A stretch of DNA of 32,134 bases from an uncultured Gammaproteobacteria bacterium (GTDB lineage: Bacteria; Pseudomonadota; Gammaproteobacteria; Arenicellales; JAANXG01). The DNA is taken from contig CAMYNX010000042.1 of NCBI GenBank assembly GCA_947259875.1, positions 1-32,134 of the forward strand. The letters run 5' to 3'. The position numbers were made by a program, and so were the translations under genes. The notes beneath the pieces were generated by a model. The model saw nothing but the letters and a program-made list of their open reading frames with translations. It searched no databases and was not told the origin of the DNA. Every line of letters starts with the position of its first letter. Positions within the stretch are counted from its first letter, which is position 1. Positions 1 to 32,134 of the stretch are shown in pieces.

Positions 1-1
1 G

Positions 2-634
2 CAGCATTTAGATGGCTTGGTATTCGGGCCTGGCGAAAATCAGGGCGTGCTGCGTGGCAATCGGTTCTATCACCGAAAATTAGACTTCGCCATTGAGTTT
101 CCGTCGAATTGGCGGGTCGAAAACCAACCGGATCGATTGTTGGCCGTTTCCAAGGGAAATGACGCGATGATGCAGATAACTTTGCGCGATCTGAATCGGA
201 GGCAGACCCCGGAACAGTTTCTACGCAACGAGTTCGACGGACTGCAGCAAGGCCAGGCGCTCACCACTGAGACATTCCCGGGATTTACAGGCGTCACCCA
301 ACTGAATACACCATTTGGACGAAAGTATTCACGGGTCGCTACCGTGTTTCACGAAAACCGCGCGTTCATCATCGCATCGGCGAGCAAACAAGGTATAGTC
401 AACAGACCGTTTTTTGACAGTGTCCGTAGCTTCAGACGACTGCATCCGGACGAATATCGTCTTGCACAGTCGCGGCAGATCCAGCTGGTGCGTGCCAGAC
501 CCGGCGATACGTTCGCGCAACTGGCGCGTAATTCTAATTTAACCAATTACGCCGAGGCCCAGCTACGGCTGCTCAACGATATGTATCCCAGCGGCGAACC
601 CAAACCCGGTCAGTTGATCAAGGTCGTTCGTTAG
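2..634 (+). CDS. M48-family metalloprotease, C-terminal part (5' truncated)
   Basis: The reading frame is open from the first bases of the window (it enters as Q-H-L-D-G-L-V-F-G-P), so the start and the HEXXH catalytic domain lie outside. What remains is the C-terminal region found in proteobacterial M48 (Ste24/BepA-like) periplasmic proteases: a domain beginning near GVLRGNRFYH with a pattern F-x-I-x-F-P-x-x-W-R-V, then a LysM-like tail (V-R-A-R-P-G-D-T-F ... P-G-Q-L-I-K-V-V-R). The family acts in the periplasm on outer-membrane or secreted proteins, in some cases in outer-membrane assembly quality control. The stop at 632-634 overlaps by 17 bases the 3' end of the convergent DUF2784 gene. 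The family is recognised from the tail only, so the exact subfamily is uncertain. Confidence 0.75.
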   Translation, partial: QHLDGLVFGPGENQGVLRGNRFYHRKLDFAIEFPSNWRVENQPDRLLAVSKGNDAMMQITLRDLNRRQTPEQFLRNEFDGLQQGQALTTETFPGFTGVTQLNTPFGRKYSRVATVFHENRAFIIASASKQGIVNRPFFDSVRSFRRLHPDEYRLAQSRQIQLVRARPGDTFAQLARNSNLTNYAEAQLRLLNDMYPSGEPKPGQLIKVVR

Positions 635-998
635 TCCCGACGCGCCGGCGGCGAAAAGCCCATAGATAGATCAGAATATTGGACACGAGTAACGCTGTGC
701 CGAGGACGAGCTGCAATTCGTAAGTAAGGTGATTGGGGTAGATAATCGGCACGATATAGTGCTCCACAAAACCGCCGCCATAGCCGGCAACACCAGCACG
801 TCGTAACAGCCAGTTTTCCACCGGCGTCAAAGGGCAAATCCACGCGTTCCACTCCAATAAAACACCCCATAGCAAGGCCGGTAAATGCAGCCACGCTAAA
901 CGTTTCCAACACACAACCAACAAACCGCCAAACACAACGAATATCACGAATAACAAATGAACAACGAACGTAATATCAGCGAGCGCGCGATAGATCAT
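618..998 (-). CDS. DUF2784 membrane protein
   Basis: A protein of 126 residues starting at M-I-Y-R-A-L-A-D-I. It matches the DUF2784 family, small inner-membrane proteins of unknown function: a first helix (about 10-32), a second helix with the family pattern W-L-H-L-P-A-L-L-W-G, the motif W-I-C-P-L-T-P-x-E-N-x-L, then G-F-V-E-H-Y-I-V-P-I-I-Y-P and a final helix before an Arg-rich tail. An in-frame upstream ATG at 1029-1031 exists, but it would translate the dispersed repeat copy just upstream, so the internal ATG at 996-998 is chosen. The gene is convergent with the M48 protease gene and overlaps its end. Function is unknown. Confidence 0.8.
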   Translation of the reverse strand: MIYRALADITFVVHLLFVIFVVFGGLLVVCWKRLAWLHLPALLWGVLLEWNAWICPLTPVENWLLRRAGVAGYGGGFVEHYIVPIIYPNHLTYELQLVLGTALLVSNILIYLWAFRRRRVGTNERP

Positions 999-1010
999 CG
1001 ACGATGCAGC

Positions 1011-1036
1011 CCGTACATTGCACCAAGGCATCCCGC
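1011..1036 (+). repeat. Dispersed repeat, solo left end (copy A)
   Basis: The stretch containing CCGTACATTGCACCAAGG matches the left end of the longer copies at 1134-1337, 5275-5500 and 23318-23463 with one substitution and one inserted base (GGCATCCC instead of GGATCCC). Only this end is present, after which similarity stops. It lies 12 bases upstream of the DUF2784 start codon, facing away from that gene. Confidence 0.6.
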
Positions 1037-1133
1037 CCCTATTCTCTTCCGATATTGTGTCGCATCCGATATGGTCATTTCCAGGACGATACAGTCAAGG
1101 TCTGTGGAGGTCACGTAATGAATACGGGTGGGG

Positions 1134-1337
1134 TTATCCCGCCGCTGGCTCGGTTTCGAACGACTGCACTTGCGCTTCACGCAAAAGAAAAAATAGCGGT
1201 CGGATTCAAGGAGTCATAGACTCTAGCTCCTACTTTGTTATCGTTCCAGCGGCGCGCTTGTCCCCGCACAGCAGGGGAACTACGCGCAGGACAAGTCCAA
1301 TCGTCATCATCCGGGATCCTTGGTGCAATATACGGGC
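1134..1337 (-). repeat. Dispersed modular repeat (copy B)
   Basis: Read on the minus strand it starts with CCCGTATATTGCACCAAGG, continues through a module containing AGTTCCCCTGCTGTGCGGGG and CGCCGCTGG, then a variable core of about 65 bases, and ends with a conserved right module (GTGAAGCGCAAGTGCAGTCG ... GCCAGCGGCGGGATA). The core contains the inverted repeat GAGTC-ATA-GACTC. The same two end modules occur at 23318-23463 and, less completely, at 5275-5500. The left end lies 60 bases beyond the stop codon of the 1398-3026 gene. No gene is visible in 999-1397 apart from this repeat and copy A, and the short open frames there are the repeat being translated. Confidence 0.7.
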
Positions 1338-1397
1338 TAGGATACCATCGCCTAGTTCAAGTTGGGCGCGGAAATTGGAGGCATTATGAGCCTGCGG

Positions 1398-3026
1398 TCA
1401 AGCGGCCCCTTTTTGCGGAATACCAGCGTTGACGTCCGTATTCTGCTCGCTAAGTTCTTGCACTATGTCAAACTCGACCCAGTCAAGGTCATTAGTCGCC
1501 AGTTTTATCTTGGTCGGTTGAATAAGCAAGGAGTCATCAGCGGTATCCATCACGAAGTGATGTCTCACTCTAGATACATCCTTCGGTACTATCAGGCTGC
1601 GAGTAAGCTTTTTGTCTTCCGGTATTGTTACCAGTATTGCAAGGCTCGACGGCTGAGCCACATTCTTCCTTGACCGCATGAGCACATCCTGGATTGACAC
1701 CGCTTCCGCGACGGGTCCGAATTTATATACACCGATTGTTATTTTGTTGGCCTGATTATTACGCATCCACCGAACCACTCCTACATCCCAGGCGTCTTTC
1801 TTTTTAGTTGGACGACGTACCGCGATTAACTTGCCAATGAGATTTGCGACCGGCTCAGTACTTTCTTTTGTTAATTGCACACCATTAGCACTTTCGTCCA
1901 CACAGCTCCATTCACCCAAATCGGCCGGACCGGAGTCTGCGCGAAGCTTTTGTTTTCTGAATACAACATTTTGTATATCGCTCCCTGTACGCCCACTGCA
2001 ACAGAGTTCCGATTGCCCATTCAAGAAGTAAGTCACTCCATCAAAACCATGAATCACTAGTCGTTTGTCATTGATCGCTAAACGCATACTCTTGCGTTTC
2101 AGCTGTCCTCCCCAAGCAGTGATGAGACAATCTAATAATTGACGGCGATCCCGATCCTCAACTTTGGTTTCCTGATGACCATGTTTCTTAAGCCGCTGGA
2201 AATATTGCTCCATATCTTCGATCTGGTCTTTTGCCTGCATCACATGACCCGGCCTGTCATCATCCAGATTGACGAGGAACTGGCACTTGCCCGACGGCAC
2301 AAAAGGCGGAGTCACTAATACTGCATGTACGGCCAATTGATTACAGCGATCATGAATTTCATCGACTTCTCCGTGGGCGAACTTGTATGGATCGAGAGCC
2401 GCGGTCAGGAGAATCTGTTTATAAACATGGGTGATTGTAGTTTGTGGTTTGAATGCGTTGAGCTGGTCCGTAACCGGAAACTTCAACAAATTATGCTGCT
2501 GCGCTTTCTTGACTAGTTCATGTATCGCCAGCCACACACCCTTGGGAATCGGATGATAAATGCGATATGCATCGCAACATACTGCACTAAAGTATAGAAT
2601 CGCGCGATGTATGGCCATCGCATGACTGGGCTTATCATGCCGGGTTCCCGTTAACGCAAATGACACCGCTGCCCACGCGTAACCCATAGCGAGCAAATTG
2701 TGTATCTGCGAAAGCAATGCCACTTCCGTGCGTGAAGATTCGGAAAGGGGTAGTTGTGAGCCGGTCCGCCGATCGGTCAGACGGTAGCTGATTTTTGACA
2801 ACGATTCACGGAATGCTTCTAAGACCTCGAGGCGCCGTCGTGCCGGCATGTCCACGGTATTCATAGTCGACAACATCGATTTTATTTCCGCGGCCGCTCG
2901 CGGAGCATCCGACGCCGGTAGATCGTCTAACCAGGTCTTTGCGTCGGAGCGCGAGAACGGAACTATGTGCTCACCAGCTAGACGAGCGCTATCTTGTATG
3001 TGTTGAGACAACGGATACACCCCCAC
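1398..3026 (-). CDS. Conserved protein, PilZ-like C-terminal region (putative c-di-GMP binding)
   Basis: A 542-residue soluble protein starting at GTG (3024-3026); a second in-frame GTG lies two codons on, and neither has a strong ribosome site. The N-terminal half is mainly helical and starts with W-L-D-D-L-P followed by A-A-A-E-I, a pattern I associate with a gammaproteobacterial family often labelled PilZ-like or c-di-GMP-associated. The C-terminal half contains W-D-V-G-V-V-R-W-M-R, like the beta-barrel strand seen in those proteins. No signal peptide or membrane segment is seen, and no clear RxxxR/DxSxxG pair of a canonical PilZ domain, so nucleotide binding is inference. The gene is transcribed divergently from the DUF6394/channel pair. 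Confidence 0.55.
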   Translation of the reverse strand: MGVYPLSQHIQDSARLAGEHIVPFSRSDAKTWLDDLPASDAPRAAAEIKSMLSTMNTVDMPARRRLEVLEAFRESLSKISYRLTDRRTGSQLPLSESSRTEVALLSQIHNLLAMGYAWAAVSFALTGTRHDKPSHAMAIHRAILYFSAVCCDAYRIYHPIPKGVWLAIHELVKKAQQHNLLKFPVTDQLNAFKPQTTITHVYKQILLTAALDPYKFAHGEVDEIHDRCNQLAVHAVLVTPPFVPSGKCQFLVNLDDDRPGHVMQAKDQIEDMEQYFQRLKKHGHQETKVEDRDRRQLLDCLITAWGGQLKRKSMRLAINDKRLVIHGFDGVTYFLNGQSELCCSGRTGSDIQNVVFRKQKLRADSGPADLGEWSCVDESANGVQLTKESTEPVANLIGKLIAVRRPTKKKDAWDVGVVRWMRNNQANKITIGVYKFGPVAEAVSIQDVLMRSRKNVAQPSSLAILVTIPEDKKLTRSLIVPKDVSRVRHHFVMDTADDSLLIQPTKIKLATNDLDWVEFDIVQELSEQNTDVNAGIPQKGAA

Positions 3027-3168
3027 AGTGCCGGTAGTTGTCGAGTGCTTTTTATGTTTAAGTATAGACCGTTTGTGAGATGTCCGTGGCGGCCGGATTG
3101 TGGCCCATCAGATTGTCAGAGCGAACTAAACAGAAACAGTCGGTTACATTGCGTATCGGGAGCAAAAT

Positions 3169-3552
3169 ATGAACCTGGAAAAGGTGATTTTCGCGTTTTT
3201 CATAATGCTCGCCCTAACCCTTAACTTTGGATTTTTTATCGGCGAGATCGACAATCCTGCACACCACCATGCCTATGAGCTTTTTGCCGCTATCGTGGTA
3301 AGTGTTATCGCGACGATTATGAAGTTCGGCGATCGCAGTCAACTCGGTGCAGTGCTAGTGGCATCCAGTTTAGTGGCGGATCTTCAGTTGATTGCCGCGG
3401 CGTTGTTGTGGGGGGCCGCAGTAAACACCTTGGACGGCGGTCTCTCCGCAACAGCGATGGCGAGCATAGTCTCACTATCGGGCGGCGCACTGGTGGCGAA
3501 CATTGTATCGGTGATACTACTCGTCACTGAAACAGTGATGTCACAACGCTAA
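3169..3552 (+). CDS. DUF6394-like membrane protein, partner of the channel gene
   Basis: A 127-residue inner-membrane protein with about four hydrophobic helices (5-27, 37-50, 60-82, 93-122). The start is well supported by GGGAG six bases before the ATG. The sequence N-L-E-K-V-I-F-A-F-F-I-M-L-A-L-T-L-N-F-G-F-F and the H-H-H-A-Y-E-L-F-A-A-I-V-V segment fit the DUF6394 family. From memory this family is usually found directly upstream of TrkA-domain ion-channel genes, which is the arrangement here: the channel gene starts 9 bases after its stop. A helper or regulatory role for the channel is inferred from this linkage only. Confidence 0.65.
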   Translation: MNLEKVIFAFFIMLALTLNFGFFIGEIDNPAHHHAYELFAAIVVSVIATIMKFGDRSQLGAVLVASSLVADLQLIAAALLWGAAVNTLDGGLSATAMASIVSLSGGALVANIVSVILLVTETVMSQR

Positions 3553-3561
3553 AACAGGGCA

Positions 3562-5274
3562 ATGGAGATACCGACTGTTTTCTTCCTGATTCTTCGACGA
3601 CTCCGTAATCCGCTTATATTCCTCGTCTGCATGTATGCGATTGCGGTGTTCGGGATGACCTTGATTCCAGGGGTCGACGATCAAGGACAGCCGTGGCGAA
3701 TGGATTTCTTTCATGCCTTTTATTTCGTGAGCTTCATGGGGTCGACCATTGGGTTCGGAGAAATACCCTATCCATTCACCAATGAGCAAAGACTATGGGT
3801 ATTAGTATGTATCTACATTTCAGTGTTCGCATGGTTATATGCCATCGGCACCGCGCTGGCCATGGCACAAGATCCGGCGTTTCGTTATGCGGTGACCCAG
3901 AATTCTTTCGCTCGCAACGTGCGTCGCATTGTCGAGCCGTTTTTTCTCGTTTGTGGTTACGGAGATACCGGGCATTTATTGGTGCAAGGCCTGGTTGAAA
4001 GGGGTCTTCGCGCAGTAGTGTTAGACCGTAATCAAGACCGCATTAACAACCTAAAGCTCGCCAATCTGGATATTTTCGTCCCTGGTTTACTTGCAGATTC
4101 TGCCGATCCGGCCAATTTGATTACAGCCGGCCTGCAGCATCGGCGCTGTATTGGTGTTGTGGCGCTGACTGACAATGATCACGTGAATCTCAAAATCGCG
4201 ATTACCAGTAAACTGTTGAATCCGGATTTACGTGTCATTTGTCGATCTGAGATACACGATTTCGGCATCAACATGGAATCCTTCGGCACCGATGAGATTG
4301 TAAATCCATTCGACTTGTTCGCAGATCGTCTAGCCATGGCACTGCACTCTCCGGCTACCTATATCATTCATCATTGGTTGACTAGCGCCCCGGGATCTCC
4401 GTTGACGGAGCCCCTGTTTCCACCTCGCGGTCAATGGGTCTTATGCGGTTACGGAAGATTCGGTAAAGCGGTGCAGCAATACCTTTCGTTCGAGGGCGTT
4501 GAGGCGACCATCATTGAGGCCGATCCGGCAAAGACGAACGCCCCCGCCGATGCGATTTTGGGACGCGGTACCGAGGCGGTCACGTTGCGTCAGGCTGGTA
4601 TCGAGCAGGCAGTGGGTGTCGTGGCAGGCACCGACGACGACGCCAATAATCTATCCGTCATTATGACCGCCAAGGAATTGAATCCACAGTTGTTTACCGT
4701 CGCGCGACAGAACAGACAAGAGAACCAAGCAATCTTTGAGGCTGCGGACCTGAATCTGGTCATGGAACGAAGCGACATTATCGCCCGCTCTGTAATTACC
4801 TTAATCACCAATCCGCTGTTGGCGGAATTTTTAAGGGCAATAGACACCGAAGATGATGAGAACGCAGCAAATGTATTGGCTAGCCGAATCAGCGGGCTTG
4901 TCGGACAAAACGTACCGCTTTCTTGGACCGTGGAAACTACGAAAGCGGCCTCCCCCGCCCTGGCGGTCCAGTTGTTTCAAGGCGCTAGTGTGACCGTGAA
5001 CCAAATCATGACCGATCCTTCGGATCGCGATCAGTCACTGCCGTGCATACCGTTATTACTGAAACACAGCGGTGAAAACCAGCTGCTGCCGGACAGAGAA
5101 ACCACGCTGGCGCATGGTGACCGTATCTTGTTCTGCGGCCACCGGACCGCCGCCCGGCGCATGACCGCAACGGTGGTGAATCACAACACCCTTGCCTATG
5201 TCACCGGCCGCCAACCGGTCGATGGTTTGACTGGGTGGTTGCGGGCCAGATCAGCCGATACCGCAAAGACCTGA
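3562..5274 (+). CDS. Potassium channel protein with two RCK/TrkA-N domains
   Basis: A 570-residue protein. The N-terminus holds a two-helix pore module: helix one at about 17-36, a pore loop with the selectivity-filter sequence T62-I-G-F-G66 (variant of TVGYG), and helix two at about 78-101. Two Rossmann RCK domains follow, the first with G132-Y-G-D-T-G137 and the second with the motif C-G-Y-G-R-F-G near residue 293, each followed by typical nucleotide-binding patterns (V-V-A-L-T-D-N-D and V-V-A-G-T-D-D-D). A TrkA-C-like region forms the C-terminus. It is likely an inner-membrane K+ channel gated by nucleotide or ion binding. It is co-transcribed with the small membrane protein upstream. A repeat copy begins directly after the stop codon. 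Confidence 0.88.
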   Translation: MEIPTVFFLILRRLRNPLIFLVCMYAIAVFGMTLIPGVDDQGQPWRMDFFHAFYFVSFMGSTIGFGEIPYPFTNEQRLWVLVCIYISVFAWLYAIGTALAMAQDPAFRYAVTQNSFARNVRRIVEPFFLVCGYGDTGHLLVQGLVERGLRAVVLDRNQDRINNLKLANLDIFVPGLLADSADPANLITAGLQHRRCIGVVALTDNDHVNLKIAITSKLLNPDLRVICRSEIHDFGINMESFGTDEIVNPFDLFADRLAMALHSPATYIIHHWLTSAPGSPLTEPLFPPRGQWVLCGYGRFGKAVQQYLSFEGVEATIIEADPAKTNAPADAILGRGTEAVTLRQAGIEQAVGVVAGTDDDANNLSVIMTAKELNPQLFTVARQNRQENQAIFEAADLNLVMERSDIIARSVITLITNPLLAEFLRAIDTEDDENAANVLASRISGLVGQNVPLSWTVETTKAASPALAVQLFQGASVTVNQIMTDPSDRDQSLPCIPLLLKHSGENQLLPDRETTLAHGDRILFCGHRTAARRMTATVVNHNTLAYVTGRQPVDGLTGWLRARSADTAKT

Positions 5275-5500
5275 GCTAACCCGTATATTGCACCAAGGAT
5301 CCCGGAGGGTGGCGAACGGACTTGTGCTGCGCGGAGTCCCAGGGCTTGTGCTGCGCGTAGTTCCCCTGCTGTGCGGGGGCAAGGCGGGGACAAGCGCCGC
5401 GCTGGAGGGATAAAAAACGGGGGGTCCGAGTCTGCGACGCCAACCCCTATTTTGCTGTTTAATGCCAGGCGTTCGCGACCGAGCCAGCGCCGGGATCGCC
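5275..5500 (+). repeat. Dispersed modular repeat (copy C)
   Basis: It begins at the base after the channel gene's stop codon with CCCGTATATTGCACCAAGG. The left module carries a near-perfect tandem duplication of about 24 bases (5318-5341 and 5342-5365, both containing CTTGTGCTGCGCG). AGTTCCCCTGCTGTGCGGGG and CGCCGCGCTGGAGGG follow. The core (about 5408-5463) differs from copies B and D. The right end (from 5464, with GACCGAGCCAGCGCCGGGAT) is shorter than in B and D. No gene is visible in 5275-5603, and the phasin promoter should lie at about 5510-5590. Confidence 0.7.
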
Positions 5501-5603
5501 CCGCAACCGCCGCTTGACTTTACCCCGCGCCCAAGCTATGCTGCGTTGCAGCAATTGTTGCAGTGCACAACTCATATACCATTGAAACTATGGAGAAACA
5601 ACC

Positions 5604-5972
5604 ATGCAAAAGCAGGCCCTAGATACGGTGCAAAACGCCGTTGAAACCGCGTATAACACAACCAAGCAGGTGGTCGATATCAATGCCACTGCGTGGGAGA
5701 ACCTCGTCGAGAAACAACTCGAGGTCATGAACCAAATGGTCGACTTTGGCACCAAGCAATTCAAATTGCTGGGCGAGGCCAAAGACGTCAAAACCACGCT
5801 CGCCGCCCAGACCGGGTTGGTTGAAAATGCCGCCGAGCAGGCGATGGCCAACGTGCGCGATGTCGTAAAGATCGCCAATGAGGCACGCACCGCCTATGAC
5901 AAGCTGGTCAACAAAGGTGTTCAGGATGCAGTAGCCGCGGTTAAACCCAAGGTAACAAAAAAAGCTGCGTAA
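5604..5972 (+). CDS. Phasin family protein
   Basis: A 122-residue, helix-rich protein with few hydrophobic-core residues, a Lys/Ala-rich tail (K-P-K-V-T-K-K-A-A) and the phasin pattern W-E-N-L-V-E-K-Q-L-E-V-M-N-Q-M-V-D. Phasins coat polyhydroxyalkanoate granules and bind their surface through amphipathic helices. The start has GGAG nine bases upstream. The gene is monocistronic, followed by a strong rho-independent terminator. No PHA synthase gene is in the window, so the granule role comes from the family. Its presence fits a cell handling acetyl-, malonyl- and propionyl-CoA, as the right side of the window suggests. Confidence 0.85.
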   Translation: MQKQALDTVQNAVETAYNTTKQVVDINATAWENLVEKQLEVMNQMVDFGTKQFKLLGEAKDVKTTLAAQTGLVENAAEQAMANVRDVVKIANEARTAYDKLVNKGVQDAVAAVKPKVTKKAA

Positions 5973-6015
5973 ACAGATTCTGATTCTGTAGTACTCGTAT
6001 CTCTCCTCCTCGGGT

Positions 6016-6054
6016 GCCCCCATAGCGATCCTCCCTGCTGTGGGGGCTTTTTTT
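6016..6054 (+). terminator. Rho-independent terminator of the phasin gene
   Basis: A perfect 7-base stem (GCCCCCA at 6016-6022 with TGGGGGC at 6041-6047) is followed at once by a run of seven T (6048-6054). It lies 44 bases after the phasin stop codon. Confidence 0.9.
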
Positions 6055-6426
6055 CTCAACTGGGCAAAAGATGTCCAAGGATGACTAAAAGCTTTCGACG
6101 GATTTCGTCATCGCGAAGCCGAGGCGATCACGCGGCAACCTCCAACGATACGTCAATCTTGACCCACTACGTAGATTCGGCGTAGCACAATTCACCACAC
6201 GACGCTAAAGCTTCCGCGCGTTCTCGAAAACACAAGTAGACATACGGCCCATTTGCGAGCAACAGCATGTATTCCGTTACAATGTATGCTAACGCCACAA
6301 CCGGGACCGCCAATAGATCGGAATAGTACAGACTGGATTACTGTCGTACACTGATCTGCTGCGACAACCTGTCGGTTGTCAAACAACATTTTTAGTAAAA
6401 TCACAAAGAATTTTGGTCACCGCCAT
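6055..6426. other. Gene-free stretch upstream of the SDR gene
   Basis: No convincing gene is visible in about 370 bases. The segment 6106-6143 (CGTCATCGCGAAGC ... GCGATCACGCGGCAACC) resembles the widespread intergenic repeat of the CGTCATTGCGAGG...GCGGCAATC type known from many bacterial genomes; this copy would be degenerate, and the match is from memory. The rest should hold the promoter of the SDR-thioesterase pair. Confidence 0.4.
6363..6380. promoter_or_regulatory. Short perfect hairpin/dyad upstream of the SDR gene
   Basis: GACAACC (6363-6369) and GGTTGTC (6374-6380) form a perfect 7-base inverted repeat around the loop TGTC, 46 bases before the SDR start codon. It could be an operator or a leader hairpin. 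The AT-rich sequence after it has no long T run, so a terminator is less likely. Confidence 0.35.
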
Positions 6427-7128
6427 ATGAGCAGCAAACTGACCGTCATTGTCGGCGCCGGACCAGGTAACGGCCTGGCATTCGGACGTAGATTCCATGC
6501 TGAAGGACATCGTGTCGCGATGCTAGCGCGTCACGTAGACAACCTCGAGCGACTGCGGCAGCAGCTACCGGAGGCCCACTATTTTTCTTGTGATGTCAGC
6601 GAACCAGAGCAAATCCATGACGTATTCACACAAATACGACAACAGCTCGGTACCATCGATACGCTGATATACAATGCTGGCGCGGGTGCGTTTGGCAATA
6701 TCGAAGACATTACCGGGGAACAATTCGAAGCCGCCTGGCGCGTCAACGCTTTGGGATGTTTTTACTGTGTCAAGGAAGTACTTGTTGATATGCGTGGCGC
6801 CGGAGACGGAAACATCATCGTCATAGGCGCAACGGCCTCAGTGCGGGGTGGCGGAGGTTTTGCCGCATTTAGCTCTGCCAAAGGAGCGCAAAGAAATCTT
6901 GTTCAATCCATTGCGCGTCACGTGAGTCCACATGGTATCCATGTTGCATACGTCATTATTGACGGTGTCATCGACATGGAACGTACTCGTGAATACTTTC
7001 CTGACAAACCAGATGAGTTCTTCCTGCAATCTGATGACATCGCGAAAACAGTTTTTCATTTAACCAGACAACCTCGATCAGCTTGGACATTTGAGTTGGA
7101 TATGCGTCCATTCAAGGAAAATTGGTAA
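6427..7128 (+). CDS. Short-chain dehydrogenase/reductase family protein with Phe in place of the catalytic Tyr
   Basis: A 233-residue SDR protein starting at M-S-S-K-L-T-V-I-V. The Rossmann cofactor loop is G10-A-G-P-G-N-G-L, close to the classical TGxxxGIG. C-D-V-S and N-A-G-A follow in the expected places. At the active site the usual Y-x-x-x-K reads F148-S-S-A-K152, so the catalytic tyrosine hydroxyl is missing. The segment G-I-H-V-A-Y-V-I-I-D-G-V-I-D is typical of an SDR subgroup which, as I recall, often carries this Phe. The protein may thus be a non-classical oxidoreductase or a binding protein. An in-frame ATG 51 bases upstream gives an extension without family features. The thioesterase gene follows with a 5-base gap. 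Confidence 0.8.
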   Translation: MSSKLTVIVGAGPGNGLAFGRRFHAEGHRVAMLARHVDNLERLRQQLPEAHYFSCDVSEPEQIHDVFTQIRQQLGTIDTLIYNAGAGAFGNIEDITGEQFEAAWRVNALGCFYCVKEVLVDMRGAGDGNIIVIGATASVRGGGGFAAFSSAKGAQRNLVQSIARHVSPHGIHVAYVIIDGVIDMERTREYFPDKPDEFFLQSDDIAKTVFHLTRQPRSAWTFELDMRPFKENW

Positions 7129-7133
7129 CTCCA

Positions 7134-7565
7134 GTGAGCGACAACGACAGGACACAAGAAAAAGCAGTTGACCTTCCCCGGGATCGTGAACCTGTAATCC
7201 GTATCATTCCACTACCGAAGGATACCAATCCCGGTGGTGACATCTTCGGAGGTTGGATCATGTCCCATGTTGACCTCGCCGGCGGTGTAATTGCGGCGCG
7301 GCGCGCCAATGGACGTGTGGCTACCATCGCGGTTAACTCGTTTACCTTCAAAAAACCGGTACTGGTGGGAGACTTGGTCAGCATTTATGGTCACGTCATC
7401 CGTGTGGGCAATACTTCGGTTACCGTCGGGCTCCAGGTATTCGCGGAGCGTCGCTGGCTAAGCGACAAGCCTGGCCGATGTGTCAAGGTGACAGAAGCCG
7501 ATCTGACCTACGTTGCAATTGATGATAATCGGCATCCACGTCAAATCCCGCCCGACCCTGCTTGA
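7134..7565 (+). CDS. yciA: Acyl-CoA thioesterase, YciA-type hot-dog fold
   Basis: A 143-residue hot-dog protein close to the YciA/BACH group, which hydrolyses acyl-CoA to free acid and CoA. The signature N-P-G-G-D-I-F-G-G-W-I-M-S-H-V-D-L-A-G-G holds the catalytic Asp and the helix that covers the CoA site. The patterns G-R-V-A-T-I-A-V-N-S-F-T-F-x-K-P and V-G-D-L-V-S-I-Y-G match the central strands, and V-T-E-A-D-L-T-Y-V-A-I-D matches the last strand. Start choice: GTG at 7134 directly after the SDR stop is preferred; a TTG at 7122 would overlap the SDR gene by 7 bases. Neither has a well-spaced ribosome site, suggesting translational coupling with the SDR gene. Confidence 0.85.
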   Translation: MSDNDRTQEKAVDLPRDREPVIRIIPLPKDTNPGGDIFGGWIMSHVDLAGGVIAARRANGRVATIAVNSFTFKKPVLVGDLVSIYGHVIRVGNTSVTVGLQVFAERRWLSDKPGRCVKVTEADLTYVAIDDNRHPRQIPPDPA

Positions 7566-7700
7566 ACCGATCGATACTCGGATTGGAAACTAAGTGATAG
7601 GCCATATTGATCTGCGCTGTAAGAGAAGCGGCCCATGCTCGGCATAATACCTCTCCCTGATGGCAGAACTCTTGCGCCGCTACGATAAATAACCGATTTC

Positions 7701-10700
7701 ATGACGATAAAAGCTGACGATTTGGATTACCAAGCACTGCAGACCCTAGAAGGACTACAGCATCTCGATCATCAATTCCTGTTATCAGTCGAGGAACGCG
7801 ATCCCGGTCTTTACGATCAGTTGTGCCGTTATCGGAACTCCGACACAAAACTCAGCGCATTGGAGATTAGCCGTCTGTTGTTAGCTGTCGCACCCATGCT
7901 GGAGGAATTTCTGGCGCACCGTTTTGGCATCAAAGCTTCGTTGCAAGAGGTCAATGAGGATATCGACAGACAGAACCTGGTTGCGCAATTCAAGAAGGAG
8001 TTTGTGCAAAAACGCGCACGTAGGATACATGGTAATGACTCCGACTCGTTCTCTTCGCTGTCACAATGGCTGGACAATCAGGTTGCACACTATCCAGAAG
8101 CAAGGTCTGATAAAGAGCTTGCGGTAGCTAAGTTCGCAAATCATCTCCTGGATGATCCGGAAACCAACGCCTCGTCAGTGGCGCATCTAACCGAGTGGTG
8201 CGCGCGTGCGCGACAGCAGAAGAATGATGAATCAGCGGTGAAGGATTGGATCAGCTTTCGGTTACCGCAACCGGTCGATCCTGCTCGCCTAGTGCCGTTG
8301 AACAAGAGCACCAACGGGCCCATTGAGCGACTCGAGGCCAGAACGGAAACACTGCGCCGTCGGGACGGTTTTTCTCTTACCGATTCACGCATGTCTATGC
8401 GTGAGGTGATGGACCAAGTTAATTATTGCGTTTATTGCCACAATCAGGACGGCGACTTCTGCTCCAAGGGATTCCCAAAGAAAAAGAAACAACCGGAACT
8501 CGGGCTCAAGGTCGACGCATTAGGCGTCACCCTGACTGGTTGTCCATTGGAGGAAAAGATCTCAGAGATGCAGTTGTTGAAACGGGATGGCAAAAACTTG
8601 GCCGCACTCGCGGTCGCCATGGTGGACAACCCGATGATTCCCGCCACCGGGCATCGGATCTGTAACGATTGCATGAAGGCTTGCATTTACCAAAAGCAGG
8701 ACCCCGTAGATATCCCACAAATTGAAACCCGCGTATTGACCGACGTGTTAAATCTGCCGTGGGGGGTCGAGATCTACGACCTGCTGGTGCGCTGGAATCC
8801 GCTGCGCCGCCGGCAATTCCTGCCGCGCCCTGACAACGACCGCAAAGTCCTGATCGTCGGCATGGGGCCCGCGGGTTTCACCATGGCCCATCACCTGACC
8901 ATGGAAGGCTGCACCGTGATTGGCATCGACGGACTGAAAATTGAGCCGTTACCACAACACCTCATCGACGAACCGGTGCACAGTTATGCTGATTTATGTG
9001 AGTCGCTGGAGGAACGAATCATGGCTGGGTTCGGGGGGGTCGCTGAATACGGCATCACCGTGCGCTGGGACAAGAATTTCCTGAAATTGATTTATCTCAC
9101 ACTCGCGAGAAGGTCCTCGTTTCGCGTGGTCGGTGGCGTCCGATTTGGCGGAACAATGACCTTGGATGACGCCTGGTCACTGGGCTTTGATCATGTGTGC
9201 GTCGCGACAGGCGCCGGGTTACCTCGGGTTGTCGGGATGGGCAACAGCCTTGCCCGCGGCATGCGTCAAGCCAATGACTTTCTGATGGCATTACAACTCA
9301 CCGGGGCCGCAAAGTCGGACAGTCTGGCAAATCTCCAGGTGCGATTACCCGCCGTGGTCATTGGTGGTGGTTTGACCGCCATCGACACCGCCACCGAGGT
9401 CCAGGCTTATTACGTGAAGCAAGTCGAAAAAACCTTGGATCGCTTTGAACAACTCACCGCGAGGCAAGACGAGCAGTCGCTGTTCGACGAGCTGGATGAG
9501 GAAGGACGACTCGTTCTAAACGAGTTCTTGCAACACGGCCAGGCGGTGCGCGCCGAACGAGAACGGGCGGCAATCACTGGCGAGCGCCCCGACTTTAACC
9601 GGTTAATTCGAGAATGGGGGGGCGTGACCATTCTTTACCGCCGCAGCATTAACGAATCCCCGGCATACCTGCGTAACCATGAGGAGATCATCAAAGCCAT
9701 GGAGGAAGGCGTTTACTATGTCGAAGGTCTGGAACCATTGCGTGCGGAACTTGACCATTTTGGGCATGTAGAAACGTTGGTATGTCGACAGCGCGTAAAG
9801 CGGGAGGGTCGTTGGATGTCCCTCGGCAAAGAAGTGAATGTGCCTTCCCGCGCAATTATGGTCGCCGCTGGCACGTTTCCAAACATCATCTACGAACTCG
9901 AACATCCGGGCACCTTACGCATCGAAGACAACCATTTTCTTGCTCACGTGGCCCATAGGCATGGCGTGCAGCCGGTGGGGGTTGCCGAACATTGCAAGGC
10001 ACCGGAGTTTGGCCCGTTTACGTCTTATGATCGAGACCATCGCCGCGTGAGCTTCATCGGTGATGCCCATCCGGTATTTAATGGCAGTGTGGTGAAAGCT
10101 ATCACCTCCGCCAACCGAAGCTACCCGGAAATCGTTGCCGATTTGATGGCATTACCCGAACCCCGACCAAGGCATTCGGATCCGTCACTGTTTATCCACG
10201 CTGTAGCTGACCAACTGACCACACGCATTGCCGACATTGATTTCAAACATCCTGTCGTCATTGAACTTTGGGTGCGGGCGCCGATGGCGGCAAAGAATTT
10301 CCAGCCTGGGCAGTTTTTTCGCCTGCAGACCTATGAAACATCGAGTCCCAAAAGCAACGGTACACGCTTGCAGATCCCGTTGTTGACAATCAGCGGCGCC
10401 GGAGTGCGGGGAGATTGCGTTCGATTGCTGTTATTGCGATTCGGAGCCAATGCCCAACTTGCCGAGCAGCTCAAACCTGGTGATCGAATTGTGTTGATGG
10501 GACCCACCGGCGCACCAACTGAGATTGATAATGACAAGACCGTTCTCGTAATCGCCGGCAGCTGGGGGGCAGCGGTGATGCTTGGTCTGGGCCCCGCGCT
10601 CCGCGCCAAGAATAATCGTGTCCTTTACTTCTCTGCTTACGATACGGCAGAACAAGTATATTATCAGGATGAATTGGAGCAATGTGCGGATCAAATCGTA

Positions 10701-11183
10701 TGGGCGACTGCAGAAGGAGCGCCGATTACCGCAAATCGTCCCCAAGACATCAGCGTCCAGAGCCGCAACGTCATTGATCTGCTACGACAATATCACCGCG
10801 GCGAATTTTCGGGACCGGACCAAGGAATCCAGTTAACCGATGTAAATGAGGTTTTGGTCATTGGTTCGACCGGTTTGCTTAGAGGGCTTCAGTCAGCAAT
10901 GCAGTCCGACCTACGCCACATATTCCGCGAAGACGTTAACATCCTGGGCACAGTGGGTAGCCCGATGCAGTGCATGTTGAAGGGTGTCTGCGCACAATGC
11001 CTGCAATGGCAAATAGATCCCGACAGTGGCGAACGTACCCGTGCAGTATTCTCGTGCGCCATGCAAGACCAACCTTTGATGTGGATCGATATCGACAATC
11101 TGGCGGCACGACAGGCACAAAACCGCCTGCAGGAACACCTTGGTGCAATGTGGGTGGAATATGTACTGGACAAATCCGGTTGA
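7701..11183 (+). CDS. Large Fe-S flavoprotein oxidoreductase, NfnB/GltD-like fused to NfnA/PyrK-like
   Basis: A 1160-residue cytoplasmic protein. Residues 1-230 are helical and not recognised. Next comes a ferredoxin-like cysteine region: C243-x2-C246-x7-C254, C281, C321-x2-C324-x3-C328, resembling the two-cluster N-terminal domain of GltD, NfnB and dihydropyrimidine dehydrogenase. A two-dinucleotide flavin domain follows (FAD motif G387-M-G-P-A-G392; second nucleotide motif G555-G-G-L-T-A with I-D-T-A). After about residue 830 there is a ferredoxin-reductase-like module (P-G-Q-F-F-R-L flavin strand, V-L-V-I-A-G-S-W-G nucleotide loop) and a [2Fe-2S]-type set C1091-x5-C1097-x2-C1100-x18-C1119, as in PyrK/NfnA. 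The domain content equals NfnB plus NfnA in one chain. NAD(P)H-linked transhydrogenase or electron-bifurcating activity is a hypothesis. It is probably transcribed alone. Confidence 0.75.
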   Translation: MTIKADDLDYQALQTLEGLQHLDHQFLLSVEERDPGLYDQLCRYRNSDTKLSALEISRLLLAVAPMLEEFLAHRFGIKASLQEVNEDIDRQNLVAQFKKEFVQKRARRIHGNDSDSFSSLSQWLDNQVAHYPEARSDKELAVAKFANHLLDDPETNASSVAHLTEWCARARQQKNDESAVKDWISFRLPQPVDPARLVPLNKSTNGPIERLEARTETLRRRDGFSLTDSRMSMREVMDQVNYCVYCHNQDGDFCSKGFPKKKKQPELGLKVDALGVTLTGCPLEEKISEMQLLKRDGKNLAALAVAMVDNPMIPATGHRICNDCMKACIYQKQDPVDIPQIETRVLTDVLNLPWGVEIYDLLVRWNPLRRRQFLPRPDNDRKVLIVGMGPAGFTMAHHLTMEGCTVIGIDGLKIEPLPQHLIDEPVHSYADLCESLEERIMAGFGGVAEYGITVRWDKNFLKLIYLTLARRSSFRVVGGVRFGGTMTLDDAWSLGFDHVCVATGAGLPRVVGMGNSLARGMRQANDFLMALQLTGAAKSDSLANLQVRLPAVVIGGGLTAIDTATEVQAYYVKQVEKTLDRFEQLTARQDEQSLFDELDEEGRLVLNEFLQHGQAVRAERERAAITGERPDFNRLIREWGGVTILYRRSINESPAYLRNHEEIIKAMEEGVYYVEGLEPLRAELDHFGHVETLVCRQRVKREGRWMSLGKEVNVPSRAIMVAAGTFPNIIYELEHPGTLRIEDNHFLAHVAHRHGVQPVGVAEHCKAPEFGPFTSYDRDHRRVSFIGDAHPVFNGSVVKAITSANRSYPEIVADLMALPEPRPRHSDPSLFIHAVADQLTTRIADIDFKHPVVIELWVRAPMAAKNFQPGQFFRLQTYETSSPKSNGTRLQIPLLTISGAGVRGDCVRLLLLRFGANAQLAEQLKPGDRIVLMGPTGAPTEIDNDKTVLVIAGSWGAAVMLGLGPALRAKNNRVLYFSAYDTAEQVYYQDELEQCADQIVWATAEGAPITANRPQDISVQSRNVIDLLRQYHRGEFSGPDQGIQLTDVNEVLVIGSTGLLRGLQSAMQSDLRHIFREDVNILGTVGSPMQCMLKGVCAQCLQWQIDPDSGERTRAVFSCAMQDQPLMWIDIDNLAARQAQNRLQEHLGAMWVEYVLDKSG

Positions 11184-11538
11184 CCCGTAGGGTGCGCAAG
11201 CTGTAGGAGTAACGGCCGCCGACTGGCGGGACCTCGGTGGCAAATGAATAGGCTATGAAACACATATTCAACCCCGCGCACAACCTCAAAGGCCTTAGCC
11301 TCAAATGCCTTAGGTTCTAACTTGAGTCGACAGACATTGTCAGATTTGGCTTGGTTTCATCTAGCCATTATCGACGGTTCGCGATCCATTGCTGTCCTTC
11401 GAGTGTAAGGGAACACCTGTTCGGTATAAGAGTTGCAAGCTGACATTGCAGAAAGTTGCGCTCTGTCTGTTAGCGAAGCGTTGCACGAATGCTCGGATAG
11501 TTGTTTGCGGACATAATTCGAGAGCATAAGCTAGTAGA
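11184..11538. other. Gene-free stretch with a short tandem repeat
   Basis: No supported gene in about 355 bases between two converging genes. At 11284-11313 there is a tandem duplication of 15 bases with one mismatch (CCTCAAAGGCCTTAG then CCTCAAATGCCTTAG). A short minus-strand open frame at 11361-11591 has no family features. No clear terminator is seen. Confidence 0.5.
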
Positions 11539-11910
11539 TCACAAAAAAGTAAACGTGAAGTCCGTCCACCCTGGGGGACACTGCTCGGCATCTACATTAA
11601 ATGTCCCCCCTTCCGGGTTCGTACAGGCAAGATTAGGGAATGCGACACCCTCCGGAACGACTGTCCAGCCCGCTGGACACACTTTGTCAAAAACTTGATA
11701 CAGTGTCTCATCCTGATTCCTGCAACGAACCCAGTCTCCCCCGCAAAAGGGGAAGCCGGGGTCAGAAATTCTGCACTCGTCGCTGAATAGGTTACCGCCG
11801 CCACTAGACGTGCCACCGCCGCCACAGCCCGTTGCCATGGATAAACCAATAATGGGAACAAGGATGCGAAGCTTGTGGAGTGTGAATCGATGTTTGACAG
11901 TGTTTTTCAT
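11539..11910 (-). CDS. Small Cys-rich lipoprotein of unknown function
   Basis: A 123-residue protein with a lipoprotein signal: charged N-terminus, hydrophobic core I-L-V-P-I-I-G-L-S-M-A-T and lipobox A-T-G-C with the acylated C29. A Gly/Ser linker follows (G-G-G-G-T-S-S-G-G-G), then a short domain with seven more cysteines in which C-P-x-G-W-T occurs twice (V-C-P-A-G-W-T and Q-C-P-P-G-W-T), indicating an internal repeat held by disulfides. The start is fixed by a strong ribosome site (TGGAGGTA about nine bases upstream); an upstream in-frame ATG lacks one. It should sit at the inner face of the outer membrane or on the cell surface. I do not recognise the family. It stands alone in a gene-poor region. 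Confidence 0.65.
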   Translation of the reverse strand: MKNTVKHRFTLHKLRILVPIIGLSMATGCGGGGTSSGGGNLFSDECRISDPGFPFCGGDWVRCRNQDETLYQVFDKVCPAGWTVVPEGVAFPNLACTNPEGGTFNVDAEQCPPGWTDFTFTFL

Positions 11911-12590
11911 CGCTGCTCTACCTCCATTCGTGCGGGGCGGCAGCATCACCCGACATGGTCAGACTCGCTGTAACGCACCCAATTTGTTGCCTTAGGAGGC
12001 TAGAAGGTGGAGGGCAAGAACAATCCCCTCAATAAGCACAGGTCTAGCGAATCGCTGAAGGACATTTATTTAGGATTCGAACGGACCACGCGGTGAGACT
12101 GTCACGGCTGAACACGCGGGTCGTCGCCTTCAAGCGCGAATATTTAGATGATTCAAGCCACAAAGTCCTTGATCTGAATCAATAGAAACTTCCGGTTTGC
12201 TTGGGATTCGCCGAAACTTGGAGCTTGCACTACTCGAGATGTTGCATTGGGATCGTTCGGACCACGACGCGGCTATGTGCGATGCTAGCTCTGGGGGATC
12301 CATCGCAATCGTGAATAATGACGAGAATTAACGTGCTTGAGTCTATTCGATGTGCACGGGTAAAAACGAACCGAAACACGCATCGCCACACGTACAACCC
12401 AAGCTGGGGGAAGCCCGAAGACTCCGCCCGCTCTTGCTCATAAAGGCGGGTGGCACGCCTGGAACACTTCCGGCACCGGACGTTTGGCATCATGTTTTGT
12501 CGGTGTTCGAAGGTTAGGTCCTGACTGCGGACCAACAGGTTTAGACTCTATCGGACGATGACTGTCTGGTTACGTGCGAGTCAGCACCCC
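11911..12590. other. Gene-poor stretch of about 680 bases
   Basis: Only weak coding candidates are visible, described separately at 12007-12185. A 101-codon minus-strand open frame at 12230-12535 has no recognisable domain or ribosome site and is not called. The stretch may hold decayed genes, but I cannot assign a parent family. Confidence 0.45.
12007..12185 (+). pseudogene. Two overlapping mini-ORFs, possible frameshifted small gene
   Basis: A 29-residue frame starts at GTG 12007 behind a strong AGGAGG site (11994-11999, seven bases before) and begins M-E-G-K-N-N-P-L-N-K-H. Its TGA at 12094-12096 overlaps a second frame (GTG at 12093) of 30 residues ending K-V-L-D-L-N-Q at 12185. The layout suits either a translationally coupled pair of tiny peptides or one gene of about 60 codons broken by a single-base shift. 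Neither peptide is recognised. Support is limited to the good ribosome site and the continuity across the shift. Confidence 0.25.
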
Positions 12591-13358
12591 TCAAGAGGAT
12601 TGTTTTTGATTCCTGGGCGGGTTTTCCTGGTGCTGGTATTGCTCCAGGGCCTCGCGAACGGTGGCTAGTATTTTTTCCAACACCGGTAACAGATTTTCTT
12701 GTCCCTGCCTTGCCAGATCCTTGCCTAGTTCAGACAAGTCATGCTTCAGCGCCTGATACTGCTGGTCCAATTGCTTAGCGGTTTCCTTCGATTTATTTTC
12801 CAGAGAACCGAGCAAAGATTCCAACTCGCGCCGCGCCTGGTCCGAGGATTGACCTACCGCTTGTTCCAACCCTGCGAGGTCTTCTTGCAGCTTGTTTTTC
12901 TGTTGCTCCCATTCGGGACTCGAAAAGTACTCCTGCAAAGAACTAAGTGCCTCGCCGACTTGTTTATTAGTTTGGTCCAGGGTCTCTCCGGCACGCCATG
13001 CCAGAAGCTCCAGACTTGAATCTATAGCGAGCAATTCATGGCCCGCATCAAGTGGACTGGAGCCAGTGGTCGAATTATAGATTTCTACCACATGGGTCGA
13101 GTCCTGTGTTACGACCATCACCGCAGCATTGCTCCGCAAGCTCGTTGCTTTGTCTGGATCCAGCGCCAAGACTGCTTTTGTCCGTTGATCGATATTCTCG
13201 AGCTTGGCGACCTTTCCGATCTGCTCACCGTCCAGCATCACTGCGTCACCCTTGTGTAGCCCAGGCACGGCGGCGAAAGACACCACCACCTCCAAACTGC
13301 GCGAGCACCCAGCAAGTCCTATCGCGACAATGCTAAAAATCACCATCCATTTATTCAT
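12591..13358 (-). CDS. MCE/MlaD-domain lipoprotein
   Basis: A 255-residue lipoprotein: signal with lipobox L-A-G-C18, then an MCE (MlaD-like) domain at about 23-95 (V-V-V-S-F-A-A-V-P-G-L-H-K-G-D-A-V-M-L-D-G followed by Q-I-G-K-V). The rest (about 125-250) is Gln/Glu/Lys-rich and strongly helical, likely coiled coil. MCE domains form rings or tubes that carry phospholipids between the inner and outer membranes (MlaD, PqiB, YebT). Here the lipid anchor replaces the usual transmembrane helix. No ABC permease or ATPase gene is adjacent, so it would work with components encoded elsewhere. A ribosome site (GGGAGA, about nine bases upstream) supports the start. It lies downstream of the tartronate semialdehyde reductase gene on the same strand, 63 bases away. 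Confidence 0.75.
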   Translation of the reverse strand: MNKWMVIFSIVAIGLAGCSRSLEVVVSFAAVPGLHKGDAVMLDGEQIGKVAKLENIDQRTKAVLALDPDKATSLRSNAAVMVVTQDSTHVVEIYNSTTGSSPLDAGHELLAIDSSLELLAWRAGETLDQTNKQVGEALSSLQEYFSSPEWEQQKNKLQEDLAGLEQAVGQSSDQARRELESLLGSLENKSKETAKQLDQQYQALKHDLSELGKDLARQGQENLLPVLEKILATVREALEQYQHQENPPRNQKQSS

Positions 13359-13421
13359 CGGCGCATTCTCCCGGCTGATAGATAACTATCAATTTTACAA
13401 ACATTTTTAGATGTGATGACA

Positions 13422-14309
13422 TTACGATAACTTAAGGCGATTCCGTGCCTCGAGAACCTGCAGCACGGCGGTAGTATCTAATTCACCGTACCCCGAATCC
13501 ACGGTCCGATTAATACCCTCAGCGGCCAGTTTAGTGCCATCTAGATCGAGCTGGCAGTCACGCATGGTCTCCAATGCGATACGCATGTCTTTGTTGTGCA
13601 ACTTCGCCTTGAAACCAGGTACAAAATTACGGTCCAGCATACGCTGGCCATGGAAATCCAACACCCGGCTGGCGGCAAATCCACCGAGCAAGGCTTCCCG
13701 CACACGGCCAGGATCGACTCCGGCCGCCTTGGCCAGCAACAACGCCTCTGCAGTTGCTAAAATATGCTGCGCCACCAACAGTTGGTTACAGGCCTTTGCC
13801 ACCTGGCCGGCGCCATGATCCCCTACCAGAACAATATTCTCACCCATAGCCTCCAACAACGGTTTCACGCGGTCAAATACCGCTGGATCACCGCCAACCA
13901 TTATCGATAAGGTACCCTCCCGTGCGCCAATATCGCCGCCAGATACCGGCGCATCCAACATATCCATGCCTGTCTCCGCCAGCCGTGTCGCCAAGTCGCG
14001 CGCGGATGAAGCGGAACTAGTCGTCATATCGACTAGCACCTTACCCGGGACCGCCGCCTCAATTACGCCTTTAGCGCCAAGCACAATCTGTTCCACATCC
14101 GGCGTATCACCAACTATCGTGATAATAACGTCTGCATGATCGGTTACTTGTTCCGGCGAGTCGCATAGGGTGGCCCCAGCCTGGATCAACGGCAAGGCCT
14201 TTTCTTGTGTACGTGCGAATACCCACACCGGATAACCGGCACGGATCACGTTCAATGCCATGGGCAGACCCATAATGCCGGTACCGATGAATCCTACTTT
14301 GTCAGTCAT
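13422..14309 (-). CDS. garR: 2-hydroxy-3-oxopropionate (tartronate semialdehyde) reductase
   Basis: A 295-residue member of the beta-hydroxyacid dehydrogenase family. It has the N-terminal Rossmann motif G-F-I-G-T-G-I-M-G-L-P-M-A, the substrate-binding motif D-A-P-V-S-G-G, and the catalytic-lysine segment G-A-G-Q-V-A-K-A-C-N-Q. It reduces tartronate semialdehyde to D-glycerate with NAD(P)H. The divergently placed glycerate kinase 51 bases away would take the next step, which favours this substrate over 3-hydroxyisobutyrate. GAGG seven bases before the ATG supports the start. Glyoxylate carboligase is not in the window. The closest alternative is 3-hydroxyisobutyrate dehydrogenase. Confidence 0.85.
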   Translation of the reverse strand: MTDKVGFIGTGIMGLPMALNVIRAGYPVWVFARTQEKALPLIQAGATLCDSPEQVTDHADVIITIVGDTPDVEQIVLGAKGVIEAAVPGKVLVDMTTSSASSARDLATRLAETGMDMLDAPVSGGDIGAREGTLSIMVGGDPAVFDRVKPLLEAMGENIVLVGDHGAGQVAKACNQLLVAQHILATAEALLLAKAAGVDPGRVREALLGGFAASRVLDFHGQRMLDRNFVPGFKAKLHNKDMRIALETMRDCQLDLDGTKLAAEGINRTVDSGYGELDTTAVLQVLEARNRLKLS

Positions 14310-14360
14310 GTGTTAACCTCATTATCCTGTGCCGTCCAAAGCTGAATTTTACAAATACCA

Positions 14361-15623
14361 ATGCAACTGTCAGATAACCCCAAAAACTTGTTATTGGAAC
14401 TTTACAACACCGCGGTCGATTCAGTACATCCGACACGCTGCGTACCACCGTTGCTACCGCCACCACCTGCTGGACGCACCATTGTCATCGGCGCCGGTAA
14501 AGGCGCTGCGGCGATGGCCCATGCCGTCGAGGAAAACTGGGCATCGGGTTGCGAGGGCACCGTGGTTACCCGCTACGGACATAGCGTTCGCTGTCAATCC
14601 ATCAGAGTCATCGAGGCCGGCCATCCGGTTCCCGACGACGTGGGACAAACTGCCGCCCGCGAGATCATGGAACTGGTGTCCGGTCTGAATAAAGACGACA
14701 TGGTGCTGTGTCTGATCTCCGGTGGCGGCTCCGCATTGCTATCGCTACCCGCGCCCGGCGTCACTTTAGCGGACAAACAGCATATCAACCAACAACTACT
14801 CAAGTCCGGCGCCAACATCAGCGAGATGAATACAGTACGCAAGCACCTATCCGCCATTAAGGGTGGGCAACTCGCACTGCGATGCGCGCCGGCCCAAGTG
14901 GCGACGCTGATTATCTCGGACGTGCCTGGTGATGATCCAGCCACGGTTGCCTCCGGTCCCACGGTACCCGATCACACCACTCAGCAAGATGCTCTCGCAA
15001 TCCTAGACCGCTATAGCATTGACACTGGTAATCATATCCTCTCCCATCTCTCCGATCCAAGAAATGAGACGCCCAAACCGGGTGATCCTCGATTCGAGCG
15101 AGTATCAAATACCGTGATTGCAACCGCACGCCAGGCATTGCATGCCGCGGCATCGTTTTGCGATCAGCATGGCATTAAGCCTCTGGTGCTCGGTGATGAT
15201 ATCGAAGGTGAAGCAAGCGAGGTAGCGGTAGAACATGCGGCACGTGCAAACCGTTTGTTGCAAGACTCCGGTAACCGTTCATGCGTGATCCTGTCCGGCG
15301 GCGAAACCACCGTGACCGTGCATGGCGCCGGCCGTGGCGGACGTAACGTGGAATACCTGCTGAGCCTGGCGATCGCCCTGGGCGATCAACACAATATCTA
15401 TGCGCTGGCTTGTGATACCGATGGCATAGATGGTACCGAAGACAATGCCGGCGCGATGATTACACCGGATACCTTGGATCGTGCCCGGGCTTTAGACCTC
15501 GATCCCGCAGCTTATCTGCAAAACAACGATGCTTATGGCTTTTTCTCGGCATTGGATGACCTGGTCATAACCGGTCCAACGCTCACCAACGTCAACGACT
15601 TTCGCGCCATCTTTGTGTCTTGA
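14361..15623 (+). CDS. Glycerate 2-kinase (MOFRL family)
   Basis: A 420-residue protein of the TtuD/GckA type. The N-terminal GCK domain shows V-I-G-A-G-K-G-A-A-A-M-A, the L-I-S-G-G-G-S-A-L-L phosphate/nucleotide loop and the L-I-I-S-D-V-P-G-D-D motif. The C-terminal MOFRL domain shows L-S-G-G-E-T-T-V-T-V and G-R-G-G-R-N-V-E. It phosphorylates D-glycerate, giving 2-phosphoglycerate in this enzyme class, so glyoxylate- or tartrate-derived carbon enters lower glycolysis. It is divergent from the tartronate semialdehyde reductase gene with a shared 51-base promoter region. The start lacks an obvious ribosome site but matches the usual N-terminus. The end faces the convergent SPOR-barrel gene 15 bases away. 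Confidence 0.88.
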   Translation: MQLSDNPKNLLLELYNTAVDSVHPTRCVPPLLPPPPAGRTIVIGAGKGAAAMAHAVEENWASGCEGTVVTRYGHSVRCQSIRVIEAGHPVPDDVGQTAAREIMELVSGLNKDDMVLCLISGGGSALLSLPAPGVTLADKQHINQQLLKSGANISEMNTVRKHLSAIKGGQLALRCAPAQVATLIISDVPGDDPATVASGPTVPDHTTQQDALAILDRYSIDTGNHILSHLSDPRNETPKPGDPRFERVSNTVIATARQALHAAASFCDQHGIKPLVLGDDIEGEASEVAVEHAARANRLLQDSGNRSCVILSGGETTVTVHGAGRGGRNVEYLLSLAIALGDQHNIYALACDTDGIDGTEDNAGAMITPDTLDRARALDLDPAAYLQNNDAYGFFSALDDLVITGPTLTNVNDFRAIFVS

Positions 15624-15638
15624 TGACCGGGCTCTGAC

Positions 15639-17225
15639 CTAAAAGTGGTAAGACAGTCCCAGCTGAGCGTAATCGTCGCGACGCAGGGAGTACAAGGGAT
15701 CATCTTCAGTAAGTTCTTGAAACGTCCGGACTTCAAGCTCGATCATCCAGCGAGCGCCCAACCGGCGGCTGGCCTCCACGTTACAAAGTCTCGCCGACGA
15801 ATCCATGTCAAAGATGCAACCCAGTAAGGCCTCGGTGCTTTGCACGTCGTTCAACGTCAATCTGACTCCGGCAAAGACATCGTCGTCGAACGGGGAATCT
15901 GTATCTATGGGACGATCATCATAGAGATATTCCATCACCAGCCCCAGATCCGTTGGGGTTTCGAACAACCCAAACAAGGTGTATTCAAATCCAGCGGTGC
16001 TGGCGACGAATGACGGTCCCTGTCCTGACCGGCGCATCGCCTCCAACTTCCACAACCACGAGCCCTTGGTGGCTTGCACGTCCAAGCCAGTTTGATCGAT
16101 CTGATCATAGATAGGAAACATGACTACTTCACCATCGTCACGAGTACCGGCAGTAAATCTCGGGTCGCGGCTGGTTCCGGTGAAATGGGATAGTCCGAGG
16201 TCCCAATCTCCGGGGGAATGCGCCCAACGGACCGCAAAATCAATGTGCTCCTGCTCGCGCGAGGACTCGTAGATAGCACCATCCGGATCGACTCTAGGTA
16301 TCATACGCAATCGACCCTCGGGTCCGGGGAATGTACGTTCGCGGAAGTATGGCAGCACAAAGAAATCCAGCGTACCCCAGTCGCGAATCAACGCGAAGTT
16401 GACCATCGGCTGACCAAGCTTATCTTCGGTGTCGATGTTCTCGACTAAGTCGGTTTGGTTGATGATGTCAACAAGATGCTGGGACTCGGTAACGCCCCAA
16501 AACACCTTGCGTACGCCGATGCGTAGTTCCCAACCATTCCGCGCAGTCAACCACGTAAGTTCACGGATATCGAAATGGGTGCGTTCGTCGTCATGTTGAT
16601 CCAACCGGAGAAACGGTACAAAGGTGAATGAGTCGCGTCCATTGTTCCATGCATAGTACAGTTCCGGTTGTACCGCTAGCGAGAAGTTGTCACCGTGCTG
16701 GCGCGGATCAACCGGTGAATGAAAGAACGTTCGATACTCGAGATCCGCATACCCGGACCATTCCGGCCGGGTAGCCTCAGTGCGAGAAGTTTCAGGCTCG
16801 GAAGAGACTTGCGGCGAAGGTACCGTCTGAACAATCAACGGCGTGGTTACCGGTTCCGGCTCCGTCTTGGCGGTGTAGGGCTGCACCAGCAATGCGACGG
16901 GGTAGTTGCGAACAAAACCAGAATAACCCAGCGCGGCTAATTCCAACTGCACCTTACGCGCTTGTTCACGTTGGGAAAACGGACCCACCAATACCGTAGT
17001 GAGTGTTCGCACCGGCCGACCGATACCCCAAAGCCTGGTGTTGAGAAATCCCGCCTCGCCAAGGCGCGTGATGGCGCGTTCAGCATTGCCGCGGTTCGCG
17101 AAGGCGCCTACTTGAACCGCAAAATCGCCCTCGGAAGGATCAGCGTGTACGCCCAGCACGAACCCCACTATCAAGGCTATCCAACCACGCACGAGGGTGC
17201 GACCGCGCCCGGAACCAATGCTCAT
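15639..17225 (-). CDS. Outer-membrane beta-barrel protein with N-terminal SPOR domain
   Basis: A 528-residue exported protein. A signal peptide (about 1-28, cleaved near V-H-A-D) is followed by a SPOR domain at about 34-108 (F-A-V-Q-V-G-A-F-A-N-R-G-N-A ... V-L-V-G-P-F), a Pro/Thr/Glu-rich linker (about 115-155) and a long region of alternating aromatic strands ending in Y-H-F, the terminal-Phe signal for barrel insertion. SPOR domains bind septal peptidoglycan lacking stem peptides; the barrel resembles those accompanying LolA-like/MMPL export systems. It is 69 bases downstream of the LolA-like gene on the same strand, so the two probably form one unit. Barrel function is unknown; a role in lipid or envelope export comes from the neighbour. 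Confidence 0.7.
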   Translation of the reverse strand: MSIGSGRGRTLVRGWIALIVGFVLGVHADPSEGDFAVQVGAFANRGNAERAITRLGEAGFLNTRLWGIGRPVRTLTTVLVGPFSQREQARKVQLELAALGYSGFVRNYPVALLVQPYTAKTEPEPVTTPLIVQTVPSPQVSSEPETSRTEATRPEWSGYADLEYRTFFHSPVDPRQHGDNFSLAVQPELYYAWNNGRDSFTFVPFLRLDQHDDERTHFDIRELTWLTARNGWELRIGVRKVFWGVTESQHLVDIINQTDLVENIDTEDKLGQPMVNFALIRDWGTLDFFVLPYFRERTFPGPEGRLRMIPRVDPDGAIYESSREQEHIDFAVRWAHSPGDWDLGLSHFTGTSRDPRFTAGTRDDGEVVMFPIYDQIDQTGLDVQATKGSWLWKLEAMRRSGQGPSFVASTAGFEYTLFGLFETPTDLGLVMEYLYDDRPIDTDSPFDDDVFAGVRLTLNDVQSTEALLGCIFDMDSSARLCNVEASRRLGARWMIELEVRTFQELTEDDPLYSLRRDDYAQLGLSYHF

Positions 17226-17294
17226 GTTACGCTTTAAGTCATCGTTCTTAATTTTTGAATTGACTATTATATATGCATTTACAGAAGAATCATC

Positions 17295-18077
17295 TCAACG
17301 CGCCCGCTTGAGGCTATTACGGTCGAAATCGCGTTTAGACAGGCCGCTCTTGAAGCGGTAATTGCTCCACATTAGGGATGTGCTCTTACCGTTTTGGTGG
17401 TTGACCATATTCATGTGATCCGCGCGCCAGAACTTAGCGAGATACTGTCTGTAATCTTTGATGGTGAGCGTCTTTAGATGGGCGCCCTTGCGATCAAAAT
17501 AATCGACCTTTAAAACGCGATAATGCTGCTTGTCGATCGACACGATCTGCTTGGTATAACCCGAGTGCTTGTATTGAGGCGTACGCTCGACGACAAATGC
17601 CTCCTGACCGTCGATGGTCTCATCGCGCAGATATTTGTACCTGTACTTTTCAATTTCTTGCGAACTGATGTCCTCATAAGCAAACTCGCTGCCCATGAAA
17701 GGTCCAGATTTATTGGCTGACGAAATTCGTTTCACCCTCTTCAGCGCCGGCAGGTACAACCATTGATCGTCCGGTTTGATAGCATGGGTATAACTCAAAA
17801 AAGCGGTCCCCTTAACGTCCGCGGGGTAATCAAAGATAGTCAGCGATTTATCGCCGTCGCCTTGTACTTCAAGGGAACGCACACGAATCGCGCGTTCACT
17901 TTGTTCACCGTGCCGGTTGCGCAGGATCATTTTCATGTCGGCGGTGCTGTCACTCCAGCCCAAATCGCGCTTGTCCGCTTCTACCGCAATTATCAATCCT
18001 TTTTCTTCCGGGGTTTGCGCCGCGGAAGCGAACGGAAACAGCCCCAGTAGCGGCAGAAGTAACAACAACGTCTTCAT
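17295..18077 (-). CDS. Outer membrane lipoprotein-sorting protein, LolA-like
   Basis: A 260-residue periplasmic protein with a clear signal peptide (M-K-T-L-L-L-L-L-P-L-L-G-L ... A-S-A-A). The body matches the LolA-like 'outer membrane lipoprotein-sorting' family that accompanies MMPL/RND exporters: S-D-S-T-A-D-M-K-M-I-L near the start, D-Q-W-L-Y-L-P-A-L-K-R-V-K-R-I, G-P-F-M-G-S-E-F-A-Y-E-D and a late W-R-A-D-H-M-N-M segment. The fold carries a hydrophobic ligand in a half-barrel. GAGGAA six bases before the ATG fixes the start over an upstream in-frame one. It lies between a tetR gene and the SPOR-barrel gene, the usual set except that the MMPL permease is not next to them. Confidence 0.82.
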   Translation of the reverse strand: MKTLLLLLPLLGLFPFASAAQTPEEKGLIIAVEADKRDLGWSDSTADMKMILRNRHGEQSERAIRVRSLEVQGDGDKSLTIFDYPADVKGTAFLSYTHAIKPDDQWLYLPALKRVKRISSANKSGPFMGSEFAYEDISSQEIEKYRYKYLRDETIDGQEAFVVERTPQYKHSGYTKQIVSIDKQHYRVLKVDYFDRKGAHLKTLTIKDYRQYLAKFWRADHMNMVNHQNGKSTSLMWSNYRFKSGLSKRDFDRNSLKRAR

Positions 18078-18224
18078 GTTTTGTTCCTCGAGTAGCAAAA
18101 AACAGTGCGATAAGACAACCAGCGATCCACACCACGTTGCTGGGCACGGCAGTTGAATATTACATGTTCCAGTCCAAGTTGAACGCGGACAACTTCACCG
18201 AGATTCCATCGACGGCAATATGTT

Positions 18225-18256
18225 AATATTAATTATTAAATTATTAGTATAATATT
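18225..18256. promoter_or_regulatory. AT-rich dyad between tetR and the LolA-like gene
   Basis: AATATTA (18225-18231) and TAATATT (18250-18256) form an inverted repeat within a very AT-rich stretch, upstream of the LolA-like gene and just past the tetR stop. A similarly AT-rich stretch (about 18881-18916) lies upstream of tetR. These are candidate promoter/operator sites for the TetR protein, inferred from position and symmetry only. Confidence 0.35.
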
Positions 18257-18267
18257 TGGTATAACAG

Positions 18268-18864
18268 TTACCGCCCGTACAGCCCCTCCAGCAACAGCCG
18301 GCACACATCACGGGCCTTAGTCTCAAACAGATCCAGTGGGAACAAATCCATAAAATCCGCATAGTCAAACAGCACCGTTGCCGCAAGTACCGCGTCTGCC
18401 GCACGTGCCGGATTGGCCACCGTGAATTGGCCACTGGCATTCCCCTGGTGTATCAGTTCGATCAACAGTGCCCGTCGCGCTTTCGTGTGGTGACCGACAA
18501 TATCACGACGCCGTTTGCTGACATCGTCGATGAGTGCATAGATACGCGGCGTGGTAGACCACTGGGAATGCGTGTAACGCAGCGATTCAAGCACAAACGC
18601 CTCGATGCGCTCAGCGGCCGTCACGTCCTGGCGCTCGACGATGCGCCGCAGCACTGACTCCTTGCGCGCCAGATACTGGGACGCCAACGCCGCGCCGATG
18701 TCGTGCTTGTTGTTAAAATAACGATACAGATTGGCAGCCGACATAGCGCAATCCGTGGCGATCTCGGCCATCGTGGTCTTACCATAACCGAAGTCGCGGA
18801 AACGCTCGCCCGCCGCCGCTAAAATACGCTCGCGGGGCTGGCTGCCGGTGTGCCTGGGATGCAT
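18268..18864 (-). CDS. TetR/AcrR family transcriptional regulator
   Basis: A 198-residue regulator. The N-terminal TetR DNA-binding domain is clear (about 10-58): R-E-R-I-L-A-A-A-G-E-R-F-R-D-F-G-Y-G-K-T-T-M-A-E-I-A, then the recognition helix M-S-A-A-N-L-Y-R-Y-F-N-N-K. The C-terminal ligand/dimer domain is variable and includes Y-A-L-I-D-D-V-S. It lies upstream of, and on the same strand as, the LolA-like and SPOR-barrel genes and probably represses them and itself. The gaps on both sides are strikingly AT-rich. The ligand is unknown; such clusters often respond to fatty acids or envelope stress, which is inference. Confidence 0.85.
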   Translation of the reverse strand: MHPRHTGSQPRERILAAAGERFRDFGYGKTTMAEIATDCAMSAANLYRYFNNKHDIGAALASQYLARKESVLRRIVERQDVTAAERIEAFVLESLRYTHSQWSTTPRIYALIDDVSKRRRDIVGHHTKARRALLIELIHQGNASGQFTVANPARAADAVLAATVLFDYADFMDLFPLDLFETKARDVCRLLLEGLYGR

Positions 18865-18917
18865 GGATTCATCACGCTAACACGATAATAATAAATATTC
18901 AATATATTATTTACTAT

Positions 18918-19577
18918 TTAGTGAAAACGCAACTCGCTGGCACGGTCGGGCTGATCAATGTAAATATTGCGCGTCCCCTGTACTCGTTCGATGACGTCGT
19001 TACGATACTGTTCGTGCTTGCTCGGCGGATCCTGCCGATGCCAGCGCTGCAAGGTCCGACCGAGCTTGGCAAATATCCTCACTCCATATTCTTTGTGCAT
19101 GTAAAACATGGCCCGGGCAATTTCGCCCCGCGATGCCGGTCGCGGCTCGACCACCCGCTGCCGTTCGTCGATTTCGAAATCACAGCCCCCATAATCGCGC
19201 CTCTCACCGCCCACGTCACCGAAGCGGAAACTAGCGCGGGCGTCATTGATATCTTTTCGCGCCGGATACAGGTTGTGCAGATCCGCCTCTAGCCGATTGA
19301 ACCGGGGATTATCCTCGCGACACTGCTTGCGCCGGCCACAATTCAAGGTTCGCGTCGCCCACGACATCGGTAACACGTGCTCGATGTTCACACCACGGCG
19401 ATGCCGAGCGCTGAATGGCTGCCCACAATACAAGGTTTCGCCGCCTTTGTTATACAGCACCGACCAGAACAGGTGCCGCGCTTCCTCATAGTCCTTGATC
19501 TGCGTCTGATCGGCTGCCAATAGCAAAGGCACGCATAACACGGTCGACGTCAGCACCGCGATGAGTCGAGTTTTCAT
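18918..19577 (-). CDS. Endonuclease I family nuclease (exported)
   Basis: A 219-residue protein with an N-terminal signal peptide (M-K-T-R-L-I-A-V-L ... L-L-L-A). It has the endonuclease I (EndA/NucM) signature with the beta-beta-alpha metal site: N-I-E-H-V-L-P-M-S-W, where the His is catalytic, and later N-R-L-E-A-D-L-H-N-L-Y-P-A, which provides the metal-binding Asn. It is predicted to cut single- and double-stranded DNA non-specifically in the periplasm or outside. Five cysteines may form disulfides. The gene ends 53 bases before tetR on the same strand, separated by AT-rich DNA, so it is likely an independent unit. Confidence 0.85.
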   Translation of the reverse strand: MKTRLIAVLTSTVLCVPLLLAADQTQIKDYEEARHLFWSVLYNKGGETLYCGQPFSARHRRGVNIEHVLPMSWATRTLNCGRRKQCREDNPRFNRLEADLHNLYPARKDINDARASFRFGDVGGERRDYGGCDFEIDERQRVVEPRPASRGEIARAMFYMHKEYGVRIFAKLGRTLQRWHRQDPPSKHEQYRNDVIERVQGTRNIYIDQPDRASELRFH

Positions 19578-19808
19578 TTACTGCTACTCACTGTTGGTTA
19601 ATCGTGATTGTAACCGCTTATCAGCATCGGTACCTTGTTATCCGTTGGCTATCGAAGACATATCCAAGTGATTCAATCCCCTGGTCAGGAGGACCCGCCG
19701 CCACAGCGCCATTGCCGGGATCTATGCAAACTTCACGTACGGTGATATAAGATCTCACCTAACGTTGGCGCAGCAAACGCCTTGTCAATATTTCGATCGG
19801 AGGCACTG

Positions 19809-20033
19809 ATGAGTGGAACCACGCCCGGCCCAGATACATTCATAAAGAGATCTGATGACCCCGGCTACATTGTCGCGTGGAGAAACAAATACGACTTCGA
19901 GGCTGGCAAATTCAGCGACGAGGTAATGACTTATGGGGAAGCGAAACAGCGCGCGCTTGAGCTAAACTCCAAACACGACGACAAGGTTTTCTGGCCGGAA
20001 AATCTGCAAGCAAATCCCAAGTACAGAGACTAA
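19809..20033 (+). CDS. Small conserved-looking protein, unknown function
   Basis: A 74-residue hydrophilic protein starting M-S-G-T-T-P-G-P-D-T. The start is fixed by GGAGG (19799-19803) five bases before the ATG; the longer in-frame start at 19782 has none. Segments such as D-P-G-Y-I-V-A-W-R-N-K-Y-D-F and Y-G-E-A-K-Q-R-A-L-E-L look like a compact folded domain. It has no signal peptide, Cys cluster or membrane segment. It converges on the DUF1992 gene, whose stop is 15 bases away. I do not recognise the family. Confidence 0.6.
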   Translation: MSGTTPGPDTFIKRSDDPGYIVAWRNKYDFEAGKFSDEVMTYGEAKQRALELNSKHDDKVFWPENLQANPKYRD

Positions 20034-20048
20034 CGGCGCGATGTCCCG

Positions 20049-20420
20049 CTAGCAGCTTTCAAAACGGGTACATAGTTTGTTTAAGTAAGATTGTTCAATC
20101 ATCATATTGGTCTCCCGTCCCCGTGACAGGCCAAGCCGGATCTTTAACATATTCAATCGTTTCGTCGCCCGGCGGCGTTCGCACCCGTCGTCAAGTGTAC
20201 TAAATAAGCCATAGATATCGGATAGTTCCCGCCGCAGGGTCAACTCTGCAGGTACAAAGCCCGCGTTTTTTAACAGCCGGTACGCGACTCGCAGTTCTTC
20301 CGGCACCAGTGCATCATCGACCAGGTCCAACCGTCTCCCCTCTCCAGGTAATCCACTAAGCTCTCCTTGGTCGATTGCTTGTTTGATTTTTGCTTCGGCA
20401 AGCTGGTCAATCAACATCAT
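20049..20420 (-). CDS. DUF1992 (DnaJ-homologue subfamily C-type) protein
   Basis: A 123-residue protein with the DUF1992 signature: D-Q-L-A-E-A-K-I-K-Q-A, G-E-L-S-G-L-P-G-E-G-R-R-L-D-L, then V-P-E-E-L-R-V-A-Y-R-L-L-K-N-A-G-F-V-P-A-E-L-x-L-R. The family is shared with the eukaryotic DNAJC28 C-terminal region, and its bacterial function is unknown. The start is the double ATG at 20415-20420, where family similarity begins; a TTG 45 bases further up is less likely. It is divergent from the Mth938-like gene, with only about 90 bases between starts. Confidence 0.82.
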   Translation of the reverse strand: MMLIDQLAEAKIKQAIDQGELSGLPGEGRRLDLVDDALVPEELRVAYRLLKNAGFVPAELTLRRELSDIYGLFSTLDDGCERRRATKRLNMLKIRLGLSRGRETNMMIEQSYLNKLCTRFESC

Positions 20421-20511
20421 GATAAATGCGTGCAGCACTGTAAATACCGGTAGAATAACAGACAATCAAAATCTTGAAACCCGAGTCGAACGCCCAATAT
20501 CTAAGATTATG

Positions 20512-20856
20512 ATGCGCGTGGATAAATACGAGTTTGGGCGGATCGATATTGCCGGATCAACGTATACCTCCGACGTCATCATTTCCGAACGACAGGTACG
20601 GGACAACTGGTGGCGCGACCAAGGACATCGACTACAAATCAAAGACCTTGATCCAGTCATAGCATTGGAACCGGAAATCCTTGTGGTTGGCACTGGCTTC
20701 TACGGCCGCATGACGGTACTCGATGAAACACGTAATTACTTGGCGACGATGGGTATCCGGGTCGTCAGTGCTCCTACCCGGGAGGCTATCGATGAATTCA
20801 ACCGCTTACAGCGAGATTGTGCCAACATCGTTGCGGCGTTACATCTAACCTGTTAG
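20512..20856 (+). CDS. Mth938-like domain protein (DUF498/NDUFAF3-like)
   Basis: A 114-residue protein of the Mth938 family, which includes the mitochondrial complex I assembly factor NDUFAF3; the bacterial members are uncharacterised. Visible patterns are G-R-I-D-I-A-G-S-T-Y-T-S-D-V-I-I, a Trp pair (D-N-W-W-R), the core strand L-E-P-E-I-L-V-V-G-T-G-F-Y-G-R, and G-I-R-V-V-S-A-P-T-R-E-A-I-D-E-F-N. The start is one of two adjacent ATGs (20509 or 20512). The longer open frame upstream (to 20383) overlaps the opposite DUF1992 gene and lacks family similarity. The DUF1820 gene follows after 10 bases and is probably co-transcribed. Confidence 0.8.
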   Translation: MRVDKYEFGRIDIAGSTYTSDVIISERQVRDNWWRDQGHRLQIKDLDPVIALEPEILVVGTGFYGRMTVLDETRNYLATMGIRVVSAPTREAIDEFNRLQRDCANIVAALHLTC

Positions 20857-20866
20857 GTTCACCATC

Positions 20867-21202
20867 ATGGCCAAGAAGAAGAGTATTTTTCGGATTATTT
20901 TCCACAACCAGGGAAACGTCTACGAGCTGTATGCTCACGAGGTGAACCAAAGCGGAATGTTCGCATTTGTGGAAGTGGCAGATATCATCTTCGGTGAACG
21001 TTCTAAACTCGTTGTCGATCCGTCCGAGGAACAACTCAAGTCGCAATTCGCGGGGGTCAAACGTACCTATATCCCGTTGCATAGTGTGGTACGAATTGAC
21101 GAGGTAGACAAAGAAGGACAAAACAAAATTTTACCCAGTGGCGAAGACAAGGGAAACGTCACGCCATTTCCGATTCCGGTCACTCCGCCCAAAAGTGAAT
21201 AA
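20867..21202 (+). CDS. DUF1820 family protein
   Basis: A 111-residue protein matching DUF1820, a small, mainly gammaproteobacterial family of unknown function. Patterns are I-F-R-I-I-F-H-N-Q-G-N-V-Y-E-L-Y-A, G-M-F-A-F-V-E-V-A-D-I-I-F-G-E-R-S-K-L-V-V-D-P-S-E-E and R-T-Y-I-P-L-H-S-V-V-R-I-D-E-V-D-K-E-G. It has no membrane segment. It is the second gene of a two-gene unit after the Mth938-like gene. The tail is Pro-rich. It converges on the radical SAM gene, whose stop is 8 bases away. Confidence 0.88.
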   Translation: MAKKKSIFRIIFHNQGNVYELYAHEVNQSGMFAFVEVADIIFGERSKLVVDPSEEQLKSQFAGVKRTYIPLHSVVRIDEVDKEGQNKILPSGEDKGNVTPFPIPVTPPKSE

Positions 21203-21210
21203 GACGGGTC

Positions 21211-22098
21211 TCACCCGCGCCTATCAAACCGCCATAACCCAGCTTCGATAGCTAACTTGCGGGCGTTCGTCAATTCCCTGGACCCGGGGCGGCGATTAAT
21301 GGCGTTGTATTTCGGGTTTTTTCCGACTTCGTACGCGGGGCGGTACTGGTCCATGATGTTGACATAGGTGTCCTTGGATAACGCCGTGGCCAACCATCGA
21401 AAAATCGCTTCGGCCTCGTCGAGTTGATCGGGCATCACCAGATAGCGGACCAGCAATCCACGCCGCGCCAGCCCATCGCGCCCGAAACGCAACGATCCCA
21501 CTTGCCGGTGCATTTCGTAAATCGCCGCGCGGGCACGCTCAGGATAATCCTTGGCCTTGGCGTACGCGCGAGCGCTCTCGCGGTGCCAGAATTTGAAATC
21601 CGGCATGTAGATATCAACCAGACCGTCCAGCAACTGCAGTGACGCAATGGCATCATATGCACTGGTGTTATAGACGATAGGCAGGCGCAATCCCCTCGGC
21701 ACTGCTTCGGCAATAGCTTCCGCCACCTGCGGGGCGACATGCTCTGGGGTCACAAAATTGATGTTGTGACATCCGCGATCTTGTAACGCAAGCATGTGGT
21801 CGGCGAGCTGATTAGCGCGACATACCTGACCTTGGTTGCGTTGAGAAATATCCCAATTCTGGCAAAACACGCATCGCAGATTGCACAATCCGAAAAAGAT
21901 CGTGCCCGAACCGTTCCAACCACGCAGACAGTCTTCCTCACCGAAATGCGGGAATACACTTGAACAATCCTCCAATTCATGCACAGCCAGCTCCACCCGC
22001 GATCGTAATTCTTCTTTACTCATGCGCGAGTAGGCCGGTTTGAAATTTTCAATCACAAACCGAGGATCTGGGGTTGGCGGCGCTCGCAGTGGAAACAT
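21211..22098 (-). CDS. Radical SAM protein, PflX/COG1313-like, apparently lacking its N-terminal Cys-rich block
   Basis: A 295-residue radical SAM protein with the cluster motif C72-x3-C76-x2-C79 (C-N-L-R-C-V-F-C-Q-N-W) binding [4Fe-4S], and the surrounding family patterns G-S-G-T-I-F-F, N-F-V-T-P-E-H and Y-M-P-D-F-K-F-W. Homologues of this group, as I recall them, carry before P-H-F-G-E-E a further Cys-rich segment of the form C-x-x-C-P-R-x-C-x-V-N-R ... G-x-C. Here E-L-E-D-C45 joins directly to S-S-V-F-P-H-F-G-E-E, so about 27 codons seem to be missing in frame. Core activity may survive, but the accessory cysteines are gone. The substrate is unknown. The start lacks a ribosome site; Met26 is an alternative. 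Confidence 0.75.
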   Translation of the reverse strand: MFPLRAPPTPDPRFVIENFKPAYSRMSKEELRSRVELAVHELEDCSSVFPHFGEEDCLRGWNGSGTIFFGLCNLRCVFCQNWDISQRNQGQVCRANQLADHMLALQDRGCHNINFVTPEHVAPQVAEAIAEAVPRGLRLPIVYNTSAYDAIASLQLLDGLVDIYMPDFKFWHRESARAYAKAKDYPERARAAIYEMHRQVGSLRFGRDGLARRGLLVRYLVMPDQLDEAEAIFRWLATALSKDTYVNIMDQYRPAYEVGKNPKYNAINRRPGSRELTNARKLAIEAGLWRFDRRG

Positions 22099-22234
22099 GG
22101 CAACTATCTATTTGTCTTAGCGTACAGGTCTTGATACACGTAGTCTAAAGCAGTGATGCTAACTGAAAAAGGAACGATCCAATGCTACTTCTCTCTCGCT
22201 GAACCTCATCTTGATCGTCGTCTAGCCCATTGAT

Positions 22235-22801
22235 TCAGGGACGGTGGCGGCTTTCACCAAGGGTGATTCCGCTAGCAATGAGATGGGCCACCCGAATCGG
22301 TTCCGGCAACAAGCCATGAACCGAGAAACGCGCTAATATATCTTCGACATCGCGCAGCCCAATACCAATCCGTTGCACATACACGCTCGCTACCGGCTCC
22401 ATCGGTCCCAACCGCTCTATAAGCTGCCATTTACGTTTTCCCCCAGGCACCTTGTCCAGCAACGCCTTTCTTATGGCCGCGTAATTCGGCCGTTTGCGCG
22501 CCACCGCGATGACCGGGACTGCCAATTCAGAGTGGGCGCGGTTTAAATCAACCACATTGAACCCCGCCACCGCCACACCCTGCAACAACACTGCATGCAA
22601 GTGGCTAACGAAGCGTGACCGTTGAATCAAACCGACAATCGTGTCCGTGGCGTTGCGTCCGTCACGCCTTACCTTACCCGAAAGCACCCCCTCTAAACGC
22701 AGATTGGCAAACACGGCGCCTACCAACAGCACATCACCGCGATGTTTACGATCAAATGCGCCATCGTCGAATCCGATGACGTGAGACCAGCGTGTTCCCA
22801 T
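22235..22801 (-). CDS. DUF99 family protein
   Basis: A 188-residue protein matching DUF99 (UPF0215), an endonuclease V-like fold best known from archaea. Characteristic segments are H-V-I-G-F-D-D-G-A-F, R-G-D-V-L-L-V-G-A-V-F-A, L-x-G-V-L-S-G-K-V-R-R-D-G-x-N-A-T, V-L-L-Q-G-V-A-V-A-G-F-N-V-V-D and W-Q-L-I-E-R-L-G-P-M-E-P-V. The acidic D-D near the start corresponds to the proposed metal site. Activity is not established for the family. It lies 16 bases downstream of the PEBP gene in the same direction, so the two are probably co-transcribed. The protein looks complete. Confidence 0.8.
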   Translation of the reverse strand: MGTRWSHVIGFDDGAFDRKHRGDVLLVGAVFANLRLEGVLSGKVRRDGRNATDTIVGLIQRSRFVSHLHAVLLQGVAVAGFNVVDLNRAHSELAVPVIAVARKRPNYAAIRKALLDKVPGGKRKWQLIERLGPMEPVASVYVQRIGIGLRDVEDILARFSVHGLLPEPIRVAHLIASGITLGESRHRP

Positions 22802-22817
22802 GGATAAAGCCGCGGGG

Positions 22818-23288
22818 CTACCGCTGATAAGTTCCGATTAGCTCGGCTTGGTCAAGGATGTGGTCAGCCATCGCCTGTTCAAGCTCCCGCTTGGTGGGGT
22901 TGTTCAGATCCGGCAGTTGCACGTCAAGCGCGTATAACTTATGAAAATAGCGATGGCTACCGATCGGTGGACACGGGCCACCATAGCCGGCTCGTTGCCA
23001 GTCGTTGAGTCCTTCCCGGGTTCCCGGGTGCAGATCGACGCGGCTTACACCCTCCGGAAGATCCGTGTCGTCCGGTGGCAGGTTGTAAAGCACCCAATGT
23101 ACCCAAGTCATTTTCGGTGCCGCAGGGTCCGGGGCATCGGGGTCATCCACAATCAACACCAGGCTCTTGGCCGTCTCCGGTACACCGTTCCAACTCAGTG
23201 GCGGCGAGACATCGTCTCCATCACAGGTATATCGAGTTGGTATCTCTCCATTCGGTGCGAAGGCGGCCGAGGTAATAACTAGTGTCAT
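22818..23288 (-). CDS. PEBP family protein (YbhB/YbcL type)
   Basis: A 156-residue protein of the phosphatidylethanolamine-binding/Raf-kinase-inhibitor-like family. Patterns are I-P-x-R-Y-T-C-D-G-D-D-V-S-P-P-L-S-W, the ligand-pocket motif V-D-D-P-D-A-P-D-P, W-V-H-W-V-L-Y-N-L-P, and G-P-C-P-P-I-G-S-H-R-Y-F-H-K-L-Y-A-L-D. It has no signal peptide, so it is cytoplasmic like YbhB. The start is the ATG at 23286-23288 with GGAGA about nine bases upstream. The open frame continues 138 bases upstream, but that part is the dispersed repeat being translated. It is the first gene of a pair with DUF99. Confidence 0.87.
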   Translation of the reverse strand: MTLVITSAAFAPNGEIPTRYTCDGDDVSPPLSWNGVPETAKSLVLIVDDPDAPDPAAPKMTWVHWVLYNLPPDDTDLPEGVSRVDLHPGTREGLNDWQRAGYGGPCPPIGSHRYFHKLYALDVQLPDLNNPTKRELEQAMADHILDQAELIGTYQR

Positions 23289-23317
23289 GGCATTTGTCTC
23301 CACTGAGTCGCTAGGGT

Positions 23318-23463
23318 CTAGCCTGCATATTGCACCAAGGATCCCTGATGATGGCGAAGGGGTCGGGCGGCTGGACGCCGCGCTGGAGTGAAACCCATAG
23401 CTAGCTATGGGTAGAGTGAAGCGCAAGTCCAGACGTTCCAGACCAAGCCAGCGCCGGGATAGG
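23318..23463 (+). repeat. Dispersed modular repeat (copy D)
   Basis: It starts CTAGCCTGCATATTGCACC followed by AAGGATCCCTGATGATGGCG. The left module is shortened: the AGTTCCCC...GGGG block present in B and C is missing, and CGCCGCGCTGGAGTG follows directly. The core is the perfect 18-base palindrome CCCATAGCTAGCTATGGG (23394-23411). The right module GTGAAGCGCAAGTCCAGACG ... GCCAGCGCCGGGATA (23416-23461) closely matches copy B. It lies 29 bases upstream of the PEBP start codon. Confidence 0.72.
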
Positions 23464-23811
23464 CGCAGACTGTCACACGAGATATTGCTCGAATTTCCTC
23501 ATTCAGACAAATCTTTAGTCTCTCTTTACGCCGCCTCGTTGCAATATGCGGGCAAGCTACTGATTTCTACCGCAAGATCAATCGATGCGCCGCGGTATCG
23601 AGGCCCATCTTGAGATTAATTTGTAGCCCACTATTTTATATGTATTTTTTCACCGCAGCAGTGGGCCGGTCATGACCCTGGATAGTAAGGGTGTCGCATC
23701 GATTCAGTGATACTCGCGGGTTACGACGGGTCCAATCTAGGCGTCCCGGTAGGTTTTAGTCACGACATGATTGGCCAAGTCAACCAGTGAACGATCAGCC
23801 AGACGTGAGTT
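23464..23811. other. Gene-free stretch downstream of the decarboxylase gene
   Basis: About 350 bases without a supported gene. A 7-base inverted repeat (GCCCACT at 23626-23632, AGTGGGC at 23660-23666) encloses a T-rich segment; the T run is inside the loop, so it is not a standard terminator. A plus-strand open frame from 23407 is mostly translated repeat. Confidence 0.4.
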
Positions 23812-23946
23812 TTACGCAGCTGCGTCCAACATAGACTTGATCCGCTGATAATCCCTGGCCATCGACTTTGACATCGCAATGGTGCCCGCATTAACGAAAT
23901 TTTCGTGATTGGCGATTACCATATCCGGATCGTATCGATAATTCAC
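23812..23946 (-). pseudogene. Out-of-frame C-terminal end of malonyl-CoA decarboxylase
   Basis: Forty-four codons in another frame than the main decarboxylase gene encode V-N-Y-R-Y-D-P-D ... N-H-E-N-F-V, which fits the conserved C-terminus of the family (compare N-Y-R-Y in the human enzyme, and N-Y-L-Y-D with N-H-E in bacterial ones). It begins exactly where the main frame leaves family similarity, so it is the detached end of the same gene. It ends at a TAA at 23812-23814. Confidence 0.75.
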
Positions 23947-25138
23947 CGTTTGCGAGATGAAACTCAGCGACCGGATCATGCAAGCTTCCGTCTTCACGAC
24001 GTGCCCTAGTCAAATAAGCCAACACCGTCAATCGAAGCGCTTGCCGCAGTTCTTCGTGTTGTTGATTGCGCTCATCGCCCACCGCCGCTAACAAGGCCTC
24101 GATCACATCGTCCAAACCAGTGAGGTCGCGCAAATCATCGGCGAAAGCCCCCAAGACATCGCGTACCAAATTGGAATCAAAAGCAGTCGGCAAGCGTTCA
24201 GTCGCTATGTTTTGCAACGCACTGGAGAATCTGGGAATTGGAGAAAGCGTGGTAAATGTATTAAGTGATGGAAATTCTTGCTGCAACTCGGCTAACACTT
24301 GCTTAATCAAGAAATTCCCAAACGATATACCACGTAATCCCCGCTGAGTATTATTTATTGAATAAAAGATGGCGGTATCTGCTTGTTGCGGCTCTGCAAT
24401 AGGCAAGTTCTGATCAATTAATGGTGGGATAGTTGTTGCAATCCCCTTCATTAGCGCCACCTGCACGAAAATGAGTGGCTCATCCGGTAAGGCTGGATGG
24501 AAAAAAGCGAAACAACGTCGATCCTTTGCTAACCGTCGACGCAGATCGTCCCAGCCCTTTATTTCATGCACTGATTCATACGCTATCAATTTCTCCAATA
24601 TATGCGCAGGACTAGTCCATTCGATGCGTTCGAGCCGCAGAAACCCGCGATTGAACCAGGACTCGAATAGATGTTTCAGATCCGCATCTACAAGTCGTAG
24701 GTGGGGCCGCGCCCGTGCCAAACGGATCAGATCAGCGCGCATACCGACTAATGCCTTTGTTCCGTACGGCGCCATATTCAATTGTCGAAACAGTTCTTGT
24801 CTGGGAGGCTCAACCGCTTGAATTAACTTGATCAAATCATCGTCACGCTCGGTTTCAAAATATCTCTGTGCAGTACCGCTAATTTCACTTGGGTTCGGTC
24901 CGAAGCATGAATATAGCAGCTCGAAAAACTGTATGCGTTCTGCATCGTCCGCGTCTGAATACCGTTGTAAAATATCCCTCGCTATGGCGATTGATGATGC
25001 CTCCCCGTGCCCATCGAGCAGTTTTTGACACCATTCCTCCATTGAATCGCCATCGCTTTTCCCTGCTTGCATGCGCAGCAGTTCACGACCGCGGTCGGCG
25101 ACGGTCTCCATAAGACGGTCCAGCCACTGCGTTCTCAT
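23891..25138 (-). CDS. Malonyl-CoA decarboxylase, C-terminus frameshifted
   Basis: A 415-residue decarboxylase that turns malonyl-CoA into acetyl-CoA and CO2. Visible are the helical N-terminal domain (E-P-P-R-Q-E-L-F-R-Q-L-N), the catalytic GNAT-like domain (F-A-F-F-H-P-A-L-P-D-E-P-L-I-F-V, the F-Y-S-I-N-N-T-Q-R-G-L-R-G-I-S-F-G-N-F-L-I-K segment, L-S-P-I-P-R-F) and the catalytic-His motif D-P-V-A-E-F-H-L-A-N-G. After N-G the frame departs into 17 unrelated residues, while the expected end continues in another frame. About 25 codons (near 74 bases) seem lost at the junction around 23944-23947. The ATG overlaps the dctM stop by one base, so translation is coupled to the TRAP operon. Activity is doubtful if the sequence is correct. 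Confidence 0.85.
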   Translation of the reverse strand: MRTQWLDRLMETVADRGRELLRMQAGKSDGDSMEEWCQKLLDGHGEASSIAIARDILQRYSDADDAERIQFFELLYSCFGPNPSEISGTAQRYFETERDDDLIKLIQAVEPPRQELFRQLNMAPYGTKALVGMRADLIRLARARPHLRLVDADLKHLFESWFNRGFLRLERIEWTSPAHILEKLIAYESVHEIKGWDDLRRRLAKDRRCFAFFHPALPDEPLIFVQVALMKGIATTIPPLIDQNLPIAEPQQADTAIFYSINNTQRGLRGISFGNFLIKQVLAELQQEFPSLNTFTTLSPIPRFSSALQNIATERLPTAFDSNLVRDVLGAFADDLRDLTGLDDVIEALLAAVGDERNQQHEELRQALRLTVLAYLTRARREDGSLHDPVAEFHLANGELSIRSGYGNRQSRKFR

Positions 25139-26454
25139 TATAGTGTTGGTCCCATCAGGTAGTCCGGTAACCACGTGGCGATTTGAGGAAACACGCACAA
25201 AAGTACAATGCCGATGACCATGCAGAGCATAAATGGCAGCGCCCCCCATAGCACTACCGGTAGCTTTACATCAGGAACAATGCCGTTGATGACGTACAAG
25301 TTAAGGCCTACAGGAGGAGTAATCAGGCCTATCTCCATATTGACCGTCAGGACGACGCCGAACCATATCGGATCAAATCCGGCCTGCGTAATGATCGGCA
25401 GGAGCGTCGGCGTGGTCATCAAGATCACCGCCACCGGTGGCAAGAAGAACCCGGCGACAAGCAAAAAGATATTGACGAACAACAACAGTATCCAGCGGTT
25501 CACGTCTAGCGTAGCAATCCACTCAGCGATCCCTTGGGTGATGTACAAGGTCGACATCATGTAGCTGAATAATGCCGCCATCCCGATGATCAGCATCAGC
25601 ATCACGGATTCACGAGTTGCGGTCCTCAAGATCGACCACAACGCAGCCGGCCGCCACACCCTGTAGATCAGCATCACCAACATGATCGCGAAAAAGGCGC
25701 CGACACCGGCTGCCTCCGAAGGCGTCGCAACGCCACCATACAGTGCCCACAACACGAGCACGATGATGATCAGAAACGGGATGACCTTAGGCAAAATGAC
25801 GAATTTTTCTTTTAATGAGAAACTCTTGTCTTCCTCGATAAATCGATAGCCCTTGGAGTAGGCGTATATCCACGCCCAGGCCATAAACAACAACGTCAGC
25901 ATCATGCCAGGCAGCAAACCGGCGATGAACAACCGGCCGATAGACGTCTCGGTCGAGATGCCATAGACAATCATGGTGATACTGGGGGGAATCAGAATCC
26001 CGAGTGTGCCACCGGCGGCAATGGCCCCCGTCGCCAGTCCTGCGGGGTACCCGCGCTTGCGCAGCTCGGGAATCCCCATTTTCCCAATCGCCGCGCAGGT
26101 CGCCGGTGACGAGCCGGTCAATGCCGCAAACACGCCACATGCTCCGATATTGGAGATCAGCAATCCTCCCGGTACCCGATACAACCAACGGTCCAGGGCT
26201 TCATAGAGATCCGCACCGGCCCGGGATGCGGCCACCGCGGCGCCCATCAGCAGGAACATGGGGATGGACAACAACGCGAATTCATCCAGACCGCCAAATA
26301 AGGTCTCGGCTATGACATTGAAACTGCTGGGGCCGTCGACAATCAACAGAAACAGAATCGCCACCGATCCCAGCGCAAAGGCCACTGGCATACCGGTGAT
26401 CAAGAATAGTATTAACGCGCCCGCCGCCAGTACTCCCCAGGCCAATTCGGACAT
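25138..26454 (-). CDS. dctM: TRAP transporter large permease (DctM/MatM-like)
   Basis: A 438-residue inner-membrane protein with about 12-13 helices and DctM family patterns: G-M-P-V-A-F-A-L-G, L-L-S-I-P-M-F-L-L-M-G, the scissors-motif region G-A-C-G-V-F-A-A-L-T-G-S-S-P-A-T-C-A-A-I-G, G-G-T-L-G-I-L-I-P-P-S, and E-I-G-L-I-T-P-P-V-G-L-N-L. It couples Na+ entry to solute uptake. The start overlaps the dctQ stop by one base, and its own stop overlaps the decarboxylase start. Linkage to malonyl-CoA decarboxylase suggests malonate as substrate, as in the rhizobial matPQM system. That is inference from context. Confidence 0.92.
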   Translation of the reverse strand: MSELAWGVLAAGALILFLITGMPVAFALGSVAILFLLIVDGPSSFNVIAETLFGGLDEFALLSIPMFLLMGAAVAASRAGADLYEALDRWLYRVPGGLLISNIGACGVFAALTGSSPATCAAIGKMGIPELRKRGYPAGLATGAIAAGGTLGILIPPSITMIVYGISTETSIGRLFIAGLLPGMMLTLLFMAWAWIYAYSKGYRFIEEDKSFSLKEKFVILPKVIPFLIIIVLVLWALYGGVATPSEAAGVGAFFAIMLVMLIYRVWRPAALWSILRTATRESVMLMLIIGMAALFSYMMSTLYITQGIAEWIATLDVNRWILLLFVNIFLLVAGFFLPPVAVILMTTPTLLPIITQAGFDPIWFGVVLTVNMEIGLITPPVGLNLYVINGIVPDVKLPVVLWGALPFMLCMVIGIVLLCVFPQIATWLPDYLMGPTL

Positions 26455-26966
26455 CAGGGCCCTTCCTCGATCCCGAACGGAGTATCGCGTCCGGACACCA
26501 AGTTAATAATATCGACCAGGTATTGCAGCGACAGGATGCCGAAACCGACAGGCATCGCCAGATAGGGTATCCACAACCGCACTTCCCAAATGGTATCCGA
26601 CAACCAGTCACTGTCCCAGGACTCCAGCCACAACTCATATCCCAACCAAGCAATCAGCACACAAAAAACAAAAGCGAACGCATAGGCCAGGAGCGCCAGA
26701 TAAAACCTGGGCCGGGAAGCGAGATACATCGGCACTAACTCGACATTGACGTGACCCCGAGTCAACAACACGTAGGGGCTGCCCACGAACGTGGCCGCAA
26801 TCAACAGATAAGTCACGAACTCGGTTTGCCAGTAAGATGATTCCTGCAACACGTAGCGGACCCAAACCATGTGGCACACAACGGCTACGGAAACCAGGAT
26901 CATAACCGCTGCAATGACCCCGCAAACCTTGGACAGGAACTCGACACCCTTTGCAAAGCGTTTCAT
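26454..26966 (-). CDS. dctQ: TRAP transporter small permease (DctQ/MatQ-like)
   Basis: A 170-residue protein with four hydrophobic helices (about 13-36, 47-66, 88-108, 133-152), as expected for the DctQ subunit that joins DctM in the membrane. The motif Y-W-Q-T-E-F-V-T-Y-L-L-I and the later H-V-N-V-E-L-V follow the family pattern. It has AGGA close to the ATG. It ends overlapping dctM. It lies 80 bases after dctP, with a strong hairpin in the gap. Confidence 0.88.
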   Translation of the reverse strand: MKRFAKGVEFLSKVCGVIAAVMILVSVAVVCHMVWVRYVLQESSYWQTEFVTYLLIAATFVGSPYVLLTRGHVNVELVPMYLASRPRFYLALLAYAFAFVFCVLIAWLGYELWLESWDSDWLSDTIWEVRLWIPYLAMPVGFGILSLQYLVDIINLVSGRDTPFGIEEGP

Positions 26967-26991
26967 CGTCCTAATCTACACGCATGTCAGA

Positions 26992-27025
26992 AGCGGACTG
27001 CCAATACAAAGATCGGCAGTCCGCT
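26992..27025 (-). promoter_or_regulatory. Intercistronic hairpin between dctP and dctQ
   Basis: AGCGGACTGCC (26992-27002) and GGCAGTCCGCT (27015-27025) form a perfect 11-base stem with a 12-base loop, in the gap after the dctP stop. No T run follows in the reading direction, so it is more likely a 3' stabilising or partial-attenuation structure that lets the binding protein be made in excess over the permease. Confidence 0.75.
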
Positions 27026-27046
27026 CACATCCCGTTGATGCACGTT

Positions 27047-28054
27047 TTAATCGACCGACAAAGCCAAGTCCAGCAGTTCGCGGCCGCCCTTAACCTTGTC
27101 CGCAAACGCCTTGTACGAGCTCGTGTTGGCAATATCACGCCACATCTTGGCTTGCTCGGCGGTCATGGTGACCACCTTCACGCCCGCTTTTTTATAGACA
27201 TCGACGAGACGATCGTCGGTCTTCTTGGCTTCCACAAAGGCATACTCCTCTGCCTTTTTCGCCGCCTTCATGAGCGCGTCCTGTTGTGTGGAATTCAGCT
27301 TATTAAAGCTCTTGATGGACATCAATATCGGTTCGTACATCACCCACAAGGCATGGTCGCCCGGGGCGGTGAGACACTTGACCTGTTCATAGAGACGATA
27401 GGAGACGAAGCTGGCCGAGCTGGTGTTGGCGGCGTTCAACACACCGGTCTGCAAAGCAGTATAGATCTCGGAACTGGGCATCGACGCAATCGAAGCTCCA
27501 GCCGCTGCCAGCATCTGTTCAAATGCCTTGCCAGCGGCGCGAAATTGCTGACCTTTCACGTCCTTCGGCTCTAAGATACAAGCCTCTTTCGACGCAAAAC
27601 CACCGGCTAGCCAAGTATCCGCCAACACCATTACGCCGGCGTCATTCATGATTTTCTTGATTCGGTTCATGAATTCCGAATTGTTCAGGCGTTTGGCGTG
27701 ATCATGGTTCTTAACCAGTCCCGGCATTAGTGTCAGATTGAACTCAGGATGTTTGCCGCCGGCATAAGCCAATGGAAACGCGCTGATATCAAGGTTACCC
27801 CGGGTCATCGCGGTCCATTGTTCCTTTGGTTTGAACAGGGATTTGCCGGGATAGACCTTAATGTCGATACCGACACCCGCGTTTTTTGTATCCCGCGCGA
27901 TGAGTTGTACCATTTCGTCGCGAATATCGCCCTTGCCGCCGGGCCACTGATGGGACGCCCGCATTTGCACATCTGCCGCCACTGCGGCTGTAGGCGCCGC
28001 CAGGCATAACGCACCCAGTGCCGCGGCCAGGGTCGAAAACATCAACTTTCTCAT
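27047..28054 (-). CDS. dctP: TRAP transporter solute-binding protein (DctP family)
   Basis: A 335-residue periplasmic protein: signal peptide (about 1-27, ending A-V-A-A), then a DctP fold with V-Q-M-R-A-S-H-Q-W-P-G-G, the conserved G-Q-Q-F-R-A-A-G-K-A-F-E segment that carries the carboxylate-binding Arg, and Y-T-A-L-Q-T-G-V-L-N-A-A-N. It captures a carboxylate for the DctQM permease. GGAGG about eight bases before the ATG fixes the start. It is first in the operon dctP-dctQ-dctM-decarboxylase. Malonate or a related acid is suggested by that linkage only. Confidence 0.92.
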   Translation of the reverse strand: MRKLMFSTLAAALGALCLAAPTAAVAADVQMRASHQWPGGKGDIRDEMVQLIARDTKNAGVGIDIKVYPGKSLFKPKEQWTAMTRGNLDISAFPLAYAGGKHPEFNLTLMPGLVKNHDHAKRLNNSEFMNRIKKIMNDAGVMVLADTWLAGGFASKEACILEPKDVKGQQFRAAGKAFEQMLAAAGASIASMPSSEIYTALQTGVLNAANTSSASFVSYRLYEQVKCLTAPGDHALWVMYEPILMSIKSFNKLNSTQQDALMKAAKKAEEYAFVEAKKTDDRLVDVYKKAGVKVVTMTAEQAKMWRDIANTSSYKAFADKVKGGRELLDLALSVD

Positions 28055-28469
28055 CTCTAATCCTCCAATCGGTTATGTATAACTATTGCGAACCGGGCAT
28101 TCTAAAGCAGAATCGGCCATTTACCGAAATTCGATAGGCGTGCTATCCAGCTTTTTACCACTTTGGGCCAATCTTCCGAGGATCTCCGAACGCCAGCTAA
28201 CTCTTACCCAATCAAGCCCACGCCGATATAAGCCCTGTGTCGTGAGGTATCTCGATGATTGATACGCACCCACCGCTGATTAGCGGCGCATCAGCTCCGT
28301 CATGAAAACTTTATTTATACCAACGATTTCATCGGCCCATTTCGGTCGATGACACCGTTGTTGGTAATCGTTATTATTGCAAGCGCGGCGTGCGTCGCGA
28401 AAATCACTGCTTGTTGCTTGGCGCAGTTAGCTAATCTAACGAGTGACAACAACCTGGAGAACGACCGCT
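28055..28469. other. Divergent intergenic region between dctP and the malonyltransferase gene
   Basis: About 415 bases without a supported gene. It should hold the promoters of both the TRAP operon and the malonyltransferase gene. On the dctP side, TTCGGT and TAGAAT lie 18 bases apart (minus strand, about 28095-28125), a plausible sigma-70-like pair. No clear operator was identified. Confidence 0.4.
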
Positions 28470-29456
28470 ATGTCCGCCGACGACCATCGCGTTATGTATG
28501 TCTTTCCCGGTCAGGGGTCTCAGTACATAGGGATGGGAAGCGACCTCTGTCGAGACCACTCGTCGGCCAGACGTATATACGATCAAGCGAGCGAAGTACT
28601 GGGCTACGATATGGCCAGCATTTCTTTTGAGGACCCCGACAAACAGCTTGATCTCACGCGATTTACGCAACCAGCGCTACTCACGCACCAGATCGCATGT
28701 CTCGAGGTCTACCGGGAACTAGCGGAGCATAATCCCGTTCCTGTCGCGGCGGCGGGCCACAGCCTTGGGGAATATACGGCACTGGTCGTTGCCGAAGCCC
28801 TTAGCTTTGAGAATGCCCTGCTTCTGGTACAAAAACGCGGGGAATTGATGGGGGAATATGGAGAAGGCGGGATGCTCGCGATGGCACTCGACCTCGACTC
28901 CGCACGCCCCTTGGCTGACAAGCACTACTGTGGAATCGGGAGTCACAACCTGCCCGAACAAACCGTGGTTGGCGGGATAGGCGAGGATTTGGATGCGCTG
29001 GCGAAGGAGGCTGCGCAACTGTATCCCCGCCGGCGTTCGGTGCCATTGAAAACAGAAGGCGCTTTCCACACCTATTTTATGGTTACCGCCGCACGGCACT
29101 TCAGGCCGGTATTGGAAGCTACCGATATTGCTGCCCCGAAGATGCGGGTGTTGTCCAACTACACGGGTGACTACCACGATGCCGACGCGGCGAGTATTAA
29201 ATCACGATTATTCTTTCAGCTGTTCAACACGGTGAATTGGGTTGGCTGCTTGCACACAGCGATCAGCGACGACATCAATACGTTTGTCGAGTTCGGAGGA
29301 GGCATCGGCCGTTCCGACACGCCCGATGGGATGCGCCCGAACTTGGAGAGTATTCTAAAAAAGACATGTCGCATCTCCAACCACGAGGCGTTGTACTTGC
29401 CGGCGATAAACTGCAAGACCATAGACAAGACCGCACGTCTTTTTAGTGACACTTGA
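28470..29456 (+). CDS. Malonyltransferase, FabD-like (ACP S-malonyltransferase)
   Basis: A 328-residue acyltransferase. Visible are the N-terminal Y-V-F-P-G-Q-G-S-Q-Y-I-G-M-G, the nucleophile motif G-H-S-L-G-E-Y, the malonate-binding Arg segment V-Q-K-R-G-E-L-M, a catalytic-His candidate in E-G-A-F-H-T-Y-F-M and G-S-H-N-L-P-E-Q-T-V-V-G-G. FabD transfers malonyl from CoA to acyl carrier protein. This copy is outside a fatty-acid-synthesis cluster and sits beside the malonate-type operon and methylmalonyl-CoA genes, so it may serve another carrier or a polyketide-like system. GGAG about ten bases before the ATG sets the start. Acyl specificity cannot be read from sequence here. Confidence 0.82.
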   Translation: MSADDHRVMYVFPGQGSQYIGMGSDLCRDHSSARRIYDQASEVLGYDMASISFEDPDKQLDLTRFTQPALLTHQIACLEVYRELAEHNPVPVAAAGHSLGEYTALVVAEALSFENALLLVQKRGELMGEYGEGGMLAMALDLDSARPLADKHYCGIGSHNLPEQTVVGGIGEDLDALAKEAAQLYPRRRSVPLKTEGAFHTYFMVTAARHFRPVLEATDIAAPKMRVLSNYTGDYHDADAASIKSRLFFQLFNTVNWVGCLHTAISDDINTFVEFGGGIGRSDTPDGMRPNLESILKKTCRISNHEALYLPAINCKTIDKTARLFSDT

Positions 29457-29563
29457 GGCGTCGGTCCGACTTTGCAACAGGATTGGCGATGACATTCCAC
29501 AATCCCCGTCACATAACCCAAATCTCAAGACCACCTTCTCACGTGTCCGGCCTTACCCAGCTA

Positions 29564-29887
29564 TCATACCTGCTCCAGCTCTATCAAGGTGCCGCAAAAA
29601 TCCTTGGGATGTAGAAACAACACCGGTTTGTTGTGCGCACCGATCTTGGGGTTGGCGTCACCGAGCTTGGGATTCCGGCTCAAGAATTTTGCAATAGGTG
29701 AATCGTCGCCCAGCGGATGCAGCAACTCGATTTTGGTATTTGCAAGTTCTACAAACACAGTGGTTACACCGTGTTCGGGCATATCCACCGGTTCGGATAC
29801 TTCCGCCCCCAGCGTATCACGATAAACCGCACTACCGACCGCCAGATCCGGCACAACAATAGCAACGTGGTTCAATCTACTAATCAT
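29564..29887 (-). CDS. mce: Methylmalonyl-CoA epimerase, internally deleted
   Basis: A 107-residue VOC-fold protein matching methylmalonyl-CoA epimerase, which interconverts the (S) and (R) forms. The first half is canonical: L-N-H-V-A-I-V-V-P-D-L, G-V-T-T-V-F-V-E-L-A-N-T-K-I-E-L-L-H-P-L-G and S-P-I-A-K-F-L. The end is canonical too: P-K-I-G-A-H-N-K-P-V-L-F-L-H-P-K-D-F and L-I-E-L-E. The block normally between them (G-G-I-H-H-x-C-Y-E-V-D-D-I ... G-A-R-V), about 28 residues, is absent, and with it one metal-binding His; normal length is near 134. The junction is near 29666. It lies 49 bases after meaB on the same strand. It is probably inactive if the sequence is right. Confidence 0.85.
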   Translation of the reverse strand: MISRLNHVAIVVPDLAVGSAVYRDTLGAEVSEPVDMPEHGVTTVFVELANTKIELLHPLGDDSPIAKFLSRNPKLGDANPKIGAHNKPVLFLHPKDFCGTLIELEQV

Positions 29888-29936
29888 CAGGGGCCCCCGT
29901 ATTCAATTTGTCGATGGGCGTCGAGTGATAATCGCG

Positions 29937-30923
29937 TCATGCCTTCGCCTTGGCCCTCAGAAATATATCGATCAATTGCTCTGCTGCCACCGTTGGTGGA
30001 ACACGACCGTCGGTAACAGCATCTTCCAAGTCTCGAACGCGCGATTTGACCCCCGAATGTTCCTCGAGCTGGTCTCTCAGGCTCGCGGCGGTCTCGGCCC
30101 ACATCCAGGCACGTGACTGTGCGGCGCGCCGGGCTGTGATTTCTTCGCCCGCGGACAAGGCGTCGCGATAGCGTAACACCGTCTGCCATACCTCGACGAT
30201 ACCATCACCCTGAAGGGCGGAACAGGTGTTAACCGACACCCGCCAACTCGGGGACCGCGGGGTAAGAAATTGTAGCGCATTGGAGTAATCGGCGACCGAA
30301 CGCTTCGCCGCAGCCGCTAACCCGCCGTCCGCCTTGTTCACCAGGACAATGTCTGCTAATTCCAGATTGCCGCGTTTGATCCCCTGCAGTTCATCGCCAC
30401 CGCCAGGTAACAACATCAAGATAAAGACGTCAGTCATCTCCGCCACTGCAGTCTCGGACTGACCGACACCGACCGTTTCGACGATGATCACGTCGAAACC
30501 GGCCGCCTCACAGATCAAGATAGACTCGCGGGTGCGCCGGGTAACCCCGCCGAGCGTCTGGCCGGCTGGAGAAGGCCGGATGAAGGCACGGCGGCGGCGG
30601 CCAAGTCTCTCCATGCGCGTCTTGTCTCCCAATATCGAGCCACCGCTCACGGCAGAAGATGGGTCTACCGCCAGTACCGCCACCTCGTGTCCCTGGTCGA
30701 TAACGTGATTGCCCATGGCCTCGATAAAAGTGGATTTGCCCACCCCGGGTACTCCGGATATACCGATACGAATCGAATTTCCGGTGTATGGCATGAGCCG
30801 CTCCAGTAACTTTGCTGCTGCAGCGCGGTGATCCATTCGCGTGGATTCGATCAGGGTTATCGCGCGCGCAAGCGCCCGCCGATCACTGCTGCGAACGGCA
30901 TCGGCAAGTGTGTCGAGGTCCAC
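29937..30923 (-). CDS. meaB: MeaB-type GTPase, methylmalonyl-CoA mutase chaperone
   Basis: A 328-residue G3E-type P-loop GTPase of the MeaB/ArgK family. It shows the Walker A motif G-V-P-G-V-G-K-S-T, the stretch A-V-L-A-V-D-P-S-S, G-D-K-T-R-M-E-R-L, the Walker B region V-E-T-V-G-V-G-Q-S-E and the specificity motif V-N-K-A-D-G. It protects and reloads adenosylcobalamin-dependent methylmalonyl-CoA mutase. The start is taken as GTG at 30921-30923, 10 bases after the carboxylase stop; an open frame further upstream overlaps the carboxylase gene and has no family similarity. The mutase gene is not in the window. It forms an operon with the carboxylase and epimerase genes. Confidence 0.9.
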   Translation of the reverse strand: MDLDTLADAVRSSDRRALARAITLIESTRMDHRAAAAKLLERLMPYTGNSIRIGISGVPGVGKSTFIEAMGNHVIDQGHEVAVLAVDPSSAVSGGSILGDKTRMERLGRRRRAFIRPSPAGQTLGGVTRRTRESILICEAAGFDVIIVETVGVGQSETAVAEMTDVFILMLLPGGGDELQGIKRGNLELADIVLVNKADGGLAAAAKRSVADYSNALQFLTPRSPSWRVSVNTCSALQGDGIVEVWQTVLRYRDALSAGEEITARRAAQSRAWMWAETAASLRDQLEEHSGVKSRVRDLEDAVTDGRVPPTVAAEQLIDIFLRAKAKA

Positions 30924-30933
30924 GGATGCAGTC

Positions 30934-32134
30934 TTACGCGAACTCGACGATGGGCTGATCAACCGCCAGTGTGTCGCCTGGCCACGCATGGATAGTGAGC
31001 ACCGTGCCGTCACGCTCCGCACGTAAGGTGTTCTCCATCTTCATCGCCTCGACCACAGCCATTTCTTCGCCTGCCTTGACCTCCTGTTCCGGCTTGACTG
31101 TGAGGGAAGTGAGGAGCCCGGGCATGGGAGACAGCAGGAACTTCGACATATCCGGTGGCTGTTTAATCGGCATGTGCCGATACAACTCGGCCACGCGTGG
31201 GGTCAGGACCATGACCGCAATTTCCGAGCCACCATGAAACAACTCATAACTCATATCGCGGCGTTCCACCTGCACGCATAGCTCAGCGCCGTTAAACGTG
31301 CCTTCGAACAGGGGCCGCCCAAACTGCCAGTCACTGCGTACCGCGAAGACCTCACCGCTGTATTCAACATCATGGCCGCCATCGGTCGCCTTTACGGAAA
31401 CCGGATGGTGCTGTCCGCCTATAACCACCACCCAGTTGTCCCGCACTTCACGCTCGTGCCCCGGCATCTGACCGGTGATCTTAGCGGCACGATCACGATA
31501 GCGGCGATTGATGGACGCAGCCACGGCAATAATCATCGCCGGATCTTCATGCGGGACGTCAGAGGCATGAAACCCATCCGGATATTCTTCGGCAATCAGG
31601 TTGGTGCTTAGTCGGCCCTCAATAAACCGCGGATGAGCCATTAGCGCCGCCAAAAAGCTGATATTGTGCGATACACCGCGGATATAGTATCGGTCCAGTG
31701 CTTCACGCATGCGCTGAATCGCTTGATCCCGTGTCGCACCGTGGGTAACCAACTTAGCGATCATCGGATCATAGTACATCGACACTTCCCCACCCTCGAA
31801 CACGCCGGTATCGACACGCACATGATCTGTCTCCTCGGGCGGCAGGTATCGAAAAAGACGACCGGTAGACGGCAGGAAGTTACGTAACGGATCTTCGGCA
31901 TAAACCCGGCACTCTATCGCCGAGCCTGTTAAATTAATGTCCTTCTGCGTGACGGGCAACAGCTCGCCATTTGCTACACCGATCATTAATTCGACCAAGT
32001 CCAATCCGGTGACAAACTCTGTGATCGGGTGTTCCACTTGCAGCCGGGTATTCATCTCGAGGAAATAAAAATTCTTGTCTGCGTCGACAATGAACTCAAC
32101 CGTGCCCGCTGATTTATACTGCACCGCCTTCGCC
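30934..32134 (-). CDS. pccA: Propionyl-CoA (acetyl-CoA-type) carboxylase, biotin carboxylase/biotin carrier subunit, partial
   Basis: The C-terminal 400 residues; the gene continues beyond the window end (frame open through A-K-A-V-Q-Y-K-S-A-G-T). It includes the end of the biotin carboxylase ATP-grasp domain (E-M-N-T-R-L-Q-V-E-H-P), the C-terminal biotin carboxylase domain (E-C-R-V-Y-A-E-D-P, V-D-T-G-V, Y-D-P-M-I-A-K-L), a middle BT-like region and a biotinyl domain with the biotinylated Lys in V-V-E-A-M-K-M-E-N. Position ahead of meaB and the epimerase gene favours propionyl-CoA carboxylase over methylcrotonyl- or acetyl-CoA carboxylase. The stop lies 10 bases before meaB. Confidence 0.9.
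   Translation of the reverse strand, partial: AKAVQYKSAGTVEFIVDADKNFYFLEMNTRLQVEHPITEFVTGLDLVELMIGVANGELLPVTQKDINLTGSAIECRVYAEDPLRNFLPSTGRLFRYLPPEETDHVRVDTGVFEGGEVSMYYDPMIAKLVTHGATRDQAIQRMREALDRYYIRGVSHNISFLAALMAHPRFIEGRLSTNLIAEEYPDGFHASDVPHEDPAMIIAVAASINRRYRDRAAKITGQMPGHEREVRDNWVVVIGGQHHPVSVKATDGGHDVEYSGEVFAVRSDWQFGRPLFEGTFNGAELCVQVERRDMSYELFHGGSEIAVMVLTPRVAELYRHMPIKQPPDMSKFLLSPMPGLLTSLTVKPEQEVKAGEEMAVVEAMKMENTLRAERDGTVLTIHAWPGDTLAVDQPIVEFA

Follow-up and report, generated by a model that had tools for sequence, protein, structure and literature searches.

The stretch of DNA analysed here (the window, 32,134 nt) raises the question of whether an electron-bifurcating flavoprotein of the Nfn type can exist as a single chain in a bacterium that appears to be an aerobe. 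In the survey by Poudel et al., which relied on strict cut-offs for NfnL and NfnS together with gene adjacency, Nfn was found in anaerobes only, one acidobacterium apart (PMC6085437). A distant single-chain family would likely escape a screen of that design.

A single-chain protein with two Nfn-like halves

An ATG opens an ORF of 1160 codons at 7701-11183 on the forward strand, exactly as the sequence-only reading had placed it, and the gene is real and conserved. Its product is a single-chain NfnB-NfnA protein; the order proposed earlier, an NfnB-like part followed by a PyrK/NfnA-like part, is confirmed by profiles, by a PDB sequence search in which both subunits of Pyrococcus furiosus NfnI (L and S) were the top sequences, and by the predicted structure. 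A Pfam search of the 1160-residue protein returned Pyr_redox_2 at residues 382-575, a sub-threshold match to Fer4_20 at residues 279-345, and no further family. Among NCBIfam models, the NfnA/PyrK-type models PRK12778 and PRK06222 match residues 851-1007, and the top match is NF005128/PRK06567, which aligns from residue 7 onward at 613.7 bits, below its curated cut-off of 1072 bits. This model, labelled 'putative bifunctional glutamate synthase subunit beta/2-polyprenylphenol hydroxylase', already covers most of the window protein, and its name is misleading. No characterisation of the family was found in the literature, including under PRK06567 and under both halves of the NCBI name.

The AlphaFold2 model, built from an alignment of 64 native relatives, has a pLDDT of 86.8 and a pTM of 0.90 for the whole protein. 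In this predicted model, residues 189-817 adopt an NfnB-type fold that superposes on the NfnI large subunit (5jfc_L) with a Z score of 20.7 and an rmsd of 2.7 Å over 443 of 463 residues at 26% identity (TMt 0.82), followed in Z by GltD (18.5), StnABC/NfnABC (17.8-17.9) and DPD (17.2). The C-terminal residues, about 320 in number, are predicted to resemble NfnS (TMt 0.84 to 5jca_S and 0.81 to 4ylf_A). The structural comparison with NfnAB that had been suggested as a check thus recovers the folds of both subunits. The poorest-modelled stretch is the flavin loop at residues 445-451, and because its pLDDT is below 50 the model does not establish the N5-Arg geometry of R455.

The first 200 residues, when predicted separately, form an all-helical domain (Table 1). 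No known fold was found for it by Foldseek (best E value 3.7), no structural match better than a Z score of 5.2 over 71 residues was obtained with VIA, and no consistent Pfam family emerged, although the lack of a match is no proof that the fold is new. No stand-alone copy occurs in the 200 genomes searched, where the profile of the domain finds genes of the same family only. The '230 unrecognised residues in front' of the earlier description therefore stand as an extra part of the protein but not in their size, which corresponds to a helical domain of about 200 residues followed by a linker that leads to the Fe-S domain. Likewise, the domain is new in having no detectable relatives, but it is common to the whole family rather than peculiar to the window gene, and the NF005128 model takes it in.

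Table 1. Features of the Nfn-like gene, with positions in the window (nt) and residue numbers (aa) of its product
Feature	Position	Strand	Basis
Whole gene, 1160-aa single-chain Nfn-like flavo-iron-sulfur protein	7701..11183	+	ORF, profiles, conservation, predicted structure
All-helical N-terminal domain, aa 1-200, family-specific	7701..8300	+	pLDDT 90.4 when folded alone; fold and profile searches
Two-cluster [4Fe-4S] domain, NfnB/GltD/DPD type, aa 201-378	8301..8834	+	Profiles, profile alignment, structure
First cluster motif, C243-x2-C246-x7-C254	8427..8462	+	Cys in 64/64, 64/64 and 63/64
Cluster ligand C281 (GCP)	8541..8543	+	64/64
Second cluster motif, C321-x2-C324-x3-C328, on CPQExQCxxxC of NfnL	8661..8684	+	64/64
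E342, presumed non-Cys ligand, on Glu of NfnB Gx2ER	8724..8726	+	64/64
FAD-binding motif GxGPAG, aa 387-392	8859..8876	+	Sequence
YGITVRWDK, aa 450-458, counterpart of YGIPEFRLPK	9048..9074	+	R455 in 64/64; profile alignment
GGGLT, dinucleotide motif of NADPH Rossmann domain, aa 555-559	9363..9377	+	Alignment
Helical hairpin inserted in NADPH domain, aa 567-640, family-specific	9399..9620	+	Alignment, structure
Y646-R647-R648, on NADP-phosphate arginines of Nfn	9636..9644	+	R647 in 64/64; 648 is R or K
FAD beta-barrel, NfnA/PyrK type, aa 841-945, ERxPxT lost	10221..10535	+	Alignments, structure
NAD domain, NfnA/PyrK type, aa 946-1080, glycine loop remodelled to AGSWGAAV	10536..10940	+	Alignments
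All-Cys [2Fe-2S] ligands, C1091-x5-C1097-x2-C1100-x18-C1119	10971..11057	+	64/64 each

The NfnB-like half retains the residues of the Nfn cofactor sites

The cysteine sets for two clusters and for a [2Fe-2S] centre that had been read from the sequence are present, each position being occupied by Cys in all 64 aligned members save C254 (63 of 64). In the NfnB-like half, C243, C246, C281, C321, C324, C328, E342, R455 and R647 are invariant. The cluster motifs of Nfn, RCx2Cx4Cx3CPV and GRVCPQExQCx3Cx13Gx2ER, have all their Cys and the Glu represented by invariant or nearly invariant residues in the family, but the spacing differs; the window protein has Cx2Cx7C...GCP and GHRICNDCMKAC. From DPD and GltD, we presume that one cluster is held by C243/C246/C254/C328 and the other by C281/C321/C324/E342.

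Conservation in the pocket of the bifurcating FAD had been named as a second check. R455, which in the profile alignment with NfnI falls on the Arg of YGIPEFRLPK, is the same in every member. In PMC6405883, the Arg of Nfn is described as being in contact with flavin N5 at the bifurcating site and as common to all Nfn. GltD-type sequences carry Lys at this position (YGIPGFKLEK). At the NADP site, position 648 is K in 40 and R in 24 of the 64 sequences, and the window protein has RR.

The NfnA-like half departs from Nfn

Nfn-type small subunits are marked by DGTGMCGxC, whose Asp is a ligand of a [2Fe-2S] cluster at +80 mV, and by ERxPxT at the a-FAD, according to PMC6405883. In the present family, the Asp is replaced by Cys in 64 of 64 members, and ERxPxT has become PLLTIS in the window protein and EGLALT elsewhere. 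The earlier interpretation is supported in part: a single-chain Nfn-like enzyme with a full set of ligands is sustained, whereas bifurcation or transhydrogenation would be possible activities, and the canonical NfnA hallmarks, the Asp ligand and ERxPxT, are lost.

The NAD loop occurs in three forms. It reads GGGLGNAV in 29 members, which are widely distributed, and AGxWGAAV in 22, the window protein among them, and it is scrambled in the remaining 13, from Legionellales/Coxiellaceae, Thiomargarita and others. Conservation among these 13 is lowest in the NAD domain (0.49), compared with 0.78 for the Fe-S domain, 0.75 for the FAD/NADPH part and 0.74 for the [2Fe-2S] part, and in one protein of 1035 residues (L031), from a genome of 1.39 Mb, the glycine loop for NAD is gone while the cluster cysteines are retained. 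To judge from these alignments, the [2Fe-2S] cluster is constrained throughout the family. The role of the family is unlikely to depend on NAD(H) at the NfnA-half site, since some members have a scrambled or missing loop, and NADH as a partner appears doubtful at least in the subtype of the window, where the loop is altered and the Asp ligand and ERxPxT are missing.

Relation to known flavoenzymes

The family has in common with NfnAB/NfnSL (Thermotoga maritima 4YLF, P. furiosus NfnI 5JCA/5JFC, Xfn 5VJ7) the folds of both subunits, as predicted, the ligand sets for two [4Fe-4S] and one [2Fe-2S] clusters, an Arg aligned with that of the bifurcating FAD, and the NADP arginine motif. Its own traits are a single chain in B-A order, the N-terminal helical domain, the helical hairpin of the NADPH domain, some 30 residues inserted ahead of the flavin loop, YGITVRWDK where Nfn has YGIPEFRLPK, a Cys at the position of the [2Fe-2S] Asp, and changed a-FAD and NAD motifs.

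The name 'Pattern C' covers Nfn fusions in B-A order, which PMC6405883 records for Actinobacteria and Proteobacteria; length and order lead us to equate this pattern with the PRK12779 type (about 944-970 residues). PRK12779 proteins and the window protein are alike in being single chains, B then A, with an N-terminal extension of about 200 residues. PRK12779 members, however, retain the canonical YGIPEFRLP and DATGMCGAC, which the window family lacks, and the window protein scores 84.5 bits against the PRK12779 model, whose cut-off is 1519. No homology between the two N-terminal extensions was detected (hhalign probability 0.3%, with a shallow PRK12779 alignment). NF005128/PRK06567 is broadly the same family, and the members tested score about 600-775 bits, all below 1072. 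GltD and the N-terminal half of DPD share the fold of the Fe-S/FAD/NADPH part, whereas a PyrK/NfnA half is missing in that arrangement. A quick tree built from the B module places the family in one clade, set off by a branch of 5.9 changes per column; as long branches may be misplaced (a treekit warning), we claim separateness and not a sister group. Judged from this module, the family is a distinct long-branch clade, apart from PRK12779 and from GltD.

Distribution and genomic setting

Matches occur in 13 of the 41 genomes of relatives, the genome of the window included. Full-length matches among these relatives are 58-92% identical; one relative has the gene divided between two contigs, and another has a match of 49% identity with an incomplete N-terminus. 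A second subtype, 48-49% identical, exists inside the window's own family, and one genome (G007) carries both. Among 398 sampled Proteobacteria, 17, again including the window's own, have a match, at 38-48% identity. In a scan with one genome per species, at least 552 stretches encode a relative; among the best 80 are stretches from Acidithiobacillus, Nitrococcus, Thiomargarita, Methylococcales (M. capsulatus, of the genus Methylococcus, among them), Legionellales/Coxiellaceae, Rhodospirillales, Acidobacteriota (Pyrinomonas), Myxococcota and Nitrospirota. Several of these named carriers are aerobes.

The survey of genome neighbourhoods that had been proposed for the homologues yielded no conserved neighbour family across 80 loci. 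Close same-strand neighbours (within 100 bp) are found upstream at nine and downstream at 13 of 63 loci. The neighbours are thus not conserved and the close ones are rare, so that the enzyme seems to act from its own gene. A short-chain dehydrogenase was rejected as an operon partner: it forms the largest neighbour cluster (nine loci), but it lies upstream only in the genus of the window. The gene is single-copy in its own genome and present at one locus in each of seven further genomes examined; overall it is usually solitary and single-copy, in hundreds of genomes.

The host was described from the sequence as an aerobic-type gammaproteobacterium, and its genome (91% complete) agrees, with three matches to the haem-copper oxidase COX1 family and none to rnfC. 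It also has six matches to the POR domain of 2-oxoacid:ferredoxin oxidoreductases. The combination of POR genes and cytochrome-oxidase-type genes without Rnf means that low-potential ferredoxin can arise, and this enzyme may return its electrons to NADPH. A POR-type source of ferredoxin is not required, since one genome (G027) carries the gene without any POR match, and a strict dependence on these oxidoreductases was accordingly rejected. PntB, present in the host, occurs in 40 of the 41 relatives with or without a gene of the window type. The gene is consequently no stand-in for the ordinary transhydrogenase, and we rejected a replacement of PntAB by this family.

Proposed function and alternatives

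We consider the protein to be probably an NADPH/low-potential Fe-S electron-transfer enzyme of the Nfn type (probability about 0.7). True bifurcation or confurcation is a more tentative proposal, which we hold to be somewhat on the improbable side. It would hinge on the second partner and on the potential of the all-Cys [2Fe-2S] cluster. Such a cluster should not have the +80 mV that PMC6405883 attributes to the Asp ligand of NfnA, and this weakens an Nfn-like scheme of bifurcation. We infer the cofactor loading, and the direction and coupling of electron flow, as follows. The enzyme would carry two FAD and three clusters, with NADPH as the two-electron partner and ferredoxin at the [4Fe-4S] end. 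NADPH would exchange hydride with the NfnB-type FAD at the GGGLT...YRR site, beside the flavin loop YGITVRWDK. From this FAD, electrons would leave one at a time by two routes. The first would run over both [4Fe-4S] clusters and end at a low-potential carrier, for which ferredoxin is the likeliest candidate. The second would use the all-Cys [2Fe-2S] cluster and then the other FAD, that of the NfnA-like half, and would end at a further partner, probably other than NAD+ in the subtype of the window. Where an aerobe encodes several 2-oxoacid:ferredoxin oxidoreductases but lacks Rnf, the enzyme would under physiological conditions likely run so as to recover electrons from ferredoxin in NADPH, perhaps with confurcation of those from the second donor. 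The N-terminal helical domain may be a docking or regulatory module.

One alternative would have the NfnA half use NADH/NAD+ as in Nfn itself, coupled to NADP+ and ferredoxin. The shared fold of both halves and the identical B-side ligands and NADP residues are in keeping with this, and in the 29 members with GGGLGNAV a dinucleotide may indeed bind on the A side. We nevertheless regard it as unlikely, given the Cys at the Asp position throughout, the loss of ERxPxT, the AGSWGAAV loop of the window's subtype, the scrambled loop of 13 members with its low NAD-domain conservation against that of the FAD/NADPH part, and the presence of PntB anyway.

The [2Fe-2S] cluster has all-Cys ligands as in PyrK rather than the Asp type, which would suit an NADPH diaphorase or reductase that does not bifurcate, with linear flow to a single acceptor (ferredoxin-like, quinone-like, or a redox enzyme docked by the N-terminal domain) and with the PyrK-like half letting electrons out in the manner of dihydroorotate dehydrogenase B. 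The occurrence of the gene in the named aerobes and the existence of non-bifurcating relatives of the B fold, GltD and DPD, speak for such an enzyme, which we hold to be rather unlikely: all members have R455 where Nfn has its N5-Arg and GltD has Lys, and both separate flavin modules are retained. The function implied by the NCBI label PRK06567, a GltD-type enzyme fused to a hydroxylase, can be given very little credence. NF005128 is the top NCBIfam match and GltD shares the B fold, but the C-terminal half is PyrK/NfnA-like and no hydroxylase, GltB is not conserved near these mostly solitary genes, and GltD sequences lie across the long branch.

Significance

Returning to the NADPH/low-potential Fe-S enzyme of the Nfn type, its fullest form, a widespread single-gene bifurcating or confurcating enzyme of aerobes that couples NADPH to ferredoxin, with a second partner other than NAD served by the remodelled NfnA half and with the unrecognised helical domain at its N-terminus, is a speculative reading that is rather unlikely as a whole. 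If bifurcation or confurcation were true, it would overturn the view that Nfn-type bifurcation is nearly absent in aerobes (PMC6085437). The same set of cofactor ligands is found in a single-gene clade in hundreds of genomes, those of aerobic lithotrophs, methanotrophs and acidobacteria among them, where a misleading annotation covers it. The drift of the NAD half offers a natural experiment on a change of second partner in a bifurcating-type flavoenzyme. If the family couples NADPH to ferredoxin, this would explain how aerobes that lack Rnf poise their low-potential electrons.

Subtypes and relatives of the Nfn-like protein

A second subtype of the 1160-aa Nfn-like protein, 48-49% identical to it and occurring within the window's own family, is encoded by loci L014 (genome G007) and L013 (G003), and G007 carries both subtypes. 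A shortened member of the family, with 1035 aa, is encoded by L031 in a genome of 1.39 Mb (G383); it has kept the [2Fe-2S] cysteines and lost the NAD glycine loop, and its length is close to that of the NCBIfam model NF005128 (1031). The fused Nfn-type protein of L122 (G231; 996 aa) has the order A-B and retains the canonical Nfn motifs. Its extra C-terminal extension looks like a rubrerythrin/ferritin-type domain resembling that of PRK12775.

Genomic context

Genes and ORFs around the Nfn-like gene
Window positions	Strand	Feature
1398-3026	-	ORF, 542 aa
6376-7565	+	two genes immediately 5′ of the Nfn-like gene, for a short-chain dehydrogenase and a YciA-type thioesterase
13422-15623	divergent	tartronate semialdehyde reductase and glycerate 2-kinase
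15639-17225	-	ORF, 528 aa; sole recognised Pfam part an N-terminal SPOR domain (32-106)
23891-31022		malonyl-CoA decarboxylase, TRAP transporter (DctM, DctP), acyltransferase, MeaB

The dehydrogenase and thioesterase genes are not general neighbours of the Nfn-like family; both likewise lie upstream at locus L033. The 542-aa ORF had no match in Pfam or NCBIfam searches (E 0.01). The reductase and kinase are a pair of glycerate pathway genes, and the malonyl-CoA decarboxylase group appears to be a cluster for malonate/methylmalonate uptake and use.
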